A stretch of DNA of 64,000 nucleotides from an uncultured Clostridia bacterium (GTDB lineage: Bacteria; Bacillota; Clostridia; Christensenellales; Borkfalkiaceae), in NCBI GenBank assembly GCA_947626105.1, contig CANQQY010000003.1:62001-126000 (forward strand), in the 5' to 3' direction. The translations under genes were made by a program, and so were the position numbers. This document shows, piece after piece, positions 1 through 64,000 of the stretch (positions are counted from its first letter, which is position 1; every line of letters begins with the position of its first letter). Below the pieces are notes generated by a model. That model saw nothing but the letters and a program-made list of their open reading frames with translations, did not search any database and was not told the DNA's origin.

Positions 1-1
1 G

Positions 2-502
2 GGAGGTCTCACGCCGTTCGGGCGGGACTGCGTGGAGCGCATGTGCGACATGGGCATGCTCGTTGACGTTTCCCACGGGAGCGACGGGCTCCTTTCGGAC
101 GTTGCGGTAGTTTGCAAGAGGAAGGGCGCGCCCTTCGTTGCGAGCCATTCGAACGCCCGCGCCGTCTTTTTTCATTCCAGAAATTTAACAGACAGGGGGA
201 TCCGTGCCGTGGCGGAAAGCGGCGGGGTCGTCGGGCTGTGTTTTGTGGAAAAATTTCTCGCGGCGGACGGGAGCGCGGAAAGGCAGCGGGCGGCGATCCT
301 CGCTCACGCGCGGCATATTGTGAACGTCGGCGGAGAGGACGTTTTGGCTCTCGGGAGCGATTTCGACGGCGCGCTCGAAAATCCGTATGTCAAGAGCCCC
401 GCCGATCTGCCGAAATTGCTCTTTGATTTAGAAAAAACGTTCGGCGCGCGCGTCGCCGAAAAGATCGCCTGCAAAAACGCCCTGCGCGTGCTGGGAAAAT
501 GA
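2..502 (+). CDS. membrane dipeptidase (peptidase M19), C-terminal part
   Basis: This is a zinc dipeptidase of the renal/membrane dipeptidase family, which hydrolyses dipeptides. The reading frame is open from base 2, so the N-terminal half lies outside the window. The visible part starts with the family motif GLTPFGRD and continues GMLVDVSHGS, ASHSNARA, RNLTDRGIRAVAESGGVVG and LGSDFDGA. The family's metal-binding and catalytic His/Asp residues sit in the VSH, ASHSN and SDFDG motifs. It ends at TGA 500-502. Identity is firm; the physiological substrate is not visible. Confidence 0.9.
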   Translation, partial: GGLTPFGRDCVERMCDMGMLVDVSHGSDGLLSDVAVVCKRKGAPFVASHSNARAVFFHSRNLTDRGIRAVAESGGVVGLCFVEKFLAADGSAERQRAAILAHARHIVNVGGEDVLALGSDFDGALENPYVKSPADLPKLLFDLEKTFGARVAEKIACKNALRVLGK

Positions 503-506
503 GGTA

Positions 507-664
507 AGCGCGCAGAAGGCCCCTTCGAGGGGGAGCCGAGGGGTCAACCGCGTCATGTTGAGCGTAGCGAAACATCCCGATAAACGGAGTCCGAACTTTC
601 ATCCTCGGGATTCTTCCCCTTCGACTGCGCTCAGGGTCAGAATGACGCGCGGGGCGGCGCGCCG
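507..664. repeat. host interspersed intergenic repeat
   Basis: The stretch between the dipeptidase stop and the rpmB terminator has no coding signal. It carries short palindromic modules such as CCCCTTCGAGGGGG, and a segment reading in reverse complement TCATTCTGACCCTGAGCG followed by CAGTCGAAGGGG. This kind of module is common in intergenic spaces of many bacteria. It resembles a mosaic of REP-like elements, but only one copy of this family is visible here, so the call rests on its form. Confidence 0.45.
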
Positions 665-682
665 AGAGCAACAAAAAAATAA

Positions 683-708
683 AAGCGGATCCCCGCAGGG
701 ATCCGCTT
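683..708 (-). terminator. intrinsic terminator of rpmB (works both ways)
   Basis: An 11-bp perfect stem (AAGCGGATCCC / GGGATCCGCTT) with a CGCA loop lies 16 bases past the rpmB stop. The A-rich run at 672-684 becomes a U tract on the minus-strand transcript. The plus-strand side also ends CTTCTTTT, so it can stop dipeptidase transcription as well. Confidence 0.85.
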
Positions 709-723
709 CTTTTGATGTTTCGG

Positions 724-912
724 TTAAACTCTTTCGACCTTGTTGCTTTTGAGGCATCTTGTGCAGACGTAGCCGTTTTCCACTTTTCCGTCCTTCACGT
801 AAGCGACCTTCTGCACGTTTGCCGCAAATGTTCTTCTCGTCTTGCGGTTGGAGTGGCTCACGTTGTTTCCCGACGTCTGACCCTTCCCGCAGATGCTGCA
901 TACTCTCGACAT
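724..912 (-). CDS. rpmB: 50S ribosomal protein L28
   Basis: A 62-residue L28 of the large ribosomal subunit. It begins [12 protein letters not shown] and continues [12 protein letters not shown], the L28 signature. Two CxxC pairs, CSIC near residue 5 and CTRC near residue 53, mark it as the zinc-binding (C+) form. The ATG at 912 is chosen because GGAGGTGGAGAT lies directly upstream; an upstream in-frame extension has no such signal. It diverges from the Asp23/fakA cluster, an arrangement conserved in Bacillota. Confidence 0.96.
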
Positions 913-973
913 ATCTCCACCTCCATAGGTAATTTCCGTATGATTTCGGTCTTTTTCCTGAAAACCGATATAT

Positions 974-1003
974 ATCATACCATAGAAGGCGGGGAAAAAT
1001 CAA
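974..1003 (-). promoter_or_regulatory. candidate rpmB promoter
   Basis: On the minus strand TTGATT (998-1003) and TATGAT (974-979) are 18 bp apart, and the -10 is preceded by TGG, giving an extended -10. The start codon is about 60 bases downstream. It is a sequence match only. Confidence 0.5.
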
Positions 1004-1064
1004 TTAAAATCGGGCGGAAAGCGCAAAAAATTTTTCCGATTCTGGAAATTTTTTATGATATTGC

Positions 1065-1093
1065 TTGCAAAAATGAACGTAATGGGGTAGAAT
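1065..1093 (+). promoter_or_regulatory. sigma-A promoter of the Asp23/fakA operon
   Basis: TTGCAA (1065-1070) and TAGAAT (1088-1093) are separated by exactly 17 bp, 31 bp before the ATG of the Asp23 gene. A GAAGGAG ribosome site follows. Confidence 0.65.
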
Positions 1094-1124
1094 AGGAAGG
1101 TAAGAGAACCTCGAAGGAGCAAGT

Positions 1125-1475
1125 ATGTCTGTCAGCACAAGCAACGCTTACGGAAAAATTTCAATCTCCGATCTTGCGATTGCCAAGGTCGCGGCGCAAG
1201 CCGCGGTGGAGAGCTACGGGATCGTCGATACCGTTTCCCATCGGTTCTCGGACACGCTTGCGGAGCTTCTCAAAAAGGATGCGGGAGGCAAGGGCGTCAA
1301 GGTCACGACACAGGGAAACCGGATCTTTATCGACGTCTATGTTCTCATCAAGTACGGCGTTTCGATCGAGGCGGTCGCAGAAGCCTTGAAGGAGTCCGTA
1401 AAGTACAAGGTGGAAAACTTTACGGGTATGATCGTCGACACCGTCAACGTCAATATCACAGGCCTTAAATTATAA
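1125..1475 (+). CDS. Asp23/Gls24 family envelope-stress protein (YloU-like)
   Basis: A 116-residue Asp23/Gls24-family protein. The family is linked to alkaline and cell-envelope stress and in Bacillota is usually encoded just before the DAK2 protein. Visible family features are GKISISDLAIAKVAAQAAVE near the N-terminus, the conserved DVYVLIKYG strand, and VNVNITGL at the end. The start follows CGAAGGAGCAAGT. It shares an operon with the downstream fakA homologue, 34 bases away. Function is inferred from family and position. Confidence 0.9.
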   Translation: MSVSTSNAYGKISISDLAIAKVAAQAAVESYGIVDTVSHRFSDTLAELLKKDAGGKGVKVTTQGNRIFIDVYVLIKYGVSIEAVAEALKESVKYKVENFTGMIVDTVNVNITGLKL

Positions 1476-1509
1476 CGCGCCTCCGCATTCCGCGTCAGGA
1501 GAATTATTC

Positions 1510-3159
1510 ATGCAAAAAACAATCAATTGCGCCGCATTCCGCAAAATGGTGCTGGTCGGCGCAAAGATGCTCGAAAACAACAGGGCAAAGGTGGACGCGC
1601 TCAACGTGTTCCCCGTGCCGGACGGAGATACGGGCACCAATATGTCGCTTACGTTGCAGTCCGCCGTCAAGGAGCTTTCCTCCTGTACGACGAACGCATT
1701 CCCCGATGTGTGCGATTGTATCTCGAAGGGGGCGCTGCGCGGCGCGAGGGGGAATTCCGGGGTCATTCTGTCCCAGATCTTCCGCGGGATCTGCTCCGTG
1801 CTCCGCGACGGCAAGCCCGAAGTGGATACCCGCACGTTTGCCAAGGCGCTTGAAGCGGGCACCAAGGTCGCCTATAACGCCGTTTCCATTCCCAAAGAGG
1901 GGACGATCCTCACCGTCGTCCGCATGATGAGCGAATTTGCCTCGAAGAATGCGGGAAAATACCGCGACTTCGAAGCCTTCCTTCCCGCCGTCATCGAAGA
2001 GGGGGACAGGGCGCTCGCAAAGACGCCCGAACTTCTCCCCGTTCTGAAAAAGGCGGGCGTGGTGGACTCGGGCGGCGTGGGGCTCATGACCATCATGCGC
2101 GGCTTTCAGGCGGCGCTCATGGGCGAGGAGATCGTCTCCGACGTCCCCACCGATACGGCTTCCCAGCAGAATCCCGATGACGTATTCGGCGACAATTCGG
2201 ATATCATCAATATGGACCTCGGCGACATCCAGTTCGCCTATTGCACCGAATTTTTTGTCATCAATCTGAAAAAGAGCACTACCCTTGCGGATATCGACAA
2301 ACTCCGTGAAAGCCTCATGGGCATCGGCGATTCCGTCATCTGCATCGGCGATCTCGAGATGATCAAGGTGCACGTTCATACGAATTGCCCGGGCGTCGCG
2401 CTCACCTATGCTCTGGAACTCGGCGAACTCGACAGACCCAAGATCGAGAACATGCTCGAACAGAACAGGGCGCTCAAAGCGAAGATCGCCGCCGAGAAGA
2501 AGGATCAGGGCATGCTCGCCATCTGCACGGGGCAGGGGATCTCCGATATCTTCAAGGATCTGTTCATCGACCGCGTGATCGAAGGCGGGCAGACGATGAA
2601 TCCTTCCGCTTCCGACATTGCGACGGCAGTCCAGAAGATCAATGCGGACAACGTGTTCGTTTTCCCCAACAACAAGAACATCATTCTTGCGGCGGAGCAG
2701 GCGAAGGCGCTCGTCGAGAACCGTACCATCCACGTCATTCCCACAAAGAACGTCCCGCAGGGGTTTGCGGCGGCGCTCGCGTTCGATCCCGAAGCCTCGG
2801 CAGAGGAAAATAAGACGAATATGATCCACGCGCTCGACAATGTGCGCGCGGGCAGCGTCACCCATGCCGTGCGTACGACCAATGTCAACGGGTTCTCCAT
2901 CAAGGAAGGGGATATCATCGGGCTGGACGACAAGAAGATCCTCGCAAAGAGCAACAGCATTGACGAAACGGTCTTGAAACTTCTCGATAAATTAAAGGAC
3001 GATTCGCACGAGGTCATTACCCTCTACTACGGCGAGGGCGTGACCGAAGAGGATGCCGCCGCGCTTGCGGAAAAGGTCGGGGAAGCCTTCCCGTCCTGCG
3101 ACGTCGACTATCACTACGGCGGTCAGCCCGTGTATTACTATCTGTTATCTTTGGAATAA
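1510..3159 (+). CDS. fakA: DAK2-domain fatty acid kinase, catalytic subunit (FakA/YloV-like)
   Basis: A 549-residue DAK2/DegV-associated kinase. FakA phosphorylates fatty acids delivered by a FakB (DegV) partner, so that exogenous fatty acids enter phospholipid synthesis. The N-terminal DAK2 nucleotide site is clear: NVFPVPDGDTGTNMSLT near residues 34-50 (metal-binding DGDTGTN) and GARGNSGVILSQI near 79-91. VDSGGVGL lies near 187. The middle and C-terminal parts match the YloV C-terminal domain, ending YHYGGQPVYYYLLSLE. Length fits the family (about 550). A terminator hairpin follows 7 bases after the stop. Confidence 0.92.
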   Translation: MQKTINCAAFRKMVLVGAKMLENNRAKVDALNVFPVPDGDTGTNMSLTLQSAVKELSSCTTNAFPDVCDCISKGALRGARGNSGVILSQIFRGICSVLRDGKPEVDTRTFAKALEAGTKVAYNAVSIPKEGTILTVVRMMSEFASKNAGKYRDFEAFLPAVIEEGDRALAKTPELLPVLKKAGVVDSGGVGLMTIMRGFQAALMGEEIVSDVPTDTASQQNPDDVFGDNSDIINMDLGDIQFAYCTEFFVINLKKSTTLADIDKLRESLMGIGDSVICIGDLEMIKVHVHTNCPGVALTYALELGELDRPKIENMLEQNRALKAKIAAEKKDQGMLAICTGQGISDIFKDLFIDRVIEGGQTMNPSASDIATAVQKINADNVFVFPNNKNIILAAEQAKALVENRTIHVIPTKNVPQGFAAALAFDPEASAEENKTNMIHALDNVRAGSVTHAVRTTNVNGFSIKEGDIIGLDDKKILAKSNSIDETVLKLLDKLKDDSHEVITLYYGEGVTEEDAAALAEKVGEAFPSCDVDYHYGGQPVYYYLLSLE

Positions 3160-3166
3160 CCAATGC

Positions 3167-3193
3167 GGAGCGGGTATCATCCCGCTCCTTTTT
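3167..3193 (+). terminator. intrinsic terminator or attenuator between fakA and recG
   Basis: GGAGCGGG-TATCAT-CCCGCTCC followed by TTTTT. The recG ATG is only 27 bases further on and no promoter is visible in between. recG is therefore expressed either by read-through or from a promoter inside fakA. Confidence 0.8.
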
Positions 3194-3219
3194 GAAAAAT
3201 TCGGGGACGGAGCGAACGT

Positions 3220-5223
3220 ATGCAGCTCAAAGACGTAAAGGGCATCGGGGAAAAGCGCGCCAAGGACTTTGCAAAACTGAATATCTTCACCGCGGAACAG
3301 CTCGTGCGCTACTATCCGCGCACCTATCTCGATTTGACGAACCGCGTCTCCGTGCGCGAGGTCGCCCATAACGATATGGCGCTCGTCGCGTGCAAGCTCG
3401 TCTATGTCGAACCGCTCAAAACGCGGGGGAAGTTCAAGACTGTCCGCGCGCTTTTGGAGCAGGGACGGGATAATTTTACGGCGGTGTGGTTCAACATGCC
3501 CTATGTCGCCGGGCGTTTGAAGCCCGGCGAATATCTCTTTTACGGCAGGGTGCAGAACTATTACGACCGTATTTCCCTCGTCAATCCGACCTTTGAACGG
3601 CTGGATTCCAATCAAAAACTCAAGGGGCTCGTGCCCGTCTATCCCTTAAAGAGCGGGCTCGCGCAGTGGGTCGTGCGGGACGCCGTCGCCCGCGCGCTCG
3701 GAGTCGTGCACCCCGAAAGTCTGATCCCCGCACCCCTTCTGTCCAAATATAAACTGCCGCCCCTCACGGAGGCGCTCAAAGCGATCCACCTCCCCGCGAC
3801 GCAGAAGGAGATGCGGGAAGCCGCCGAACGGCTCGCCGTCGAGGAGTATTTTGCGCTCATCGCCGCGTTCAGACTCATCAAAGGAGACAGGACGGAGGCG
3901 CGCGTCAACCGCTATACGGTGACGGAACGGGAGGTCGCCGCGTTTGAAAAACGGTTCCCCTTCGCCTTTACGCCCGGCCAGCAGGCGGCGGTCAGGGCGA
4001 TCTACGATAACGTGACTTCTCCGCACCCCATGAACCGCCTGTTGCAGGGAGACGTCGGAAGCGGCAAGACGGCCGTGGCGCTTACGGGGATCTTTATGGC
4101 GGTGAAGAGCGGTTATCAGGCGGTCTATCTTTCCCCGACGGAAGTGCTCGCCGCGCAAAACTATGAAGTGCTCCAAAGGCTTTTCCCCGATTACAGGGTG
4201 GGGTACCTCGCGGGGGCTTCCACCGCCAAGGAGAAGCGCGAGATCAAAGAAGCGCTTGCGGCAGGGGAGATCGACATACTCTGCGGCACCCATGCCGTGT
4301 TGCAAGGGGACGTTTTATTCCCGAGGCTCGCCTTTTGCGTGTGCGATGAACAGCACCGCTTCGGCGTTGCACAGCGCAATTCTCTCACCGAAAAGGGGGA
4401 GAGCATCGACGTTCTCGTCATGTCCGCGACCCCCATCCCGCGCACCCTGTCGCTGGTCTTTTACGGCGACCTCGACGTCACCACCATTCCCGACAAGCCC
4501 GCCGAGAGGATCCCCGTCTCCACGGCGATCATTCCCCCGCGGAAGTACGACGACATGTTCGGCTGGATCCGCGGCGAGATCCGTCGGGGACGGCAGGCTT
4601 ACTTCGTCTGCCCCAAGATCGAGGACGACGAGGGAGAGGCGACTTCCGCCGAAGAACTTTTTGAAAAACTCAAAAACCAACTGCCCGATATCCGCTTCGG
4701 ACTTCTGCACGGAAGAATGCGTGACAGAGAAAAGGACGCTACCATGTCCGCATTCAAGCGCAAAGAAATCGACGCTTTGGTCGCGACGACCGTTATCGAG
4801 GTCGGCGTGGACGTGCCCGACGCGACGGTCATGGTCATCTATGACGCAGACCGCTTCGGACTCTCCCAGCTCCACCAGCTCCGCGGCAGAGTGGGCAGGG
4901 GCGCGGACAAGAGCTATTGCTTTTTGCTCACCGAATCGAGCAGCGAGACGGCACTCGAAAGATTAAGTATTTTGAAGAGTACGTCGGACGGCTTCGCGCT
5001 TGCGGAAAAGGATCTGGAACTGCGTGGAAGCGGCGATTTTTTGGGGACCCGCCAGAGCGGGAAATTTCTAAACGAGATCAAGAATCTGAAATATTCGTCG
5101 AACGCCGTTTTCATGGCGAAAAAACTTGTGGACGAGGCGTTCGAGCGCAATCTCGACGCGGAGAAGATCAGGCGCGCCGCCATGGAAAAGTACGAGAGTT
5201 TGAAAGACGTGGTTTTGAACTGA
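3220..5223 (+). CDS. recG: ATP-dependent DNA helicase RecG
   Basis: A 667-residue RecG, the branched-DNA translocase that remodels stalled forks and Holliday junctions. The N-terminal wedge/OB domain occupies roughly residues 1-230. The helicase core shows Walker A LLQGDVGSGKTAVA (near 268), the DEQH box CDEQHRFG (near 376), motif III MSATPIPRT and motif VI QLRGRVGRG. The C-terminal family signature GSGDFLGTRQSG is intact. Length is normal. The ATG at 3220 is supported by GGAGCGAACGT. No frameshift or missing motif is seen. Confidence 0.97.
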   Translation: MQLKDVKGIGEKRAKDFAKLNIFTAEQLVRYYPRTYLDLTNRVSVREVAHNDMALVACKLVYVEPLKTRGKFKTVRALLEQGRDNFTAVWFNMPYVAGRLKPGEYLFYGRVQNYYDRISLVNPTFERLDSNQKLKGLVPVYPLKSGLAQWVVRDAVARALGVVHPESLIPAPLLSKYKLPPLTEALKAIHLPATQKEMREAAERLAVEEYFALIAAFRLIKGDRTEARVNRYTVTEREVAAFEKRFPFAFTPGQQAAVRAIYDNVTSPHPMNRLLQGDVGSGKTAVALTGIFMAVKSGYQAVYLSPTEVLAAQNYEVLQRLFPDYRVGYLAGASTAKEKREIKEALAAGEIDILCGTHAVLQGDVLFPRLAFCVCDEQHRFGVAQRNSLTEKGESIDVLVMSATPIPRTLSLVFYGDLDVTTIPDKPAERIPVSTAIIPPRKYDDMFGWIRGEIRRGRQAYFVCPKIEDDEGEATSAEELFEKLKNQLPDIRFGLLHGRMRDREKDATMSAFKRKEIDALVATTVIEVGVDVPDATVMVIYDADRFGLSQLHQLRGRVGRGADKSYCFLLTESSSETALERLSILKSTSDGFALAEKDLELRGSGDFLGTRQSGKFLNEIKNLKYSSNAVFMAKKLVDEAFERNLDAEKIRRAAMEKYESLKDVVLN

Positions 5224-5271
5224 AAAAAGGGGCATGCGCCCGTAATTCCAGAGTTTCTGCGGAAAAAACAA

Positions 5272-5298
5272 TGCGCGGCAGCCGAGTGCTGCCGCGCA
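5272..5298 (-). terminator. bidirectional terminator between recG and the zinc-ribbon gene
   Basis: A 10-bp perfect stem TGCGCGGCAG / CTGCCGCGCA with a 7-base loop. On the minus strand it is followed by TTGTTTTTT, which suits termination of the zinc-ribbon gene. It also lies 48 bases past the recG stop. Confidence 0.8.
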
Positions 5299-5317
5299 AG
5301 TCTTTCCGAATGAGCCT

Positions 5318-5656
5318 CTAAACGAGTGCCGCGATCAAAGAGGCGGCGGCGATCCAGATGATCGCCCAGACCACAAGGGAAACGATCCCGATGACAAGCC
5401 CCGCAATGGCAAGCCCGTTGCAGGAGTTGTATTTCGCTTTCAAAACCATGGCGACCGCACTGAGTACGACGCCTATGATCGAAGCGATGCAGAAGTAAAC
5501 GCCGAGCCAAAGGGACAATATGCTCACAACAAAACCGGCGATCCCGAGCCCGTTGATCTTTTTCGTGTGTTCTTCATCGCCTGTCTTAACGCCGCAGTAG
5601 ACACAGATGACTGCTTTGTCGTCGATTTCTTTCCCGCAGTTTTTGCAGTATTTCAT
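5318..5656 (-). CDS. zinc-ribbon plus DUF4190-like membrane protein
   Basis: A 112-residue protein with an N-terminal zinc ribbon (CKNCG near residue 4, CVYCG near residue 19) and two long hydrophobic segments, roughly residues 36-64 and 72-110, with a glycine-rich GLGIAGFVVSI / GLAIAGLVIGI repeat typical of DUF4190. It is probably a small membrane protein facing the cytoplasm through its ribbon. The ATG at 5656 follows AGGAGGTTTTT. It diverges from the XRE regulator at 5741, and the operators between them suggest that regulator controls it. The biochemical role is unknown. Confidence 0.75.
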   Translation of the reverse strand: MKYCKNCGKEIDDKAVICVYCGVKTGDEEHTKKINGLGIAGFVVSILSLWLGVYFCIASIIGVVLSAVAMVLKAKYNSCNGLAIAGLVIGIVSLVVWAIIWIAAASLIAALV

Positions 5657-5679
5657 AAAAACCTCCTTTGTTTTTCTTG

Positions 5680-5708
5680 ATTTTATCACAAGTTTTCTTG
5701 TAAGTCAA
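5680..5708 (-). promoter_or_regulatory. promoter of the zinc-ribbon membrane gene
   Basis: Minus-strand TTGACT (5703-5708) and TAAAAT (5680-5685) with a 17-bp spacer, 24 bp before the ATG. The dyad at 5688-5701 lies inside the spacer, so a bound repressor would block this promoter. Confidence 0.75.
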
Positions 5709-5729
5709 TTTTTTTACAACTATAATTGT
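5688..5729. promoter_or_regulatory. two ACAA-N6-TTGT operators shared by divergent promoters
   Basis: Two dyads of identical form, ACAA-GTTTTC-TTGT (5688-5701) and ACAA-CTATAA-TTGT (5716-5729), have centres 28 bp apart. The first lies in the spacer of the minus promoter and over the -35 of the plus promoter. The second covers the plus-strand -10. This is the layout expected of an autoregulating XRE protein that also controls the divergent gene. Confidence 0.65.
5698..5726 (+). promoter_or_regulatory. promoter of the XRE regulator
   Basis: TTGTAA (5698-5703) and TATAAT (5721-5726) with a 17-bp spacer. The predicted start of transcription is only about 7-8 bases before the GTG codon, giving a nearly leaderless mRNA. 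Confidence 0.7.
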
Positions 5730-5740
5730 AAACTTTTTGT

Positions 5741-5950
5741 GTGAACGTTAAATTTGCGGAAAATTTGAAGACGTTGCGCACGGAACGGAAATTATCGCAA
5801 GGAAGGCTTGCACAGGCGGTCGGCGTGACGCAACAGTGCGTGAGCGAATGGGAGCGGGGGAGGATCGAGCCGACGCTCACTTATCTTTGGCGGCTTGCAG
5901 ACCTCTTCGGGATATCGATCGACATTTTATGCGGACGGGTGGAATGGTGA
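5741..5950 (+). CDS. small XRE-family HTH regulator
   Basis: A 69-residue stand-alone HTH_3 protein. It begins VKFAENLKTLRTERKLSQ and has the recognition region VGVTQQCVSEWERGR and LADLFGISIDILCG, the usual five-helix fold. Start is GTG 5741: an in-frame TAA at 5729-5731 rules out anything further upstream, and there is no ribosome site, which fits near-leaderless initiation. It most likely represses itself and the divergent zinc-ribbon gene through the ACAA-N6-TTGT sites. Confidence 0.85.
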   Translation: MNVKFAENLKTLRTERKLSQGRLAQAVGVTQQCVSEWERGRIEPTLTYLWRLADLFGISIDILCGRVEW

Positions 5951-5966
5951 AACCGTCCGAAAGCGT

Positions 5967-5995
5967 TTGACAAATCCGAAAAAATCGTATAATAT
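5967..5995 (+). promoter_or_regulatory. ssrA promoter
   Basis: TTGACA (5967-5972), 17-bp spacer, TAATAT (5990-5995). An overlapping TATAAT at 5988-5993 would give a 15-bp spacer. The mature tmRNA 5' end (6013) is about 11 bases past the expected start, a normal RNase P leader. Confidence 0.75.
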
Positions 5996-6012
5996 ATGTA
6001 AGACAGATCCAT

Positions 6013-6399
6013 GGGCCTGTTACGGATTCGATTGCAAGCGGATCTTGTCGGACGCACGCCGGAGGCTCGGCTCCGTAAAAACGGAAAAATTATAATTGCT
6101 GACGAAAAATCCAGCAGACGCGCTTCCGCGCGCAGAGCTTCCGCTCGCCGCGTAGCGCTTGCGGCTTAACCTTTAAGCCCCGTCCTTCCCCGGAGGCCTA
6201 CGGCCGGGGACAGGGCGTTATCGAGTAGGGAACGTTGCCCTTCGGCGGATCTCCCCCAAAGGGCGAGGCATTTCGGAGATGTGCATGCGAAGGAGTTTGT
6301 CTGCGGACTCCCCGCCTGCGAGAACGACCACAGACTAAGCGTGTAGTGTCCGCATCTGAACCTTGTAAGACCGGAGTTCGACTCTCCGCAGGTCCACCA
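6013..6399 (+). ncRNA. ssrA: transfer-messenger RNA (tmRNA)
   Basis: tmRNA rescues stalled ribosomes. The acceptor stem pairs GGGCCTG (6013-6019) with CAGGTCC (6389-6395), followed by an encoded ACCA (6396-6399). The T-arm is CGGAG-TTCGACT-CTCCG (6372-6388). The tag reading frame runs from the resume codon GCT at 6098 to TAA 6167-6169: 23 residues beginning ADEKSSRR and ending VALAA, with two ASARR copies in the middle. The LAA end fits ClpXP recognition, but the arginine content is unusual. Total length is 387 nt. The prophage begins at the last base, and the phage DNA replaces the normal downstream terminator. Confidence 0.93.
6393..6399 (+). other. attL core at the 3' end of ssrA
   Basis: TCCACCA, the last seven bases of tmRNA, recurs at 51153-51159 inside the recombinase gene. 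Joining the phage flanks of both copies rebuilds an attP with inverted arms GTGTTCG (51129-51135) and CGAACAC (6413-6419), 17 and 13 bases from the core. This is the symmetry expected for a large serine recombinase site. Confidence 0.7.
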
Positions 6400-6503
6400 G
6401 TGAAGGAGTATCCGAACACTTGAGGATCTTCGTTTTTGCCTCAATGATGGTTGCGATGCTCCCGCTTCCGGTCGCCGTTCCGGAGTGACGGCTTCCGAAG
6501 CAC

Positions 6504-6560
6504 GAAAAAAAGCCCGCCAGACGGTCAAATTTGACCTCTGGCGGGTTTCTCTTTGTTTTT
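6504..6560. terminator. bidirectional terminator at the left end of the prophage
   Basis: Stem CCCGCCAG (6513-6520) / CTGGCGGG (6538-6545) with an inner palindrome GGTCAAATTTGACC. A7 precedes it (a U tract for the minus-strand late operon) and a T-rich run follows it. In the circular phage it would lie 25 bases past the recombinase stop, so it likely ends both converging transcripts. Confidence 0.8.
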
Positions 6561-6564
6561 TGAG

Positions 6565-6987
6565 TTACTGGGCGGGCGGCTCGGGCGGCGTCTCCTCGCC
6601 GCTGTTTTGCGCCCCGTCGTCGGGCGGCTCGCTCTTCTTGAAATGTTCCTTTGCCCACGCGACGATCTTGTCGACGATCTTCTTCACGAGTTCGTTGACC
6701 GGCGTGACTTTGAAAATATTATACCATGTCTGGTCGAGGGCGAAGAGGATCCCCGCGGTGATAAAATACTCCGCCGCGTTGAACCGTCCGGCGATCAGCA
6801 GATAGATCGCCGTAGCGATCAGCGAGAAGGCGAGCGCGATGCCTATGTAGATATAGTGCCGCCACTTCTCGTCGATTTTCTTGAAAAGATTGCAATACTT
6901 CAGGATCCCGAGGATGATGATCCCCACGATGGCGATCGCGGTCGGGATGAGCCCGTACTTGACAAAATAAGCGGTCAGTTCTTCCAT
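6565..6987 (-). CDS. phage holin-like membrane protein
   Basis: A 140-residue last gene of the late operon. It has three hydrophobic stretches, about residues 10-31, 45-66 and 70-90, a short N-terminus, and a charged Pro/Glu-rich tail (EETPPEPPAQ). Size, topology and position before the operon terminator fit a holin that permeabilises the membrane at lysis. The ATG at 6987 follows AAGGAGGAGAAAC. There is no strong family signature, so the holin call is from form and position. Confidence 0.6.
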   Translation of the reverse strand: MEELTAYFVKYGLIPTAIAIVGIIILGILKYCNLFKKIDEKWRHYIYIGIALAFSLIATAIYLLIAGRFNAAEYFITAGILFALDQTWYNIFKVTPVNELVKKIVDKIVAWAKEHFKKSEPPDDGAQNSGEETPPEPPAQ

Positions 6988-7002
6988 GTTTCTCCTCCTT
7001 TT

Positions 7003-7380
7003 TTAGTCGTAAATTGCGCCGATGCCTTGCTCGGCGAGGAAGTCCTTTTGTTCGTGTTTGATCTTCTGCGCGTACTCGAGGGCCTCGTGCATATCCCCGT
7101 TGCAATGAGCGTCCGGGATCCTCTGCACGGCCCGCGCGGTCGCCTCGCCCAGAGCGATGGCGGCGTTGCTGCTTTTGATGACGAGGAGTTCGTTCTTTTT
7201 CCGCGCCTCCTCACGGCGCCGATCCTCCGCGTCTCTTTCCGCTTCGCGCTTCGCGGCGATCTCGTCGCGCTTTTTGATCTTCCGCTCGAGCCACCAGAAA
7301 AGGAAGCCGATCAGCCCCGCCGTGAAGGCGGAAGGGAGTCCGATGAGAAGCAAAAGTTCCCCGATCGTCATTTCCATCAT
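7003..7380 (-). CDS. single-pass membrane protein with coiled coil (lysis region)
   Basis: A 125-residue protein with one N-terminal transmembrane helix (about residues 7-30, ending FLFWWLERKIKK) and a highly charged helix rich in Arg/Glu/Ala (about 34-66), probably a cytoplasmic coiled coil. Such proteins occur next to holins in phages of Bacillota. It might be a second holin component or a spanin-like or antiholin partner, but nothing proves that. The ATG at 7380 follows GAAGGAGGTGCAGC. Confidence 0.45.
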   Translation of the reverse strand: MMEMTIGELLLLIGLPSAFTAGLIGFLFWWLERKIKKRDEIAAKREAERDAEDRRREEARKKNELLVIKSSNAAIALGEATARAVQRIPDAHCNGDMHEALEYAQKIKHEQKDFLAEQGIGAIYD

Positions 7381-7559
7381 GCTGCACCTCCTTCGCTCGG
7401 TGTCCCGAGGATCTTTTCCTTGCGCTTTTGAAGTTCCTCCGCGCGTTCGATGAGATCGACGTCATCCCGCTCGTTGAGCCGTGTAGCGATCGCTTTGATG
7501 ATGTCGTTCTGCTCTTCGATGATTGAGCAGAGGGCTTCGAGTAGTTCTTGGTTCATCAT
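7377..7559 (-). CDS. small phage protein, helical
   Basis: A 60-residue protein starting MMNQELLEALCSIIEEQNDI and continuing as charged helix to EGGAA. It is predicted to be almost entirely alpha-helical. It overlaps the preceding gene by an ATGA junction, with AGAAGGAGGAAGCGG as ribosome site, so the pair is translationally coupled. Small helical proteins of this type (XkdX-like by position) sit between the fibre and holin genes of many phages. Function is unknown. Confidence 0.5.
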   Translation of the reverse strand: MMNQELLEALCSIIEEQNDIIKAIATRLNERDDVDLIERAEELQKRKEKILGTPSEGGAA

Positions 7560-8179
7560 GCCGCCGCTTCCTCCTTCTGCCATCCGTATTCCCCGGGCGC
7601 CCAGACGTTCGCGTCCACGGTGGACGTCCAGTGCTCGCCGTTGTAGGTGACTTTTGCGCCCTTTTCGTAGGCGTCGTGCGCACCGAGGGGGCGACTCCAC
7701 TCCGGCCACTCTTCGGCGGGATCTCCGATCTTCTTCCAGAGTGCCGGGGTTTTCTCGGGAGCCCAGTCCGCTTGCGAGGTGTGCGCTTGGATGCAGCGGT
7801 AGAGCGATTTCCCACTCTTCCGGATCTGGCCCACGCTGTACGCCGTCCCGGGGACCCAGTTCTCGAAGGTGTCGGTGTGTTCGGCTGCCGTCACCTCGTC
7901 GAGATCTCCGCGTTCGGCCATTGCGACGAACATGATGCTCGAGACGTCGCGCTGCTCGCGGACGATGTCGCCGATGTTGAACTTGACGAGAAGCACGACG
8001 GGCGCGTCCTGAATTTCGTCATGTCCGAAGAGGTTGTAGGGCTTCCCCTTGAAGGCGATCCCGACCGCCTCGCTTTCGTCTGCGGTCACGAACACGCCTG
8101 TCGTCGCGTCGCGTTTGATGAAGCGCGGGGTGTCGGTGATGCCGATCTCCGTGCCGTCCGTTTTTACAAGTCTAAACAT
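7556..8179 (-). CDS. phage protein with two CBM5/12-like carbohydrate-binding modules
   Basis: A 207-residue protein. The first 100 residues are unrecognised. After that come two modules of the chitin-binding type 3 (CBM5/12) pattern: WVPGTAYSVGQIRKSGKSLY ending in ALWKKI (about 107-151), and AHDAYEKGAKVTYNGEHW ending in EYGWQ (about 165-203). Each has the aromatic residues that stack on sugars. It may be a tail-tip accessory or bind host wall polysaccharide. It lies after the DGR genes and before the holin. Confidence 0.65.
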   Translation of the reverse strand: MFRLVKTDGTEIGITDTPRFIKRDATTGVFVTADESEAVGIAFKGKPYNLFGHDEIQDAPVVLLVKFNIGDIVREQRDVSSIMFVAMAERGDLDEVTAAEHTDTFENWVPGTAYSVGQIRKSGKSLYRCIQAHTSQADWAPEKTPALWKKIGDPAEEWPEWSRPLGAHDAYEKGAKVTYNGEHWTSTVDANVWAPGEYGWQKEEAAA

Positions 8180-8603
8180 TTTCTCCTCCTTTTGCGCCGA
8201 TCAGCCCCGCGAACTCGCGGAGCTCGGCGATGTCTGCATTGAAAAAGTCGTCGCTCCAGCACCAGAAGTCAGCGTGCTCCCGCATCCTGAAGTGTCGGAA
8301 TTTCGGCTCATTTTGCAAAACGATCCCCCAGAGCCGCTTCCGCTCGGCGAGTTGCTTCTCGGTTGCCCGGGGTTTCCGTCGGAGCGTCTGCTGGATCGCC
8401 TGCGTCAGTTTGCCGCGCTCGATGCCGTTCCCGTCGTCGTCGCGGGCGAGGTATTGATGCGCGAGTTCGCTGCCGCGGAGCATGATCGCCTTGCCGTTGA
8501 GCAGGATGGTCTCGCCGTTGCTTTCACAGACGGTCCCGAAGGGAAGGTTCAAAGGGCCGCTCAGTCCTGTGGCTCTGAGTCGCCTATGTACGATATAACG
8601 CAT
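8172..8603 (-). CDS. conserved phage protein encoded after the DGR reverse transcriptase
   Basis: A 143-residue protein beginning MRYIVHRRLRATGLSGPLNL, with NGKAIMLRGSELAHQYLARD and a C-terminal WCWSDDFFNADIAELREF. I recognise this type from other Clostridia phages near tail-fibre genes, but know no function. Its start lies 43 bases inside the reverse transcriptase gene, with GGAGGAACCAGATCC upstream of the ATG at 8603. The tight overlap suggests it is made together with the DGR proteins. Confidence 0.6.
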   Translation of the reverse strand: MRYIVHRRLRATGLSGPLNLPFGTVCESNGETILLNGKAIMLRGSELAHQYLARDDDGNGIERGKLTQAIQQTLRRKPRATEKQLAERKRLWGIVLQNEPKFRHFRMREHADFWCWSDDFFNADIAELREFAGLIGAKGGENV

Positions 8604-9763
8604 GGATCTGGTTCCTCCTGTTTTCTGACTTTTTTGTGGTATAGGTTGACGCCGAAGAGGTCGCGGAAGCATTTCCGGAGACGCAGGACGCGACCGTTGT
8701 CGTCGAACGATCTGAAGTAGGCAAGCGTCGAGCCCGCCGACTGTTCGATCGCTTCCATCGTCATCTCGCCGCGGGCGAGCATTTCGGCGAAGGCTCTGAA
8801 CTTTCTCCGCGCCCGCTTCATGCTCTCGCGGCATCCGTTGACGGTGATGTGCCCGGTCTCGCTGATCGTGTACTTCGCCTTGCAGAACTTGAAGGGCTTT
8901 GTGAGCGGCTGGACGTGCGTCTTGGCGCGGCCCAGATGGAGCCCCATCTCGGTCGACTGCTCGATCATTGCGTCGAGGATCTGCTCGGGATCCCGATCCG
9001 GCGGGACGAGGATGTTGTAGTCGTCCATGTAGTGCCCGGCTCCCTTCATGCGGAGTTGGGCCTTGATGCGGTTGTCAATAGGTGACGGCAGCGCGACCAT
9101 CTCGATCTGGCTCGGCTCGACTCCGAGAGGAACGCCGAAGTCCCCGGGGATGCGGTTGATGATCTTGTTTCCGATCTCCCGAAGAGCGTCGTCCCTGATG
9201 AGGCGGTCGTGCCTCTGCATGATGGTCGCGCGAGGTGCCGTCGGGAAGAACTTCGTGTAGTCCGCCAAAATGATGAAGCCGTCCCTGCCGTATTTCCGGA
9301 AGTGGGCGACGAGATCCTTGACGAGTTGCGCCTGCGCGAACTTCAGCCCTCTCCCGGGCAGGCTCGCGCCGTTGTTGTAGATCATGTCGGGCAGATAGAG
9401 CGGAAGGAGGACGCGCTGCGTGTAGACTTTGTGGATCTGCCTGTCCTGTATGCGCGGCGCCTCGATCCTTCGGTCTTTTCCGCGCTCATTGACGGGGAAG
9501 ATGACGTACTTCCCGGGGTTCCATGTTCCGTCGAGCAGTTTGCGCCGCCTGACTGCCGTCCCGGAAAAGAGATGCATCTCGAAGGTTTGCGTCGAGTGCT
9601 TCCATCTGACTCCGTTGCAGCACTTCCGCCCGATGAAAAACATGGCGGAATAGGTGAACACGCCTTCGACGCCTCCGAGGGCGTCGCATCGCTCCTGCTT
9701 TCGCCGCTCTCTGGCGGCCTTCCTCCGCTTGTAGCGGGCGTCACGTCGTTCTTTGCTTGTCAT
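8561..9763 (-). CDS. DGR reverse transcriptase
   Basis: A 400-residue reverse transcriptase that would copy the template-repeat RNA with adenine-specific errors. A basic N-terminus (1-25) is followed by the RT domain: catalytic Asp in ILADYTKFF (about 165-173), the DGR-type motif 4 VPLGVEPSQ (211-219, with the LGxxxSQ form), the catalytic YMDD box (245-248), and GLHLGRAKTHVQPLTKPFKF as motif 6/thumb. There is no maturase or endonuclease domain. The ATG at 9763 follows GCGGAGGACTATTCA. TR and Avd lie just upstream and the target fibre before them, the standard DGR order. Confidence 0.92.
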   Translation of the reverse strand: MTSKERRDARYKRRKAARERRKQERCDALGGVEGVFTYSAMFFIGRKCCNGVRWKHSTQTFEMHLFSGTAVRRRKLLDGTWNPGKYVIFPVNERGKDRRIEAPRIQDRQIHKVYTQRVLLPLYLPDMIYNNGASLPGRGLKFAQAQLVKDLVAHFRKYGRDGFIILADYTKFFPTAPRATIMQRHDRLIRDDALREIGNKIINRIPGDFGVPLGVEPSQIEMVALPSPIDNRIKAQLRMKGAGHYMDDYNILVPPDRDPEQILDAMIEQSTEMGLHLGRAKTHVQPLTKPFKFCKAKYTISETGHITVNGCRESMKRARRKFRAFAEMLARGEMTMEAIEQSAGSTLAYFRSFDDNGRVLRLRKCFRDLFGVNLYHKKVRKQEEPDPCVISYIGDSEPQD

Positions 9764-10139
9764 TGAATAGTCCTCCGCGCGATTGTGGTGTAGGGTGCGT
9801 CTAAATCGCTTTGACCGATGCGCATGAAACGGGATTGAGCACGAGATCCTCCCGCCATGCAAGTAGCGTCCGCGCATGGTCCGCGGTGAACACTTTTGGG
9901 ATGAACTCCCGGGAAACGTCTCTCCTTTTGCATAGGTCCACCGGCACCGAAGCGGCACCGATCTCCGACCTGTTAAAAATTGCAAAATCGGGGCGAGCGC
10001 ATACGAATTGTTGGCGTTGTCGTTGTTCGGGTCCCCGTTGTTGACATTGCAGAAGTTGTTCGAGTTGTCCGCATTGACGGACCGCTCCCACCAGTTGCAC
10101 GAAGAGCGGAGACAAAATTTCAGAGACGCACCCACGGCA
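9764..10139 (-). ncRNA. DGR template RNA region (TR plus flanks)
   Basis: The 376 bases between the Avd-like gene and the reverse transcriptase hold the template repeat (9990-10107) and a 226-base spacer before the RT gene. DGRs need TR with flanking RNA as template and priming substrate, so this spacer is probably structured RNA and not coding. No promoter is seen inside it, so it is likely cut from, or copied on, the late-operon transcript. Confidence 0.75.
9990..10107 (-). repeat. DGR template repeat (TR), 118 bp
   Basis: Matches the VR at 10711-10828 with no gaps and 15 differences, all at adenines of the minus-strand TR. Read in the target frame it encodes 13 Asn codons (AAC/AAT), the classic design for mutable positions. 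It contains 31 adenines. Beyond the GCTCGCCCCG end the sequences differ (ATTTTGCAA in TR, CAGCTTTGC in VR), which corresponds to the IMH*/IMH distinction. Confidence 0.95.
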
Positions 10140-10631
10140 TCATTGCCGATTTTTCTTTTTTGCGGCGAGGCGGATCGCGGTGAGTTTTTTCAGGGCTCCC
10201 GTGAGCAGGGCGTTCTCCGCGTCGATCTTTTCGCCGAGCGACTGCGCCATGCTGTCGAGTTTCCGCCGCGCTTCCGATGGCGGCAGCGACTTCCCTTCGG
10301 AGTTTGAAAAGCAGCCCTGCGGGTTGTTGTTCAAAACGCGGTAGAGCCGCCCCATCTCGACGTCCAGTGCCATGAGTGCGCCGCGGGCTTCGAGAAGGTG
10401 CTCCTCACGCAGATCGAGACGGACGTTGTCGTCCTCCGTGGGGTAGATGCTGTTCGCCTTTTCGGTGTGTTCGAGTATTTGATGCGCGAGCTTCGAGATC
10501 GGCTCGCGGTATAGGCGCCCCGCTCTGGCGGAGAGCCGCATGAGGAAGTCGTCGACTTCCTCGACGATATTGTTCGCCGTGTTGATGAACTCCACGGAAC
10601 TTTCGGACCTTTTGCTTGCGAGGACGGACAT
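10140..10631 (-). CDS. Avd-like DGR accessory protein (four-helix bundle)
   Basis: A 163-residue, nearly all-helical protein starting MSVLASKRSESSVEFINTAN. It has long amphipathic helices and a basic end (RLAAKKKNRQ). Its place between target and TR, its length and its helical character fit Avd, which forms a basic pentamer that binds the RT and template RNA and is essential for mutagenic homing. The motif ESxxEFIxTA resembles the four-helix-bundle family containing Avd. The ATG at 10631 follows GGAAGGAGAAAGTC. Assignment is by context and fold type. Confidence 0.7.
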   Translation of the reverse strand: MSVLASKRSESSVEFINTANNIVEEVDDFLMRLSARAGRLYREPISKLAHQILEHTEKANSIYPTEDDNVRLDLREEHLLEARGALMALDVEMGRLYRVLNNNPQGCFSNSEGKSLPPSEARRKLDSMAQSLGEKIDAENALLTGALKKLTAIRLAAKKKNRQ

Positions 10632-10656
10632 GACTTTCTCCTTCCCACTCAGTTCT

Positions 10657-10678
10657 CCCGCCCGCTTTCGCAGGCGGG
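10657..10678 (-). promoter_or_regulatory. DGR target-site hairpin/cruciform with GAAA loop
   Basis: On the minus strand CCCGCCTGC-GAAA-GCGGGCGGG forms a 9-bp stem (one G-T pair), 16 bases after the fibre stop and 32 bases past the VR end. In the Bordetella phage DGR a similar short-stem GAAA-loop hairpin downstream of VR is required for target recognition, so this is probably its counterpart. It has no T tract and is not a typical terminator. Confidence 0.75.
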
Positions 10679-10694
10679 ATGAAAAGAGCAGAGA

Positions 10695-13100
10695 TTAGAC
10701 GCAAAGCTGCGGGGCGAGCGCATACGAATCGTTGGCGCCGTCGCCGCCCGGGCCCCCGCGGTGGACATCGCAGAAGTCGTTCGAGTAGTCCGCATTGACG
10801 GACCGCTCCCACCAGTCGCACGAAGAGCTATGATCGTTGTGCTGGCATTTGTCCGTGGGGTTGCCGTTCGCGTAGTATTCCAGCTGCGCCTGATAGTTCT
10901 CTTCCGCCGCGTTCGAGTAGGTGATGGAGCCGAAGATCTCGAACTCCGAGAGGAGGGGAAGGTAGTCCACGGAGCGCGTCACGTTCTCCGGTCTGTTTGT
11001 CCCGTCGCCGACGTTGTCGGTCCAGATGGTCATCGGCTTCATCACGGCGCGGAGATCTTCCTCGAGCGCCGCCATGAGCGTCCCGGGGACGGGAGAGGTC
11101 GCGGGATTTCCGTTCGGATCCTTGCCTTTGACGTTTGTCGAGCCGAGGATGTCGTAGCGGAGATCGCAGGCGGCCCATCCGCCCGTGTTGATCGCGCCGT
11201 TGTGGTTCATGTTGAACCACTTTTCGCCGCTTTCGTCGTAGTCGTAGAGGTGATCATCGCAGAGGGCGACATCCGTCTCATCGTCGACCGCCTTGAAGCA
11301 TCCGAAGCGGATGCCCTTGCCTTCGCGGCTGGAGTTGTGATTGAACGCCGTGATGAAGAGGTAGAAGTCCTCGTTGAGGTCGAGCGTTCCCACCAGCCCC
11401 TCGACGTGCGTCTGCTTCATGGCTCCGATCTGCCAGAGCGATTTTGCGATGTCCGCCGCCGAAGCCGCGGAGATCCTCGCCCACGACTCCGCGTTGATGT
11501 CGGAGTTGTAGACGTCGGAATTGACGGAGAGTTGGCAGGTCGCCTGCGTGTAGTTCGCGCTCTCTCCGACTGTGATCGTGAGCGTTGTCTGCCCTGCCGC
11601 GAGTGCTTTCACGGTGACGGTCTTGCCGCTCACGGATCCGGATGCGATGGAGTTCGACGAGACGGTGATGGCGCCGGAGGCGTTGTTTGTCTTCACGGTT
11701 GCCGTCGCGGTATTGCCGACCGCCCCGGAGATCTTCACGCTCGAGGGCGAGACGGATGCTGTGCCGGTCGCCTTTTTGATGGTGTAGGTCACGGCGAGGG
11801 TGCCGAAGTAGGTGCCCGCGCCCGTGATGGCGAGCGTGTGCTCTCCCGCGTTGACCGCCGTGTTGTTTGAGACGAAATAGTCGGTGCCATCCTTGAGAAC
11901 CTTCCCGCCCAGCGTGACCGAGGTGACGGTCTGCGTGAGCGTGGATCCGTTGTAGGTCGGAGCCGCCCCCAGCGCGACCTCCGCGTCCGTGATGGGCGTC
12001 CCGAGGGTGTCGAGCCGCTTCTTCCCTGCGGGGGAGAGCAGCCCGGGCTTCTCGTCCGTCGCTTCATCGTCCGGTAGCGTCACCTTCTTCGTCGTCGTCT
12101 CGGTGATGTGCCCGTTCTCGTCGTAGGTGACGACGGGGATCTCCATCGTGCCGCCGAAGGTGGTCTTGCCTTCCGAAGCGGTCGAACTTCCCGGCGTGAC
12201 TTTGTTTTTGTGTCCGATGGTCGTGCCGTCTTTCTCGAGGCCGCTCCCGGGCGTGTCGAACTTCTTTGCGAGGGCATCGTTCACTTCCTTTGTCGAGGCG
12301 AGTCCGTCGACGAGATCCGCGACGGGGATCTTCACCGTCTCGCCGCTTTGCAACGTCAGGACGATCTCCTTCGTCGCTTCTGCGTAGGATCCGCTGACGA
12401 CGACCGACTCGAGAGGAAGGTCAAAGTCCTTCGAGTCGAGTTTTTCGCCCTCCGCGTTCTGGAGTTCGATCGTGACGACGAAGGTCTTGGGATCCATCGA
12501 GATGGACAGTTTGTTTCCTGCCTTTTTGCGGATGGCGGGGTGCGCCTCCGCATCCTCGTTGTGCGTCTCGATGGCTTTCGTCGTCGCCGTTCTGATGGGC
12601 TCGTGCGCTTCGGGATCCTCGTCGTGTGTTCTGACGGTCTCCTCGAGCACCTCCCGTGTGATGAGCGCCTCGGGATCCACGTTGACCTCGAGATCCCCGG
12701 TGTTCGAGACTTCGAGCGTCGCAAAGAAGGTGAACACATAGTCGGGCATCTCTTCGTGCGTCGGTGCGCTGACGCCGGTCTCGTCCTGATAGATGGCGAG
12801 AAGCGTCTCCGCCTCCTCGTTGTACTTCGCCCAGACGCCGATCTGGTTGATCGTGTAGGGCTTTTCGATGCCTTCGCTCGTGATCTGAAGTTGGAGCCGG
12901 ACGCTCCCTTCCTCGGTGTTTTCCTTCTTGACGATGCTCATGTCCTGCTTTTTGTTTGCGAGCGTCGTCTGCGCCATGAGCATGAGAGCGGGGACCGTTC
13001 CCTCGCCCGTCGCCGCTTTGGTGATCGTGAGCGTTCCGCCCGTCATCCACCTTGCGAGAAGGGCGCGGCCTGCGTTTGTGATGATTGCATCATTCCACAT
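10695..13100 (-). CDS. tail fibre, DUF6273/C-type-lectin receptor-binding protein, DGR target
   Basis: An 801-residue tail fibre. Residues 1-150 resemble a tail-collar fibre N-terminus (MWNDAIITNAGRALLARWM). Residues 150-445 are fibre shaft, 447-526 a BIG2-type Ig domain (SVKISGAVGNTATATV), and 538-801 a DUF6273/C-type-lectin domain (GGWAACDLRYDILGS, AVMKPMTIWTDN, YLPLLSEFEIFG). The variable repeat covers residues 758-797, from SSSCDWWERS to SYALAP, four residues before the end. It should set receptor specificity, which the DGR can alter. It follows gene I in the baseplate cluster, as expected of a fibre. Confidence 0.92.
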   Translation of the reverse strand: MWNDAIITNAGRALLARWMTGGTLTITKAATGEGTVPALMLMAQTTLANKKQDMSIVKKENTEEGSVRLQLQITSEGIEKPYTINQIGVWAKYNEEAETLLAIYQDETGVSAPTHEEMPDYVFTFFATLEVSNTGDLEVNVDPEALITREVLEETVRTHDEDPEAHEPIRTATTKAIETHNEDAEAHPAIRKKAGNKLSISMDPKTFVVTIELQNAEGEKLDSKDFDLPLESVVVSGSYAEATKEIVLTLQSGETVKIPVADLVDGLASTKEVNDALAKKFDTPGSGLEKDGTTIGHKNKVTPGSSTASEGKTTFGGTMEIPVVTYDENGHITETTTKKVTLPDDEATDEKPGLLSPAGKKRLDTLGTPITDAEVALGAAPTYNGSTLTQTVTSVTLGGKVLKDGTDYFVSNNTAVNAGEHTLAITGAGTYFGTLAVTYTIKKATGTASVSPSSVKISGAVGNTATATVKTNNASGAITVSSNSIASGSVSGKTVTVKALAAGQTTLTITVGESANYTQATCQLSVNSDVYNSDINAESWARISAASAADIAKSLWQIGAMKQTHVEGLVGTLDLNEDFYLFITAFNHNSSREGKGIRFGCFKAVDDETDVALCDDHLYDYDESGEKWFNMNHNGAINTGGWAACDLRYDILGSTNVKGKDPNGNPATSPVPGTLMAALEEDLRAVMKPMTIWTDNVGDGTNRPENVTRSVDYLPLLSEFEIFGSITYSNAAEENYQAQLEYYANGNPTDKCQHNDHSSSCDWWERSVNADYSNDFCDVHRGGPGGDGANDSYALAPQLCV
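10711..10828 (-). repeat. DGR variable repeat (VR), 118 bp
   Basis: The 3' end of the fibre gene. Compared with TR, the 15 changes on the coding strand are 12 A-to-G, 2 A-to-C and 1 A-to-T, and none lies at a C, G or T of the template. 15 of 31 template adenines are changed. Most change the amino acid, for example Asn to Asp, Tyr, His, Arg or Gly. This shows that retrohoming has occurred at least once. Confidence 0.95.
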
Positions 13101-13116
13101 GGTTTTGATTGCCTCC

Positions 13117-13683
13117 TTAGAGATTGAGAGCCGTGCCGCCCATCTTCAGATGGATGGCGTGGGGCTTTGTCAGAGTCCACGTCGTAGTCGTTCCTTCGTG
13201 CGCGAACTCTATGCTGTCGAGCACCGCCCGGGCGGGCTTCGTGACCGCGATCAGTTCGCGGAAGCGCTCGACGATGTCTTGCGATTGCAGCGGATAGTCC
13301 GTCGTAACGCGGAAGTGGAAGGGCTTGCCGCCGTACTTGTACCACTCCTGCGCCGTGCCGCCGTTGAACACGTCCGCCATGACTTGCTCGACCGCCCACT
13401 TTGTGCCGCGGCGGCTGTGGACGAGATCCGAGTTTTTAATGATTGCCCTTTTCCTGTCGATCGGGAGTTCTGCGCTGTACCAGTCGATGTCGAGCTCGTA
13501 GGCGAGTTCGTCGAGTTGCGCGTCGTCGAGTTGGTCGATTTGATCCCAGACTCGCGCCGTGACGGCTTTCTGGCCCGCGGCGCGGATCAGTTCGTTGATG
13601 CCGCTCGCCAGCCCTTTGACCGCCGGATCTTCGCGCATGAACTCCGGGAGGAGCCGCAGGATGTCCGCGTCGTTCAGTTTCAT
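13117..13683 (-). CDS. phage tail protein I (P2 gpI-like)
   Basis: A 188-residue baseplate-periphery protein of the P2 gpI family, which links baseplate and fibre. Family-like features are the N-terminal LLPEFMREDPAVKGLA, the SxRGTKWAVEQVMADVFNG segment and a C-terminal beta-rich part. The ATG at 13683 overlaps the J gene stop (ATGA), a coupled pair as in P2 J-I. The fibre gene follows after 16 bases. Confidence 0.85.
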   Translation of the reverse strand: MKLNDADILRLLPEFMREDPAVKGLASGINELIRAAGQKAVTARVWDQIDQLDDAQLDELAYELDIDWYSAELPIDRKRAIIKNSDLVHSRRGTKWAVEQVMADVFNGGTAQEWYKYGGKPFHFRVTTDYPLQSQDIVERFRELIAVTKPARAVLDSIEFAHEGTTTTWTLTKPHAIHLKMGGTALNL

Positions 13684-15020
13684 CTCGGCGTCACCTCGTG
13701 CTTGATCGTTTTCGTCCCGCTGAAGCGGGCGATCGACGTGTCGCTGATCTCGCGGAAGGTCGGCTTTGTGATCTCGACGCGAGTCGCCGCGACTGCTCCT
13801 TCTTCGCTCGGGGCGAGGATGAGGGCGCGGAGTTTGTCGGGGTTGATGCTTCGACCGAGTTCGGCACATTGCCAGTCGTTGAACTTGTCGATCGCGCCGC
13901 CTGCGCTCTCGACCGTCTGGATGCATCCGCTTTCGTCTGCCGCCGTCGTGTAGTACGTCAGCTCGATGTCGTAGGTCTCAACCGTGGGGGCTTCCACCTT
14001 CACCATGTCCGTCAGAGGGCGAACTTCGTCCGCATTGCAGGCGTCGTAAACCTTCTGGAGGATCGTCTCGTCCGGGATCTGGCCGCCGTCGCAGATGGGG
14101 ATGATCTTGACGACGCCCTCGTTTGCCGTTTCGATGGAGATCTTGATCTTCGACGCGTCCTTCAGGGCGCCCCCGGGCGTGATCGTGATGGTCAGAAGTT
14201 CGTCCTCGAAGGTTGCCGTGTAGTCCGTCTCTTTTGCCGCCTCCGCGCCGTCCGCCTTGTAGACGACCAGCGTGTCGGGCTGGAGTTGACTGCCGCCCTT
14301 ATAGGCCTTCTGCGCCGTCACGTCGAGTTCCCGGGTGATGGCTTCCGTCTCCGATTTGACGACGACGTCGGCGATCGACGAGTCGGCGCTCATCGCCCAG
14401 TATTTGTACGAGTTGATCGGGCCCGCAGTTGAGAGCATGGAGGGGGCCGCTTTGATGCGCTCGCGGAAGCTGTCGTCGCTTTCGACATCATCGCCCCCGG
14501 TCGTGATGGTTGTGTTTGTTACCTCGTCGACGTAGAGAACGGGATCGACGATGGTCGTGATCGTTCCCGGCTCGAAGCCGTTGAACTCCGTGCCGCCGCC
14601 GACGCTTCTCGCCTCGACTTCGACGCTCGTCTCTCCTGCGGTGATGACCGCCGCCCCGACCGTTGCGAAATAGTGGGTGCTGTCGTTCGTGACGCGCGTC
14701 CCCTGCGGGATGATGACGTTCTCCTCGAGCGGCGCCTCGATGGAGAAGCGGAGCGTCGTGCTCGCCGGCGACTCGCCGATGCGCTGCACTCCTGCGCGTT
14801 CTCCGAGCGCGTCGAGGACGCCGCCGCGGGCGTAGCGGAGCATCTTCTGCTTCGCCGCGTCGTTCATGCTGTTGAAGAGGGAGACGACGAGAGCGACGAG
14901 CGCCTCGCCGAAGATCCTGCGCTCGTCCCCGGGGTATAGCGGTTCACCGACCGATGACTCGAGCGACGTGATGATCTCGGCGTAGATCGCGCTCGCGTCG
15001 GTCGTGATAAACTCGTTCAT
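13680..15020 (-). CDS. baseplate J-like protein
   Basis: A 446-residue P2 gpJ/PF04865 baseplate wedge protein. Recognisable parts are RYARGGVLDALGERAGVQR, VIIPQGTRVTNDSTHYFAT, GTEFNGFEPGTI and the signature GGDDVESDDSFRERIK. A beta-rich stretch around residues 240-310 (KAYKGGSQLQPDTLVVY onward) looks like an inserted domain that interrupts the usual J fold. It makes the protein longer than many homologues. It overlaps gene 25 and gene I by 4 bases each. Confidence 0.9.
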   Translation of the reverse strand: MNEFITTDASAIYAEIITSLESSVGEPLYPGDERRIFGEALVALVVSLFNSMNDAAKQKMLRYARGGVLDALGERAGVQRIGESPASTTLRFSIEAPLEENVIIPQGTRVTNDSTHYFATVGAAVITAGETSVEVEARSVGGGTEFNGFEPGTITTIVDPVLYVDEVTNTTITTGGDDVESDDSFRERIKAAPSMLSTAGPINSYKYWAMSADSSIADVVVKSETEAITRELDVTAQKAYKGGSQLQPDTLVVYKADGAEAAKETDYTATFEDELLTITITPGGALKDASKIKISIETANEGVVKIIPICDGGQIPDETILQKVYDACNADEVRPLTDMVKVEAPTVETYDIELTYYTTAADESGCIQTVESAGGAIDKFNDWQCAELGRSINPDKLRALILAPSEEGAVAATRVEITKPTFREISDTSIARFSGTKTIKHEVTPR

Positions 15021-15295
15021 GCTTCTTCACCTCCTGTGATTTTTGCGATGATTGTGAAGCGGCCGTTCCGAGCGTCGTCCGGGTTCATGGAGATGTCCCC
15101 GACTTCGCTGCGGGGCTCGTATTGTGAGAGCATCCGCTTCGCATCCTCCGCGATTTCCGTTGCGGCCTGCGGTGCCGGTGCGTCGACCTGAGAAAAATCG
15201 ACGCCCTTGATCCTGTCGAAGGGCACCTCGCCGCGTTGAATTTTTAGCAGATTGCTGACGCAAACTGCCGTTTGACCGTTGCCTTTGCTTCGCAT
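15017..15295 (-). CDS. gp25/gpW-like baseplate wedge protein
   Basis: A 92-residue protein preceding J, where P2 gpW and T4 gp25 homologues stand. It reads VPFDRIKGVDFSQVDAP and ends in GRFTIIAKITGG; the strand pattern and the RSEVGDISM segment fit the family. The ATG at 15295 follows GAAGGAGGCAAAA. Identification rests mainly on size and position. Confidence 0.65.
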   Translation of the reverse strand: MRSKGNGQTAVCVSNLLKIQRGEVPFDRIKGVDFSQVDAPAPQAATEIAEDAKRMLSQYEPRSEVGDISMNPDDARNGRFTIIAKITGGEEA

Positions 15296-15306
15296 TTTTG
15301 CCTCCT

Positions 15307-16062
15307 TCAGTCGCCGATCTGTTCGACGTCTACCCAGCCATCGACCGTTGTCGTCCCGTCCGTGTGCGTGATGTAGAAGGGGTGGTCTGCCATCGACGCC
15401 GTCTTGATTACGCGGGCGGGCCCCGCCGATGCTGCCGTCGTCGAGTACGCGGACGTCGACGTTGCGAAAAACGGGCCGCCCTTGAAGTTGACGATGGAGC
15501 CGAGGGCGTACTTGCTCATCGTGAACGACCTCTGCACCATGAGGAGGAGGGTGTTCTTCGGCTTCTTTTCCGCCTTGTAGACGGTTGTCGCCGTCACTCC
15601 TGCCGCAGATCTTGCCGCTTCGATTGCCGCCTCCGCCTCCTCGATTGCATCCGCCGACGTGTCGTCGCTTTCCTCGAAGGAGAAGGCGATCTTCGCGCTG
15701 CGCCATCTTCCCGCCGCGTCGACGTTGATGTTCGTCGCCTTGACGGACGTCAGGAGCCAGCTGTGAACGCCGAAACGCTCCGTCCCGAAGCGAAGGATCC
15801 CCGCGAGGCCTACCCACGACTTCCAGCTCTCGAACTCCGCCTTGACATTGATGCCGAGGTGGGCGTTGTAGTTCGAGGAGAAAGTCACGGTCTCCTTTTT
15901 CATGCCGCGCTTGTTGCTGAGCGGGGAGCCCTCGACCGCGTCGTTTTTCTCGGCTTCGAGTTCGTAGGCCGTACTCATCGAACTGAGATCCACGACGCGC
16001 TGGGGCGACTGCTCCCACGACTTGATCCCGGCGGTCGTTCTAAATGTTGCTGTGACCGACAT
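15307..16062 (-). CDS. gpU-like tail protein fused to an SH3-like C-terminal module
   Basis: A 251-residue protein. Residues about 50-120 (WVGLAGILRFGTERFGVHSW, SAKIAFSFEE) resemble the P2 gpU/tail-terminator or baseplate-hub linker type. Residues about 175-251 form a module with GSIVNFKGGPFFATSTSA and DGTTTVDGWVDVEQIG, a C-terminal SH3-like domain seen at the end of many Bacillota phage tail and lysin proteins. The ATG at 16062 follows GAAGGAGGTGACGCAG; the gene overlaps the spike gene by 23 bases. Confidence 0.6.
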   Translation of the reverse strand: MSVTATFRTTAGIKSWEQSPQRVVDLSSMSTAYELEAEKNDAVEGSPLSNKRGMKKETVTFSSNYNAHLGINVKAEFESWKSWVGLAGILRFGTERFGVHSWLLTSVKATNINVDAAGRWRSAKIAFSFEESDDTSADAIEEAEAAIEAARSAAGVTATTVYKAEKKPKNTLLLMVQRSFTMSKYALGSIVNFKGGPFFATSTSAYSTTAASAGPARVIKTASMADHPFYITHTDGTTTVDGWVDVEQIGD

Positions 16063-16324
16063 CTGCGTCACCTCCTTCGTCGGCAAAGATCTCACCGTCC
16101 GCGCGGCCGAGTACGAGCCCACCGCGATCCGGGTAGACGACGAACACGACCTCCGTGCCCTTTTCGAGACGGCCCGCGCTTCCTCTGATCGAGGCGTGGA
16201 TCGTCAACGGTGCGGTGATCGTGTTCTCGCTTTTTTCGTATGCGACGCGGGCGGTGGTTTTCCTGCCGTTCTTGTCCTCGGGCCCTTCGATGGTGCTGAT
16301 ATAGCCCTTTTTTATTTCCATCAA
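16040..16324 (-). CDS. baseplate spike-like small protein (gpV-type)
   Basis: A 94-residue OB-like beta protein: KKGYISTIEGPEDKNGRKTT, then GTEVVFVVYPDRGGLVLGRA. This pattern (a short barrel with GxxVxxVxFxDxxGxVLGR) fits gpV/spike proteins that puncture the membrane, though it is shorter than most and lacks a long beta-helical tail. It starts inside the gpD stop codon (ATGATGGAA). Position between D and the U-like gene supports a baseplate role. Confidence 0.55.
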   Translation of the reverse strand: MMEIKKGYISTIEGPEDKNGRKTTARVAYEKSENTITAPLTIHASIRGSAGRLEKGTEVVFVVYPDRGGLVLGRADGEIFADEGGDADVGHSNI

Positions 16325-17241
16325 TAGCCCTCCAGTGGCTTCCTGAAAAAGATCTTCGTCTCGCCCGTCAGGAAGTCGTGCCGGGTTCGCGTGACGAATA
16401 TTTTTCCGCCCCAGCTCGGGGCCTTTTCGGTCACGAGTTCGAGGACGGATCCTGCCGCGTATTGCCTTTCGAGCGGACGCCTGAAACTGCCCGTCACGGC
16501 GTTCTTATTTGCCGCACGGAGCAGAGAACGGGCGAAGCGCAGGGCTTCCGTGTTGCTGCTGCACTCGATGGGATGAGCAGGGCGGAGAACTCTGTCCTGC
16601 GGTCCGTTCGGATCCGTGAACTGCCCGCGGTATCTGCCGTTGATGATTTCGACCGAGCCGAACGCTTCCGCGCTTCGGTCATTGAACTCAAACACGGCAT
16701 CCACGCCGAGCCGGATCTGACCGCTTGCGAGTCCTTCCTCCCGGGCGTGTTCATCGTAGACGACGAGGTTCCCGTCGTAGATGACGAGAGCCGCGCCTTC
16801 GAGTTGGCAGCGTCGGTTCAGGAACTCGAGGTCGGTCATGTTCTCCTGCTGGATGTACGAGTAGATCTGATCGGTGAGTCCGTATGGCTTGAAGGTCAAG
16901 CCGTGCCGCTCGGCGATGTCCGTGCAGAGTTTGAAGAGACGGATGCCTTCCCATGTTCTGCTGTTTACGGTGTCGCAGGAGAGGGGCGCGGACGATGCGA
17001 TGATCGTCAGCAGCCCGTTCTCCGGCTTGATCTCGCGCACGAACATGGCGCCGGTGTCCGCCGCCTCGTCGTTGAATTGTATTTTGTCGCCGCGTTTGGG
17101 GCTCCATTTGTCCCAGAGCCCCGCGGCATCGTTGAAGCGGATGAAGAGCCTGTCGGCTCGGTTTTCCGCGAAGGTCTCGGTGACGCACCTGTTGATCGAG
17201 ACGCGCGGCGTGATTTCGACTCCTTCGTAAAAGAGTTTCAC
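16321..17241 (-). CDS. phage late control protein D (tail hub, gpD-like)
   Basis: A 306-residue P2 gpD/T4 gp27-type baseplate hub. It contains the LCTDIAERHGLTFKPYG segment, the hub motif YIQQENMTDLEFLNRRCQLE and the C-terminal GKIFVTRTRHDFLTGETKIF. A GTG start at 17241 is chosen: GGAGGCGCGGAAC precedes it and it overlaps the gpX stop in a GTGA junction. Upstream in-frame starts would run far into gpX. Confidence 0.88.
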   Translation of the reverse strand: MKLFYEGVEITPRVSINRCVTETFAENRADRLFIRFNDAAGLWDKWSPKRGDKIQFNDEAADTGAMFVREIKPENGLLTIIASSAPLSCDTVNSRTWEGIRLFKLCTDIAERHGLTFKPYGLTDQIYSYIQQENMTDLEFLNRRCQLEGAALVIYDGNLVVYDEHAREEGLASGQIRLGVDAVFEFNDRSAEAFGSVEIINGRYRGQFTDPNGPQDRVLRPAHPIECSSNTEALRFARSLLRAANKNAVTGSFRRPLERQYAAGSVLELVTEKAPSWGGKIFVTRTRHDFLTGETKIFFRKPLEGY

Positions 17242-17462
17242 GTTCCGCGCCTCCACGGTGCCAGCGTTTCCGGGAGAGCCGTGTCGTCGAAGATGGGGAG
17301 CACGATCGGAACGCACTCCTCAAAGATCACGACGTCCGCATAGTCCGGGTTGGCTTCGATGATGAGGTGCGCCATCTTTTCGTCGTTGTAGAGTTGCAGC
17401 GCCAGCTGGTCGAACGAGTCGCCGGCGCGTGTGGTGTAGTTAATAGATCCTGACTGCGTCAT
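17238..17462 (-). CDS. LysM-like tail protein X
   Basis: A 74-residue P2 gpX-type LysM protein: INYTTRAGDSFDQLALQLYN, HLIIEANPDYADV, then CVPIVLPIFDD. The LysM fold at the tail hub probably helps attach the baseplate to the tube or touches peptidoglycan. Its ATG lies 23 bases inside the tape-measure gene after AGGAGGGAAGGT. Confidence 0.9.
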   Translation of the reverse strand: MTQSGSINYTTRAGDSFDQLALQLYNDEKMAHLIIEANPDYADVVIFEECVPIVLPIFDDTALPETLAPWRRGT

Positions 17463-20085
17463 ACCTTCCCTCCTGTCTGCGGTCGAGCCACTCCTCGAGC
17501 CAGTCGAAGAACTCGAAGGCGTGGGCGCGGAGTTTCTCCATGAGGCCCTCGTCCTTCACTTCGCCGCCTTCGATTTGCGGCGCGTAGTTCATGCCGCTGA
17601 AGTCGTAGTAGACGATCGTCGTCTCCGTCAGACTGCCGAGCGTGAAGTCGTCCATGCTCATGAGTTTGCCCGCTTGTTCGAGTATCGGGGACGCCTGCGT
17701 CTGCTCGACGTTGAAGTTCTGGATCGCCGCCGTCGTTGCCGCGCGGGCGGACGCATCGAGGTCGATGTTGTCGAGGACGCCGAGCAGTTTCCCGGCTTCG
17801 TGCCATGTCTCGATGTTGCGGTCGCGGTATCGAGGATCGAAGGAGATGACCGCCTCCGTGCCTTCCTCGCCCGCGATGCTGATGCCGTCTGTGAAGCCGC
17901 CAGTCGCCAGTCGCGGAAGGGAGACGAGCGGGATCGCGGGGATCCCCGGGATGCCCGTCCACGTCCAGACGGAGCTGATCGCGCTCGTTATGCCGTTGAT
18001 GACCTTGATGATCGCGTTGATGCCCGTCTCGACGATCGTGATGATGCCGTTGATGATGCCCTTGAAGAAGCCGACGACGCCGTTCCAGATGCCCGTAAAT
18101 ATGCCTGCGATGCTGTCCCATGCCGCCGACCAGTTCCCGGCGAACACGTTGCTGATGAAGTCGATGAGGCCGCCGAAAACGCTCGTTATCATCTCGACGA
18201 TCGGCATGATCGCGTTCAGAGCCGCCCCGAGGGTTCCGGAGAAGAGCCCGGCGACCGCTTCGATGAGCGGCTTCAGGGGCTCGAGTGCTATGTTGATGAG
18301 CGTCGTGATGATGTCGATCAGCGGCCCGAGCGCGGTGCTGATGAGGTCGAGGATCGGCGTCACGAGTTTCATGACGAGGTCGAGGATCGGCTCAAGCAGC
18401 GCGATGACGAGATCCAGAAGGGGCGTTATCGCGTCGAGGAGTGTCACGATGACCGGGAGGACGCCCTCGATGATCTTCGTCACGATTGGCAGCAGAGACT
18501 GAAGCAATTTGACGATGACCGGGAGCACCTTGTTGATGATTTCGAGCACGATCGGGAGGATCGCGTTCAGCAGTTTGATGACGACCGGGAGGACGTTTTG
18601 AACGATCTCCTCGATGACCGGCGTCAGCGCCTCGATGAGTTGGATGATGACCGGGAGCACCGACTCGATCAGGTTCACGAGCACCGGAAGGATCTGGTTC
18701 AGTAGTTCGATGACGATCGGGAGAACGCTCTCGATGACCTTCATGAGAGGCGGCAAAAGTGCCGCGATCACCTCGGCGAGCACCGGAAGGATCGCCTCTG
18801 CGACGAACTCCAGCACGGGGGCGAGCAGTTCGATGAGCTGGATCATTACGGGGAGAACTGCGTCGATGACCTTCATGAGAGGCGGCAGTACCTTCCCGAG
18901 CAGAGAGGACGCGATCCGAAGTACCGGGGGCACGAGTTTCTGAAGCATCGGCCCGAGTTTTGCGACGAGGTTTTTGATGAGCGGCGTCAGCGTTGCGGTC
19001 ATGTCCTTGATGATGGGGATCAGACTGTTCATGAGATCCCCGATGACCGGCATGAGCTCGTTGAGCGAGTCGAACATTGTCATCGCCAGCGGCTCGAGCG
19101 CGACCTGCGCCTGCTGCTTGAAGAGTTGGAGTTTTTCCTGATAGTCGTAGGTGTCCTCGGCGCATCCCGCGATCGTCTCGCTGTTCTGCTCGATCGCCGC
19201 CGTGAAGTCCTCGATGGAGAGCGTCCCGTCCCGAATTGCGGCCGCCATTGTGGATGCCGCCCTCGTTCCGAAGATCTCCGCCGCGAGGGCTGTCGCGTTG
19301 GTGGAGTCCTTTGCATTTTTGATCGCGTCGATATAGAGTTGGAGTCCTTCCGCCGCGCCTATGCCTTCGTCTGCGAGTGCGGCGACCGACTTCTTCATTG
19401 CGGAGAGCACCTCGGACGTGTTGACGCCTGACTTCTCGAGCTGTCCGATGAGAGCCGTCGCTTCCTCGAAGCTGTAGCCCATCTCTTGGAGTTGTGCGCC
19501 GTATTGCTGCGCCGAGTCCATGAGTTCGGTGAAGCCGACGCCTGTCGCTTGGCTCACCTTGAACACATAGTCCATCGCGCCGCCCATGTCCTCGGCGGAG
19601 ATCTTCCATTGCTGGAAGGCCTTCGACGAACTTTCGACGACGCCGCTCAGATCGTCGCCGAGTAGATCGGCGACTTGGATGGCTTGCTTCGAGAGGTTTT
19701 GGAGTTCTTCCCCGGTGAGCCCGAGGCGCGTGTTGTAGTCCGCGACGGCGGTCGCCGCGTCCTCCATCGTTGTGGGGACGGAGGAGTAAACGGCTTTGAA
19801 GTCATCCTTCAGCGCGTCGAGGGCTTCGCCTGTCGCGCCTGTTCCGATGCGGATCGTGTCATACGCCGAGTCGAACTCGTTCCCGAGTTCCGTGAGGGCT
19901 TTGCAAGCCTTCACGACGCCCTTGACGATCGCCGCGGTTCCGGCGACTGCCGCGCCCGCGATGGCGACCGATTTCAGGTTGATCTTGTTCAGGTGCTTGA
20001 GTGCGCCCTGTACGCTCGAGCCGAGAGATGGATCGACGCTTCCGGCGATCTCGACGACCGTCTGGAGCACTTGATTTTTCGCCAT
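17440..20085 (-). CDS. phage tail tape measure protein
   Basis: An 881-residue tape measure that sets tail length and is ejected with the DNA. The N-terminal TMP core is seen at TMEDAATAVADYNTRLGLTG and AMDYVFKVSQATGVGFTELM (about 105-195). The centre, about residues 383-580, is an array of about 16 eleven-residue units with Pro at the same place in each (for example LPVIIQLIEAL, LPVVIKLLNAI). Hydrophobic stretches follow (GIWNGVVGFFKGIINGIITI). The C-terminus includes GGFTDGISIAGEEGTEAVI, typical of these proteins. The ATG follows CGAAGGAGGTAAAC. Confidence 0.95.
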   Translation of the reverse strand: MAKNQVLQTVVEIAGSVDPSLGSSVQGALKHLNKINLKSVAIAGAAVAGTAAIVKGVVKACKALTELGNEFDSAYDTIRIGTGATGEALDALKDDFKAVYSSVPTTMEDAATAVADYNTRLGLTGEELQNLSKQAIQVADLLGDDLSGVVESSSKAFQQWKISAEDMGGAMDYVFKVSQATGVGFTELMDSAQQYGAQLQEMGYSFEEATALIGQLEKSGVNTSEVLSAMKKSVAALADEGIGAAEGLQLYIDAIKNAKDSTNATALAAEIFGTRAASTMAAAIRDGTLSIEDFTAAIEQNSETIAGCAEDTYDYQEKLQLFKQQAQVALEPLAMTMFDSLNELMPVIGDLMNSLIPIIKDMTATLTPLIKNLVAKLGPMLQKLVPPVLRIASSLLGKVLPPLMKVIDAVLPVMIQLIELLAPVLEFVAEAILPVLAEVIAALLPPLMKVIESVLPIVIELLNQILPVLVNLIESVLPVIIQLIEALTPVIEEIVQNVLPVVIKLLNAILPIVLEIINKVLPVIVKLLQSLLPIVTKIIEGVLPVIVTLLDAITPLLDLVIALLEPILDLVMKLVTPILDLISTALGPLIDIITTLINIALEPLKPLIEAVAGLFSGTLGAALNAIMPIVEMITSVFGGLIDFISNVFAGNWSAAWDSIAGIFTGIWNGVVGFFKGIINGIITIVETGINAIIKVINGITSAISSVWTWTGIPGIPAIPLVSLPRLATGGFTDGISIAGEEGTEAVISFDPRYRDRNIETWHEAGKLLGVLDNIDLDASARAATTAAIQNFNVEQTQASPILEQAGKLMSMDDFTLGSLTETTIVYYDFSGMNYAPQIEGGEVKDEGLMEKLRAHAFEFFDWLEEWLDRRQEGRYDAVRIY

Positions 20086-20087
20086 GT

Positions 20088-20315
20088 TTACCTCCTTCGC
20101 CGTCCGCCTCCGAAGCGCTTCGGCATATTCTTTCTGCGTTGCTCGGCTTCTTTGGCGAGATCTTCCGCCGCTTCCGCGTAGTCAATCATGAACTCAAAAA
20201 GGCGACGCTTTTCGAGATCCGTGACCGACGTGTGGTAGATGCGGGCGTAGTCCCTCAAGCAGCGTCGGAGCCTTCGTCCGGTGATGCCTCCTCCGAGTTG
20301 CTTGCCGAGTTTGTA
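20088..20315 (-). CDS. -1 frameshift extension of the tail assembly chaperone
   Basis: A 75-codon frame without its own start. It is entered by a -1 slip at T TTT TTT (20315-20321) inside the chaperone gene. The read-through part starts YKLGKQLGGGITGRR, contains DYARIYHTSVTDLEKRRLFE and ends GGGRRRR at a TAA (20088-20090) two bases before the tape measure ATG. The fused product would be 173 residues (98 + 75). This G/GT arrangement is conserved in long-tailed phages. Confidence 0.82.
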   Translation of the reverse strand, partial: YKLGKQLGGGITGRRLRRCLRDYARIYHTSVTDLEKRRLFEFMIDYAEAAEDLAKEAEQRRKNMPKRFGGGRRRR

Positions 20316-20608
20316 AAAAAACTGCGGCCGATCTTCATGACCTCCACGACGTCGCGCCCCGTGAGGCGTTTCAGGTCGTTGTAGTCGATTTCGGGGTTCA
20401 CCGCGATGATCGCGGCAAAACCGAAGTAGAGATGCGCCGCGGCGTCGATCTCCACGACGGCGCCGGTGAGGTTATTTCCCGCCGCCTTCGTTTTCTGCGT
20501 TTCGGCTTCAACGAAGCCCTCGGCGGTGATCGCGTCGACGTCGTAGCTGAGTTCCGTCAGATTTTTCCCGTTTACGAGAAGGGGGGTTTTGAGTTTCAAT
20601 TTTTCCAT
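20255..20608 (-). CDS. tail assembly chaperone, short form
   Basis: A 117-residue chaperone directly upstream of the tape measure, where gpG/gpE-type proteins coat the tape measure during tail assembly. The reading is KLKTPLLVNGKNLTELSYDV and DYNDLKRLTGRDVVEVMK, the usual pattern for tail assembly chaperones of contractile phages in Bacillota. It ends with an acidic tail (SEEASPDEGSDAA) after the slippery T7. The short form is the majority product if the slip is infrequent. Confidence 0.85.
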   Translation of the reverse strand: MEKLKLKTPLLVNGKNLTELSYDVDAITAEGFVEAETQKTKAAGNNLTGAVVEIDAAAHLYFGFAAIIAVNPEIDYNDLKRLTGRDVVEVMKIGRSFFTNSASNSEEASPDEGSDAA

Positions 20609-20638
20609 GATGGTTCTCCTTTATTGGCTTATAAAAGC

Positions 20639-20666
20639 GGCCCCCGGAGACTGCTCGCCGGGGGCC
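20639..20666 (-). terminator. hairpin between tail tube and chaperone genes
   Basis: A 9-bp GC stem GGCCCCCGG / CCGGGGGCC with a 10-base loop. On the minus strand it is followed by GCTTTTATAAG, a weak U tract. It could partly stop transcripts so that tube protein is made in excess over chaperone and tape measure, or protect the upstream mRNA end. Confidence 0.55.
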
Positions 20667-20673
20667 CTGTTTT

Positions 20674-21177
20674 TTAGAGCATCGAGCTGATCGTGCTCCA
20701 GTAGTCCTTTCCTCTGATGCGGCAGATCTGGCTCAAGCGGTCGATGCAAAGGATCTCCTCGCCGTTTGCGTAGAGTTGGTAGCGCGTGATGGCGAGCGTC
20801 ACCTCGTTCTCGATGTTCGACGTGGGTTCCACCGCGACCGCGGGGATGCCTTTCGAGACGCCCGTCAGGAAGGCCTTGCAGCCCTCCGCCTTTGTCGTCC
20901 CATCGCTCTTGAGAACGTTCTGCGCCCATCTGAACTCGAAGTTGTGCTTCTCGGGGGTGAGAAGATCGCCGAGCCCTTCGTCGACTCCGATCTTGGTTAC
21001 GGACGCTTCCATCGCCTCGATCAAGCCGACGAGCACGACGTCCATCGTGCCCATCGCGTTGACCTCTGTCGTGAGGAAGTTGACCGCGGGGAGATTGACC
21101 GCGACATCCTGCGCGACGCGCTTGTTGTCGCAGTAGACGGTATCCGCCAGAACGGCGTTTCTGTTGTCGAGAGTCAT
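20674..21177 (-). CDS. phage major tail tube protein
   Basis: A 167-residue tube protein of the contractile-tail (P2 FII/XkdM-like) type, forming the inner tube through which DNA passes. It is beta-rich; visible parts are NAVLADTVYCDNKRVAQDV, HNFEFRWAQNVLKSDGTT and ITRYQLYANGEEILCID. It directly follows the sheath gene in a TAATG junction, the classic sheath-tube order. Confidence 0.85.
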   Translation of the reverse strand: MTLDNRNAVLADTVYCDNKRVAQDVAVNLPAVNFLTTEVNAMGTMDVVLVGLIEAMEASVTKIGVDEGLGDLLTPEKHNFEFRWAQNVLKSDGTTKAEGCKAFLTGVSKGIPAVAVEPTSNIENEVTLAITRYQLYANGEEILCIDRLSQICRIRGKDYWSTISSML

Positions 21178-22649
21178 TACTCATTCCCTCCTTCTCCGTA
21201 GTAGGAGCTGAAGCCCGCGTCGGTGTAGCTGACGATGGCCGTCCCTGCCTTGAAGGGCGGGGTGTTGGTCTCGGTGTAGTTCCAGACGAACTGCCCGGCG
21301 CGGATGGCGTCGGTGGGGTTGTCCTCGGTCGAGAAGCTGACGGTCGGGTTGCCGATGAGGGCACCGCGAGCGACGAGCGCGTCGAGTTTTTCCTGTTCGC
21401 GGTTGAGGATCGTCTCGCTGAGGGCGACCGTCATCGGTGCGTCGATCTGGCTCCCCCAGTCGCGCTGGAAGGAGTTCATGATGTAGAACTGCATGATGAC
21501 GTTGACGTCGAAGGTGTACCTCACCTCGGCGTCGCTGCCGTACTCATAGGCGGCCGTGTGATCGCCCCAGATGCGCCAGTTGCCTTCCCAGTAGACGGCG
21601 GTCGTGATGCCCGCCGCCGTGAGCTCGTTCGCCATCGCCTTGTCGAAACTCGCCTTCACGCCTTCGCCGAAGTAGAGCCCGACGACGGGGATGGTCTTGT
21701 TGCCCGCGGTCTCGAACGGGATGTTATCGTTCTGGAGATCGACGCGGAGTTTCTCGACGACTTCGAGCGTGGAGATGTGGTAGACGTTTCCGTCGCCGCC
21801 GCGGACCTGCGGCCAGCAGACTTTCGAGAAGCCCGAGGTGTAGCCGTTGTCCTTCTTCCACTTCTTCGCCGCCGCGATGTTTGTCACTTCCTCGATTGCG
21901 AGGTCGGCGAACACGAACGCGGACCAGTGTCCGTTGATGTTCTGAGCCGCCGCGACGAGCGCGTTGTAGACGGCCTTCTTGTCGCTCCAGCCGGGCGCCG
22001 CGAGGTAGTTCGGGATGACGTTGCACTCCTGATAGACGAGGGCGACCGCGGAGATCCCCGTGAGGTTTCCGTTTTCGTCCGCCGCCCCGATGACCGTGCT
22101 CTCGTCGATCTGCTCGAAGTCGACCTCGTAGAACGACGCCGTCTCTTCCGACATCTCATCGGTGCCGATGTCCGTGATGGTCAGGACGCCGGTCGTGAAG
22201 TTATAGCTGAGCGTGTAGTCCGTTCCGAGCACCTTCTCCGCGATCGCAAAGGTCGAGAGGATGATGCTGTCGGTCACGATCTGCGCCCTGCGGTTGGTGA
22301 ACGTGATGCTCTGGCTCGTCTGTTCGCCCTTCCTGTGGGTTTCCGGATCGAGCACGTTGATGACGTAGATGGGCCCGACGTTGCCCTTGCTGTTCGCAAA
22401 GTGGGCCGCGATTGCTTCGCAGAGCGTGTACTTTCCCCATCTGCTTCCCGCGGGGAAGTAGCCGAGGACGCGCTGCGCTTCGTTCAGGTTCGAGATCTTC
22501 AGGGGCCTGTTCACCTTCGCGGCGACGTCGCCGCTGAGAAGGTTGACCGGCGCGGTGCCGAAGTAAACCGGCGCACTCCCCGCCTCGGAAGCGTTCTGAA
22601 CGATGTCGGCGCCGACTTGTGCGTAGACGCCGTACTTGTATTCTGCCAT
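21177..22649 (-). CDS. phage contractile tail sheath protein
   Basis: A 490-residue sheath (P2 FI/XkdK-like). It has an N-terminal YKYGVYAQVGADIV segment, the handshake/insertion part PLKISNLNEAQRVLGYFPAG, a central variable domain (about 110-180), and the conserved C-terminal region with SQIDAPMTVALSETILNREQ. Sheath plus tube define this as a myovirus-type phage. The ATG follows CAAGGAGGCAAAAC. Confidence 0.93.
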   Translation of the reverse strand: MAEYKYGVYAQVGADIVQNASEAGSAPVYFGTAPVNLLSGDVAAKVNRPLKISNLNEAQRVLGYFPAGSRWGKYTLCEAIAAHFANSKGNVGPIYVINVLDPETHRKGEQTSQSITFTNRRAQIVTDSIILSTFAIAEKVLGTDYTLSYNFTTGVLTITDIGTDEMSEETASFYEVDFEQIDESTVIGAADENGNLTGISAVALVYQECNVIPNYLAAPGWSDKKAVYNALVAAAQNINGHWSAFVFADLAIEEVTNIAAAKKWKKDNGYTSGFSKVCWPQVRGGDGNVYHISTLEVVEKLRVDLQNDNIPFETAGNKTIPVVGLYFGEGVKASFDKAMANELTAAGITTAVYWEGNWRIWGDHTAAYEYGSDAEVRYTFDVNVIMQFYIMNSFQRDWGSQIDAPMTVALSETILNREQEKLDALVARGALIGNPTVSFSTEDNPTDAIRAGQFVWNYTETNTPPFKAGTAIVSYTDAGFSSYYGEGGNE

Positions 22650-22667
22650 GTTTTGCCTCCTTGAATT

Positions 22668-23234
22668 TTATAAATAATTTTGGTATGCCTTCCCGCTGCG
22701 CGAGATGGCTGTCTCGACCGTAAAGATCGCCCACGCCCCCCAGTAGGGGTAGAGGTCGGAGATTTGTCCCTCCGTCTGGAATTGCCCGAAGGTGATGCTT
22801 TCCTCTTTGACGAGCCGAACGTCGTCCATGTACTCGGCGTTCTCGATCTCGGAGATCGTTCTCTCGAGGAAGGCCCAGACATCCTTCCAGCCGTCTAAGT
22901 CGCGGCCATACTTCGTCGCGCCTTCTTCCCGGGCTTTCCCGGGGTTCCACGCGAGGAAGCTGAGCTGGAGTTTTAGCCTGCGGTTGTGGGATGTCATCCT
23001 GTCGGATCCTTCGATGATCTGCACGACGACGCTCGGCACCTCGCTTTTGATGCGGGGCGGGAGTTTTTCCTTCGTGGGCGCGAAAAGCGAGAAGGCGGTC
23101 GGGTTGACCTTCTTCACGTCGTAGCCCTTTTCGGGGTCCACGTTCGCGTCCAGCGGCTCCTTGAGTTGAACCTTCGGGCAGACGTTCTTGTTGATCCAGT
23201 CCGTGATGGTGTCGATGGTTTTGATGATCTCCAT
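22668..23234 (-). CDS. tail completion / neck protein
   Basis: A 188-residue protein between connector and sheath genes. It has NPTAFSLFAPTKEKLPPRIK, SVVVQIIEGSD and LSFLAWNPGKARE, then WKDVWAFLERTISEIENAEY and WAIFTVETAI. The alpha/beta layout and place fit a tail terminator or neck protein (gpU/XkdJ class) that caps the tail and joins it to the head. Family not named with certainty. Confidence 0.6.
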   Translation of the reverse strand: MEIIKTIDTITDWINKNVCPKVQLKEPLDANVDPEKGYDVKKVNPTAFSLFAPTKEKLPPRIKSEVPSVVVQIIEGSDRMTSHNRRLKLQLSFLAWNPGKAREEGATKYGRDLDGWKDVWAFLERTISEIENAEYMDDVRLVKEESITFGQFQTEGQISDLYPYWGAWAIFTVETAISRSGKAYQNYL

Positions 23235-23244
23235 GCTTGCCTCC

Positions 23245-23577
23245 TTAGCCCTGTTCGTTCTGCGTCATGTAGACGCGGGCCATGCCGTAGTCCGTGCGCC
23301 ATGCGACGATGATGCACTCCCGGCCGTCCACGTTCAGACTCTGACCGCTTTGCCTTTGAGGAGGCAGATCCTCCACTTTTGCGTAGAGGACCTGCTCCGC
23401 GCCGCTCAGTCCGATGTCCTCGGCGCGTTTTGCGTCTGCGAGGATCTCATCGTCCAGAACGGCAGAGATCTCTTTACCTTCGACGAGGTGCTTTTCCCCG
23501 AACTCTTCGAGATTGAGAAAAACCTCACGATCTTGTTCGATCAGGGTTTTGAAGTCACTCATCGACGACGACGTCAT
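23245..23577 (-). CDS. head-tail connector protein
   Basis: A 110-residue (or 105 from the inner ATG at 23562) protein: DFKTLIEQDREVFLNLEEFG, then GREC-IIVAWRTDYGMA. The form 'E D x x x F x N x x E F' followed by a small beta barrel resembles lambda gpFII-like head-tail stoppers. It overlaps the upstream gene, so it is translationally coupled; no clear ribosome site decides between the two ATGs. Confidence 0.55.
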   Translation of the reverse strand: MTSSSMSDFKTLIEQDREVFLNLEEFGEKHLVEGKEISAVLDDEILADAKRAEDIGLSGAEQVLYAKVEDLPPQRQSGQSLNVDGRECIIVAWRTDYGMARVYMTQNEQG

Positions 23578-23932
23578 CCGAGCCGCCGAAGCCGCCTTGC
23601 AGTTCCTTCGCTTCTTTGATCGCCTCGATGACTTCCTTCTTCGATTTGAGCCCCGTGACGTCGATGCCGAGCTGCACGGCGATGTCCCGGAGATCTTTGA
23701 ACTTCATGCTCTCGTCGACCTCGGGGATCGTTCCTTCGTCCTCTTCGCCTTCGTCGGTCTTGGGGGGCTCGACGGGGGCGGTGGGCTTATCTTCGGTCAC
23801 GAAGGTTGCGACGCCGATCTTGACGAGGCGCTCCTCTTGAGCCGGTTCGAGTTCGAGTACGGTGCCGGGGCCGACCGCCTTGACGACGTTGCCCTCGCGC
23901 TTGCCGTAGGATCCTTTGATGATTTTGATCAT
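23555..23932 (-). CDS. phage protein with a C-terminal HeH/SAP-like helix-turn-helix
   Basis: A 125-residue protein of the connector region. It has a small beta N-terminus (IIKGSYGKREGNVVKAVGPG), a long acidic linker (TDEGEEDEGTIPEVDE), and a C-terminal LEM/HeH-type motif (MKFKDLRDIAVQLGIDVTG, then LKSKKEVIEAI). The last motif is common in phage head-region proteins and may bind DNA or other head proteins. Exact role unknown. Confidence 0.55.
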   Translation of the reverse strand: MIKIIKGSYGKREGNVVKAVGPGTVLELEPAQEERLVKIGVATFVTEDKPTAPVEPPKTDEGEEDEGTIPEVDESMKFKDLRDIAVQLGIDVTGLKSKKEVIEAIKEAKELQGGFGGSDDVVVDE

Positions 23933-23944
23933 GGGTGTCCCTCC

Positions 23945-25012
23945 TTAGTCGTTGATCGCGTTGATGACGATCCACGGGCTCTTGTTGTTCGGAACGACGA
24001 GAGGGCGGGAGGTCAGCGTGATCTCGCGCGTGTTGCTGTCCGCGTTTGCGGTGTACTTCGGAACGACTTTGCCCGTGTAGGTGTGGAACTCGCCATCGGC
24101 CTGCTCGAGTTGGGTGACGGCTCCGTAGATTGTGCGACCGCATCCGGGCGCCGTGAGGATCGCCTTCTTAGGATCGATGAAGGGCGTCGTTTTGCCTTTC
24201 TCGTCCTCGTAGGTCTCCTCGTACAATATCACGTCGATCATCTTGCCCTTGCAGTTCAGGCGGGCGATCTTCGTCGCGCCGCTGGGAAGCTGCTCGGGGC
24301 TGATGCCGCCGATCTGGACGTTCCTGTTGTCGAGAAGTTTCAGGATCTTCTCGTTGTTCAGGATGGCGTCCGCGACGTCCGTGCCGACGATGAGGTCGGT
24401 CGCCGCGAGGCCTCTCGAGGTGAGGAAGCCAGCCGCCGCCGCGATGTCTGCGATGATGTCTGCGGTCGCTTCGTCCCAGTCGGTGGAAGGGGTGAAGATC
24501 GCGTCATCGACGCCGGTGTAGAACTGCACCGCGAACTCTTCGGGCTTGTTCGGATCGTCCGTGATGTGCTTCATGACGCAGCCGTTCGTGAGGAGCGTCT
24601 CCGCCGCCATCTGCTCGCGGCGGCGTCTGATCCTGCTCTGAAGGTCATCGAAGTCGCTCATCAAAAGGATGAGCTGACGCTGCTCGGGCGTGAGGTTCGC
24701 GTAGAGCGCCTCGCCAAAGCCCTTCTTCTTGAGGTCGTCGATTGTGAGCGTCCTCTTCGGCGCGATGTTCGCGGGCGAAAAGCGTTTCATCTCGTAGCCG
24801 TCGCGGGTGATGGTCACGCCGCCGCGGCGGGGCGATACGAAGGGCGCGAGTTTCTTCGTGCCTTCGCGGTATTCCGCCAGCACGTCGTCCGTGCTGAAGA
24901 GGTCGGTCGTGTCGTTGGTGGGGAAGTAGCGATCACTCAGGAAGCTGGGAACACGCGCGAGCTGCTCCACGGCCATGAGCATGGTGTGGGTTTCAAAAGG
25001 GTTCAATGCCAT
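23945..25012 (-). CDS. phage major capsid protein (lambda gpE-like)
   Basis: A 355-residue capsid protein of the lambda gpE family (Phage_cap_E), HK97-like fold. Typical family parts are the start ALNPFETHTMLMAVEQLARV, SFLSDRYFPTNDTT, RREQMAAETLLTNGCV, DLIVGTDVADAILNNEKILK and the end RPLVVPNNKSPWIVINA. It is preceded by the decoration protein and the protease/scaffold, as in lambda. The ATG follows CAAGGAGGAAAAGAAA. Confidence 0.93.
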   Translation of the reverse strand: MALNPFETHTMLMAVEQLARVPSFLSDRYFPTNDTTDLFSTDDVLAEYREGTKKLAPFVSPRRGGVTITRDGYEMKRFSPANIAPKRTLTIDDLKKKGFGEALYANLTPEQRQLILLMSDFDDLQSRIRRRREQMAAETLLTNGCVMKHITDDPNKPEEFAVQFYTGVDDAIFTPSTDWDEATADIIADIAAAAGFLTSRGLAATDLIVGTDVADAILNNEKILKLLDNRNVQIGGISPEQLPSGATKIARLNCKGKMIDVILYEETYEDEKGKTTPFIDPKKAILTAPGCGRTIYGAVTQLEQADGEFHTYTGKVVPKYTANADSNTREITLTSRPLVVPNNKSPWIVINAIND

Positions 25013-25030
25013 TTTCTTTTCCTCCTTGTT

Positions 25031-25474
25031 TTAGAGAGCCGTCGAGAGAAGGATGCCGCCCTTTCTGAGCGCCTCCTCGTCGGTCACGGTGAGTTTGTAT
25101 TCCGCTTCCACGACCAGCGCGGCGCGGTTGAAGTGTCCCGTGCGATATGCGGGCGCGAAGATGTCATCCTTGCCGACTTCGATGTCGTCGCAGAGGATGC
25201 AGTTCGCAGCGAGGGTTTCCGTCTGCGCTTCCTCGGGTGCCTCGTAGCCGAGTTTCTGGAGTTCGTCCGTCGAGAACTCCTTCGGGGTGGATCCGAGCAC
25301 GACGCACTTGCCGTCGATGTCGGAGAGGGCGAGAACGGTCCCGCGCTTGAGCGTTTTCTTGGTGTCCGATCCGGTGCCTCTCAGCGTGGCGCTGAACACG
25401 TCGAGATCGGGCGATCCCTGATAGATGAGGTTGTCGAACTCGCAGGAGCCGACGTTTTCGTTGAGTTGCTTCAT
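25031..25474 (-). CDS. head decoration protein (lambda gpD-like)
   Basis: A 147-residue decoration protein of the gpD/HDPD type, which stabilises the expanded capsid. It includes TLKRGTVLALSDIDGKCVVL, ANCILCDDIEVGKDDI and the tail FNRAALVVEAEYKLTVTDEE ending in LRKGGILL, the usual family C-terminus. It lies between protease and capsid. It overlaps the protease stop in an ATGA. Confidence 0.85.
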   Translation of the reverse strand: MKQLNENVGSCEFDNLIYQGSPDLDVFSATLRGTGSDTKKTLKRGTVLALSDIDGKCVVLGSTPKEFSTDELQKLGYEAPEEAQTETLAANCILCDDIEVGKDDIFAPAYRTGHFNRAALVVEAEYKLTVTDEEALRKGGILLSTAL

Positions 25475-26709
25475 TTCTGCTGTCCTCCTTTCGTCTTGTT
25501 GTAGGCGTCGACGGCTTCGGCAAACGCCTTCTTGTCGTTGTCCGTGTCGTCCTGCGCTCCGGCGTTCGGGTTGCCGGCGACGTCGCTTGCCCCGGAAGCC
25601 GCAGCGTCGGCCGCGAGGCTCGTCATGAAGTTCTTGCCCTGCGCCGCTTGCTTCTTCATTGCCTCAAGCGCGAGGGCTTCGGCGGAGCAGGCGTGTTCGC
25701 CGTACCTCGCCTCGGCGAGCATCTTCTCGTCGCCGATGCCGGGTGCGATCTCGTCGATCGCTTTGAGCCGGGCGCGTTCTGCTGCGACCGCCTCGGTGCG
25801 GGCCGCATCCGCGGCCTTCGCCTCGATGGAGGCGACGAGCTCGGGATATTGAGCTCTGAGTTCCTTTTCGTCCATTTCTATGGATCCTCCTTTTCCCGCC
25901 TGTCCGGTCGGGGTTTGATTATTTGCGCCCGGCGCGTCGCCGCCGTTGGTGCCGTTGGTTGTTCCGGCGCGTGTGGGGATCGTGCCGGGGATGTGGTGGA
26001 AGCTGTGGACGTCGTGGGTGACTCCCGCGACGAAGAGAAGCCTCCGATCTGCGGAGAGACTCATCTCGGGACCGTTCCCGCCGATGAGTTCGTCCGCGAA
26101 GTGGTTGTCGATCGCCTTCTGGCCCGTCATCCACTCCTCCTTCGCCATCATGTTGCGGAGTTTGTCGGTGTCAAGCCCGGTCTTGGCGTGGTAGATCTCC
26201 GCGATCGCCGCCTCCATAGAGTCGACGGCTTTTGCGAGTTTCTTGATGTCGCCCATCGTCATGGGGTCCCAGTTCGTCACGCTGACGCCGTGGATCATGA
26301 TGATGGATCCGGGGTAGACTTGCACCGTGTCGCCGGCGCAGGCGATGACCGACGCGGCGGATGCCGCGATCCCTTCCACGACGACCGTCTTTTTTGCGGT
26401 CAGCCCTCTGAGGGCGTTGTGGATGGCGATGCCGGTGTAGACGTCGCCGCCGACGCTGTTTAGTTTGATGGTTATGCTGCTTTTGTTTTTCACGCGCTCG
26501 AGATCTTCGAGGAAGCCCTCGGGGGTGATGAAGTTGCCCTCGAGAGCCTGTCCCGTCCACCAGTCAACGGGGCGACGGTCGCAGACATCCCCGTAGAGGG
26601 TGATCTCCGCGCTGTCCATGTCCTCGCTGGTGACGACGTTCCAATACTTCGTCGGGGGCTGAGCGGTTCCGGCAGGCGCCGGGCCGTTCGTGAAGTGATG
26701 GATTTTCAT
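25471..26709 (-). CDS. ClpP-type prohead protease fused to scaffold
   Basis: A 412-residue head maturation protease with a C-terminal scaffold. The ClpP/S14 fold has SVGGDVYTGIAIHNAL, the nucleophile Ser in EGIAASAASVIACAG, the catalytic His in IIMIHG and the probable Asp in GQKAIDNHFADELI. After a Gly/Thr/Asn-rich linker (about 247-275), residues about 285-412 are charged helix, typical of a scaffold. A Met in the EMDEKELRAQ segment could start a separate scaffold protein. The ATG at 26709 overlaps the portal stop. Confidence 0.9.
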   Translation of the reverse strand: MKIHHFTNGPAPAGTAQPPTKYWNVVTSEDMDSAEITLYGDVCDRRPVDWWTGQALEGNFITPEGFLEDLERVKNKSSITIKLNSVGGDVYTGIAIHNALRGLTAKKTVVVEGIAASAASVIACAGDTVQVYPGSIIMIHGVSVTNWDPMTMGDIKKLAKAVDSMEAAIAEIYHAKTGLDTDKLRNMMAKEEWMTGQKAIDNHFADELIGGNGPEMSLSADRRLLFVAGVTHDVHSFHHIPGTIPTRAGTTNGTNGGDAPGANNQTPTGQAGKGGSIEMDEKELRAQYPELVASIEAKAADAARTEAVAAERARLKAIDEIAPGIGDEKMLAEARYGEHACSAEALALEAMKKQAAQGKNFMTSLAADAAASGASDVAGNPNAGAQDDTDNDKKAFAEAVDAYNKTKGGQQK

Positions 26710-28331
26710 GAATTGCCTCCTTTTATTTTGCCGAGGATCAGCGGCACGAGTGCCGCCGCCAGAGCTTCGAGTTGTGAGTTTTCGGTCTGTTCGACCGGGG
26801 CGGCTTCTTCGGCCGCCTGTGCCTCGCGGAGCCGCTTGTTCTCGCTGACGAGCCGCTCGACGTTTGCGTCGTATGATCCGCCCGAGAGCCTGATCGTCGA
26901 CTCCTCGCGGGTGCTGAAGCCTTCCTCGCAGGCCATTTTCTCCGCGGTGACTTCCTTGACGGGATCGAGTTGTCCCTGTGAAGGGCCTACCCACTCACTT
27001 CCGAGCCATGCCTCTCTGATCGTGAGATCGGAGAAGAAGCCCGGGGCGTAGATCCTGCCGCGGGCGATCGCCTCGGAGAGCCAGACTTCGTAAATGGGGC
27101 GGCAAAAATCGGCGACGAACCATGCCCGCTTCATCTTAAACGCTTTCCACGCTTCGAGAAGAGCAGCGCGGGACGCGCTGTAGGAAGCGTTGAACGCTTT
27201 GAGAAGGAGATCCGCGGGGATCTCGAGGGCTGCGCCGACTTGCTTGCAGATTGACGTCATGAAGGCGTCGAAGCCGCCCGCCGGGCGCTTCGGATCTGCA
27301 AACACGACGTCCTCGCCGGGCTTCATGACGTTGACCTGCCCGGGGCCCATCTCGTAGTCGTTCGGATCGCTCGAGACTTCCGACTGATCCTCCGGCGCTG
27401 TTTCGTTGAACGGCATCTCGTCGGCGGGTGCTTCCGTCTTGATGAACGCGGTGAAGAAGCTTTCGACGACCGCCGCCGTGAGTTCGCTGTCGGTGTACCG
27501 TCTGCCCTGAAGGAGCGGCTCGATGACCTGTGCGAGGTAGGTGACGCCCCTGTACTGCTCGGGGCGCTCCGCTTCCATGATGTGCAGGATGTTCGGGAGC
27601 CCGGTCTTTTCGCCGATGGCTTCGACGCGGGCCCACTCCGTTTTCCCGGCGCGGATCGGCTCGAAGGGGTAGGTGTTTCGGATGTAGTAGGCGACGACCT
27701 TCCCGTCCGCATCGACTTCGATGCCGTCATAGATCTTGTTGCCGTTCTCGGCAACGCCCTCCGTCATGTTGGAGAAGATCGCGTTCGCGGTCGCGTTTGA
27801 AAATCTTGTCGGGGTGCTCACGCGGTCCGCTTCGATGATGTGGAAGCGCAGGCCGTAGGGGTTGAGCGGAGTCGGCTCGAGATGCTTCAGGATGACGAAG
27901 GCATCGCCGGAGAGGATCGAAGCCGTGAAGGCGAGTTGTTGCGCGTCGTTGAAGTCGCAGAGCCCGAGGGCATCGCAATTTTCTTTCCTTCCTGCCCAGA
28001 GTTTGAACTCCGCCTCGGCTTTCTTCTGCCATGCTTCCGCCGCCTCTGCACTTATGCGGAGCGTCTCGCGGTCGATGCGGCTCTTCATCTGAAGCCCGCA
28101 GCCGATGACGTTCGTGCGGTTTGTTTTGATCGCCGACGTGGCGATTGGAGACGCCATGTAGAGAACACGGGCGCGTTGCCTCAGCGTCAGGTTGTTCGCG
28201 TCGATGTCCTCCCGGGGTGATCGGCTTGTCGCGGTGAAGCCTTTGAGGGCTCGCTTGATATAACTCGCACCGGCTTCGCCGTAGCCCGTATTCTGGCCGC
28301 GTGGTGCTTTTCCGATTGGTTTGTCTGCCAT
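26706..28331 (-). CDS. phage portal protein (lambda gpB-like)
   Basis: A 541-residue portal of the lambda gpB family, the ring through which DNA enters the head. Signature parts are TLRQRARVLYMASPIATSAI, KTNRTNVIGCGLQMKSRID, GLRFHIIEADRVSTPTRFS, LLKAFNASYSASRAALLEAW and the RAWFVADFCRPIYEVWL segment. Length is normal. The ATG follows AAAGGAGGCGCAAG. Confidence 0.95.
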   Translation of the reverse strand: MADKPIGKAPRGQNTGYGEAGASYIKRALKGFTATSRSPREDIDANNLTLRQRARVLYMASPIATSAIKTNRTNVIGCGLQMKSRIDRETLRISAEAAEAWQKKAEAEFKLWAGRKENCDALGLCDFNDAQQLAFTASILSGDAFVILKHLEPTPLNPYGLRFHIIEADRVSTPTRFSNATANAIFSNMTEGVAENGNKIYDGIEVDADGKVVAYYIRNTYPFEPIRAGKTEWARVEAIGEKTGLPNILHIMEAERPEQYRGVTYLAQVIEPLLQGRRYTDSELTAAVVESFFTAFIKTEAPADEMPFNETAPEDQSEVSSDPNDYEMGPGQVNVMKPGEDVVFADPKRPAGGFDAFMTSICKQVGAALEIPADLLLKAFNASYSASRAALLEAWKAFKMKRAWFVADFCRPIYEVWLSEAIARGRIYAPGFFSDLTIREAWLGSEWVGPSQGQLDPVKEVTAEKMACEEGFSTREESTIRLSGGSYDANVERLVSENKRLREAQAAEEAAPVEQTENSQLEALAAALVPLILGKIKGGNS

Positions 28332-28343
28332 CTTGCGCCTCCT

Positions 28344-28610
28344 TTACCAGTCCCGGGGAACGACGCCGACCGCCTTCCTGCGGCTTCCGCCTGCCGCTTC
28401 CGCTTCCAGCCCTGCGAGTTCTTCCTCGAGTTCCTTGATGGCGGAGCGGATCTGCGCGAGGTCGGTGTTGTAGCGCGTCAGACTTCTGGATCCGATCGTG
28501 TAGCTTTGAACGCCCCCGGCGAGCATCTCTGCTTCCCGTTTGCGGTATGCGCTGAGGCGTTCCTTGACTTCCTCGATCTTCTGGTAGATCACCGTTTTAC
28601 TTCTTGCCAT
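28344..28610 (-). CDS. gpW-like head-tail joining protein (DUF6148 type)
   Basis: An 88-residue small helical protein between terminase and portal: KERLSAYRKREAEMLAGGVQ, SYTIGSRSLTRYNTDLAQIR. The motif 'Y..rEaemLxGxqSYtIGsRsLtR' is that of the gpW/DUF6148 family, which joins the portal to tail components. Position is as in lambda (A-W-B). Confidence 0.85.
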   Translation of the reverse strand: MARSKTVIYQKIEEVKERLSAYRKREAEMLAGGVQSYTIGSRSLTRYNTDLAQIRSAIKELEEELAGLEAEAAGGSRRKAVGVVPRDW

Positions 28611-28621
28611 TGTGGCCTCCT

Positions 28622-30514
28622 TTACCAGTCACTCCCGTCGAAGATCGAGCGATGGGATGATGACCTCGTTGTTTTTGGTGCCGCCGCTTTTTTCGGCGGT
28701 TCGGGTGCGCCCTTTAGACGCCGCTCGATGGCGTCAAAGTCCGGGCGGAATACGCGGCAAGCCGCGTTCGCGTAGTTGCGGCAGTCGAGGGGCTCGTTCC
28801 TGAGGTGTCCCGGGATCTTCTCCCAGCTCCAGACGCCGCGGCGGCTTATGACGAGTTTCTCGGAGAGAAGCCCGGCGAAGTATGCTGCGTCGTAGCCGCG
28901 CCCGTCCTCGCTGGGGAAATGGCTGTATTTCGGGCCCGGTTCCTGCACTCGGAGGTTCTGCATGATCTTCGACTTCCCGGCATCGACGCCGATCGTGTAG
29001 AGATAGCACTTGCTTTTGCTTCCCCTGATTGCGACCTTTGTCGGGAGTGCCGTGTATGGGATGTCCGCGCCGCCTTTGCCTTTGATGGCGAACACTCGCC
29101 TCGGCTGCCTTCGGCGGCAGGCCTCGTACACTTCCTGCGTGTAGTGGCCGCCCGAGTCGACGAAGGTCATCGAGATCTTGAGCCCCTTGCCGTTTGCGAA
29201 GCGGTAGACGTGATCCAGAACGTCGTCAAGCCGTCCCCAGACTTCCTCCGAGTCTGGGCGCCCTTGTATGACGCCCTTCTGGATGCCCCAGTCCTCGCCG
29301 AAGCGGCCGTAGCCGACGACCTCGTACTCGAGGCGGTCGTCCTGCGTGTCGACGCCGCAGAAGAGGGCGAGTACTTTGTCCGGGAGTTCTGCGCCGTATG
29401 CTTCGCGGCGTTGCATGATCTCGTCCTCGTCCTCGATCTCGCCGCGATCTTCCCAGAGTTCGCCGAGCAGGGTGTTGTAGACGACCTTGAGCATCTCGGG
29501 ATCGTGCCCGGCTTCGAGGAAGCGCTCGACGATTGTCGTCCACGGCATCCACGGGCTGGCGAAGGCGTTGAGCCAGAACGAGCGGACGCCCTTCTTGTGG
29601 GCGTCCGGGTTCGCCGCGATCCACCGCGCGGGCTGCTTGCGCATCTCTGCCTCGGAAGTCAGGCAGGCGCACGAAGGGCATCGCCAGTTCACGGAGAGGA
29701 CCGTGAAACTTTTTCTGCGGTTGATCGTCTGCTCCGCGTGTTCAAAGAGGATGTCGTTGAAGCGGATGTCGTGCCACTCGCCGCAGTTCGGGCACTGGTG
29801 GCTCCATCGCTCCTGTGTCCCTCGATAGAACGCCGCCTCGATATTGCTTGCGCCCTTGACGGTCGGCGTGGAGACTTCGACCGCCTTCTTGTTGTAGAAG
29901 GTGGCCTGCCTTGCTTTTGCGAGTTCCCACGGATCGCCCTCGGTGCCGGCGGTCGCGGCCCAGCGGTCGCGCTCGTCGCCGAAGATGTAACGAGCCGGAA
30001 TTGACGCGAGTGCGCTCGCGCTGTTGCTGCCTGTCATGGTGAGCATCCCGCCCGGAAACGCCTTCTGGAGAAGCGTGTTGCCGGAGTCCTTCGCCTTGAC
30101 GTCTGCGACCTTCTCCCGGAGGGGCTTCGAGTCGCGGATCATCGGGGCGATCCTGAGACGCGAGAACTTTCTCGCGTCCTCGAGCGTCGGCTGGATGAGC
30201 ATGGCACTCGCGGGATCTTGGTCGATGACGTAGCCGATGCAGTTCAGAAGGAACTCGCTCTTCCCGACCTGCGACGCGGCGACCATGACGATGTTGCTGA
30301 TTTTAGGATCGCAGAACGCCCGCATCGGTTCCTCGAGGTAGGGGGTTCGGGATGTTCTCCACGGGCCCGCCTCGGCGGAGTTCTCCGGCGAGAGTCTGCG
30401 GTATCGGTCCGCCCACTCGGCGACGTTCAGATCGTCCGGTGGGGCGAAGTTTTTGATCGCGGAGGAGATCGCAGCGTTGAGCTGCTGCGCTTTGTTACGA
30501 GCCGTCCCCGTCAT
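28622..30514 (-). CDS. terminase large subunit (lambda gpA-like)
   Basis: A 630-residue packaging ATPase/nuclease of the gpA family. Residues about 40-60 carry RLSPENSAEAGPWRTSRTPY; the ATPase P-loop variant is VAASQVGKSEFLLNCIG, and the Walker B region is ARYIFGDERDR. The zinc-ribbon-like CPNCGEWH and CPSCAC follow near 240-290. The nuclease part has CGVDTQDDRLEYEVVGYG. It overlaps the small subunit by 20 bases. The family usually cuts at cos sites. Confidence 0.95.
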   Translation of the reverse strand: MTGTARNKAQQLNAAISSAIKNFAPPDDLNVAEWADRYRRLSPENSAEAGPWRTSRTPYLEEPMRAFCDPKISNIVMVAASQVGKSEFLLNCIGYVIDQDPASAMLIQPTLEDARKFSRLRIAPMIRDSKPLREKVADVKAKDSGNTLLQKAFPGGMLTMTGSNSASALASIPARYIFGDERDRWAATAGTEGDPWELAKARQATFYNKKAVEVSTPTVKGASNIEAAFYRGTQERWSHQCPNCGEWHDIRFNDILFEHAEQTINRRKSFTVLSVNWRCPSCACLTSEAEMRKQPARWIAANPDAHKKGVRSFWLNAFASPWMPWTTIVERFLEAGHDPEMLKVVYNTLLGELWEDRGEIEDEDEIMQRREAYGAELPDKVLALFCGVDTQDDRLEYEVVGYGRFGEDWGIQKGVIQGRPDSEEVWGRLDDVLDHVYRFANGKGLKISMTFVDSGGHYTQEVYEACRRRQPRRVFAIKGKGGADIPYTALPTKVAIRGSKSKCYLYTIGVDAGKSKIMQNLRVQEPGPKYSHFPSEDGRGYDAAYFAGLLSEKLVISRRGVWSWEKIPGHLRNEPLDCRNYANAACRVFRPDFDAIERRLKGAPEPPKKAAAPKTTRSSSHRSIFDGSDW

Positions 30515-31088
30515 CGCTTTCAGTCAGGAGATCGCTCCATCCCTTCCTGTCGCGCACGAGTTTTTTGTATGCTTCCGGATCGTATTTGAACTTCGAGAGC
30601 TCGAGCAGGATGGTGTTGACCTCCTGCTTGACTCGCTGCGAGATTTCTGCCGGCTTGTCGATCGGTGCTAAGTCGATGGCGAGCCGACCGGGAAGAGAGA
30701 GCAGCATCCCGCGGATCGTGAACACGAGTTGCGTCGTCATTGCTTCGACGTCCTCGCTGCTGTGCATCTGCCCCTCGAGCTCTTGCAGTTCGAGTTTGGC
30801 GATCCGCGCCTTCGTGCTTTTGAGATCGGCCTCCGCCTCGATCTTCTTGCTCTCGTTTTGCGTGTCCTCCTTCGTCGCGCCTTTCCTTTCGACGCGCTGC
30901 TGGAGGTATGCGATATACGCGCGGACGCTGTTCAGTAGATTGTAGCGCCGCTTTTTGTCGACGAGTTCAGTCGTGAGGATCCCGTCCTGCGTCAGTTGCT
31001 GGATGCGTCGGACGGAGATGTTGAAAAGCGTTGCGAGCACCTTCGCTTCCACGACGCCCCCGGGCTTATTTTGTGCCGCGTCTGGCAT
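30495..31088 (-). CDS. terminase small subunit (Nu1-like)
   Basis: A 197-residue DNA-recognition subunit. The N-terminal winged-helix is seen at VEAKVLATLFNISVRRIQQL and TQDGILTTELVDKKRRYNLL, as in Nu1/gpNu1; the middle is a long charged helix (about 70-110); the C-terminal part probably binds the large subunit. The ATG at 31088 is chosen because AAAGGAGGGACCGCC lies just upstream. Confidence 0.88.
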   Translation of the reverse strand: MPDAAQNKPGGVVEAKVLATLFNISVRRIQQLTQDGILTTELVDKKRRYNLLNSVRAYIAYLQQRVERKGATKEDTQNESKKIEAEADLKSTKARIAKLELQELEGQMHSSEDVEAMTTQLVFTIRGMLLSLPGRLAIDLAPIDKPAEISQRVKQEVNTILLELSKFKYDPEAYKKLVRDRKGWSDLLTESDDGDGS

Positions 31089-31318
31089 GGCGGTCCCTCC
31101 TTTTTTTGCGTAACGAAACGCCGATTTTTTTCTCTGGTGACTGCGCGACTTTTGGGCTCGCCAGCACCGCATAAGAAAAAAATCGCCAGAAGGACCCGTG
31201 GAAAACTTTTTGCGCCGTCGCTGCGTGGCGCCTCCCTTTGCGCGGGTTGAGCTTTTTTTCTCGCGGGCCCTTCCTTTGATTTTCTGGGGGCGGCGGCTTG
31301 GGGGTGCCGCCGCTGGGT
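31089..31318. other. non-coding interval before terminase (possible cos region)
   Basis: 230 bases without a convincing gene. It contains T-rich runs and an 8-bp GC hairpin GCGGCGGC / GCCGCCGC (31290-31297 / 31306-31313) just after the minor tail gene. Lambda-type terminases often cut near the 5' side of their own genes, so a cos site could be here, but no cos consensus can be read from one genome. Confidence 0.35.
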
Positions 31319-31924
31319 TCAGCTCCGCTTGTCCTCGAGGCGGTCAATGTGGTGTTGGAGCCGCTTCGTGAGCACGTCGTCGATCCGCTTTTGGATGTCG
31401 GCGGAGACGACTTCGTTGTCGATCATCTGCGGGATGCTCAGCGTCTTGACCGCCTCGATCGGAAGGCGTTGGGCCGTTGTCCTCTTGAAGGGGATCTCGG
31501 GTCCTGCCGCTCCAGACGGGGCGAGGAAGGTGTGAGATCCGAGTTCTTTCTTCCCGCCCTTTTTGATGGCGACCTTGATCTTGTACTTTGCGTTCCCTGC
31601 CGGACGAAGGCGCGGAGTCATGGAGAAGTGCGTGGGGATGAGGCGGCGGCCAGAGTAGACGAGTTGGATCGTGCTCGCGGTCATGCCCGCGACCTTGATG
31701 GAGCCCACGGTTTTGGCGCCGTTCTTTGCGGCCTTGCCTGCTGCCGTGACCTCGCTCGACTTGATCGCATAAACCGCCGTGACTGCCTTCGTCACCTGTG
31801 CGGGCGCGCGGGTTTTGGTGTCATTGATTGCCCGCTGGACGGCTTTCTGCACGTCCTTCTTTGTGCCTTGCAGTTGGTTTGCGAGGCGTTGGAAGTTTAT
31901 CGCCGTGAGGGGTGACGTTGCCAT
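31319..31924 (-). CDS. minor tail protein Z-like (gpZ)
   Basis: A 201-residue protein of the lambda gpZ/minor tail family: INFQRLANQLQGTKKDVQKA, VQRAINDTKTRAPAQVTKAV and YAIKSSEVTAAGKA at the N-terminus, beta-rich afterwards (TIQLVYSGRRLIPTHFSM). In lambda it acts in tail completion. Here it lies upstream of the terminase, not in the tail cluster, so it is probably the first late gene. The ATG at 31924 follows AAGGAGAAGGAC. Confidence 0.7.
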   Translation of the reverse strand: MATSPLTAINFQRLANQLQGTKKDVQKAVQRAINDTKTRAPAQVTKAVTAVYAIKSSEVTAAGKAAKNGAKTVGSIKVAGMTASTIQLVYSGRRLIPTHFSMTPRLRPAGNAKYKIKVAIKKGGKKELGSHTFLAPSGAAGPEIPFKRTTAQRLPIEAVKTLSIPQMIDNEVVSADIQKRIDDVLTKRLQHHIDRLEDKRS

Positions 31925-32013
31925 GTCCTTCTCCTTTTGCGTGGAAAAAGCGGCGCCTATACGGCCGCCGCCCGTGCGCCCTTTGCTATTCACCCGGGCG
32001 TTTCCATCGCACG

Positions 32014-32040
32014 AAAAAAGCGCCCGCGATCTTCGGACGC
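32014..32040 (-). terminator. intrinsic terminator after the early operon
   Basis: On the minus strand GCGTCCG / CGGGCGC followed by TTTTTT. It lies between the candidate late promoter and the first late gene, so it would stop early transcription, and also late transcripts unless an antiterminator acts. Confidence 0.7.
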
Positions 32041-32055
32041 TTGATTTCAGGATAC

Positions 32056-32085
32056 AATATAGCACCATGTCCCGCCGCCGTTCAA
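32056..32085 (-). promoter_or_regulatory. candidate late promoter
   Basis: Minus-strand TTGAAC (32080-32085), 18-bp spacer, TATATT (32056-32061), 70 bp after the late-activator gene and before the packaging genes. It is the only promoter-like sequence seen at the early/late junction. Confidence 0.45.
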
Positions 32086-32156
32086 TGCTTTTTACTGCTT
32101 TTTTATGACATTTCGCAGGAAGTCCGTCAGACTTCCAGCGGACGGCGCACGGAATA

Positions 32157-32618
32157 TCACGGAATAGCCGCGTCCGAGAGCGTCAAAAGAGCGCGGCCGT
32201 GGGCTTTGAACATCTTGTTTTGGTATTTGTCGACGCGCTCGTCGTAGTCCGGGCGGCGGCCGTATAGGCGGCGGCTGATCTCCGCCCAGTCGGCCCCGTA
32301 TTGGTAGCGGAGTTTCATGATGAGCTCCTGCGTCGGATCCAGAACGTCGAGGAGCGGCTCGAGCGCGTCCCAGTCGCGGTCGATTTCGTCGCGGAGGTTT
32401 TCGATCTTTTTCTCGAGTTCCATCTTCTTGTAGACGATGCTTTCCGTCTCGTTGAGTTCGCGGGCTCCGCCGCCTCGAGGCATCCCCGAAAAGTTCGTCG
32501 TTTTCGGGTTGTCGTATTTATCGACTATGTATTCGAGTTCGGTCTCGAGCGCGTCGAGGCGGACGAGGAGCGTCCTGTGCGCGTTCAATCTTTCTTTGAT
32601 CGACTGGGTTTTTTTCAT
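32157..32618 (-). CDS. RinA/ArpU-like phage late transcription regulator
   Basis: A 153-residue protein whose first two thirds form a coiled coil and whose end holds a sigma-region-4-like helix-turn-helix (PTQELIMKLRYQYGADWAEI, SRRLYGRRPDYDE). This layout is that of the RinA/ArpU/DUF1492 regulators, which switch on packaging and late genes. It is the last early gene, just before the late promoter candidate. The ATG at 32618 follows CAGGAGACATGAAGCC. Confidence 0.78.
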   Translation of the reverse strand: MKKTQSIKERLNAHRTLLVRLDALETELEYIVDKYDNPKTTNFSGMPRGGGARELNETESIVYKKMELEKKIENLRDEIDRDWDALEPLLDVLDPTQELIMKLRYQYGADWAEISRRLYGRRPDYDERVDKYQNKMFKAHGRALLTLSDAAIP

Positions 32619-32669
32619 GGCTTCATGTCTCCTGTTTTTGGTGTGGATGCGGCCGCAGTTGCCGCGAGG

Positions 32670-33997
32670 TTATTCTGTGGGGGTGAGTATTTTCGAGAGA
32701 GCCGCCGCCCCGAGTTCCTTGCCCTCCCTGATACACCGGATGTCCGTCTTTCCCGTGACTTTGATGTAGCGGCGGACGATGACGTCGACGTACTCCGGCG
32801 CGAGTTCCATCATGTAGCAGATCCGCCTCGCCAGTTCGCAGGCGATGAGCGTCGAGCCGCTCCCTCCGAAGAGGTCGAGAACGACGTCGCCGATGTTGCT
32901 CGAGTTTTCGAGGGCTTCCGTGATGAGCGCGATCGGCTTCATGGTGGGGTGTTCTTTTGATTTTGTGGGGCGGTCATACTCCCAGACGCTCGTCGTGTGG
33001 TATTTGCCGCGCCCGTAGAATTTGTGGCGGACGTTCCAGCCGTAGGCGATGGGCTCGTGCTGGTAGTTGTAGTCGGCGCGGTTCAGGACGATCGACTGCT
33101 TTTTCCAGACGAGCGTGTGCTTCACTTTCCAGCCCGCCGCTGACATTGCGAGCATCATCTCGACGTGCATCGGGCCCTGAGGCATACAACAATAGAACGC
33201 GCAGTTCTCCTTTGCCGCCGCCCTCATGTTTTCAAACGCGGGCCGCCAGAGCCGAGCCGCCGCCTCGTCGTTCGAGGCGAAGGAGTCGTTGAGGATCTTC
33301 GCACGGTCTCCTTCGACTCCTGTGTAGTCGACGTTGTACGGGGGATCGGTGAATACGAGATCCGCTAATACCCCCCCGTCAGCAGTTGGACGGTCGCCGC
33401 GTCCGTGCAGTCGCCGCACATGACGTGATGATCGCCGAGGATCCAGATGTCCCCGGGACGGCTTACGACTTCCTGCGCCGCTTCCGGTGCATCGTCCGGA
33501 TCCGCCTCGAGTTCCGCGTTCATGGCGGCGGAGAGGGCGGCGGCGATGTCGGTGTACTCTTCCACGCTGTAGCCCGTCCGCTCGATGGGGAGATCTTCGG
33601 CTCCGATTTCCTCGAAGAGCGCGGCGAGTTGCTTCTCATCCGCTTCCGAGAGTTCTGCGATCTTATTGTCTGCCATGAGGTCGGCGATCTCCGCCGCCTC
33701 CGAGTCGTAGTTTTGGAAGTCCACGGGCACCTCCGCCAGATCCTCATGAAGGGCGGCGAGAAGTCGGCCGTGTCCTTTGACGATGAAGCCGGAGCGGTTG
33801 GAGACGGTGATGGGGTTCCGCCAGCCGTTCCCGCGGATGACCGCCCCGAGGCGGGCGATCTGCTCGTCCGGGTGGCGGTTCGGGTTCTTCGGGTTCGGCT
33901 TGAGGTCGCCGATGGGGATGATCGCGTCGTGGGCGCAGTAGACGGGGATCCCGTCCGCGTATGCTCTGGCCGCAGTTGCTTCGGTTTTCTTTTTCAT
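32670..33997 (-). pseudogene. ParB/Srx-DNA methyltransferase fusion, frameshifted at a G7 tract
   Basis: Encodes an N-terminal ParB-like domain (DLKPNPKNPNRHPDEQIARL, GFIVKGHGRLLA) and a C-terminal beta-class adenine/cytosine-N methyltransferase (catalytic DPPYNVDY, SAM-binding DLFGGSGST). The frames are joined at G7 (33371-33377): the upstream part ends LLTGGY-stop. One extra G restores LTGGVLADLVFTDPPYNV and gives 442 residues, close to its intact 444-residue neighbour. It may be a true mutation, a phase-variable switch, or a homopolymer reading error. The ATG at 33997 follows GGAGGGAACGT. Confidence 0.85.
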
Positions 33998-34299
33998 ACG
34001 TTCCCTCCCTGAAGGCGGCGGTGAAGCCGCTCGATCTTTTCCGCCTTTATCTGGGCGGCGGCTTTGAGCCCGTTCTTTTCAACGTCCTCGGAGAAGATCA
34101 GCCCGATCTGCTCGAGCATGATGCTCACGTCCGCCGCCTCTTCCATGACGTGCTGGACCGTTTCCGGCGTTCTGGATCTGACCGCCTTTGCGATCGCTTG
34201 CTGGAGTTCCGCGAGTTCTTCCACCGCGACGACGAGTTGCATGGTTTCGCCCCACTTGCCGATCGCCGCCTCGTAGATCTTTTTCTCTTCTTCGTTCAT
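33994..34299 (-). CDS. MazG-like nucleotide pyrophosphohydrolase
   Basis: A 101-residue all-alpha NTP pyrophosphatase of the MazG/dUTPase superfamily. It has VVAVEELAELQQAIAKAVR and HVMEEAADVSIMLEQI; the two acidic motifs (EELAEL and EEAADV) bind magnesium. It probably removes selected nucleotides from the pool. It sits between the two ParB-methyltransferase genes, overlapping the first by 4 bases. Confidence 0.82.
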   Translation of the reverse strand: MNEEEKKIYEAAIGKWGETMQLVVAVEELAELQQAIAKAVRSRTPETVQHVMEEAADVSIMLEQIGLIFSEDVEKNGLKAAAQIKAEKIERLHRRLQGGNV

Positions 34300-34315
34300 G
34301 GTTGCCTCCTTGCCG

Positions 34316-35650
34316 TCACGCTTCCACGGAAGTGAAGATCCCGGCGTATTCTTCTGGAGTCGCTTCCTCGCCGCGTCTGATGAGTTTCACGCCGTCCCTG
34401 TCGCCCGTGAGTTCTATGTAGCGGCGGACGATGACGTCGACGTACTTCGGCTTGAGTTCCATCGTGTAGCTCTCCTGCCCGAGTTTTTCCGCCGCCGCCA
34501 TCGTGGGACCGCTTCCGCCGAAGGGATCATAAACGCCGCGGGCGAAGTCGGTATTGTCGAGAAGTTGCTCGAAAAGTTCGAGGGGCTTCTGCGTTTCGTG
34601 GAGTTCGTTGTTCGTCCTGCTGCACTCGATGACGTTCCCGTAGCCCTTGTGCCCGTCGAAGTGCGTTTTTTGCCGCGCTCCGAAGCAGATCAGCTCGTGC
34701 TGCGATCTCCATCCGCTCCCCATGCCCGGTGTTTTCTTGTTCCAGACGATCATCGACTTGACGCCGAAGCCCGCGCTCTCCGTGAGGTCGAAGAGATATA
34801 CCCACATCCGCCAGTCCGTGAAGATATACGAGTAGAGGCAGGGGATGTCCGCGAGTGCCTTGCTGATGAGGTTCTGGTAGCCGCGGGTGCTCAGGATGTC
34901 GTTCTCGATCATCGGAAGTTTCCCATCCGCCCGCATCGTGCCGATGCTTCCGCGGGCTTTGTCGCTTTCCTTCGAGCCGCCCGAGCAGTACGGCGGATCT
35001 GTCATGAGGATCTGCGGCATCGCACCGTCGAGGAGTGCCGCCTTGTCGTCCGCATTTGTGCAGTCGCCGCACATGACGCGGTGTTTGCCCCCGAGGATCC
35101 AGATGTCCCCACGCCGCGTTACGGGTGTTGCAGGGGGTTCAGGAGCCGCGTCGTCGCTTCCATCGTCGTCTGTATCGAAGGCGGAAGAGAGGGCGGCGGC
35201 GAGTTTTTCGCTCTCTTCCTGCGTGTAGCCGGAGAGCCCGAAGTCCAGATCGGACGCGGCGATGGTTTTGAAGGCATCGACGAGAAGTTGCTCGTCCCGC
35301 TCCGCGAGTTCCGCGATGCGGTTGTCTGCCGTCAGATCCGCGAGTTCCGCCGCCTCCGAGTCGTAGTCTTGGAAGTCGACTGGCACCTCTGCCAGTTCTT
35401 CCAGTTCCGCCGCCAGAAGTCGACCGTGCCCCTTGACGATGAAGCCCGACCGCTTCGAGACGGTGATTGGGTTCCGCCAGCCGTTCCCCCGGATGATGGC
35501 ACCGAGCCGCTCGATCTGCTGCGTCGGGTGCTTGTTCGGGTTCTTCGGGTTCGGCTTGAGTTCACCGATGGGGACGATGGCATCGTGGGCGCAGTAGACG
35601 GGGATCCCGTCCGCGTAGCCCTTCGGGCCGTTCTTCTTTTTTTCAGCCAT
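34316..35650 (-). CDS. ParB/Srx-DNA methyltransferase fusion, intact
   Basis: A 444-residue protein with a ParB-like N-terminal domain (GYADGIPVYCAHDAIVPIGE, GFIVKGHGRLLAAELEE) and a beta-class DNA methyltransferase: catalytic LMTDPPYCSGG (about 247) and SAM-binding VYDPFGGSGPTMAAAE. Class order (catalytic then SAM site) predicts N6-adenine or N4-cytosine methylation; no restriction enzyme is adjacent. Its N-terminus closely matches the frameshifted copy at 32670-33997. The start overlaps the SAM synthetase stop. Confidence 0.92.
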   Translation of the reverse strand: MAEKKKNGPKGYADGIPVYCAHDAIVPIGELKPNPKNPNKHPTQQIERLGAIIRGNGWRNPITVSKRSGFIVKGHGRLLAAELEELAEVPVDFQDYDSEAAELADLTADNRIAELAERDEQLLVDAFKTIAASDLDFGLSGYTQEESEKLAAALSSAFDTDDDGSDDAAPEPPATPVTRRGDIWILGGKHRVMCGDCTNADDKAALLDGAMPQILMTDPPYCSGGSKESDKARGSIGTMRADGKLPMIENDILSTRGYQNLISKALADIPCLYSYIFTDWRMWVYLFDLTESAGFGVKSMIVWNKKTPGMGSGWRSQHELICFGARQKTHFDGHKGYGNVIECSRTNNELHETQKPLELFEQLLDNTDFARGVYDPFGGSGPTMAAAEKLGQESYTMELKPKYVDVIVRRYIELTGDRDGVKLIRRGEEATPEEYAGIFTSVEA

Positions 35651-36728
35651 TGATCCAGTCCCCCTTGAAGTAGTGGCAGCCCCCGGCGATCTCCCTGTAC
35701 TTGCGGTGAAGGAGATCGAGGTGTTTGATGATGCCGCTCGGCGTGAGGTCATAACTTGCGGCGACCATCTCCGCGAGTTCCTTGTCGAACTTCCTGCGCC
35801 GCGTCCGGACGTTCACGCTCACCGGCTCGGCGACTCCGATCGCGTAGGCGAGTTGGACGTCAACGGCTCCGAGAGAACTGTCCGCCCGGAGAAGGTCGCA
35901 AGCGATCCTCCGCGCCATGTACGCGCCCGAGCGGTCCACCTTCGAGGGATCCTTCCCGGAGAACGCTCCGCCTCCCACGGGCGCATAGCCGCCGTACTGG
36001 TCGCAGACGATTTTCCGCCCCGTCAGTCCGCAGTCGGCAGCGGGCCCGCCGAGCGTCCACGGTCCCGCGGGGTTGACGATGATCTGGATCTCGGTTCTTT
36101 CGGCTATTCCGCAGGCACCGATGATCATGTCCCTGATGTAGCCCCGCACGAACTCGACCGCCTTCTTGGGATCCCCGTCGCAGAGGTCGGCGCGGTGGCA
36201 GGCGCTGACGAGTATCTTGCGGACGGATCTCATGTCTGCCGGCGCGTCGAGGTCGACGGTCACTTGGCACTTTGCGTCGCCGAGGAGGGGGCACTTCGGA
36301 AGGTCCTCCTTGAAGCCCTCGAGGATCATGATGATGTGGTTCGCCAGCCAGAAGCCGAAGGGGAGCATCCTCCCGGTGTCCGAGCAGGCGAAGCCGCTCA
36401 TCATGCCCTGATCTCCCGCTCCCTGCTGTTTGCCGCCGCCCACGCCGCGGGCGATCTCCGGCGACTGCGTTGTGACGATCTGCTTGACGTGCTTCGCCTC
36501 GTAGCCGAGATCCTTGTAGACGCCCCGAGCGATGGCTTCGTAGTCGACGGATGCGGCTGTCGTGATTTCTCCCGCGAGGACGATCTCGTCCGCCTTGACG
36601 AGCGTCTCGATGGCGACGTGGCTGTTCGGATCCTCCGCGAGGCAGGCGTCGAGGATGGCGTCGCTCACCTGATCCGCGACCTTGTCGGGGTGGTATTTGC
36701 TGACTTGCTCTGTGCTGAAAAGTCTCAT
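35643..36728 (-). CDS. metK: phage-encoded S-adenosylmethionine synthetase
   Basis: A 361-residue methionine adenosyltransferase making SAM from ATP and methionine. The ATP motif KYHPDKVADQVSDAILDA, the family signature GAGDQGMMSGFAC (about 104-116) and the P-loop-like GGGAFSGKDPSKVDRSGAYM are all present. It is somewhat shorter than usual chromosomal enzymes (about 390). It overlaps the intact ParB-methyltransferase gene by 8 bases, so the two are coupled; it probably supplies SAM to the four phage methyltransferases. The ATG follows AAGGAGGAGTAAACC. Confidence 0.94.
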   Translation of the reverse strand: MRLFSTEQVSKYHPDKVADQVSDAILDACLAEDPNSHVAIETLVKADEIVLAGEITTAASVDYEAIARGVYKDLGYEAKHVKQIVTTQSPEIARGVGGGKQQGAGDQGMMSGFACSDTGRMLPFGFWLANHIIMILEGFKEDLPKCPLLGDAKCQVTVDLDAPADMRSVRKILVSACHRADLCDGDPKKAVEFVRGYIRDMIIGACGIAERTEIQIIVNPAGPWTLGGPAADCGLTGRKIVCDQYGGYAPVGGGAFSGKDPSKVDRSGAYMARRIACDLLRADSSLGAVDVQLAYAIGVAEPVSVNVRTRRRKFDKELAEMVAASYDLTPSGIIKHLDLLHRKYREIAGGCHYFKGDWING

Positions 36729-36731
36729 GGT

Positions 36732-36917
36732 TTACTCCTCCTTCTTGCCGACTCCGCTCTTTGCGAGCGCGTCCTTTACGAGCGTTTCAAAGGTGCCGTC
36801 CGCGACGAGTTGCTTGATCGCCATGTCGACGGCGGCGTCGAGGATCTTCTCGGCGATTTTCGGTGCTGCCTGTGCCGCGATTTCGCGGGCGAGTTTTTCG
36901 TTTTGCTTTGTTTTCAT
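36732..36917 (-). CDS. small helical protein, unknown
   Basis: A 61-residue Ala/Lys-rich protein (LAREIAAQAAPKIAEKILDA), likely one or two helices. It lies 3 bases upstream of the SAM synthetase and has AAAAGGAGACAACC before its ATG. No family recognised. Confidence 0.5.
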   Translation of the reverse strand: MKTKQNEKLAREIAAQAAPKIAEKILDAAVDMAIKQLVADGTFETLVKDALAKSGVGKKEE

Positions 36918-36951
36918 GGTTGTCTCCTTTTGATTTCGACCTTCTGGCCGT

Positions 36952-37146
36952 TTATTTGTCGTATTTGCGCGGGCACCAGCGCGGGGCGTTCTTCACCGCG
37001 ATCTCCTTGCTGTGCCGCTGTGTCCGGCAGATGAGCCGAGCGCCTGCATTGACCGCGGCGGCGGCTCTCTGATCCTCGCAGTAGTAGCGGTTGACGCCGC
37101 TCGAGTATTCGACGAAGCGGCAGCTCGTACACTCTGAACACTTCAT
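36952..37146 (-). CDS. small cysteine-rich (zinc-binding) protein
   Basis: A 64-residue protein with Cys at 3, 6, 9 and later (CSECTSCRF, YYCEDQR, LICRTQRHS, RWCPRKY), spaced as in small zinc or treble-clef folds. The ATG at 37146 overlaps the previous gene stop and follows CAAGGAGGGCAAAGC. No known function; small Cys proteins like this occur in many phage early operons. Confidence 0.6.
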   Translation of the reverse strand: MKCSECTSCRFVEYSSGVNRYYCEDQRAAAAVNAGARLICRTQRHSKEIAVKNAPRWCPRKYDK

Positions 37147-37937
37147 GCTTTGCCCTCCTTGAGGCTTTCGCCATCCCAGTCCGCGCTGATCTCTTCCGTG
37201 TCGACGTACTCGTCGTTCCTGCTCGTCCGGAGCAGATAGCGGACGCGGCCGACCGGGTATTTGATCGCCGCGAGCATCTTCTCGAGACTTGCGATGGCAT
37301 CCGCCCGCGCTTCCTCGAGGTCGTCGCCGGAGATCTCGCACTCGATGGATCCGAGTCCCTTCATATCTTCCGGGAGATCTTCGCGCTCGAGTTCAATTGC
37401 GGCTGTGTAGGTCGGATGCTCTTCGTCCGGATCCTCTTCCGGAAGCGGCTCCGCCTCGCCGTTCACGACTCCGAGGAGAACCTTGTCGACGATCTCGTCG
37501 AACTTCGCGCGGTTGAAAAGCGCGACCGAGGTGTCCGGGATCGAAGTCGTCCACATCTCGTCGATGAATTTGTCGACCGCCTTCTTCAGGATCCCCGGGG
37601 CGAGTTGTGACGCCTCGCGGAAGGCGTGAAGGTATGCGTGGCCGACCTTCTCGGAGAGTTTCATCATCTTCTTGAGCAGTTTCGCGTCCATCTTGAAGCG
37701 GAGCGTCGAGAGGACGCGCGTCGTCTGCCCGAGCGAGATGGTGATGTTCCTGATCTCACCGTTCTCGTCGACGCGGTAGTTCTCCTGCTCGTCGAAGAGG
37801 CTCATCTGCGCCTTCGGCGTGAACTTCACGCTCATGGGGTAGGTCTCCGTCAGGATCTCGACGTCGAAGTTCGTCTCGTCCGCGCAAAATGTTTCCAGAT
37901 CCGCGACGGCTTGCTTGTAGTCAGATTGTGCGCTCAT
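37143..37937 (-). CDS. conserved phage early protein, unknown
   Basis: A 264-residue soluble protein starting MSAQSDYKQAVADLETFCAD, with YPMSVKFTPKAQMSLFDEQE and a repeated beta pattern, then a helix-rich middle (DAKLLKKMMKLSEKVGHAYL) and an acidic stretch (EEDPDEEHPTY). The SLFDEQ segment resembles a sliding-clamp-binding peptide (QxxLFD type), so contact with DNA polymerase clamp is possible. I do not recognise the family. The ATG follows AAGGAGGATGCAGAAA. Confidence 0.6.
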   Translation of the reverse strand: MSAQSDYKQAVADLETFCADETNFDVEILTETYPMSVKFTPKAQMSLFDEQENYRVDENGEIRNITISLGQTTRVLSTLRFKMDAKLLKKMMKLSEKVGHAYLHAFREASQLAPGILKKAVDKFIDEMWTTSIPDTSVALFNRAKFDEIVDKVLLGVVNGEAEPLPEEDPDEEHPTYTAAIELEREDLPEDMKGLGSIECEISGDDLEEARADAIASLEKMLAAIKYPVGRVRYLLRTSRNDEYVDTEEISADWDGESLKEGKA

Positions 37938-38212
37938 TTTCTGCATCCTCCTTTTGGTGCTTTCTTGAATTTGCCCGCGACGGGGCACGTCGCCCAGTGC
38001 GGGATGTAGCCGACGCCCGTCGCCTTTTGAAGATCTCCCTCGATCTCCGCCTTTGCGATGGTTTCGCCGTTCGGTGTGACGATGGTCGTGTGGCCCTTCT
38101 TGGTGTTCCAGTACGTCACCTGTTTCGGATCGCACGGCATCGCTCTCTTCCCGATCGTGCCGATCCAGATGATGGTCGCGCCACATCCGGCGCAAGTGTT
38201 TTTGTTTGCCAT
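37934..38212 (-). CDS. small protein with CxxC pair, unknown
   Basis: A 92-residue protein: NTCAGCGATIIWIGTIGKRA, MPCDPKQVTYW, HTTIVTPNGET and HWATCPVAGKF. It has Cys pairs likely to bind zinc, in the style of small phage 'DUF' proteins with the AMPCD motif. The start overlaps the next gene by ATGA. Function unknown. Confidence 0.6.
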   Translation of the reverse strand: MANKNTCAGCGATIIWIGTIGKRAMPCDPKQVTYWNTKKGHTTIVTPNGETIAKAEIEGDLQKATGVGYIPHWATCPVAGKFKKAPKGGCRK

Positions 38213-38223
38213 GATTTTCTCCT

Positions 38224-38550
38224 TTACTCGAATTTGATCTCTTCCTCGGCGGTCGGTATAGCCGCCGCCGGTTTGTGATAGAACTCCGCGAAGTCGATCC
38301 GGGCGCCGCATTTGAAGCAGTAGTGGATGTCCTCGCAGATGCCGCCGCCCCGTGCCGGATCGCTTTCATAGCAGGCGGCTTGGTATTCGCCGCATTTTGC
38401 GCAGTAGAAGGTGATCAGGCGGCCGTAGCCGTGCGTCATCGGGTTCTCCTTCGTCGTCATTACTTTGAGCCCGTGTGTGCCCGTCTGGCGCGTGATGTTG
38501 TGATTATAGCCCGGAAGATCTCCGGGGCGGCGGCGCTTGGTTTCGCTCAT
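38224..38550 (-). CDS. small zinc-ribbon-like protein, unknown
   Basis: A 108-residue protein with two Cys pairs (CAKCGEYQ and CFKCGARIDF) forming a probable zinc ribbon, in a low-complexity context. It overlaps the preceding gene in an ATGA and follows AAAGGAGAACGACAGGC. No family recognised. Confidence 0.55.
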   Translation of the reverse strand: MSETKRRRPGDLPGYNHNITRQTGTHGLKVMTTKENPMTHGYGRLITFYCAKCGEYQAACYESDPARGGGICEDIHYCFKCGARIDFAEFYHKPAAAIPTAEEEIKFE

Positions 38551-38999
38551 GCCTGTCGTTCTCCTTTCGGGCTCTTCAGGGCTTGCCCGCAGTTCGGGCA
38601 GAACTTCGGCATCCCGGCGATGGTGACGAGGGGCTTGTCGCAGTTCGGACAGCGTTGTTCGCTTGCCGCCTCGGGCGGGAAGCCGCCGACTCCCGTGACG
38701 ATCACTTCCTTCGGGATGAGCCGCTCCGCGTCCGGGCTTTGCACTTCCACCGTCCGCACGGCACCGCTGCCGAAGAGTTCGGAGAGTTTCGTGACGATCG
38801 CCTCCGCTCTGATCGGGCCGATGTCGTCGACCTGTTTCAGCGTTTCGCGGAAGGCGGTCATGAGGGCCTCGGGAGCCGCCGCCGCTTTCTTTCCTTCCTC
38901 GATGCCGCGGGCGTAGATCTCCGCCGCCCACTCGGTGATCTCCGAGCGCGTCATCTGCTTGATGTGCTTGAAGGTTTCCCTGTCGATTGTGAGTTTCAT
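38547..38999 (-). CDS. protein with HhH-like motif and C-terminal zinc ribbon
   Basis: A 150-residue protein. The N-terminal part is helical (LTIDRETFKHIKQMTRSEIT); DDIGPIRAEAIVTKLSELFG resembles a helix-hairpin-helix DNA-binding motif; the end has two CPNC knuckles (RCPNCDKPL, FCPNCGQAL), a zinc ribbon. It could be a DNA-binding early protein. The ATG at 38999 follows AAGGAGAAAAAC. Confidence 0.55.
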   Translation of the reverse strand: MKLTIDRETFKHIKQMTRSEITEWAAEIYARGIEEGKKAAAAPEALMTAFRETLKQVDDIGPIRAEAIVTKLSELFGSGAVRTVEVQSPDAERLIPKEVIVTGVGGFPPEAASEQRCPNCDKPLVTIAGMPKFCPNCGQALKSPKGERQA

Positions 39000-39018
39000 G
39001 TTTTTCTCCTTTTCGGTT

Positions 39019-39565
39019 TTATTCTGGCGCTTCATTTCCCCAGACGTCCCAGCCCGGCGCGGCGGATCTTGCGAAGAGTTCGATCCTCGGAAGGTCGCCC
39101 ATGAGTTGAACGATCCGCTCCCGGGCTTCCTCCGGCTTCTGGCTGTGCCTTTGCACCGGTGACATGATGACGCTGTGGACGGCTGCGCTGAGCCGCTTCG
39201 GTTTTCCTTTGATGGCGAGAAGGCAGATCTCGGAGTTGCTTCTCGTCCAGTTCCCGAGCCCCCAGAAGAGCCCGGAGCCGCGCTTGTTCTGCTTGATCCA
39301 GTTGAAGGCGATCGTTTTGTACTCGAAGCCCCACGCCTCGATGAGTTGGAGGGCTTCGCGTAGCATGGGGAAGGTCGCCCACATGAACAGAGCGCAGTCG
39401 TCGGCTGCTAACGCCCCCCCCGCGGCCCACGGGGAGCATCTTCAGATCTTCGATGCTCATGACGTCATAGTGCTTATTTGCCGCCGCCCGCGTCCCGCGG
39501 TTTTGATAGCCCCACGGGGGATCCGCGTAGATGATCGCGTACTTTTTGGAAGGGAAGGGGATCAT
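39019..39565 (-). pseudogene. MT-A70 DNA adenine methyltransferase 1, frameshifted at a G8 tract
   Basis: An MT-A70 family N6-adenine methyltransferase: start MIPFPSKKYAIIYADPPWGY (catalytic DPPW), SIEDLKMLPV, then, in another frame, LAADDCALFMWATFPML, GLGNWTRSNSEICLLAIKG and PGWDVWGNEAPE. The break is at G8 (39414-39421); seven or ten Gs would restore a protein of 181 or 182 residues. Both parts are well conserved, so the change is recent, reversible or a reading artefact. It overlaps neighbours by ATGA-type junctions. Confidence 0.85.
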
Positions 39566-40035
39566 GTGTCGCCTCCCGCTTTTTGCCTGCGGGCCGCTTC
39601 CCGCTCGTCGAGGATCCTCGACTGTTCTTCGGGCGGAAGTAGCTCGAACTTGAACGCCTCGATCTCGTTCATGAGCCGGCGCATGAAGTCGAACAGTATC
39701 GACGCCGCCGCCTGCTCCGGAAAAACGAGAGCCGCGATTTTTTCGTCCTTGTTCTCGATTGCCTCGACGATCTCCTTGTATTGCTTCTTGCTGATGAAGC
39801 CGTAGCCGTAGGCCTCGTGCGCTTCGTCGACTGTCCTGTATTCCCCCCGAAGGGCTCGCTCCTTGAGGATCATGTTCTTGCGGCGGACGTTTGCTCTGTT
39901 GTTGAGCAGTTTCAGCGTCCGCTCGAGGCGGCGGAGGAGTTGCTCGCGGGCCGCGATCTCGAGTTTGTTTTCCTCCTCGAGGTTCTTCTTGCTTCGGATG
40001 TTGATCCTGTTTTCGGTCGGTTCATTTTGTGCCAT
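39562..40035 (-). CDS. charged helical phage protein, unknown
   Basis: A 157-residue highly charged, helix-forming protein (NRINIRSKKNLEEENKLEIA, EQLLRRLERTLKLLNNRANV). Coiled-coil segments run over most of its length. The ATG follows GAAGGAGGCAGCATAA. It lies between two methyltransferase genes and has no recognised domain. Confidence 0.55.
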   Translation of the reverse strand: MAQNEPTENRINIRSKKNLEEENKLEIAAREQLLRRLERTLKLLNNRANVRRKNMILKERALRGEYRTVDEAHEAYGYGFISKKQYKEIVEAIENKDEKIAALVFPEQAAASILFDFMRRLMNEIEAFKFELLPPEEQSRILDEREAARRQKAGGDT

Positions 40036-40414
40036 TTATGCTGCCTCCTTCGTGGTTGCCATTACTGCCCCCCCCGAGAAGTTTCTCGATCAGGGAGATC
40101 TTCCGGGCGAGCGGTGCCGCCTTTGCTTCGACCTCGCGGAGTTGCGCCTCGATGGTCGGCTTGTAGTTTTCGAGCGCCTCCTTGATGAGGGCGTTCACTT
40201 CTTCCGCCTCGCTTGCCGCGTCCGCATTTGCCGCCGCCTTCTGCGGCTGCTTGCGCTTCTTCGGAAGGGTGCGGCCGTCGATGCCGCCCTTGATGAGTTC
40301 GTCGCGGATCTCGTCCGTTGTGCAGAGGTTCATCTGCGAGAGGATGGTGATCTGCTTCCTTTTGTCGGCTGCCTCTTTGTAGGCTCGCACGATCTCGCTT
40401 GTCGTCATTTCCAT
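40022..40414 (-). CDS. helical phage protein, ends in a G8 tract
   Basis: A 130-residue protein: TTSEIVRAYKEAADKRKQIT, TDEIRDELIKGGIDGRTLPK, then coiled coil. G8 (40068-40075) near the end encodes LLGGG; with nine Gs the protein would end LLGGGQ before the next ribosome site, as the compact gene layout would predict. It may be a DNA-binding helix-turn-helix protein, but that is not clear. The ATG follows AAGGAGGGACAGAC. Confidence 0.55.
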   Translation of the reverse strand: MEMTTSEIVRAYKEAADKRKQITILSQMNLCTTDEIRDELIKGGIDGRTLPKKRKQPQKAAANADAASEAEEVNALIKEALENYKPTIEAQLREVEAKAAPLARKISLIEKLLGGGSNGNHEGGSINGTK

Positions 40415-40426
40415 GTCTGTCCCTCC

Positions 40427-40714
40427 TTACTGTGCGACCTTCGCCCAGACGGCGATGCGCTTCCCGCTGCGGTCGCTGACTTTCTTCCCGACGACTTCGA
40501 TGATGCCCGCGTCCTTCATCTCGGTGAGGCGCGGGGCGACGAAGTTCCGGTCGAAGGTTGCGATCCTTCCGCGGGCGATCAGCGCGTTCACGATGTCGTC
40601 GACCGTCATCTTTCCATCCCCGAGCACCTCGAGGATCAGAGCGGCGCGGCGGCTCTTTTCCGGCACGATTGCCTCATGGCTTTCGCGTCTGGTTTCCATT
40701 GTGGTTTCGTCCAT
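40427..40714 (-). CDS. winged-helix-like phage protein
   Basis: A 95-residue protein with SRRAALILEVLGDGKMTVDD, IVNALIARGRIATFDRNFVA and PRLTEMKDAGIIEVVGKKV. The three-helix plus wing pattern suggests a winged helix DNA-binding fold, similar to small phage regulatory proteins. Start at 40714 (ACAGGAGGAACAAAAAG). Function unknown. Confidence 0.6.
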   Translation of the reverse strand: MDETTMETRRESHEAIVPEKSRRAALILEVLGDGKMTVDDIVNALIARGRIATFDRNFVAPRLTEMKDAGIIEVVGKKVSDRSGKRIAVWAKVAQ

Positions 40715-40733
40715 CTTTTTGTTCCTCCTGTTT

Positions 40734-41290
40734 TTAGGTTTCTTGGTTATTTTCCGGGGCTTCGTTGCCCCAGACGTCCCAGCCGGGAGCGGTGGATCTT
40801 GCGAAGAGTTCGATGCGGGGAAGATCTCCCATTAACTCGACGATCCTGTCGCGCACCTCGTCCGGCTTCTGGCTGTGCCGCCGCCTCGGCGAGTAGACGA
40901 TCTGCTTGACGCATCTGCTGACGCGGTGGGGCGATCCCTTCGTCGCCAGAAGGCAGAGTTCCGCGTTTCCCTGTACCCAGTGACCGAGCCCTGCATAGAA
41001 CCCCCCCCGTTGGGATTTTGCTTTACCCAGCAGAACGCGCACGTCTTGTACTTGAAGCCCCACGCCTTGATGGTGTCGAGCGCCTCCTGAAGTTTCGGCA
41101 TCGTCGCCCACATGAAGAGGATGCAGTTCTTCGCGGTGATCTCCCGGATCGGGAGCCCTGCGAGTTCGTCCTGCGTCATCGTGTTGTAGGTCATCGCGCC
41201 ATACTTCGGAAGGCCGCCGAGTTTGTCGTTGTACGCCCACGGCGGATCTGCGTAGATGATTTCGTACTTCTTGGCGGGGAAGGGGATCAC
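40734..41290 (-). pseudogene. MT-A70 DNA adenine methyltransferase 2, frameshifted at a G8 tract
   Basis: A second MT-A70 methyltransferase: VIPFPAKKYEIIYADPPWAY (catalytic DPPW), CILFMWATMPKLQEALDTIK and AFCWVKQNPNGGG; then in another frame FYAGLGHWVQGNAELCLLAT and PGWDVWGNEAPEN. The break is at G8 (41001-41008); nine or six Gs restore it (185 residues with nine). GTG 41290 is the start, after GGAGGTGCGTC, overlapping the RecU-like stop as GTGA. It is a paralogue of the copy at 39019-39565. Confidence 0.85.
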
Positions 41291-41850
41291 GACGCACCTC
41301 CTTCCCCGGGCGCCGCGTCCGGGATCTGGAGCCCGTCGAGCAGTTTGATGACGCCGCTGTGGATCGGGAGTTTGAACTGTTGCAGATCCCGCTCGGTGAC
41401 GTACTTCCTGCCGAAGCGTTCCTTCATGTGATCCCACGCCTCCCACGGGATGCGGTAGACGTCGTAAACGCCGAAGCAGACGATCACGAAGCAAAGAGCC
41501 CCGAGTTTCTGGTGCGCCGTCAGGTCGTCCATCTGCTTGTCGGTGAGCCGATCCCTCGTGAAGCGGTCCGTGTTGGTTTGCTTTGCCTCGAAGCGGATCG
41601 CGCGGCCGCCGCGGATCGTGCCCGAGAAGTCGACTTGCGCCTTCTCTATGTAGCAGGCGACGAAGCGGCCGTCCTTCCCGACCGGGCGGAGGGGCTTCAT
41701 CGGCTCGGGCGTTTTTGCCGCCTTCATGAGCCCGTGCGCCTCATACCAGCCGAGAGCCGTCTCGATCATTGCCTCGAAGAGTTCGCCTGCGCCCCTTGCC
41801 TTTTGTCCGGCGAGGATGCGGCGGGCGAGGTTGTTTTCCATCTCGTTCAT
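41287..41850 (-). CDS. RecU-like Holliday-junction resolvase
   Basis: A 187-residue nuclease of the RecU/PRFA type. It contains LARRILAGQKARGAGELFEA, a core with FVACYIEKAQVDFSGTIRGG and AIRFEAKQTNTDRFT (acidic residues and Lys as in the PD-(D/E)XK fold), then HQKLGALCFVIVCFGVYDVY. RecU cuts four-way junctions; phages use this type to resolve recombination intermediates. The ATG follows AAGGAGACCAAAAAC. Confidence 0.82.
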   Translation of the reverse strand: MNEMENNLARRILAGQKARGAGELFEAMIETALGWYEAHGLMKAAKTPEPMKPLRPVGKDGRFVACYIEKAQVDFSGTIRGGRAIRFEAKQTNTDRFTRDRLTDKQMDDLTAHQKLGALCFVIVCFGVYDVYRIPWEAWDHMKERFGRKYVTERDLQQFKLPIHSGVIKLLDGLQIPDAAPGEGGAS

Positions 41851-41863
41851 GTTTTTGGTCTCC

Positions 41864-42814
41864 TTATTTTCTGCGCCAGCTTTCGCCGGTCGTGACGATT
41901 GCGATGCACATCTCGCGGAGGCGGTCGATCAGAGCGATCGCGGTGTTCGGATCTCCCGTCTCTCTGGGCGTCAGCCGTTTGAGCAGTTCCGCGTCCGAGT
42001 AGTTCGTTGTGATGATGGTCGGTAGCATCGCCTCGTACCTCGCGTTGATGATCTTGTAGATTTTGGCGACGCCCCACTCCGTCGTCTGCTCCTTTCCCAT
42101 GTCGTCGATGACGAGGAGGGAGACGGTGCTGTAGGTGTGGAGGATGCCGCTCTCGTCCCGATTGCCGTCGTAGGCTTCCTTCACCTTGTCGAGGATGTCG
42201 ATCATCGTCATGCAGACGACGGCGATCCCTTCGTGGAGGAGTTTGTTTGCGATGGCGGCGGCGAGGTGCGTCTTTCCTGTCCCGGTCGGCCCCGTGATGA
42301 AGATGCCGTTCCTCGAGGTCACTTTCCCGCTGTTCGGCAGGAGTTCGCGGAAGCGTTCGGCGTAGCGTTGGCAAGTGAGGAGGGCGGTGCGGTTCTCTTC
42401 CGTCGTTTCAAACGTGGCGAAGGTCCTGCGCAGGAAGCGGGCGCCCATGCCGCAGTCGCCAATGAGCCGTCTGACGCGCTCCCGCAGTTGCCGCTGTCGT
42501 TCCGCTTCTTCCTCTTCGCGCTTGCGCTTCTCCGCCTCGGCTGCGAGTCGTTCCCGTTCCTTCACGGCTCCTTCGCAGTCGCACGGCGTGAGCTCGTTCA
42601 TCCATACGATGAAGTCAGAGCAGCGGAAGCCGTAGGCGCGGCGCATCTTCCCGCAAAAGGGGCACGGCTCTTCCTTCGGTGCCTCGCTGTACTTTTTGAG
42701 GCGATCCGCTCCCGGCGTCGTCAGGTAGATGGTGGCATCGTCAAACGGTTCACTCTTCGTCGGTTGCGACGTGGAAGCCGGAGAGGGTTGTGGTTCTCTG
42801 CTGTTCCGATCCAT
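41864..42814 (-). CDS. DnaC-like replicative helicase loader
   Basis: A 316-residue AAA+ ATPase. An N-terminal zinc-ribbon-like part (CPFCGKMRRAYGFRC and CDCEG), then coiled helix (about 85-115), then the ATPase: Walker A GIFITGPTGTGKTHLAAAIA, Walker B LLVIDDMGKE, sensor TIITTNY and arginine region LIDRLREMC. DnaC/DnaI proteins load the replicative helicase. It follows the initiator gene, which is the usual phage arrangement. Confidence 0.92.
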   Translation of the reverse strand: MDRNSREPQPSPASTSQPTKSEPFDDATIYLTTPGADRLKKYSEAPKEEPCPFCGKMRRAYGFRCSDFIVWMNELTPCDCEGAVKERERLAAEAEKRKREEEEAERQRQLRERVRRLIGDCGMGARFLRRTFATFETTEENRTALLTCQRYAERFRELLPNSGKVTSRNGIFITGPTGTGKTHLAAAIANKLLHEGIAVVCMTMIDILDKVKEAYDGNRDESGILHTYSTVSLLVIDDMGKEQTTEWGVAKIYKIINARYEAMLPTIITTNYSDAELLKRLTPRETGDPNTAIALIDRLREMCIAIVTTGESWRRK

Positions 42815-43574
42815 TGCTTCCTCCTTGTTTCGGCGGGGCGATCTCGTCCTCCCAGCGTTGACCGTTCAGCCATGACTGGGGGTTCGGGATGTACTTCCCG
42901 TCATCGCGCTGCCATTGACTCGACTGCTTTTGCGCGTTGAGTGCCTTCATGATGATGTCGAAAAGATCGTCGTCAACCTTGAGCCGCTTCCAGACGGCGA
43001 GGGTGTTCTTTTTCCCGACCTTCTTCGGGTATGCAGCCCAGAAGCGGGCGAACCGATCATCCGCCGCGGCAGCGGGAGTGGTTGTGTTATCTCCGCTCTT
43101 GTTTTTTGCGGTAGTTTTTGTCTGGTCAGGTTCGGTAGGGTACTGTGGTTCGAGATGTCCGTCGGTGTCCGTCGGAAGTCCGTCGGACGTCGTTCCGCTT
43201 CCGTCGTCATCCGCGCTTCTTGCGACGCGCTTCCGCTCGCGGTCCTTCTTCCTGCGTTCGATCAGGCGCCCGGCGTACTCATCCCAGTCGTGCAGCGTGA
43301 GGCGGTCGCCGTCTTTATCGACGAAGCCTGCCCCGATGAGTTGATCGAGGAAGAAGTCCGCACCGCGATCGCCTTCTCCATCCCAGCAGGCGCCCTCTGC
43401 GATCTCCTGCGCGTCGTAGCGGCTGAGATCGCCGTCCTGTGCGAAGTCAAGCGCCCACCACCAGAGGAAGTGCAGATGCCCGACTGTGGTCGCGCATGAC
43501 GCTCCCAGAAGCCGTGCGAGTTTCTTCGTTTTCGGATGCCGTCCGAGTTCCTGATGGCTTTCTATCCATGCCAT
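42750..43574 (-). CDS. DnaD/replisome-organiser-like initiation protein
   Basis: A 274-residue protein. The N-terminal winged-helix part (AWIESHQELGRHPKTKKLAR, HLHFLWWWALDFAQDGDLSR, LIGAGFVDKDG, LHDWDEYAG) is the usual phage replication-initiator type. A Gly/Thr/Ser linker with Asp runs follows, then a C-terminal DnaD-like stretch (RFARFWAAYPKKVGKKNTLA, WLNGQRWEDE). It probably recognises the phage origin and recruits the downstream loader, overlapping that gene by 65 bases. The ATG at 43574 follows AAGGAGGACAAAAAGAC. Confidence 0.85.
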   Translation of the reverse strand: MAWIESHQELGRHPKTKKLARLLGASCATTVGHLHFLWWWALDFAQDGDLSRYDAQEIAEGACWDGEGDRGADFFLDQLIGAGFVDKDGDRLTLHDWDEYAGRLIERRKKDRERKRVARSADDDGSGTTSDGLPTDTDGHLEPQYPTEPDQTKTTAKNKSGDNTTTPAAAADDRFARFWAAYPKKVGKKNTLAVWKRLKVDDDLFDIIMKALNAQKQSSQWQRDDGKYIPNPQSWLNGQRWEDEIAPPKQGGSNGSEQQRTTTLSGFHVATDEE

Positions 43575-43593
43575 GTCTTTTTGTCCTCCTTTT

Positions 43594-43977
43594 TCAGAAC
43601 GGGAGATCTTCGTCATCCGCCGCCCGGGGATCGTGGACGGCTGGGGGATCCTCCGCCTTCGTGTTGTCGATGATCCAGACGTTGGCGACCTTCAGTTCCG
43701 TGACTTTGTGCGTCACGTTGTTTTTGTCCGTGTACTTCCTTGTCTTGGGGCGACCTTCCAGAACGACGAGGCGCCCCTTCGTGCAGTTCTTTAGGATGAA
43801 GTCCGCCGTGCCGCTCCATGCGACGCAGTCGATGAAGTCGGTCTCGTATTCGCCGCCCGGAAGTTTGCGGTCATCCTGCGAGGCGACCGTGAACGTGCAG
43901 CGCGTTGTCCCGCTCTCCGTTCTTCTTCCTTGCGGCGCATCGACCAGCCGCCCCATGACCGTTTGCTTGTTGAGCAT
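43594..43977 (-). CDS. ssb: single-stranded DNA-binding protein
   Basis: A 127-residue SSB. It has an OB fold (LNKQTVMGRLVDAPQGRR, CTFTVASQDDRK, DFIDCVAWSGTADFILKNCT, VVLEGRPKTRKYTDKN) and the acidic C-terminal tail DDEDLPF used to bind partner proteins. The ATG at 43977 is chosen: GGGAGGT is 7 bases upstream; an earlier GTG would sit on the ribosome site. Confidence 0.95.
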   Translation of the reverse strand: MLNKQTVMGRLVDAPQGRRTESGTTRCTFTVASQDDRKLPGGEYETDFIDCVAWSGTADFILKNCTKGRLVVLEGRPKTRKYTDKNNVTHKVTELKVANVWIIDNTKAEDPPAVHDPRAADDEDLPF

Positions 43978-43982
43978 GGGCG

Positions 43983-44822
43983 TCACCTCCCGTTCGGAAG
44001 GCGGTGGTCGTCGTAGAACTTGCAGATCTCGTCGTATTCTTCGCGCGTCATGGTCGTCGGATCGTCCTTGCCGTAGTCCTTCAGAACCTTGTCCCGCGCC
44101 GCCTGTTCATCCTCGCCCGCCGCCTTTGCTTTCCTGACGAGGCGTGTGATCTGAGCGGGGGAGAGCCGTTTTTCCGCCTGTGTTTTGCCTCCTGTGCCCT
44201 GAGGCGGTCGCTCCGTTGTGGAGGGCGGGATGTCCGCCCCTGCGCCGCTGACGGGCTTTTTGAGCGTCAGGAAGCGCCCGGCGAAGTATGTCTCGATCGC
44301 TGCCGCCCACGCCGCCGTCTTTGCCTCCACGACGTTCTCGCGGCTCGTTCCGATGGCGTGAACCTTGACGGCGAACTCGTCGTCCTTCTTGTCGGCGTTG
44401 ATCCACGCGAGGACGAGGTCCGACTCGTAGATCCAGAGCCCGCCCGAGGGCGAGTTGTACGCCTTGTGCGTCACGTTCGACTCTTCGACGACCTCGAAGG
44501 AGATGCCGAGCGAGGGGATGATCGCGTTCACCGCTTCCATCATCGAGGCGTTGACCTCGTTCAGATCGTTGAGAAGTTTCCCCGCCTCGAGGTTGTACGC
44601 GATGGATGGAACGCCCGCCTCGGTGCCGATGCGGATCTCTTTTGCCGCGAAGATCTCCCGGATGAGTTCGAGTTTCTTCGTGAGAGAGGTCGGAAGCCGT
44701 TTTGAGCCGCTGTTTTTGCCCACGTTGGCTTTTCCCTTCGGCGCGGGCGTTTCCTCGACCTCGGCGGCTTCGAGCGTTTTTGCCGCATTTGCCGCGTCCT
44801 GCGTTGCTTTTTCGTTGCTCAT
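43983..44822 (-). CDS. ERF-like single-strand annealing protein
   Basis: A 279-residue protein next to SSB. A Lys/Ala-rich N-terminus is followed by KKLELIREIFAAKEIRIGTE, IIPSLGISFEVVEESNVTH and SGGLWIYESDLVLAWINADK, DDEFAVKVHAIGTSREN, resembling ERF/Rad52-type annealing proteins that promote phage recombination. The C-terminal part (SPAQITRLVRKAKAAGEDEQ) is helical and charged. The position beside SSB supports the role; the family call is moderate. Confidence 0.6.
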   Translation of the reverse strand: MSNEKATQDAANAAKTLEAAEVEETPAPKGKANVGKNSGSKRLPTSLTKKLELIREIFAAKEIRIGTEAGVPSIAYNLEAGKLLNDLNEVNASMMEAVNAIIPSLGISFEVVEESNVTHKAYNSPSGGLWIYESDLVLAWINADKKDDEFAVKVHAIGTSRENVVEAKTAAWAAAIETYFAGRFLTLKKPVSGAGADIPPSTTERPPQGTGGKTQAEKRLSPAQITRLVRKAKAAGEDEQAARDKVLKDYGKDDPTTMTREEYDEICKFYDDHRLPNGR

Positions 44823-44823
44823 G

Positions 44824-45225
44824 TTATTTCCTCCCGATTTTGATGACCGCCTTCTCCCCGCTCGGGAAGTCGACCTTGAGCGTCTCGCCGTCGCATCTGA
44901 TCCGTGCGTCTCCTCCGCCCGTGCTCACTCTTCCGCCGATGCAGCTGTGCAGGCTCTTCGTCAGTTCGAGGGGAACGAGCACGAAGCCGCCGCCGTTGAC
45001 GATGTAGTCGTTTCCCTCCTGATCCGCGAAGGATCCGTGAAGGGCGGACGCGGCTGTGGGGATGAAGGCGATTTCGAGTTTCGTGTTCTTGTCTCTGATC
45101 TTCGAGACGTGCGCGTTGGATGCTGCTCTGAGGCGCATCTTCTGGGCGGGGGTGAGGTGATCCCTCATGTCTCCGAGGTAGAAGCCGCTCGCGCTGGTGA
45201 TGGTTTCGATGACTTGGTTTTTCAT
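44824..45225 (-). CDS. conserved phage early protein, unknown
   Basis: A 133-residue protein: FYLGDMRDHLTPAQKMRLRA, then a beta-rich region (KLEIAFIPTAASALHGSFAD) and VNGGGFVLVPLELTKSLHSC. No known domain is seen. It lies between the HNH and the annealing protein, overlapping the former by 4 bases. Confidence 0.5.
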   Translation of the reverse strand: MKNQVIETITSASGFYLGDMRDHLTPAQKMRLRAASNAHVSKIRDKNTKLEIAFIPTAASALHGSFADQEGNDYIVNGGGFVLVPLELTKSLHSCIGGRVSTGGGDARIRCDGETLKVDFPSGEKAVIKIGRK

Positions 45226-46004
45226 GGTTTTCTCCTTTTCTTCTCTGAGATTTTTTTGATGATTTTAGCGATCAGGATGCCCGACTCCGTGAGCTCCGGG
45301 CTTTCCTTGATTAGTCCGCGCCGGTTGAGGATCGCCAGCTCTCCCCGCGTGACGAGCCGAAGGTTTTCGATCGCGGTGTTCCTGTGGTTCCGATCCGCGA
45401 AGATGATGACGTAGCCCTCCGGCACTTTGCCGTTGTGTTCTTCCCAGACGATGATGTGCTTCATCTTCCAGACGTTCGGCTCCGCGATTTTGACTGCGAG
45501 ATAGCCGTCCGTCGTCATGACTTCCGTCCCGACTTCGAGATGGTTGTGGGGGATCCCTCCCTTCTTGAACCATCCGCGCTCGCATCCGGGCGCGTAGACG
45601 CCCTTCTTGCCTTTATTGTGCGGCGGGTGTCCTTTCTCGAAGCGTCCCGTGAGCCCGCTGCTGATGTGGTTCCTTGCCTTCACGCCGTCGATCTGGACGA
45701 TCGAGTAGGTCGTTCCGAAGGCGTCGTTGACGAGTTTCTGAAGCGCGGCGTTTGTCTTTCCTGCGGCGTTCTCCCGGATGAAGGTCACGATCTCGTCTGG
45801 GAAGAGTTTCGGACATTCCCCGGGCATCGCCCCGGTCGGCATCCCGTTCGTGAGATGATGGTTCAAGGCGAAGGCGTGGATCTGCGCCGCCGTGAATACT
45901 TCGCCGAAGCGGTCGCTCATGAGGTCAGCCAGTTCTGCGTAGCGTCGGCCGCTGATGTTCTGAACGATGAAGTCGCGCATTTCGGGGGTGTATCTTCTCG
46001 GCAC
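45222..46004 (-). CDS. HNH endonuclease (homing-type)
   Basis: A 260-residue HNH nuclease. The N-terminal HTH-like region (RRYTPEMRDFIVQNISGRRY) and an internal second repeat are DNA-recognition parts; the C-terminal HNH motif is seen at KHIIVWEEHNGKVPEGYVII, ADRNHRNTAIENLRLVTR. It resembles free-standing homing nucleases and NUMOD/HNH phage proteins. GTG at 46004 is the start; no purine-rich ribosome site other than the G9 tract 9 bases upstream is seen. Confidence 0.85.
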   Translation of the reverse strand: MPRRYTPEMRDFIVQNISGRRYAELADLMSDRFGEVFTAAQIHAFALNHHLTNGMPTGAMPGECPKLFPDEIVTFIRENAAGKTNAALQKLVNDAFGTTYSIVQIDGVKARNHISSGLTGRFEKGHPPHNKGKKGVYAPGCERGWFKKGGIPHNHLEVGTEVMTTDGYLAVKIAEPNVWKMKHIIVWEEHNGKVPEGYVIIFADRNHRNTAIENLRLVTRGELAILNRRGLIKESPELTESGILIAKIIKKISEKKRRKP

Positions 46005-46007
46005 TAT

Positions 46008-46286
46008 TTATCGCCCCCCCCCGAGGAACTTCGGCTTCCTGTCGTTCGCACCCTTGAGCCGGAGCATTTCGGGCACGGGGACGTCTCCGTCGTTGTAGCC
46101 GTATTCGTTGAGGTGCATCATCGTCTTGAGAGCGAGTTCTCCGTTCCTGATGACCGTCTCCGCGATCTTCGTGATCGCCTCGCTTTTTCTGATCTCCCTC
46201 GTGAGTTGTTCGTCGGTCAGGTCGTCGTTCGTGATGGCGTCGAGCGCCTGAAACAAATACTCGTTGAGGTCTGCCATGTTGTTCAT
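46008..46286 (-). CDS. conserved small phage protein, ends in a G9 tract
   Basis: A 92-residue protein: MNNMADLNEYLFQALDAITN, DDLTDEQLTREIRKSEAITK, ending DRKPKFLGGGR. Helical, conserved in Clostridia phage early operons, unknown role. The ATG at 46286 follows AAGGAGGGACAAAGAA. Its final Gly residues are encoded by G9 (46014-46022). Confidence 0.6.
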   Translation of the reverse strand: MNNMADLNEYLFQALDAITNDDLTDEQLTREIRKSEAITKIAETVIRNGELALKTMMHLNEYGYNDGDVPVPEMLRLKGANDRKPKFLGGGR

Positions 46287-46450
46287 TTCTTTGTCCCTCC
46301 TTTCTGGGCTTTTTTGGTTTTCCACTCCTCAAACTCCTTCTGCGTTTTCGGATCCTCGAAGGCGGTGCGGACGATCGTCAGGAGTGGGGCGGCGAGTTGT
46401 TCGCGCTGGTGCCGCGGGATCTTCTTCGCGTCTATGTACGGTTTCGTCAT
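46283..46450 (-). CDS. small conserved phage protein (55 aa)
   Basis: A 55-residue protein, MTKPYIDAKKIPRHQREQLA, LLTIVRTAFEDPKTQKEFEE and a Lys-rich end. It overlaps both neighbours by 4 bases (ATGA-type junctions), which supports it despite its small size. The 'KPYxxAxxIPRHxR' start is a pattern I have seen in phage early genes. Function unknown. Confidence 0.65.
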   Translation of the reverse strand: MTKPYIDAKKIPRHQREQLAAPLLTIVRTAFEDPKTQKEFEEWKTKKAQKGGTKK

Positions 46451-46800
46451 AACTGTCCCCGCTTCCGCATGATCCGCGTCTCCCGCTCGAGTCGGTTCAT
46501 GTACTTCTTCTTGAGCCGTCCCCGGGATGTCCGGAGCAGATGCGTCGCCCGATCCGACCAGCCCTTCGTGACGATTGCGAGGATCCTCGCTTTTCTGATC
46601 ATCTCGTCGAAGCCCGTCAGGATGAGCGTGACCGCTTTCCCCATCTGGTCCGCCGCCTCCGCCATCTTGCCTGTCGTCTCATCCACCGCCCGCGCTAACT
46701 TCCTGACCGAGCGGCTCACCTTTTTCGGAAGGATCTTTGCGGCGTTATAGGTGGCGACTTCTCCGACCGTCGTCATGTCGTTGTGTTTGACTTCTTCCAT
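46447..46800 (-). CDS. helical basic phage protein, unknown
   Basis: A 117-residue protein, helix-rich and basic at the end (RTSRGRLKKKYMNRLERETR). The N-terminus is VKHNDMTTVGEVATYNAAKI. It may bind nucleic acid, but no family is recognised. The ATG follows ACAGGAGGCGCAC. Confidence 0.5.
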   Translation of the reverse strand: MEEVKHNDMTTVGEVATYNAAKILPKKVSRSVRKLARAVDETTGKMAEAADQMGKAVTLILTGFDEMIRKARILAIVTKGWSDRATHLLRTSRGRLKKKYMNRLERETRIMRKRGQL

Positions 46801-46819
46801 GTGCGCCTCCTGTTATCGT

Positions 46820-47047
46820 TTACGCAACATCTCCCGCAAAAAAAAGCGCGGGCTCGATGCTGAACTTCTCGCAGATCTTCACCTGCTCGGATATGTAAAA
46901 GTCGGACGTTCCGTTGAGTTTTTGCTGGACCGTCGTCTCCGTGATCCCGAGCAGTTCCGCGACATCCCTGTAGGTGATGCCCTTCCCGGCGAGCGCGTGT
47001 TTGACTTCCGTGTAGGGTGCATGGCGCTGGGCTTGCTTGTTCTTCAT
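46820..47047 (-). CDS. Cro/XRE-like HTH regulator
   Basis: A 75-residue HTH protein: HAPYTEVKHALAGKGITYRD, VAELLGITETTVQQKLNGTS, DFYISEQVKICEKFSIEPAL. This is the HTH_3 layout with the 'Q..L.G..dF' recognition part. It is in the early operon, so it could play a Cro-like role against the repressor at 48782. The ATG follows CAAGGAGGAACGACAAG. Confidence 0.8.
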   Translation of the reverse strand: MKNKQAQRHAPYTEVKHALAGKGITYRDVAELLGITETTVQQKLNGTSDFYISEQVKICEKFSIEPALFFAGDVA

Positions 47048-47328
47048 CTTGTCGTTCCTCCTTGTTTGATTTTTTTGATGGTGATCTCCACCTTGATGAC
47101 TTCGTGGCACTTCGCGCCGGCGTTTCCTTCCTTGAAGATCTCGAGCTTCTCGAAGGTCTCCGCGTCGTAGACGAAGGCGCAGTTGATGTACTCCTTCCCG
47201 CGGGGGCACGGGTGCACCAGTTTGAACGCTGCGACCGCCGTCTCCGCATCCCTCGCGGTGACTTCCGTCCAGCCGCCGCGGAAGGGGTAGGCGGGCGCGT
47301 CTCCGTAGGAAAAATAAAACTTTTTCAT
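47044..47328 (-). CDS. small phage protein, unknown (94 aa)
   Basis: A 94-residue protein, MKKFYFSYGDAPAYPFRGGW, AAVAAFKLVHPCPRGKEYIN, CAFVYDAETFEKLEIFKEGN. Beta-alpha type; the FYFSYG and 'F...hP' pattern is seen in phage early proteins. It overlaps the HTH gene by 4 bases. Function unknown. Confidence 0.6.
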   Translation of the reverse strand: MKKFYFSYGDAPAYPFRGGWTEVTARDAETAVAAFKLVHPCPRGKEYINCAFVYDAETFEKLEIFKEGNAGAKCHEVIKVEITIKKIKQGGTTR

Positions 47329-47558
47329 GCTTCTGCCTCCTCGATCCTGATCTCTCCCCGGTGTGTTCCCATGAGCCCGCCGCCCTTCGCGTATTTGACC
47401 GCTTGGCTTTTGGTCTCGTGGTTCGCCGTCTCGTATGCGTTGATGCGGTTCATGACGCAGCCCGCCCGCTTGCGCGGATCGGAGAAGATCGTGCCGAACG
47501 AACTGCTCCATCCGCGCCGTGTTTTCCGTATGATCCAGACGTTTTTGACCGCTTCCAT
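47325..47558 (-). CDS. small phage protein, unknown (77 aa)
   Basis: A 77-residue protein: MEAVKNVWIIRKTRRGWSSS, FSDPRKRAGCVMNRINAYET, ending RIEEAEA. Basic and beta-rich at the start. Overlaps the next gene by 4 bases. Ribosome site AAGGAGGACGAC. No family. Confidence 0.55.
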   Translation of the reverse strand: MEAVKNVWIIRKTRRGWSSSFGTIFSDPRKRAGCVMNRINAYETANHETKSQAVKYAKGGGLMGTHRGEIRIEEAEA

Positions 47559-47568
47559 GTCGTCCTCC

Positions 47569-48006
47569 TTATGCGTAGACGATCTTGCCGAAGAGGGCGA
47601 ACTGGAAGGCACCGTCAGGCTCGTCGACGATGCTGTCGATCCCGACCTTCTCCTGCGCCATGAAGCGACCGATGCCGTCGAGAAGCCCCTGAAGCGTGAG
47701 GATCCACGTCTCGTCCTCGTCCTCGATGTCGTAGAGCATGATCGCCTTGCCTGCCAAAAGGAGCGCCGCGGCGTACTGCGCGACCGGGAGATCCTTCGGC
47801 GCGTTTTTCCAGTCCTCGAGGGTATTGTCGATGCCGCACCAGTAGGCGCCCATGCCTTCGAGTTCGGCGACGATGATGTCCTCGATCTCTTCCGCCGTGA
47901 TCTGCGTCCTGACCTCAAAGGCCGTGCCCTTGAGGTCTTTCTTGAGTTCGTGGACGATCCCGTGCGTCTTGTGCATTTGTGCCGGGTCTGCTTTGATGAA
48001 GTTCAT
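47569..48006 (-). CDS. phage early protein, unknown (145 aa)
   Basis: A 145-residue protein: MNFIKADPAQMHKTHGIVHE, EIEDIIVAELEGMGAYWCGI, DNTLEDWKNAPKDLPVAQYA, AALLLAGKAIMLYDIEDED. Helical, acidic. This form is common in Clostridia phage early operons, but no function is known. Confidence 0.6.
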   Translation of the reverse strand: MNFIKADPAQMHKTHGIVHELKKDLKGTAFEVRTQITAEEIEDIIVAELEGMGAYWCGIDNTLEDWKNAPKDLPVAQYAAALLLAGKAIMLYDIEDEDETWILTLQGLLDGIGRFMAQEKVGIDSIVDEPDGAFQFALFGKIVYA

Positions 48007-48016
48007 GGTTTCCTCC

Positions 48017-48607
48017 TTATATTCTCCAGCGCGAGTGCGCTTTGAGTTCGTCGCGGATCGACTCGAGGTATGCGTTCGACGAGCAGATCCAGATGATGGT
48101 GGCGAGTTCGTCGATGCTCGCGCCTTCTGAGTTCCTTTTGAAGAGGCGCTCGTATTGCACGTTGTCCCCGTTCGTGAACCATCCCTTCTTGATGCAGAGG
48201 GCGCGGAGATCTTCGTTGCTGATCTCGTCCATCGGAACGAGGTCGACGACCTTGTACTCCCTTCCCTCCAGATCGCGCTCGCCGGGGTGGCGGTGGATCA
48301 TCACGCCGTCCCGCGTCATCTCCGAGACGCGGATGTTGTTCCCGTCCACCGTTGCCATGCTGACGTTGTTGCGGCAGAAGAGGTTGCCGAGAAGGTAGAC
48401 GATCTTCAGGGTGAGCGGGTTCTCGGTCTCGTAGACTTGCATGGGGATGGCGTAAAGGTCGCCGCCGACGTATTGCGCCTGCTTGAGTTCGATCTTCCCG
48501 ACGGGCTCGTCGTTCTCGTAGGGGCTGCCCGTTTCCTTGAAGATCGGGAAGGTGCGGAGTTTTCCCTCTTCCGCTTCGATGGTTGCGATGGTGTACTTGT
48601 TTGTCAT
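48017..48607 (-). CDS. first early-operon protein, unknown (196 aa)
   Basis: A 196-residue protein at the start of the early transcript: MTNKYTIATIEAEEGKLRTF, IELKQAQYVGGDLYAIPMQV, NLFCRNNVSMATVDGNNIRV, VVDLVPMDEISNEDLRALCI. The first half is beta-rich. The family is unknown. It is the first gene behind the consensus promoter, so it is expressed first on induction. The ATG at 48607 follows AAGGAGGAACCAA. Confidence 0.6.
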   Translation of the reverse strand: MTNKYTIATIEAEEGKLRTFPIFKETGSPYENDEPVGKIELKQAQYVGGDLYAIPMQVYETENPLTLKIVYLLGNLFCRNNVSMATVDGNNIRVSEMTRDGVMIHRHPGERDLEGREYKVVDLVPMDEISNEDLRALCIKKGWFTNGDNVQYERLFKRNSEGASIDELATIIWICSSNAYLESIRDELKAHSRWRI

Positions 48608-48661
48608 TTGGTTCCTCCTTGTTGCCGCTTGTGTGGCGGCTCTGTATCGTTTACGCCTCGT

Positions 48662-48690
48662 ATTATAGCTCGTCCTTTTGGGGTTGTCAA
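48662..48690 (-). promoter_or_regulatory. consensus early promoter of the prophage
   Basis: On the minus strand TTGACA (48685-48690), exactly 17 bp, TATAAT (48662-48667). A full consensus match, facing the early operon. It must be repressed in the lysogen; the CCGT repeats beside it are the likely operators. Confidence 0.9.
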
Positions 48691-48739
48691 CCGTTTTTCT
48701 TATGTTTTCCGTAATTTTTCTTGCGCTTTCCGTTGATTT
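48691..48739. promoter_or_regulatory. direct-repeat operators between the divergent phage promoters
   Basis: Three CCGT-N2/3-T-rich units begin at 48691, 48709 and 48730 (CCGTTTTT, CCGTAATTTTT, CCGTTGATTTTT), the last two preceded by CTTxxGxTTT. They span the -35 flanks of both the early and the repressor promoters. Likely binding sites of the XRE repressor and/or the Cro-like protein. Confidence 0.5.
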
Positions 48740-48761
48740 TTTTGTCGTCTTGGTATATAAT
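48733..48761 (+). promoter_or_regulatory. promoter of the repressor-recombinase operon
   Basis: TTGATT (48733-48738), 17 bp, TATAAT (48756-48761), 20 bp before the ATG at 48782. The last CCGT unit overlaps the -35, which suits autoregulation. Confidence 0.8.
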
Positions 48762-48781
48762 AGGCTGCGGAGGTGATAACA

Positions 48782-49234
48782 ATGAAGCAAAAAAGAACCG
48801 CGGACGGCAAGTTTGGGGAGCGGCTCCGCTCCCTCCGAACCGAGCGTTGTCTGACGATGGAGCAGCTTTGCGAGCAGTTCAACCGTCAATTCGACGCGAA
48901 GTTGAACCGCTGCACGATCTCCAGATATGAGCACGGAGTTCAGGAGCCGATGCTGAACACGGTCGAACTCCTTGCGAAGTTTTTCGGCGTTTCGCCCGTC
49001 TACCTCATGGGGCAGAGTGAGAGCCGTTATTCCGCGTCGAACATCCAGAACAGCGCAGTCGCGCAGGGGAACAGCGCGGGCACTTTGATCGTCCGGAACG
49101 GCGTCTCTCTGGAGCGCGAACTTTCCGAGACGGAGGTCGAACTTCTCCGCATCCTCGGAGTGCTCGACGTCAAAAATCGGACGGCTCTGATGTCGTTCGC
49201 GTATGAACTTGAAGAGAGGCAGTTGAAGGGATGA
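48782..49234 (+). CDS. XRE-family prophage repressor
   Basis: A 150-residue repressor. The N-terminal HTH is FGERLRSLRTERCLTMEQLC, with NRCTISRYEHGVQEPMLNTV and LLAKFFGVSPVYLMGQSES. The second half (NSAGTLIVRNGVSLERELSE) resembles the C-terminal dimerisation part of many Bacillota phage repressors and lacks a LexA-type Ser-Lys protease motif, so induction is probably not by RecA self-cleavage. The ATG at 48782 is preceded by GCGGAGGTGATAACA; an upstream GTG would lie inside that site. Confidence 0.88.
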   Translation: MKQKRTADGKFGERLRSLRTERCLTMEQLCEQFNRQFDAKLNRCTISRYEHGVQEPMLNTVELLAKFFGVSPVYLMGQSESRYSASNIQNSAVAQGNSAGTLIVRNGVSLERELSETEVELLRILGVLDVKNRTALMSFAYELEERQLKG

Positions 49235-49668
49235 GCGCGTTCTATAAAAAAAGAGCCGCCGCCGGTTTGAACTTGGCGGAGGCTGTAGAGATTGTCGAGG
49301 GGTTGCCGGTCGAAGATCAGCGCATCCTTCTCGACGCATTAAGGAAAAAATCACGGCCCGCAAAAGGCACGGAGACGCTCGTCAAGTGCGGTCTGCTCTC
49401 CGCGTCGGGCGCCGCGTCAGTTTGCCCGTCTGACGGCGTTCTGGGCTGTCAGAGGCGGCTCGTGACGTATTTGAAGCGGAAGTTCGAGGACGACGAGTAT
49501 TTTGATCCAGATCTCGGCGAGATGGTTCCCTGTCCGTATGGTGCGGAGTACGTCGCCGCCATCGTTGTGGGCGGAGAGGCTGGCGGGGGCTGGGCGTTCC
49601 CGGACGATGACGTCACCGCGCTCCTCGACCGCTTCGGCGTGAACCGTTGCAGGGGGTGGAAGCCATGA
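49231..49668 (+). CDS. phage protein between repressor and recombinase, unknown
   Basis: A 145-residue protein: GLNLAEAVEIVEGLPVEDQR, LVTYLKRKFEDDEYFDPDLG, VAAIVVGGEAGGGWAFPDDD. It overlaps the repressor by 4 bases and the recombinase start by 4, so the three are one operon. The first part resembles a short helical motif found after repressors; the second is unknown. No enzymatic motif. Confidence 0.5.
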   Translation: MSAFYKKRAAAGLNLAEAVEIVEGLPVEDQRILLDALRKKSRPAKGTETLVKCGLLSASGAASVCPSDGVLGCQRRLVTYLKRKFEDDEYFDPDLGEMVPCPYGAEYVAAIVVGGEAGGGWAFPDDDVTALLDRFGVNRCRGWKP

Positions 49669-51332
49669 GGGCGGCCGTTTATGCTCGCTATTCTTCCCAC
49701 GCCCAGAAGGACACGTCCATTGAGCAGCAGTTCCGCGAGATCCGCGAGTGGGCCCGCGATCACGACGTCCAGATCGTCGCCGAGTATTCTGACCGCGCTC
49801 TCACCGGCACGACCGATAAGCGCGAAGAGTTCCAGAGGATGATCCGCGACTCTGCCCGGGGGCGGTGGGATGTCATCCTCGTCTGGAAGGTCGACCGCTT
49901 CGCCCGGAATAGGTATGATAGCGCGATGTATAAGGCGCGATTGAAGCGGAACGGCGTCCGCGTCATCTCCGTGAAGGAGCCGATCCCCGATGGTCCGGAG
50001 GGCATCCTTCTCGAGTCCGTCCTCGAGGGCTCTGCCGAGTATTATAGCGCGAACCTCTCCCAGAATATCAAGCGAGGCATGAAGCAGACGGCTCTCGAGT
50101 GCAAAGTCAATAACGGCGGGATCCCGCTCGGGTATCGGAAGGGCGACGACTCTCACTATGAGATTGATCCCGCGGGTGCTGCCATCGTCCGGGAGATCTT
50201 CGAGATGTACGCGGCGGGCTCGAACGTGACGCAGATCATAAACGCCATGAACGCGCGAGGGCTCAAAACGTCCCGGGGCGTGAAGTTCAATAAGAACAGC
50301 TTGAAGCGGCTCCTTCGGAACGAGAAGTACGTCGGCGTCTATGCGTGGGGCGACGTCCGCATCGAGGGCGGCGTTCCCGCGATTATTTCCCGCGAACTCT
50401 TCGACGACGTGCAGGAGCGGCTGAAGGTCGTCGCCAGAGCACCGGCAGCGGCCCGCACCGAGGCTGACAACATCCTGACCGGAAAACTTTTCTGCGGCCG
50501 ATGCGGGAGCCCGATGGTGGGCGACTCCGGAACGTCGCGGAGCGGCCGAAAATTTTACTATTACACTTGCGCAAAACGGAAGCGCGACCGCGCCTGTGAT
50601 AAGAAGTCCGTCCGGAAGGCGTGGATCGAGGAGTTCATCGTTCGATCGCTGAAGGAGCGCGTCCTCTCCGACGACGTGATCGCCGTCATCGTCGACTCCG
50701 CTCTGGATCTTCAGAGGCGAGAGCAGGACGACACCGTTCTTCATAACTTGGAGGAGCAGCTCGCGGTCGTGGAGCGCGGGATCTCGAACCTTGTCCGCGC
50801 CATCGAGCAGGGCATCATCACCTCCTCTACGAAGAAGCGGCTCGACGAACTCGAAGCCGAGCGGAACGATCTCGAGATCGCCATCGCGGACGAGAAGATC
50901 CAGCAGCCGCAGTTGACGCGCGAGCAGTTGACCTTCTGGCTCGAACGCTTCCGCGACGGGGATCCCACGGATCCGGCGTACCGGGCGACGTTCATCGAGG
51001 TCTTTGTCTCTTCGGTCTACCTATACGACGACCATCTGCGCGTCGTTTGTAATTTCACGGAGGACGGGGCCGCCGCCTCCTTCGAGTTCGTGGATGGGCT
51101 CGACGAGGGAACGGACGACTCCGCCGAGGTGTTCGACTTTGAGACGCGCTGCTCCACCACGTCGCCGCAAGGCGCGTTTTGCAAAGGGTTGCCGAAAGGC
51201 AACCCTTATGCTTTTTCGGGAGCCCTATGGGCGTTGCTTGCATCTCTGCGGCAGAAAAGCGTGTGCGGATTTGATACCCGGCTCCACTACGCAAGGGACG
51301 CGAGTGACAGAGGATCTTGTCGCCCCTCTTAG
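49665..51332 (+). CDS. int: large serine recombinase (phage integrase)
   Basis: A 555-residue serine integrase. The catalytic domain starts RAAVYARYSS (nucleophile Ser), then SIEQQFREIREWARDH, EYSDRALTGTTDKREEFQRM and WKVDRFARNRYD. The recombinase domain has GGIPLGYRKG, and the zinc-ribbon domain CGRCGSPMVG, with Cys pair partners YYTCAKRKRDRACD. A long coiled coil (about 350-420) controls directionality in this family. The last 59 residues, after CST at the att core, are read from host DNA through a terminator hairpin; in the phage circle the protein would be about 527 residues. Confidence 0.95.
   Translation: MRAAVYARYSSHAQKDTSIEQQFREIREWARDHDVQIVAEYSDRALTGTTDKREEFQRMIRDSARGRWDVILVWKVDRFARNRYDSAMYKARLKRNGVRVISVKEPIPDGPEGILLESVLEGSAEYYSANLSQNIKRGMKQTALECKVNNGGIPLGYRKGDDSHYEIDPAGAAIVREIFEMYAAGSNVTQIINAMNARGLKTSRGVKFNKNSLKRLLRNEKYVGVYAWGDVRIEGGVPAIISRELFDDVQERLKVVARAPAAARTEADNILTGKLFCGRCGSPMVGDSGTSRSGRKFYYYTCAKRKRDRACDKKSVRKAWIEEFIVRSLKERVLSDDVIAVIVDSALDLQRREQDDTVLHNLEEQLAVVERGISNLVRAIEQGIITSSTKKRLDELEAERNDLEIAIADEKIQQPQLTREQLTFWLERFRDGDPTDPAYRATFIEVFVSSVYLYDDHLRVVCNFTEDGAAASFEFVDGLDEGTDDSAEVFDFETRCSTTSPQGAFCKGLPKGNPYAFSGALWALLASLRQKSVCGFDTRLHYARDASDRGSCRPS
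51153..51159 (+). other. attR core inside the recombinase gene
   Basis: TCCACCA, identical to the attL core. The left flank carries the arm GTGTTCG (51129-51135). The right flank is host DNA and begins 24 bases before a strong terminator that would naturally follow ssrA. Confidence 0.7.
51184..51216 (+). terminator. displaced ssrA terminator
   Basis: AAGGGTTGCC-GAAA-GGCAACCCTT (51184-51207) then TATGCTTTTT. It lies inside the recombinase reading frame of the prophage, an unlikely place for a phage terminator, but where the ssrA terminator should be if attB was the tmRNA 3' end. It would now end recombinase transcripts just before the stop codon. Confidence 0.75.
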
Positions 51333-51418
51333 GGGAGATGTCACAAGCAACGCGAGTGACAGAGGGGTTTCCGAAACCCCTTTGGCTCACTATGTTCGCC
51401 ACTTCCCCTAAAAGGGGC
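51322..51418. repeat. 97-bp palindromic host repeat, copy 1
   Basis: A nested palindrome from GCCCCTCTTAGGGG to CCCCTAAAAGGGGC with an inner hairpin AGGGGTTTC / GAAACCCCT. It is very similar, in the same orientation, to 62602-62697. A short hairpin module GCCCCCTTCAAAGGGGGC follows at about 51468-51485. The two copies flank the giant lipoprotein gene. No coding sense. Confidence 0.8.
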
Positions 51419-51711
51419 AGCAAGGGGATGCCAAGACAACCCCCACTACCGCCGCAAGCGGCGGAGCCGCCCCCTTCAAAGGGGGCAGCCAAGGGACAAT
51501 GGCGTCCGAAGCGGCGCAAATCCCTTCCGAAACGTGAACGAATTTTCAAAAAGTCAAAATTTTCATGCAAAATGTTCCGAAATCATACGAAAAAGTGCGG
51601 ATTGTTCAAATTATTTTTTTCAAACCGATTGACACGCTTCATTTGCTGTGATAAAATGCTAATGCTTATAGTGTCATTCTATAAGAAACTATATTTTAAG
51701 GAGTGGAATTT
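51333..51711. other. intergenic region before the giant lipoprotein gene
   Basis: 379 bases. The first part is palindromic repeat modules (to about 51490); the rest is AT-rich and holds the consensus promoter at 51629-51657 and a 7-bp dyad (CTTATAG / CTATAAG, 51665-51685) in the leader. No gene is seen. Confidence 0.75.
51629..51657 (+). promoter_or_regulatory. promoter of the giant lipoprotein gene
   Basis: TTGACA (51629-51634), exactly 17 bp, TAAAAT (51652-51657). The predicted start is near 51664, giving a leader of about 48 bases with the small dyad at 51665-51685 at its very 5' end, which may stabilise the mRNA. Confidence 0.85.
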
Positions 51712-54700
51712 ATGAACAAATTGAGAAAAGCGCTCGTTGTGATTCTCAGCGCCCTGTTCCTGCTCTGCGTATCGCTCTTTGCGGCATGCACGACCGGTTC
51801 AGGCAAGACTCAGGCGCAAAAGCCCGATGACGCGGTCACGCCCGGCCAGTCGGAGCAAGAGTCAGAGGAGAAACCCGGCGATCCTCAAGAGGAGACCTGC
51901 GACATCCATGTCGAGGTAAACGACGAGGCGCTCGGAGCGTATCGGCTTAGCGGCGAACGCGCGGTAAACGGCGGCTTTAAGGTCGGCACGCCCGTCACCG
52001 TTACGGTCGAACCCGCCGCAGGGTACGACGCAACGCTCAAAGTAAACGGGGAAGAAGTTCCCCTCGACGGCGGCAGCTATACGTTCACCGCCCAAGCGGA
52101 CACGACGCTCTCCGTCGATTACAATTATAAATACCGCATTTCGACCACCGTTCTTGCGGGCGAGGGCACGATCACGCCCGCCGCTCCCGCGGACGGCGAG
52201 AAGTACGCCGAGGGCGAAGATGTCAAAGTCGAAGTCGCGCCCGCAGCGGGCTACGTTGTCGAATATGTCAAGATCAACGGCGTAGTCACCGAGCCCGATG
52301 AGGACGGCAAATACACCGTCAAAATGACGGGCAGAATGTACGTCGTTGCGGAATTTATCGCAGTCCATACGATCACCGTTGAGAACAACGGAAACGGTAC
52401 CGTTACGCTCAATGACGCGGCATACGAAGCGCCCATCGAAAACGTCAAGGACGGCACGGTGTACACCCTCAAAGTCACCCCCGCGGACGGCGAAGAGATC
52501 AAGGCGGTCTATGTGAACGGCGCGCTCACCCCGCTCGACGCGGAAGGCAAGGCGACGATCACCGTCAAGGCGGATACTTTGATCAAGGTCGTCTATGTCG
52601 GGCGTTACACGGTGTCGCTTCCCGAAAACGAGAACGTTGTTGTCAACATTGCGGAAGGCAAAGCGGCGTCCTACGCCGAGGGCACGGTGCTCCACATTAC
52701 CGTTTCCGCGGTTGAAGGTTATAGGCTTACCTCCGTCACCGTCAAAGTCGGCGAGACTCCCGTGGAAGCCTTGGGCGGCGTCTATACCGTCACCATGTCC
52801 GCAAACGTCACCGTAGAGGCGGACGTGGAAGCCCTCGCGGAAGTCGAAAAACACACCGTGACCATTCTCTATAACAACGGTTCCTTTGGCTCGGCGGAGC
52901 TTACCGGCGCAGAAGCCGTTGAAGGGCAGTATGCTTATGGTTCCGAACTCACCCTCACCGTTACGCCCAATGAGGGCAACGAGCTCGACAAGGTCGAAGT
53001 CAACGGCAAGAAGGTCGCGCTCGAAGAGGGCAAGTACACCTTCACCGTAAAAGAAGACACGGCAATCTATATTGTATTTAAGGCTCTGCCCCGCTACATC
53101 GTCACGGTCGACGACCGGACGGGCGCCGACGCTACGATCGCCGTCAGCGAGCCTTTCGATAACAATACCGATAAGGCTTACTACGAAGGCGAGGAGCTCA
53201 CGATCACCGCAACGGAGATCGCCCCTCATTGCCTCGTGTTTGTCGCTGTGGATGGCGGCGAACCCGTGGACATCACGGCGGACGAAAATGGCAATTACGT
53301 TTGGAAACATACGGTCACGGCGGACGTCAAGCTCACAGTTACCGTATTGCATTCCTTCTCGGTCGAGATCAATAACGATCCCTTAAAGGGCACCGTCGAG
53401 CGTCTGCTTGAAGGCGGCAGCACCGAAGCGGTCGAGTCTTGGTATCAAGAAAACGAGGAAGTCACGCTTATCATCACTCCTTTGGAAGGTTACAGGATTT
53501 CCAAAGTTACCGTAGTGAGCGGCGGAGAGTCCTTCGTTGATGAGTTCGATTATATCACCGCAAGCCATACCGTCGCCCTCTTGGGTGAAAACACCGTCGT
53601 CACGGTGGAGTATGTCGCGATTTACGAAATTTCCGTAAACGTTGCGGGCATTGACGGCGTAGAGAACGCTTCCGTCGTCCTCACCGTTGTGAATACGGAA
53701 AGCGGAGAGCAGGTCAAAGAGCTTGGAACGCTCACCGAAAGCGGCGAAAAGACCTATACGCTCGACGAAGGGACTTCCTTGAAGGCTAAATATACCGCGC
53801 CCGTCACGCACCGTATCGGCTTGGATCCTCAAATCCCCGGGGTTTCGTTTGGCGGCATGGGTTATGTGGAACCCGGTGCGGACAAGGAAGGCACTTTTGA
53901 CTTCTCGTTCACTTATAATGGCGGTAGCGTAAGCGTGACTTACGAGCTCTACACCCATACCGTCACGGTCGACGGTCAGTTGCAAGAGGCTCCTGTCACA
54001 AACAGCGAGAGCTACAAACTTCCCGCCCAGCCTGATCCGCAATACGGTTTGAACGGGCTGAACCAGAACTATGAATACACGTTCACTTGGGTTGTCAACG
54101 GCGTTGAGTATGCGGCAGAAGCCACAGTCGAAAATGTCCGCAAAGATCTTGTCGTCACCTCCAAGTGGTCTGCGCAGCTTCCTGTTGAGAAAAGCGTGAC
54201 GGGCACTCCCGAAGGCGGCAGCGTTGATTGGGGCAATCTCCAAGATGCATCCACGCTGATTGAGGGCACCGAGTTCGACGTCACGATCGTCGTTCCCCAA
54301 GGCTATCGGGCTATTGTAAAGTTCTATACTCATACAAAGAATGTAATAACGGGTAGTGAAGGCAAAGTCACTACTGCAATGGGGGTCTATCAGGCCAAGA
54401 CCGAAGACTTGACAGCGCATTTCAAAGATACCGTCCGCGCAGGCCTGAAACTCGAGATTGAAATCACCTACGAAAAGATCTTCACCGTCACCGTAACAGA
54501 GAATGAAAACGTTGACGTCGTGATTTTGTCGCATGGCGATTACAACAACGACTACTTCACCGTAGGCAACGTGTTCGAGTTCACCGTCACCGCGCACGAT
54601 GGTTACAAAGTAACGGCCGTTAAGGCAAACGATACTGTCCTTGATCTCGTCGACGGCAAGTACTCTCACGTTCTCACGGGCGAAACCACGATCACGATCG

Positions 54701-57700
54701 AAACCGTCAAGCTCGCTTCCGTCGCGCTTACCGTAAACGGCGACCCCGAAAGCAACGTCACACTCACCAATGGCGCGGATAGTGTTGAAACCGGCGCTTC
54801 TCTCCCCGTCGGAACCAAACTTACCCTCAACATTACCGTTCCCGAGGGATATAAAGTCAAATATACCGTACCCGGCAGTGAAGTTCAGGAAGCTTACGAA
54901 ACCGTCACCGTAGACGACATCGAGGTTGTGGACGGCGGCATTACCATTTCGGTTGAGTTCGTCAAGGTCTACACCGTGACGGTCGAAGCGGAAAACGCCA
55001 ACGTGACGCTCGATCCCACCAACGATAAAAAAGCCTATGAATTGAACGCCCAAGTCAAAGTTACGGTTGAGGCCGTAGGAGAGTATGTGATCGATTCCGT
55101 CACGGCAGACGTTGAAGGCGCTCTTGTGGATAATAAAGACGGCACCTACACCCTCACCGTTACGGATAACGTCACGATCACCGTGTCCGTGCTTCCCAAG
55201 CTCACGGTAGACTTCCCTGTGTCGAATCCGGACGAGCCGAGCACTTCGAACGGCGCACCCGAACAGGGTGAGTGGAAAGCCATGGACGGCGCGGACAACG
55301 TTATCGAGATCGGCGCCAACACCATGACGATCAACGGCAAGCCTGTCACGAAGATCGAATCAAACGGTAAGACGGATGGCACAGTCGTCTACACCCTCAC
55401 CACGGATGACGGCGACTATACCATGGCGTGGTTCGGCGAAGCAGAGGGCTACATTCTTATGCTTACCGATCCGTCCGCGGCAGTTTCCGTTTCCCGCAGG
55501 GCAGTCCGTACGATCGCGGCGGGGGGGGTGAGCTACTATGTGAACCCCAAGTATTCCGCGGAATATTTTGATGATTTTGTCGAGGGCGACAGCGAGAAGC
55601 TCGTCAATATCGACTGGACGGCGGACGAATCGCATCTCTCCGTGACAAATGTGGACGGCAAGATCCACATCTCTCTCGGCGAAGATGCCGCGAAGTATGT
55701 CTTTGCGGTAGAGGCAGGGCATTATCTGTTTGTCATCGGCGCCGGCGCTTACGATCTTACTCTCGCCGAGGACGGCTCCACCCTCACCGTCAACGGAACA
55801 ACTTACTCCAAACCCGTGGAGAACGAAGTCACGAGAGTTTATGGCGCAGAGCTTCGCGGTGTGTTGCTTGTCCTTAAAATTGAGGTGAAAGGCTATACCC
55901 AAGAAGAATTGAACACTGCCGAAATCAAACTTATTTGCGGCCCGGACAACACTTCTTACGACAAAGCGGCGCTCAATTCGGTTGGCGATTATTATGAGCT
56001 TCACTTTAATGGGATCATCAATTTGGGAGCAGGCGAGCATGAGCTTTCCCTCAAAGTCGGGAATCAGGTATTTGATAACCTGACGGATAGTGCGCAACCT
56101 TCCTCTGTGCCCAATGGCGAAAAGACGTATGAGCTTTCCGTAAAAGAAACGAAGCTCGTTCTTACGGTCTCCGAGAAGACTGTTGAGATCGAGAAGAAAC
56201 TCGAAGATTTCCATGGTGGTTCTTTTAATACCAACGAAGAAACGATTGAGTTCTTTGTACATGTATATGGTTATCAGGATTCCGAGCTTACCGCAGAAAA
56301 TGTATCTCTGGTTTACGATACATATACGGTTGACTGTGCGCTTAGCGGAAGTCTCATTTCCAACAATATCGCGTCGAACAGTCACGTTATTATCCATCTT
56401 CAATTCAAGCTCGAAACAATTGGAGTCCATGGTGCTACCGAGTTAAAGCTGAAAATAGGTGATGATTCCTATTCTATCAATCATTCGGGTCTTGTAGGCA
56501 CCGGCACCAAAGACGGTAAAGTTTACAACATCACCCATGCAGACGGGAAACTTACCCTCACCGTTTCCGAAGCGCAGACCGAGTACACCGTTCGGGTTAT
56601 GGAAGAAAGCAAAATTGATGGTTGCTCCTACGAACTCAAAAACAATGGCGAAGATGTAGGCGAAAAAGTTCCCGCGAACGCGACGCTTACACTCACCGTC
56701 ACTGTTCCCGAAAATTATACGGCAACCGTGAAAGTTGATGGAGCTACGCTTGAAAATAACGGCGAAAATTCCTACACGATCAAGAACATCACCGGCGATG
56801 TCACTATCACCATCACCTACGCCGAAAAAGGCGAAGTTAACGAGCCCATTGATTTGCCCGAAGAAAGAGAACATACTGCGAATGATATTTATGCTGACAA
56901 CTTTTTCTCTTTGCATCTTGCAAATGATGGTGTAAAATGGATCGCAGACAATGGCGTCGTTAAAGTGTTGATTGACGATGCCGATACGCCTACCGTGCAC
57001 GAAGCAAACAAGGGATTTAATATTGTTGGGAATAATGAATCAATCAATGTCATGATCAATGGCTTGACGAAAACTTCCCATAAATCCGAATATGTCCTTC
57101 ATTGGTATAACGAGGCAGGGCAGGAAGTCGCAAGAACAACGGTTCATTTTACCGGCGGTTCCGTTGATCCCGATGCACCCAAGGAGTTGCCTTCCAATGG
57201 TGAAGATAACGCTCCGAACGGATGGTCATATTACAATGAAGGCAGAACAATAAACGCGACAGAAAAAGACGGCATTGTGACCGTTACATTCTCCGGAAAC
57301 CAAAATGGAAATTGGTGGGGCATTCAGGTGTACTATAAGAATAAAGAGTACACTTCGGGCGCCAAGATTACCGTTTCCTTCACGATCACCTCTACGGTAG
57401 CAGGCAAGATTCGCTTCCTCGACAATGGCGAAGATGGGACCGAGGTTCTCGAATTCACGCAGGATAAGCTGACTCTTGATTTCACAAGTAAGGCGTTCGT
57501 CGTCAATAGTAAAAATACCGTTGTCAAACTGTACATGGCTATTGAGAATGAAGCCCGTATCGACGCCGCGACGATCACGATCTCCGACCTTCACATCGAA
57601 AAAGTTACCGATCCCGAACCGCAAAAATCCGTCACGGGAACGACTGCAAAGCTCGAGCAGGACGAAAACGGTGTCTATCTTGTTGTCGACGGTACTTCTA

Positions 57701-60700
57701 CGGGGTACGATGAAGCAGGTTTGAAGGCTTTGCTTGAAGGCTATAAGTATGATTTCCAGCGGAATTCCAACCTTCAATTGGGCAATGAGGATTGGACAGA
57801 TTACAATAGGTATCAACCCAAGTCTGTTACCATTACCGTGAATGGCGCCAATTGGACGGCGAAATTTGATATTTCGAATCTTGAGCCCTACTCTTACATG
57901 TTCCATTTCGGTCCGCTTGTAAATCAGAATGATGAAATGGTGCCGGATAACATGTTCTTTGCCGATACAAGCATCAGCGGCGAAGAAACTCTTGACAATA
58001 AGAAGTACGAACTCAACAATATGCTTGGCAAATCGGAGGGCTCCGATTGGCGTAACAACTACGGCCTCCTCGGCATTGTCGTCACCGACGTCACGGTTCC
58101 CGCGTACGAGGCAACGAGCGTCGACCTTGTCAATGAAGACGGTACGGTCTACTTCGTCATCAAGGGCACTTATGCGAATTATGAGAAGACCGATTTGGAG
58201 ACTGCACTCAAGGCTGTGCATTTCAACCTTCAGAATAACCCTAATCCAGACGAACATTCAGTGTCGAATCCCGAGTGGGGACTTTACTACAACTTCACTT
58301 CCGTAGTAACCATCGATGAAGAGGCTCATACTTGGGAGATCCGTTACGATGTTACCGTGAAGGATGGAAACAACGTCACATTGAAGAATAACGGAGAGGA
58401 ATCAGCCGTGGCATGGGGCGCAGGCGCCTACACGGCACACTTCGGCGGCGAGGCTGTCGACCTTAAACAGACGGCAGAAAACGGCAAGACCTTCACGTTG
58501 GGCGACAGATACGTCTACACGCTCCACTATTATAAAGACAGCAAAGTCGGGAAGGAATATTGGGGCTGCGACGGTCTTAGCATTGTCGACAAGCAGTCGA
58601 AAGAACTCAACGCTACGATCGACTACAATACGCTAACATTCACGAAGGAAGGCGAGGACGTTTACGTCAGCTTCACAGGTACATGCCAAAACATCACAAG
58701 CGAGAGCCAGCTTAGCCTCGACTTCTACGATCAAAACGGTGAACGTACCGTCAACCCCGAGTCTGTTGTAGTCACCCTTCAGGACGGCACCTATACGATC
58801 AAGGCAAAGGCGACAAATGTACCCGCCGGCGACTACCTCATGCACTTGATCATCATCAATGGTGAAGCAAAGAGAAACATTAATGTCATCAGCGCAGACA
58901 AAGAGGGCATGCAGATCGGTGAAACCTATACGATCGGTAATAAGACATATAAGGTTTCCGGCAAAAATTATCAAGGCTGGGCGGAAGGCAGAATTTGCCT
59001 CACCGTTGAGGAACTGAACGCGCCCGAGCTCACCCTTCAAAAGGCAGAACTTTTGAAGGATGAGGACAGCAAGATCTATATTGTCTACACCGTGGGCGAT
59101 CTCAAGAACTGCGAGCCCGCACAACTTGCCAATGTCAAGTTCAACGGGGCGGATGGCGGTCTTACATGGGTCATTTCGCAAACCAAGACTTACAAGGTGG
59201 TTGGTGATGGCACATACAAGATTTACTTCGAGATCACGAATGTCCCCGAAGGAAATCGTGAGTACTACGGCAATTGGTGGCGTACAGTTCTTTGCTTTGA
59301 CGGACAAAGCAATCTTCCCAAGGCGACCGGCTGCGTCCTCGGTGAAACGAAGAGCGTTGACGGCGAGAACGGCGTGTATTACACGCTCCACGACGAAGGC
59401 GGAAATCCTTACTTTATCGTCAATCAGAAGCTCACCATTACCCTTAACTTTGGGGAAGGCTACGAACCCGAATCCGAGCAGGCCACAGTCGATTACGAAG
59501 CGAACTACACCATGCCCGACAAATATGTGACCCTCACCCGTACGGGCTATGTCTTTGGCGGTTGGCTCCGTGATGGGCAGAAAGTTGATCCGAACGAGCA
59601 GGGTAAGATCGTCATTGAGAAAGTTACTGACAATCTTGAACTTACCGCCTCGTGGACGAAAGAGCAGTACGATGTTACCGTGTCCGATAACCTCGGCGAT
59701 GTTGAGGGCGCGGGCAGCGTCACGGTTGTCCCCGGAAACGGCCAGAAGGTCGAATTTGAGGGCACCGTCACGATCACGGTGAGCGTGAATGAAGGTTACC
59801 GCGTCACGGTCAAAGTGAACGATCACGCGGAACTCGAAAATTACACTGACGCAGCGGAAAAGGTGATTACGGTCACTGCAACGGGTGCCGTCAAGATCGA
59901 AGTTATCTTTGAAAGCACCGATACCGAAGTGAGTAACTCCGTTTCCCCCAAATTTGTCGGCGCGGGGAGCGATGTGAGCGAGAGTGACGCCCGAGGCGCG
60001 ATCTCCGGTCTGGAAGGCTTCCGGTCCTATAAGGCAAATGATTCCGTCACGATCTCCTTTGTTGTCGCAAAGGAGTACGGCGCAACGGTTACGGCGGGAG
60101 AAGCTGTTACGCTCGGTGAACCTGAAATCGTCGCCGAAGGCGATGACTACAAGTATACCTACACGTTCACAATGCCCGAGGAGGCCGTCACCGTTACCAT
60201 TACAGTCGCGAAGAGAGTTGACTCGAGCGAGACTAAGTGGGGCGTTCAGAGCGGTGATAGCAATATCAGCTACCAGTGGCAGTGGTTCGATCGGACGCGC
60301 GATGATAGTGCTGATAGTAAAGATAAAGACGAGAATGGAGGTCTTCTTTACGGCACCATCACCATCAACATGTATGATGTCACGAATATGGCCGACGCTG
60401 CGACCCACAACTTCACGTTGGATACACCTTATGCAACGGTCGAGATCACAAACAGGGGATTCTTCGCGCGCAGCAATATTGAAGACGTAATAAAAGCCAC
60501 ATGGACAGAGAAGGGCGGCGAGGGCGAACTTAAATTAGTCTTTGCGTTCGTACTGCACCCCACCGAGAATAAGAGAGCGCTGGGCTATACCGATTCCGAA
60601 CTTTGGTATGCAACCGAAGGCGGTAAGGATCAAGTGTCCGATACCCGTGAAATCATAACCTATGATTTCGCATCCGAACCCGTGATCACTTGGGATAAGG

Positions 60701-62475
60701 CCTACCTTGAAACAAGTGTAGAGGATGGGAAGGTCTATCTCGTCTATACGATCAGCACCCTCGAAAACTGCGATGTAAATGATCTCGAGACGATCATTTA
60801 TAAGACCAGAAGCGATGAGCCCGATTTGACGGTCGCGAAGGTGGACGAGACAGACGGTTATAAGGTCTATTTCGATCTTTCCCAGATGGTAAGTAATAAC
60901 GATTGGCGTACTGTCAGCCTCACGATGAACGGTAAACCGCTTCCCGCGCCTTCCTTGACGGTGGACGGCGGAAATCAGTATCTCCATTATAATGGCAGAG
61001 TTTATAGGCTTGCGCCTAACTTCATCGCGGTAATGGATCACCCCTCTGTCACTTTCGACAAGGGTGAAGGTGTTGGCGGCGAGGATCCCGTTGTGACGGA
61101 ATTCGGTAATCCCGATGATCCCGGCAACATGGATATTACGCTTCCCGACTGCACCTACACTGCGCCCGCAGGAAAAGCATTCATTCACTGGCTTGTAAGT
61201 GTAAACAGCGAAGAAGGGACGCCCCATCAACCTGGTGAAAAAGTTAAAGTGAACTATAACAATACCGTAACTGTAACCGCGGTTTGGGATCACGTTTACG
61301 AGAATGGTGTCTGCACGATCTGCGGCGTTGTCTGCGACCATGCGGGCGAAAGCGAAACCTGCTCCAAGTGCGGCGCAACGCTTGTGACCCTTCACTACGA
61401 TAATCTTGCCGCTTGGACGGATGCTTATCGTTCCGAAACCCCGTTGACGAAGGGCGGCAGGATCATGGTCTACGGCTCCGAAGTAGGGGCTTCCAATACC
61501 GATCCCGGCAACACGATACATTGGGAGCTTCTTGATGGTTATACGGGACGTTTGGATAACTTCGGGTGGACCTTTGTCCCTGGTGGAGCTCAGGCAACCT
61601 CATTTAGTCAGTGGATCAATACTGAACAAAATCCCGGCGTTTCAAGAAGCACATATATCCTTTGCAAAGATGCGAACGGCGCTCCGTCAACAGACGATTG
61701 GTTTGCAGTGATGAAGGATGTTGCGGAACAGTGCAATTGGCTTGTGGATGCATATTGGTACATCAATGATGTCATCAATGTTCGTTGCTATCTTACCAGT
61801 ACAAAGACAGAGGGGGCGCATGCAGGATATTCGTTCGAAATTCTCTACGCCATTAAGTTGGTTGATACCTCCAAAACATCGCTGGGGTTCCGTATCACGT
61901 CCAATGGCTCTTGCGCGACAATTAACATCAGTGGCCACTATGAATCAACGGTACAGAACAATACTGTTGTTGAAGAGCCGAAGAATCTTCCGACATGGGA
62001 TGCTATTCAAAGCACGACGCTTGTCAAGGGCGGCAGTGTCACGTTGGAAGCAACGCTTGATTCGTTCGGGGCAGCTACATGGAATTCCATTGTCGCACGT
62101 TTGGATGTCGTAGATGGAGGGAATTCCTTCTTCTTCCGTCCGGATGGCATCGCGCACAACCCGTGGGCATGGCACGGTGCAGTCGTATCCGACGAAACCG
62201 TCTCGATTGGCGGAGTTGACTATACTTTGAGTTCCACGTCAACCGGGAACTTAGACATAGCCGCATTGAAGGGCGGAAAGATCCGTATCACTTTCTCCCT
62301 TGCTGACGACGGCACGTTGACCTTCACCTATTCGATCACGAATGGAGAAAGCACGTTCTCGTATTCCGGAAGCATCAAAGGATTGAATGCCGCCGGATAC
62401 ACCCTTGATTTTGCACAGGATCAAGGTACCAGCTCGGGCATCAAGATCACGACCACTTTCCCCGCACAAGCGTAA
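51712..62475 (+). CDS. giant InlB-repeat surface lipoprotein (3587 aa)
   Basis: A very large exported protein. MNKLRKALVVILSALFLLCV is a signal peptide and FAAC (Cys 26) a lipobox, so it should be anchored by lipid. After an acidic linker come many about 70-residue divergent InlB B-repeat (Flg_new_2-type) units, each with a 'GxxVxVTxxPxxGYxxxxVxVNG' pattern, to about residue 1170; then larger beta modules (about 1170-2570), an InlB/Flg_new unit with GYVFGGWLRDGQ (about 2620), a Cys knot ICGVVC...CSKCGA (about 3200-3223) and two C-terminal lectin-like beta-sandwich modules (to 3587). No LPXTG, SLH or enzyme motif is seen. Likely an adhesin or polysaccharide binder. The ATG follows TAAGGAGTGGAATTT. 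Confidence 0.88.
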   Translation: MNKLRKALVVILSALFLLCVSLFAACTTGSGKTQAQKPDDAVTPGQSEQESEEKPGDPQEETCDIHVEVNDEALGAYRLSGERAVNGGFKVGTPVTVTVEPAAGYDATLKVNGEEVPLDGGSYTFTAQADTTLSVDYNYKYRISTTVLAGEGTITPAAPADGEKYAEGEDVKVEVAPAAGYVVEYVKINGVVTEPDEDGKYTVKMTGRMYVVAEFIAVHTITVENNGNGTVTLNDAAYEAPIENVKDGTVYTLKVTPADGEEIKAVYVNGALTPLDAEGKATITVKADTLIKVVYVGRYTVSLPENENVVVNIAEGKAASYAEGTVLHITVSAVEGYRLTSVTVKVGETPVEALGGVYTVTMSANVTVEADVEALAEVEKHTVTILYNNGSFGSAELTGAEAVEGQYAYGSELTLTVTPNEGNELDKVEVNGKKVALEEGKYTFTVKEDTAIYIVFKALPRYIVTVDDRTGADATIAVSEPFDNNTDKAYYEGEELTITATEIAPHCLVFVAVDGGEPVDITADENGNYVWKHTVTADVKLTVTVLHSFSVEINNDPLKGTVERLLEGGSTEAVESWYQENEEVTLIITPLEGYRISKVTVVSGGESFVDEFDYITASHTVALLGENTVVTVEYVAIYEISVNVAGIDGVENASVVLTVVNTESGEQVKELGTLTESGEKTYTLDEGTSLKAKYTAPVTHRIGLDPQIPGVSFGGMGYVEPGADKEGTFDFSFTYNGGSVSVTYELYTHTVTVDGQLQEAPVTNSESYKLPAQPDPQYGLNGLNQNYEYTFTWVVNGVEYAAEATVENVRKDLVVTSKWSAQLPVEKSVTGTPEGGSVDWGNLQDASTLIEGTEFDVTIVVPQGYRAIVKFYTHTKNVITGSEGKVTTAMGVYQAKTEDLTAHFKDTVRAGLKLEIEITYEKIFTVTVTENENVDVVILSHGDYNNDYFTVGNVFEFTVTAHDGYKVTAVKANDTVLDLVDGKYSHVLTGETTITIETVKLASVALTVNGDPESNVTLTNGADSVETGASLPVGTKLTLNITVPEGYKVKYTVPGSEVQEAYETVTVDDIEVVDGGITISVEFVKVYTVTVEAENANVTLDPTNDKKAYELNAQVKVTVEAVGEYVIDSVTADVEGALVDNKDGTYTLTVTDNVTITVSVLPKLTVDFPVSNPDEPSTSNGAPEQGEWKAMDGADNVIEIGANTMTINGKPVTKIESNGKTDGTVVYTLTTDDGDYTMAWFGEAEGYILMLTDPSAAVSVSRRAVRTIAAGGVSYYVNPKYSAEYFDDFVEGDSEKLVNIDWTADESHLSVTNVDGKIHISLGEDAAKYVFAVEAGHYLFVIGAGAYDLTLAEDGSTLTVNGTTYSKPVENEVTRVYGAELRGVLLVLKIEVKGYTQEELNTAEIKLICGPDNTSYDKAALNSVGDYYELHFNGIINLGAGEHELSLKVGNQVFDNLTDSAQPSSVPNGEKTYELSVKETKLVLTVSEKTVEIEKKLEDFHGGSFNTNEETIEFFVHVYGYQDSELTAENVSLVYDTYTVDCALSGSLISNNIASNSHVIIHLQFKLETIGVHGATELKLKIGDDSYSINHSGLVGTGTKDGKVYNITHADGKLTLTVSEAQTEYTVRVMEESKIDGCSYELKNNGEDVGEKVPANATLTLTVTVPENYTATVKVDGATLENNGENSYTIKNITGDVTITITYAEKGEVNEPIDLPEEREHTANDIYADNFFSLHLANDGVKWIADNGVVKVLIDDADTPTVHEANKGFNIVGNNESINVMINGLTKTSHKSEYVLHWYNEAGQEVARTTVHFTGGSVDPDAPKELPSNGEDNAPNGWSYYNEGRTINATEKDGIVTVTFSGNQNGNWWGIQVYYKNKEYTSGAKITVSFTITSTVAGKIRFLDNGEDGTEVLEFTQDKLTLDFTSKAFVVNSKNTVVKLYMAIENEARIDAATITISDLHIEKVTDPEPQKSVTGTTAKLEQDENGVYLVVDGTSTGYDEAGLKALLEGYKYDFQRNSNLQLGNEDWTDYNRYQPKSVTITVNGANWTAKFDISNLEPYSYMFHFGPLVNQNDEMVPDNMFFADTSISGEETLDNKKYELNNMLGKSEGSDWRNNYGLLGIVVTDVTVPAYEATSVDLVNEDGTVYFVIKGTYANYEKTDLETALKAVHFNLQNNPNPDEHSVSNPEWGLYYNFTSVVTIDEEAHTWEIRYDVTVKDGNNVTLKNNGEESAVAWGAGAYTAHFGGEAVDLKQTAENGKTFTLGDRYVYTLHYYKDSKVGKEYWGCDGLSIVDKQSKELNATIDYNTLTFTKEGEDVYVSFTGTCQNITSESQLSLDFYDQNGERTVNPESVVVTLQDGTYTIKAKATNVPAGDYLMHLIIINGEAKRNINVISADKEGMQIGETYTIGNKTYKVSGKNYQGWAEGRICLTVEELNAPELTLQKAELLKDEDSKIYIVYTVGDLKNCEPAQLANVKFNGADGGLTWVISQTKTYKVVGDGTYKIYFEITNVPEGNREYYGNWWRTVLCFDGQSNLPKATGCVLGETKSVDGENGVYYTLHDEGGNPYFIVNQKLTITLNFGEGYEPESEQATVDYEANYTMPDKYVTLTRTGYVFGGWLRDGQKVDPNEQGKIVIEKVTDNLELTASWTKEQYDVTVSDNLGDVEGAGSVTVVPGNGQKVEFEGTVTITVSVNEGYRVTVKVNDHAELENYTDAAEKVITVTATGAVKIEVIFESTDTEVSNSVSPKFVGAGSDVSESDARGAISGLEGFRSYKANDSVTISFVVAKEYGATVTAGEAVTLGEPEIVAEGDDYKYTYTFTMPEEAVTVTITVAKRVDSSETKWGVQSGDSNISYQWQWFDRTRDDSADSKDKDENGGLLYGTITINMYDVTNMADAATHNFTLDTPYATVEITNRGFFARSNIEDVIKATWTEKGGEGELKLVFAFVLHPTENKRALGYTDSELWYATEGGKDQVSDTREIITYDFASEPVITWDKAYLETSVEDGKVYLVYTISTLENCDVNDLETIIYKTRSDEPDLTVAKVDETDGYKVYFDLSQMVSNNDWRTVSLTMNGKPLPAPSLTVDGGNQYLHYNGRVYRLAPNFIAVMDHPSVTFDKGEGVGGEDPVVTEFGNPDDPGNMDITLPDCTYTAPAGKAFIHWLVSVNSEEGTPHQPGEKVKVNYNNTVTVTAVWDHVYENGVCTICGVVCDHAGESETCSKCGATLVTLHYDNLAAWTDAYRSETPLTKGGRIMVYGSEVGASNTDPGNTIHWELLDGYTGRLDNFGWTFVPGGAQATSFSQWINTEQNPGVSRSTYILCKDANGAPSTDDWFAVMKDVAEQCNWLVDAYWYINDVINVRCYLTSTKTEGAHAGYSFEILYAIKLVDTSKTSLGFRITSNGSCATINISGHYESTVQNNTVVEEPKNLPTWDAIQSTTLVKGGSVTLEATLDSFGAATWNSIVARLDVVDGGNSFFFRPDGIAHNPWAWHGAVVSDETVSIGGVDYTLSSTSTGNLDIAALKGGKIRITFSLADDGTLTFTYSITNGESTFSYSGSIKGLNAAGYTLDFAQDQGTSSGIKITTTFPAQA

Positions 62476-62493
62476 GCTCGGAAACACAAACAA

Positions 62494-62525
62494 AAGACCT
62501 ACGGTTTTTCCGTAGGTCTTTTTTT
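62494..62525 (+). terminator. terminator of the giant lipoprotein gene
   Basis: An 11-bp stem AAGACCTACGG / CCGTAGGTCTT with a T5 loop, followed by TTTTT. It starts 18 bases after the stop codon. Confidence 0.92.
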
Positions 62526-62986
62526 GCGTCGGCAGAAAGACCTGCCCCCTTTGAAGGGGGCGGGTGGCGCGTGAAGCGCGGCAGGTGGGGGTTGCCTTGT
62601 CGCCCCTTATAGGGGAGATGTCGCGAACGCAGTGAGTGACAGAGGGGTTTCCGAAACCCCTTTCCCTCACTACGTTCGGACTTCCCCTAAGAGGGGCAGC
62701 AAGGGGGTGCTGTGTAACACTTCCCCTAAGAGGGGCAGCGAGCCCCCCCATCCGTCTTTGCGGGCGCAAAGCCACCTCCCCCCGTAGGGGGTAGGGCTTG
62801 CAGAACGCTTTGCTTCATCTTCGGAAAACGGGGGCGCTGGGAGGCAACTTTGCGCCTCCAAAAGGCAGGGGGAACATGCAAAAATCGCGCTGATTTTGCA
62901 AAAAAATTTCATTCAAAACCGACACAAAACGCAAAAAATATGCTATGATATAATATGATATGAAATAAGTTGAAAAAACGGAGAAA
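62526..62986. other. repeat-rich intergenic region before the helicase gene
   Basis: 461 bases. It holds GCCCCCTTTGAAGGGGGC, the palindromic repeat (62602-62697), a partial second copy of its right arm (CTTCCCCTAAGAGGGGCAGC repeated at about 62680 and 62721), another GC-rich hairpin module, then an AT-rich stretch with a TATAAT (62949-62954) about 32 bases before the helicase ATG. A matching -35 is not clear. No gene is seen. Confidence 0.7.
62602..62697. repeat. 97-bp palindromic host repeat, copy 2
   Basis: Same form and orientation as 51322-51418: GCCCCTTATAGGGG, inner hairpin AGGGGTTTC / GAAACCCCT, and CCCCTAAGAGGGGC at the end. The differences in one arm are often matched by changes in the other, which keeps the palindrome and suggests an RNA or DNA hairpin under selection or recent copying. 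Confidence 0.8.
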
Positions 62987-64000
62987 ATGTCTCAAATGGA
63001 CAAGCATGCAGCCGAAGAGCTTTTAAGCCCGAAGAAAAATGCGGATAAAGCGTGGTATCTTTCTCTTCTCGACGCGGACAAGCAGACCTTGTACGAGGAA
63101 GAGCATCTCACCGCGCTTTTGAAAATGCTTCGTTTCGTCTATATTGCTCGGCTGCTTAGCAGGATCTCCTCATTCAAAGCCGAGGCGGACGCGATCCGTG
63201 CGCGGGAGGATTACGGCGCGGAGGACTATCGTGCGCTCCTCGAAAAAAAGGCGCAGATCGCCGCCGAGTATAAAAAGCTCAATTCCTACAAATGTTTTTT
63301 CTCCGAGCCCTACTTTGCGCGTATGGACGTCGTGGACGCGGAAGAGGGGTACAACAGCTATTACATCGGCAAAAAGGGGGACGTCCGTCTTGAAATCGTG
63401 GACTGGCGCGCGCCGCTTGCCGTCAAATATTATCAGAGGAGCCGCGTCAGTTTTCACATCAACGATTACGGCTACCGAACGGTGCTCCGCCGTGCGCTCT
63501 CCGTGAAGAGCGGCAAGCTCATCGACTATAAAAACGAGTATCTGTCCGTCAAGGATGTTTTGACGGAAGAGGAGATCGCGGGGCGGGATGAGGAGATCCT
63601 GTTCGATCCATACCTCCGCTCCATCATCAAGAGCCGCAAGGACGATACGCACATCCGCGACATCATCCGCACCATTCAGGAACAGCAGTTCGAGGTGATC
63701 ACGCGTCCCGAGCGGGAGAGTTTCGTCCTGCAAGGCTGTGCGGGCAGCGGGAAAACGATGATCCTTCTGCACCGTCTTAGCTACCTCATGTACAATAACG
63801 AGTCGCTCTCCCCGCACGACGTCCTCGTGATCACGCCTTCCGACTCCTTCAACGCGTTTATCGACGAGCTTGCGCAGGTGCTGGAACTTCAAAAAGTCAA
63901 GACGACGACGCTCAAAAATTATTTCTTTCAAGCGCTCCTTAGGGACGGGATCGACCTCGAAAGCCATCTTACGGACGAGCGCGAGAGCGAGGAGTATCTC
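62987..64000 (+). CDS. UvrD/HelD-like superfamily 1 helicase, N-terminal part
   Basis: The first 338 residues of a HelD-type ATPase, cut by the window edge. The N-terminal helical arm (ADKQTLYEEEHLTALLKMLR, KLNSYKCFFSEPYFARMDVV) is followed by YIGKKGDVRLEIVDWRAPLA, the HelD signature, and the Walker A box FVLQGCAGSGKTMILLHRLS. HelD proteins release RNA polymerase from stalled complexes; in Bacillota some give rifampicin tolerance. The ATG at 62987 follows CGGAGAAA; a second ATG at 62999 is possible. Confidence 0.88.
   Translation, partial: MSQMDKHAAEELLSPKKNADKAWYLSLLDADKQTLYEEEHLTALLKMLRFVYIARLLSRISSFKAEADAIRAREDYGAEDYRALLEKKAQIAAEYKKLNSYKCFFSEPYFARMDVVDAEEGYNSYYIGKKGDVRLEIVDWRAPLAVKYYQRSRVSFHINDYGYRTVLRRALSVKSGKLIDYKNEYLSVKDVLTEEEIAGRDEEILFDPYLRSIIKSRKDDTHIRDIIRTIQEQQFEVITRPERESFVLQGCAGSGKTMILLHRLSYLMYNNESLSPHDVLVITPSDSFNAFIDELAQVLELQKVKTTTLKNYFFQALLRDGIDLESHLTDERESEEYL

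Follow-up and report, generated by a model that had tools for sequence, protein, structure and literature searches.

Bordetella phage BPP-1 diversifies its tail-tip gene by adenine mutagenesis of a variable repeat (VR) at the 3' end of that gene; the target is a C-type lectin, and a hairpin follows VR. The RT-2 RNA family owes its name solely to its association with reverse transcriptases (RTs). Much closer to the locus described here are the diversity-generating retroelements (DGRs) of the Faecalibacterium phages Taranis (MG711467), Roos (PP479939) and Pioen (PP479940) (PMC5883640, PMC11792537). Roos and Pioen have been induced, their targets carry DUF6273, and VR variation is seen in their reads (PMC11792537). 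Dulem virus 34 (PP511788) and the gut phage scaffold MT835543 are also among the closest DGRs, and in all five phages the parts follow the same order as in our locus: fibre gene with VR, Avd-like gene, template repeat (TR) and RT.

Examining the window, by which we mean the whole 64,000-nt stretch of DNA analysed, we found a DGR of this known type, new in this genome, whose close relatives are the Faecalibacterium phages. The original prediction of a complete DGR in standard order is borne out: fibre gene with VR at its 3' end, Avd-like gene, TR and RT are where it had placed them, all on the minus strand, and a hairpin with a GAAA loop stands between the fibre gene and the Avd-like gene. Two of the DGR parts listed below, the hairpin (10679-10656) and the RT-2 RNA (9973-9750), are additions to that prediction. 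Its range, 8172-13100, holds all DGR parts and needs trimming at one end, where the gene at 8172-8603 falls outside the element. The features are as follows.

10695..13100, minus strand: tail-fibre gene, the DGR target (801 aa; ORF, PHROG tail fibre, DUF6273, AlphaFold model)
10709..10828, minus strand: VR (fibre codons 758-797; 87% identity to TR)
10656..10679, minus strand: hairpin after the fibre stop codon, sequence TCCCGCCTGCGAAAGCGGGCGGGA
10140..10631, minus strand: Avd-like accessory protein (163 aa; phrog_30516; predicted four-helix bundle)
9988..10107, minus strand: TR, the non-coding donor copy (single copy in the genome)
9750..9973, minus strand: spacer RNA, RT-2 RNA (full-length match to Rfam RF03077)
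8561..9763, minus strand: DGR reverse transcriptase (400 aa; YMDD and LGVEPSQ)
8172..8603, minus strand: neighbouring gene outside the DGR (143 aa; phrog_29409)
49647..51332: serine recombinase

Nearly all parts by which a DGR is recognised, namely the repeats, RT, target, Avd, hairpin and spacer RNA, were as expected. We conclude, with a probability of roughly 95%, that this is a complete and recently used DGR in a contractile-tailed prophage, working by adenine mutagenesis of the fibre VR.

The repeat pair carries most of the evidence. Over 118 nt (TR 10107-9990, VR 10828-10711) the two copies differ at 15 sites, every one of them a template adenine (15 of 31 adenines; 12 A>G, 2 A>C, 1 A>T), and none of the 87 non-adenine positions differs. 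These are exactly the counts of the original prediction, which had also called such a pattern extremely unlikely by chance; the hypergeometric probability is 8.3e-11. With about half of the template adenines altered, no other position touched and the parts in standard order, its claim that retrohoming has happened holds as well. The full repeat extends over 120 nt (TR 10107-9988, VR 10828-10709), and an extra A>C at the 3' end brings the tally to 16 of 16. All 31 template adenines occupy the first or second codon position, never the third, mostly in AAC/AAT codons, with 11 residues replaced in VR. Searches of the rest of the host genome (1.64 Mb, 94% complete) returned neither another VR or TR nor a second related RT.

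The same pattern recurs among relatives. Across all loci, window included, we counted 86 different TRs and 94 different TR/VR pairs whose mismatches are of the adenine type, overall counts that are biased since the search for relatives' pairs left room for few non-A mismatches. Because of this bias, masks of the other bases were run as a control: in the 124 loci with an A-masked pair, masking C yielded pairs in 0 loci, G in 3 and T in 3. An ordinary duplication whose adenine bias is only apparent would account for the existence of two copies and for nothing beyond that; the hypergeometric probability, the adenine pattern in the 94 distinct pairs and the near absence of pairs under the C, G or T masks leave it practically no chance, and we regard it as refuted by the adenine counts and the base-mask control. 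Comparisons between alleles, like those between masked bases, are fairer tests than the overall pair counts. The check proposed with the original prediction, for a fixed VR in related prophages, turned up 7 TRs with at least two VR alleles, several beside 100%-identical upstream sequence, so the prediction was not overturned. Where two alleles share their TR and the 600 nt upstream are 100% identical, the VRs differ at 15, 22, 17 and 20 sites; template adenines make up 15, 21, 17 and 19 of these, respectively. Between Taranis and Roos, all 11 differing VR sites are template adenines. In each allele comparison examined, with 11-22 changed sites, at most one change lies off a template adenine.

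The arrangement is widespread among relatives of the fibre. DGR parts accompany 59 of the 78 viral-contig loci and 37 of the 54 genome loci examined among fibre relatives, and the named relatives are mostly Clostridia, Oscillospiraceae foremost. Thirteen of the 78 viral contigs end inside or at VR, as expected from either VR variation in the population or an assembly break at the TR/VR repeat. In phage Pioen, VR (L027:4529-4667) seems 3 nt longer than TR, in a stretch of AAC repeats, perhaps through slippage during reverse transcription.

For the window phage, its own VR is known from one sequence, and a masked TR pattern search of viral contigs retrieved no second allele. At its repeat end, beyond CCCCG, TR continues as ATTTTGC and VR as CAGCTTTGC (9975-9991 and 10690-10712, respectively), with a 2-nt shift behind the A/C difference that is absent from the aligned ends of relatives. 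In most relatives, an A-to-C difference follows the GC-rich end (a GATTT versus GCTTT type pair when aligned). Just 3' of the fibre stop codon stands the hairpin, with a 10-bp GC-rich stem, in the position of a DGR target-site hairpin; hairpins lie at a similar place in many relatives. An IMH region atypical relative to those of relatives, a single known VR allele and a fibre on a long branch of its tree would together fit a DGR that was once active and is now inactive or degenerating in this lysogen. Against this, RT, Avd and RT-2 RNA each retain their full length, and the absence of drift at the 87 non-adenine positions between TR and VR speaks for recent homing, so that we consider loss of activity unlikely. 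We retain the reading of a recently used element, and infer that the window's copy is still competent.

The RT carries the YMDD and LGVEPSQ motifs (YxDD and an SQ-type motif 4) attributed to it in the original prediction, and it adjoins TR. Its match to Pfam RVT_1 reaches 29.3 bits, slightly below the cut-off of 29.6, and its match to the PHROG reverse transcriptase has an E value of 4e-59. The closest matches are RTs of DGR phages (Taranis, Roos, Pioen and other gut phages), at 50-54% identity. The RT most likely starts at the ATG at 9763. A GTG-started ORF that runs through TR into RT was taken as a chance open frame, because the start at 9763 agrees with relatives. Peptide patterns of the RT protein retrieved no relatives from genome contigs, a search in which alignment of the fibre did better.

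The spacer between TR and RT (9973-9750) is a full-length match to the RT-2 RNA of Rfam (RF03077), at 115 bits against a cut-off of 40. Each of the 25 related DGR loci scanned (24 distinct loci, as L080 and L003 are one contig) carries RT-2 RNA, and neither of two DGR-less fibre loci does. In the window and the 23 relatives tabulated, its start is at most about 20 nt from the end of TR and, in loci with a called RT start, its end is at most about 13 nt from that start. Every RT-2 match above the cut-off in the host genus adjoins an RT of this kind, the RT loci having been found independently. These results suggest that RT-2 RNA probably serves as the DGR RNA's structured 3' spacer, which, by analogy with BPP-1, RT-Avd would use for initiating cDNA. 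Since the spacer is a known Rfam RNA, a covariance model for finding DGRs of this class is ready to hand.

The protein encoded between VR and TR, a position kept in relatives, has no Pfam or NCBIfam match, and its profile found nothing significant among PDB sequences. Its structural model is a helical bundle (pLDDT 89.3) that, in agreement with its earlier description as Avd-like, superposes on Bordetella-phage Avd over 108 aa at an rmsd of 1.8-2.0 (8ub8_D, Z 13.6; 4dwl_C, Z 13.3 and rmsd 1.8). The Avd chains are outranked by no more than two structures, 2gsc and the S23-family protein 2rld; a Z near 13 is borderline for helical bundles, and it is the position of the gene and the tightness of the fit that decide the call. 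The 2018 authors detected no Avd homologue in the Taranis DGR (PMC5883640). The Taranis gene at the same place is 54% identical to the window's protein, and from this identity the predicted fold says that the small gene of Taranis-type DGRs is Avd.

Ahead of the fibre gene lie the genes for Tail_P2_I and baseplate J. The N-terminal part of the fibre protein matches phage tail-fibre families and its C-terminus DUF6273, a domain earlier matched to the C-type lectin fold (PMC10743442). VR covers codons 758-797 of 801, inside this predicted C-type-lectin domain, in line with the lectin-type domain of the original prediction. The AlphaFold model of the C-terminal 270 aa has a pLDDT of 94.8, and its best structural match (VIA-align) is 9qa6, the N-terminal part of Thomasclavelia IgA peptidase (Z 14.9, rmsd 2.9, 183 aa). 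The next matches are the Lcl C-terminal domain and C-type lectins (Z 3.5-6, about 93-123 aa, rmsd 3-4.3), and almost all matches at Z 6 and below are C-type lectins and lectin-like domains. The fibre-domain profile found nothing significant among PDB sequences.

In the mechanism we propose, the TR region would be transcribed together with the structured RT-2 RNA downstream of it, RT and Avd would copy the TR RNA into cDNA with random bases opposite template adenines, and the mutated copy would replace VR at the fibre 3' end, leaving TR unchanged. The RNA and protein roles here are those of the BPP-1 system, from which we infer them. Because the AAC/AAT-rich template would direct changes to codon positions 1 and 2 at the surface-forming end of the C-type-lectin domain, the fibre tip would vary while its scaffold stays constant. 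The varied surface would presumably bind host receptors, and the lectin fold predicted for the fibre, with its place in the tail, makes receptor switching among gut Bacillota plausible. Alternatively, the variable tip may bind mucus, a polysaccharide or another ligand in place of a host receptor. For other gut phages whose DGR targets are Hoc-like, mucus binding has been proposed (PMC5883640), and a lectin-type domain such as DUF6273 is compatible with many ligands; however, a gene with a tail-fibre N-terminus placed after Tail_P2_I and baseplate J occupies the usual place of a receptor-binding fibre, and we hold the alternative to be possible and clearly the less probable of the two.

At the other end of the element, the gene at 8172-8603 was considered as a DGR accessory gene and rejected. 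It lies outside the DGR because the same gene, phrog_29409, also follows the fibre in phages without a DGR. There it sits directly behind related fibres, often within 6-160 nt (loci L065, L081, L118, L111, L127, L128, L145, L161 and others), and no RT, Avd or TR was found within at least 2.5 kb of these DGR-less fibres. No RT of this family was found elsewhere in 9 of the 10 DGR-less records or genomes, some of which are fragments. A tree built from the part of the fibre domain outside VR requires at least 7 changes in DGR presence. Since loci of fibre and phrog_29409 exist without a DGR and its presence changes so often on the fibre tree, the block of Avd, TR, RNA and RT behaves as a modular unit that is gained or lost in the space separating the fibre gene from phrog_29409.

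The surrounding prophage is contractile-tailed, with genes for terminase, portal, Clp-type protease, capsid E, sheath, tape measure, baseplate J and Tail_P2_I. Adjoining the fibre locus is a carbohydrate-binding module 5/12 gene (7556-8179, minus strand), and a tmRNA gene (6013-6399, plus strand) sits right at the lysis-side boundary of the prophage. A search for an attachment-site repeat of the tmRNA 3' end found no shared 14-mer in the window beyond 5 kb. The prophage also contains a full S-adenosylmethionine synthetase gene (35643-36728, minus strand), adjoined by a ParB/DNA-methyltransferase gene (34316-35752) and with a second DNA methyltransferase gene nearby (32670-33419). Just outside the prophage is an open frame of 3590 aa (51703-62475, plus strand), perhaps a giant surface protein.

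The locus is a further clear example of phage fibre diversification in Clostridia-type bacteria, in an arrangement that is widespread; the predicted Avd fold of the Taranis-type gene and the identity of the RT-2 spacer are more useful than the case itself. Compared with Taranis, Roos, Pioen, Dulem virus 34 and MT835543, the window's DGR shares 50-54% identity in RT, 53-54% in Avd and 38-42% in the fibre C-terminal domain, and in all of them, as in the window, VR and TR differ at adenines only. RT-2 RNA occupies the spacer of Taranis, Pioen, Dulem virus 34 and MT835543, the four members of this group that were scanned. Unlike the window phage, the Taranis-group phages belong to another host lineage and have other fibre N-terminal regions, and their phrog_29409 relative lies several hundred bases farther downstream of RT, whereas in the window it comes directly after RT. 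Roseburia phage Shimadzu (LR596903, annotated with Avd and RT) is more distant: its parts stand in the same order and its spacer is RT-2 RNA as in the window, but its RT is only 32% identical and similarity in Avd is undetectable by tblastn. With BPP-1 (Mtd/Avd/bRT), the likeness lies in adenine mutagenesis, the place of VR in the fibre or tail-tip gene, the C-type-lectin target, the hairpin behind VR and the window's Avd-like model, which fits the four-helix bundle of Avd (4dwl, 8ub8), although, in contrast to BPP-1, the protein has no recognisable sequence match to the Avd family in Pfam/NCBIfam, and the target is a DUF6273 fibre where BPP-1 has Mtd.

Follow-up and report, generated by a model that had tools for sequence, protein, structure and literature searches.

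What becomes of an integrase gene when the site through which its phage enters the host lies inside that very gene? The question is raised by a prophage of 44,760 bp in the window, by which we mean the whole stretch of DNA that was analysed (64,000 nucleotides from an uncultured Clostridia bacterium). The prophage is bounded by a core at the 3′ end of ssrA, the tmRNA gene, and by a copy of this core within the gene for its own large serine recombinase (LSR). At stake is whether the lysogen and the free phage encode the same enzyme and, if not, whether the difference matters.

The prophage in ssrA and its recombinase gene

The two copies of the core are identical, with no flanking identity on either side (Table 1). 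A first-pass annotation of the window had placed the core in frame at codon 497 of the recombinase gene, and the same codon (phase 0, counted from the ATG at 49665) was obtained when coordinates and phase were recomputed. In the circular phage, the joined frame gives a recombinase of 527 residues with a phage-coded tail (..CSTSEGVSEHLRIFVFASMMVAMLPLPVAVPE), agreeing in length, stop codon and the start of the tail with that annotation, and a phage hairpin lies where a terminator had been put, about 25 bases past the TGA. The prophage form has 555 residues, the last 57 codons (499-555) being wholly or partly host-coded and the frame crossing the ssrA terminator; the 59 residues into host DNA that had been reported hold if the count starts at codon 497, but the host-coded codons number 57. 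With this adjustment, the original observation is confirmed, nearly to the base level.

Both ARAGORN and Rfam judge ssrA to be complete after the insertion, which places the element among those that target tDNA. The tmRNA tag (window 6013-6399) is long and arginine-rich (ADEKSSRRASARRASARRVALAA). That the junction at 51159 is an artificial join made during assembly is scarcely credible: the genome is in 32 contigs, but one core is common to both junctions, the flank matches the empty sites of relatives, and the layout is repeated in relatives.

Table 1. Features of the window that bear on the integration of the prophage
Feature	Position	Strand	Basis
ssrA (tmRNA), intact target gene	6013..6399	+	ARAGORN; Rfam RF00023, 143.4 bits
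attL core TCCACCA, the 3′ end of ssrA	6393..6399	+	sequence comparison
attL crossover dinucleotide CC (putative)	6394-6395	+	inferred from the geometry common to relatives
stranded 3′ end of the phage-form recombinase gene	6400..6488	+	P′ half of attP, conserved tail codons, TGA 6486-6488
P′ arm GAAC of the attP palindrome	6414..6417	+	reconstructed attP
phage terminator hairpin	6510..6555	+	fold z -4.5 for 6440-6560
helix-turn-helix gene and 145-aa gene	48773..49668	+	ORF coordinates, Pfam HTH
large serine recombinase, prophage form, 555 aa	49665..51332 (stop 51330-51332)	+	Resolvase, Recombinase, Zn_ribbon_recom
phage-coded part of the recombinase gene, core included	49665..51159	+	frame reconstruction
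P arm GTTC of the attP palindrome, motif GTTCGACTTTGA, dual-coding	51131..51134	+	reconstructed attP
attR core TCCACCA, codon 497 onward	51153..51159	+	core comparison
host-coded tail of the prophage-form recombinase, codons 499-555	51160..51332	+	empty-site relatives, frame
displaced ssrA terminator in the recombinase frame	51184..51216	+	perfect 10-bp stem and T run

By its domains, its predicted fold and the arms of its reconstructed attP, the window enzyme is a large serine recombinase (phage integrase). Pfam PF00239, PF07508 and PF13408 score above their cut-offs in the order Resolvase, Recombinase, zinc ribbon, and a Foldseek search with the model of the enzyme returned 9dxd_A as the best match (E 5e-22; SPbeta integrase), followed by 9iu2_A (1e-20) and 4kis_A (2e-15). 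The reconstructed attP has the form GTTC-N39-GAAC (47 bp), with ACCA directly after the CC at positions 20-21, while symmetric arms are absent from the reconstructed attB; an attP of about 50 bp with arms is what is expected of an LSR. The AlphaFold model is of fair confidence to about residue 480, with pLDDT below 50 at 484-555; in the model of a free form (L239), a low-confidence strand at 504-510 follows a disordered linker.

Upstream of the recombinase, the helix-turn-helix gene (48773-49234) overlaps the 145-aa gene at 49231-49234, which in turn overlaps the start of the recombinase at 49665-49668. The three genes are likely to form one operon, and the recombinase may therefore be co-transcribed in the lysogen with the presumed repressor. 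Since attP lies in the recombinase gene, the arrangement is not that of integration-dependent immunity.

Origin of the exchanged ends in the window and its relatives

The first-pass annotation had also held that integration moves the ssrA terminator into the recombinase gene. A perfect hairpin (51184-51207) with a T run (51212-51216) does lie within the prophage recombinase frame (fold z -3.5), and its counterpart was met in a survey of empty sites, in which the tmRNA was sought in 61 genomes of the same genus, 52 matched above the cut-off and 30 loci were read. In L092, the right flank of the window (CGTCGCCGCAAGGCGCGTTTTGCAAAGGGTTGCCGAAAGGCAACCCTT) stands directly 3′ of the ssrA CCA with the same bases, hairpin included; close versions with small changes follow ssrA in L109 and L095 (with L092, 3 of the 30 loci), diverged versions in L090 and L093, and other sequence at the remaining loci. 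Because this flank lies directly behind ssrA in prophage-free genomes of the same genus, the hairpin is that of the ssrA terminator, which has ended up in the recombinase gene much as had been proposed.

The 59-residue end was not found in relatives integrated elsewhere, where it would have spoken for a phage-coded origin. A peptide (TSPQG..) at another site (L129) was considered as such a phage-coded end and rejected: it is a host terminator repeat, also found behind tRNA-Cys, tRNA-Ala and ssrA, and it resembles the start of the host tail because this same repeat follows tRNA-Cys and tRNA-Ala in relatives. The repeat (CGTCGCCGCAAGGCG..GGTTGCC..GGCAACC; L137-L148) stands behind unrelated tRNA genes and ssrA in the genus, with one copy in the genome of the window itself. 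In G203:C4 (L140, L144), the last ssrA bases and the terminator occur a second time about 300 bp further downstream, as if a lost island had left a scar there.

To compare recombinase ends in free phages and prophages, as the first-pass annotation had suggested, we used IMG/VR relatives of the window group (the LSR of the compared phage is 72% identical to that of the window). Two records, L293 and L294, which we assigned as free and integrated from their palindrome and flanks, agree at every one of 4492 bases as far as the core extends and diverge at the next base, with 65 ungapped matches in the 300 positions past the core. L293 has the full palindrome, a tail of 26 residues after TCC ACC (STIGGAVEHWGLFVYSTGFVASIPLPTP, then a stop) and a terminator beyond it; L294 has 8 residues and a different terminator (tail STNCEQHGFS, then a stop). 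The frames in the window and in these two records bear out the claim that the lysogen encodes a different C-terminus, the two 3′ ends having been swapped, and a C-terminus that differs before and after integration sets the window phage among elements with an att site in their own integrase. A second pair, L302 and L042, agrees at 1407 of 1426 gene bases and then diverges. The attL of L294 was not found, nor was a tmRNA in the records of L293, L294 and L006, which are apparently fragments; a tmRNA-end pattern sought in the records of L006, L041 and L042 gave one match, in one of the three.

The layout is a recurrent one among relatives, with the predicted attP in the end of the LSR gene and the putative crossover just before the ACCA of a tRNA or tmRNA. 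The half site TTY-N19-XY-RCCA, whose XY-RCCA ends match tRNA and tmRNA 3′ ends, is present in 54 of the 69 ends of related LSR genes, where mononucleotide shuffles would lead one to expect 3.6 (the members are related by descent, and L001 and L011 are one gene). The 79 IMG/VR loci that could be used fall into 45 with the complete palindrome in frame, 17 with a half site (a count that includes misplaced halves, L317 and L324 at least) and 17 with neither. Upstream, in 10 of the 15 relatives examined as well as in the window, a tRNA or ssrA on the same strand has an end that matches and is followed by the other half of attP. The recombinase of L012 and that of L112 enter ssrA antisense, i.e., the site is inverted. 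In G005:C5 and G085:C5, two of the ten relatives with such an upstream gene, GCCA at the right junction and ACCA behind tRNA-Arg suggest a crossover before the last four bases, with the discriminator base replaced by the element. By the rule GTTC-N39-GAAC around XY-ACCA, att sites can be read straight off an integrase gene end, a help in the search for tools.

Several relatives are of interest in themselves. Integration in G005:C5 and G085:C5 appears to turn the discriminator base of tRNA-Arg from G to A, the element supplying the last four bases. The integrase of Roseburia phage Shimadzu (L080; LR596903) is annotated as a pseudogene; read by eye, its 3′ end contains GTTC-N39-GAAC and stays open until a stop that precedes a hairpin. 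In G169:C18, one tRNA-Leu is followed by two tandem recombinase genes (the first being L180 15767-17284), and where the two meet, a complete attP arises anew within the first gene. The ten relatives whose limits were set at tRNA ends are about 6-22 kb long, which is little for a phage (L193 12312-19925; L195 about 110-8960). Two of the ten presumably carry relaxase-like genes, judging from a motif read by eye, so that these relatives look like mobilizable elements.

The phage-coded tail and the exchanged terminators

Whether the lysogen loses anything of value depends on the phage-coded tail, for which four groups were picked by eye from the free forms. In the window group, the free-phage tails (5 sequences) read SEGVSEHLRIFVFASMMVAMLPLP.. 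(that of the window), IGGAVEHWGLFVYSTGFVASIPLP.., IRGVNEHTRLYITSTMFVMLLPL.., NGGVNEHTRIYVCSSLFVVLLPLP.. and MMHLSEHEATIIVMPAVFVLTVPLP... Beyond the P′ arm, the window group has a pN/pS of 0.69, group B of 0.39, group C of 0.23 and group D of 0.19; tail identity is 0.42, 0.62, 0.76 and 0.82 (window group, B, C, D) as against 0.58, 0.64, 0.68 and 0.78 in the last 160 residues before the core. Conservation is thus weakest in the window group. The tail of L111 is short and degenerate and that of L306 nearly absent, although both have the palindrome.

A second type of tail, x-x-[YN]-N-P-N..W-F-G-F, stands behind ACCA in 131 of 398 family genomes (reversed control, 0). We read 45 such places, one of which (L193/L206) is counted twice: 34 follow an annotated tRNA or tmRNA, 2 are in a recombinase frame and 9 are unassigned. 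The tails of this type (36 distinct ones) all stop at 21-29 aa; within the first 60 nt, a stop occurs in none of 38 tails in the integrase frame and in 21 and all 38 in the other two frames. Codon position 3 varies most (permutation p 0.0006), and the largest class has a pN/pS of 0.33 for the stretch between the stems of the hairpin and of 1.31 for the four codons behind it. The P′ arm forms one side of this hairpin, with 96.6% of cells paired and both-side changes of the inner stem in 15 cells, so that a covarying stem comes on top of the codon signal and both RNA and peptide are under constraint there.

The same pairing could be put down to selection on nucleic acid only, with the P′ arm kept for recombination, the hairpin kept for ending the tRNA or tmRNA transcript, and the peptide a mere passenger. 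In Geosporobacter (L042), moreover, the arm GTTCGACTTTGAAG is retained at an equal distance in a different reading frame, so that DNA rather than peptide is the thing conserved there. We nonetheless hold this account to be very unlikely, since groups B to D have a pN/pS of 0.19-0.39 past the arm, position 3 is the most variable, and the lengths of 52, 55 and 61 keep the frame in all but about four among the matches listed. The notion that EVFDFE at the C-terminus is conserved solely as protein was also rejected, the same DNA being found in another frame in L042.

Comparison of the predicted proteins of relatives shows the lost tail to be a conserved protein element and its host-coded replacement to be arbitrary; conservation as protein suggests that lysogens lose a selected part of the enzyme. 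It is unlikely, in our judgment, that attP just overlaps the end of the integrase gene as a neutral economy, the tail being dispensable and both endings equivalent. The great diversity of integrated-form endings (from none to hundreds of residues) would be at home with such neutrality, as would the position of the tail after a segment predicted to be disordered, but it leaves unaccounted for tails in groups B to D whose conservation is close to that of the last 160 residues ahead of the core, with low pN/pS, and a stop 71-90 nt past the core in most free forms.

By analogy, the tail could instead be a stability tag that makes the integrase of the free phage short-lived and leaves the lysogen form differently stable. 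The layout is the same as in integration-dependent immunity, where a degradation tag sits at the C-terminus of the phage-form repressor (18 extra residues; PMC6109161, in excerpt), and the tails of the window group are hydrophobic; many tails, however, end in charged residues (e.g., KHRVE, EKR), and the conserved residues sit inside the tail, not at its extreme end. We rate this as quite unlikely.

Terminators are exchanged along with the tails. The stop precedes the first terminator-like hairpin in 38 of the 41 free forms for which a hairpin was found (44 examined, among which L017, L119 and L133 may be misclassified). The integrated forms (45 counted out of 50 examined) include 31 whose frame stays open beyond the T run of the host terminator, among them the window, where the T run ends at +56 and the stop comes at +173. 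If the terminators act on the transcript, the lysogen mRNA would lack a stop codon, and the integrase mRNA of the lysogen is accordingly predicted to be possibly non-stop. As a selected feature, the non-stop condition was rejected: the +1 and +2 control frames are open past the terminator in 35 and 34 of the 45, as often as the integrase frame, so that the open frame is a by-product of nearby host terminators. A doubtful but not far-fetched possibility is that the non-stop mRNA leads tmRNA to tag the integrase for destruction, with excision restoring the stop, the tail and a stable enzyme. If true, integration would disarm the integrase via host ribosome rescue, and the window phage would do so in ssrA itself.

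The reading that we favor, and think rather probable, is that integration alters the integrase by swapping a conserved tail for a host tail and that excision restores it. A temperate phage has used the large serine recombinase that it encodes to enter the 3′ end of ssrA. Its attP (GTTC-N39-GAAC, with the CC in TCCACCA as the putative crossover) lies within the 3′ end of the recombinase gene, and recombination swaps the two 3′ ends. Thereby ssrA retains its CCA and acquires phage DNA and the phage terminator (6510..6555), which would end the recombinase transcript in the circle and stands behind ssrA in the lysogen, while the recombinase gene loses its last phage-coded codons and terminator and gains host DNA and the ssrA terminator. 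The tail presumably matters to the free-phage enzyme, i.e., for integration, and its loss may give a lysogen recombinase of altered or lowered activity; the likeliest route would be the loss of the tail itself, and a possible second one poor synthesis from an mRNA that ends at the host terminator, ahead of any stop. Against this reading counts the fact that excision requires the prophage-form enzyme to function at least once, whatever host tail it has.

Relation to known systems

The principle of an att site that changes the tail of its own integrase is already in print (the papers are cited here from excerpts). In Mx8, attP lies in the integrase gene and integration swaps 112 C-terminal residues for 13, the modified integrase being less active (PMC4701971; PMC6070905); a similar principle is stated for Mx9 (PMC6070905). 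Both integrases are of the tyrosine family with a different site structure, whereas the window enzyme is a serine recombinase. The streptococcal ICEs in rumA, which have a serine integrase, are a precedent for the principle; their target is a protein gene, whereas that of the window phage is a tRNA/tmRNA 3′ end, and the conserved tail, fixed geometry and terminator exchange of the window phage and its relatives are not described for them in the excerpts at hand. In BPs and relatives and in Bb423phi2, attP lies in a regulatory gene and integration strips a phage-coded C-terminal tag (PMC6109161; PMC4557955). Such integration-dependent immunity alters the repressor, whereas the window phage alters its integrase, and the Bb423phi2 integrase is of the tyrosine rather than the serine family.

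SPbeta SprA (YokA), the best model match (9dxd), is a large serine recombinase like the window enzyme. Abe and colleagues are said to have proposed its extreme C-terminus as part of the direction switch. The attP of SPbeta lies between sprA and sprB (PMC8270828). This position would leave sprA unaltered by integration, unlike the window recombinase. In SSV-type archaeal viruses, the integrase gene is partitioned on integration. Their integrase, which extends across attP (PMC4383910), is of the tyrosine family, whereas that of the window is a serine enzyme.

A 2014 database paper, as excerpted, states that serine integrases are not known at tRNA genes and that tyrosine recombinases alone target tRNA/tmRNA (PMC4383910), which the window and its relatives contradict on sequence evidence. 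We found neither serine integrases that target tRNA/tmRNA ends in this way nor the fixed spacing, the conserved tail or the terminator exchange in the open-access literature, which is weak evidence of absence. The one-way control of serine integrases is an active question, to which site geometry, the coiled coil and the RDF are the answers known so far (PMC12412911, section 17, in excerpt). Here, many natural elements differ between the free and integrated states solely in the final few dozen residues of their integrase, and the conserved free tail, set against the arbitrary lysogen tail, makes a natural series with which to probe the role of the extreme C-terminus.

Elsewhere in the prophage, the minus strand at window 9750-9973 matches the RT-2 RNA family (115 bits) within a reverse-transcriptase-like ORF at 8561-10135 (YMDD read by eye). 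Directly behind the prophage, an open frame of 3590 aa with a repetitive look (window 51703-62475) is probably a host surface protein.
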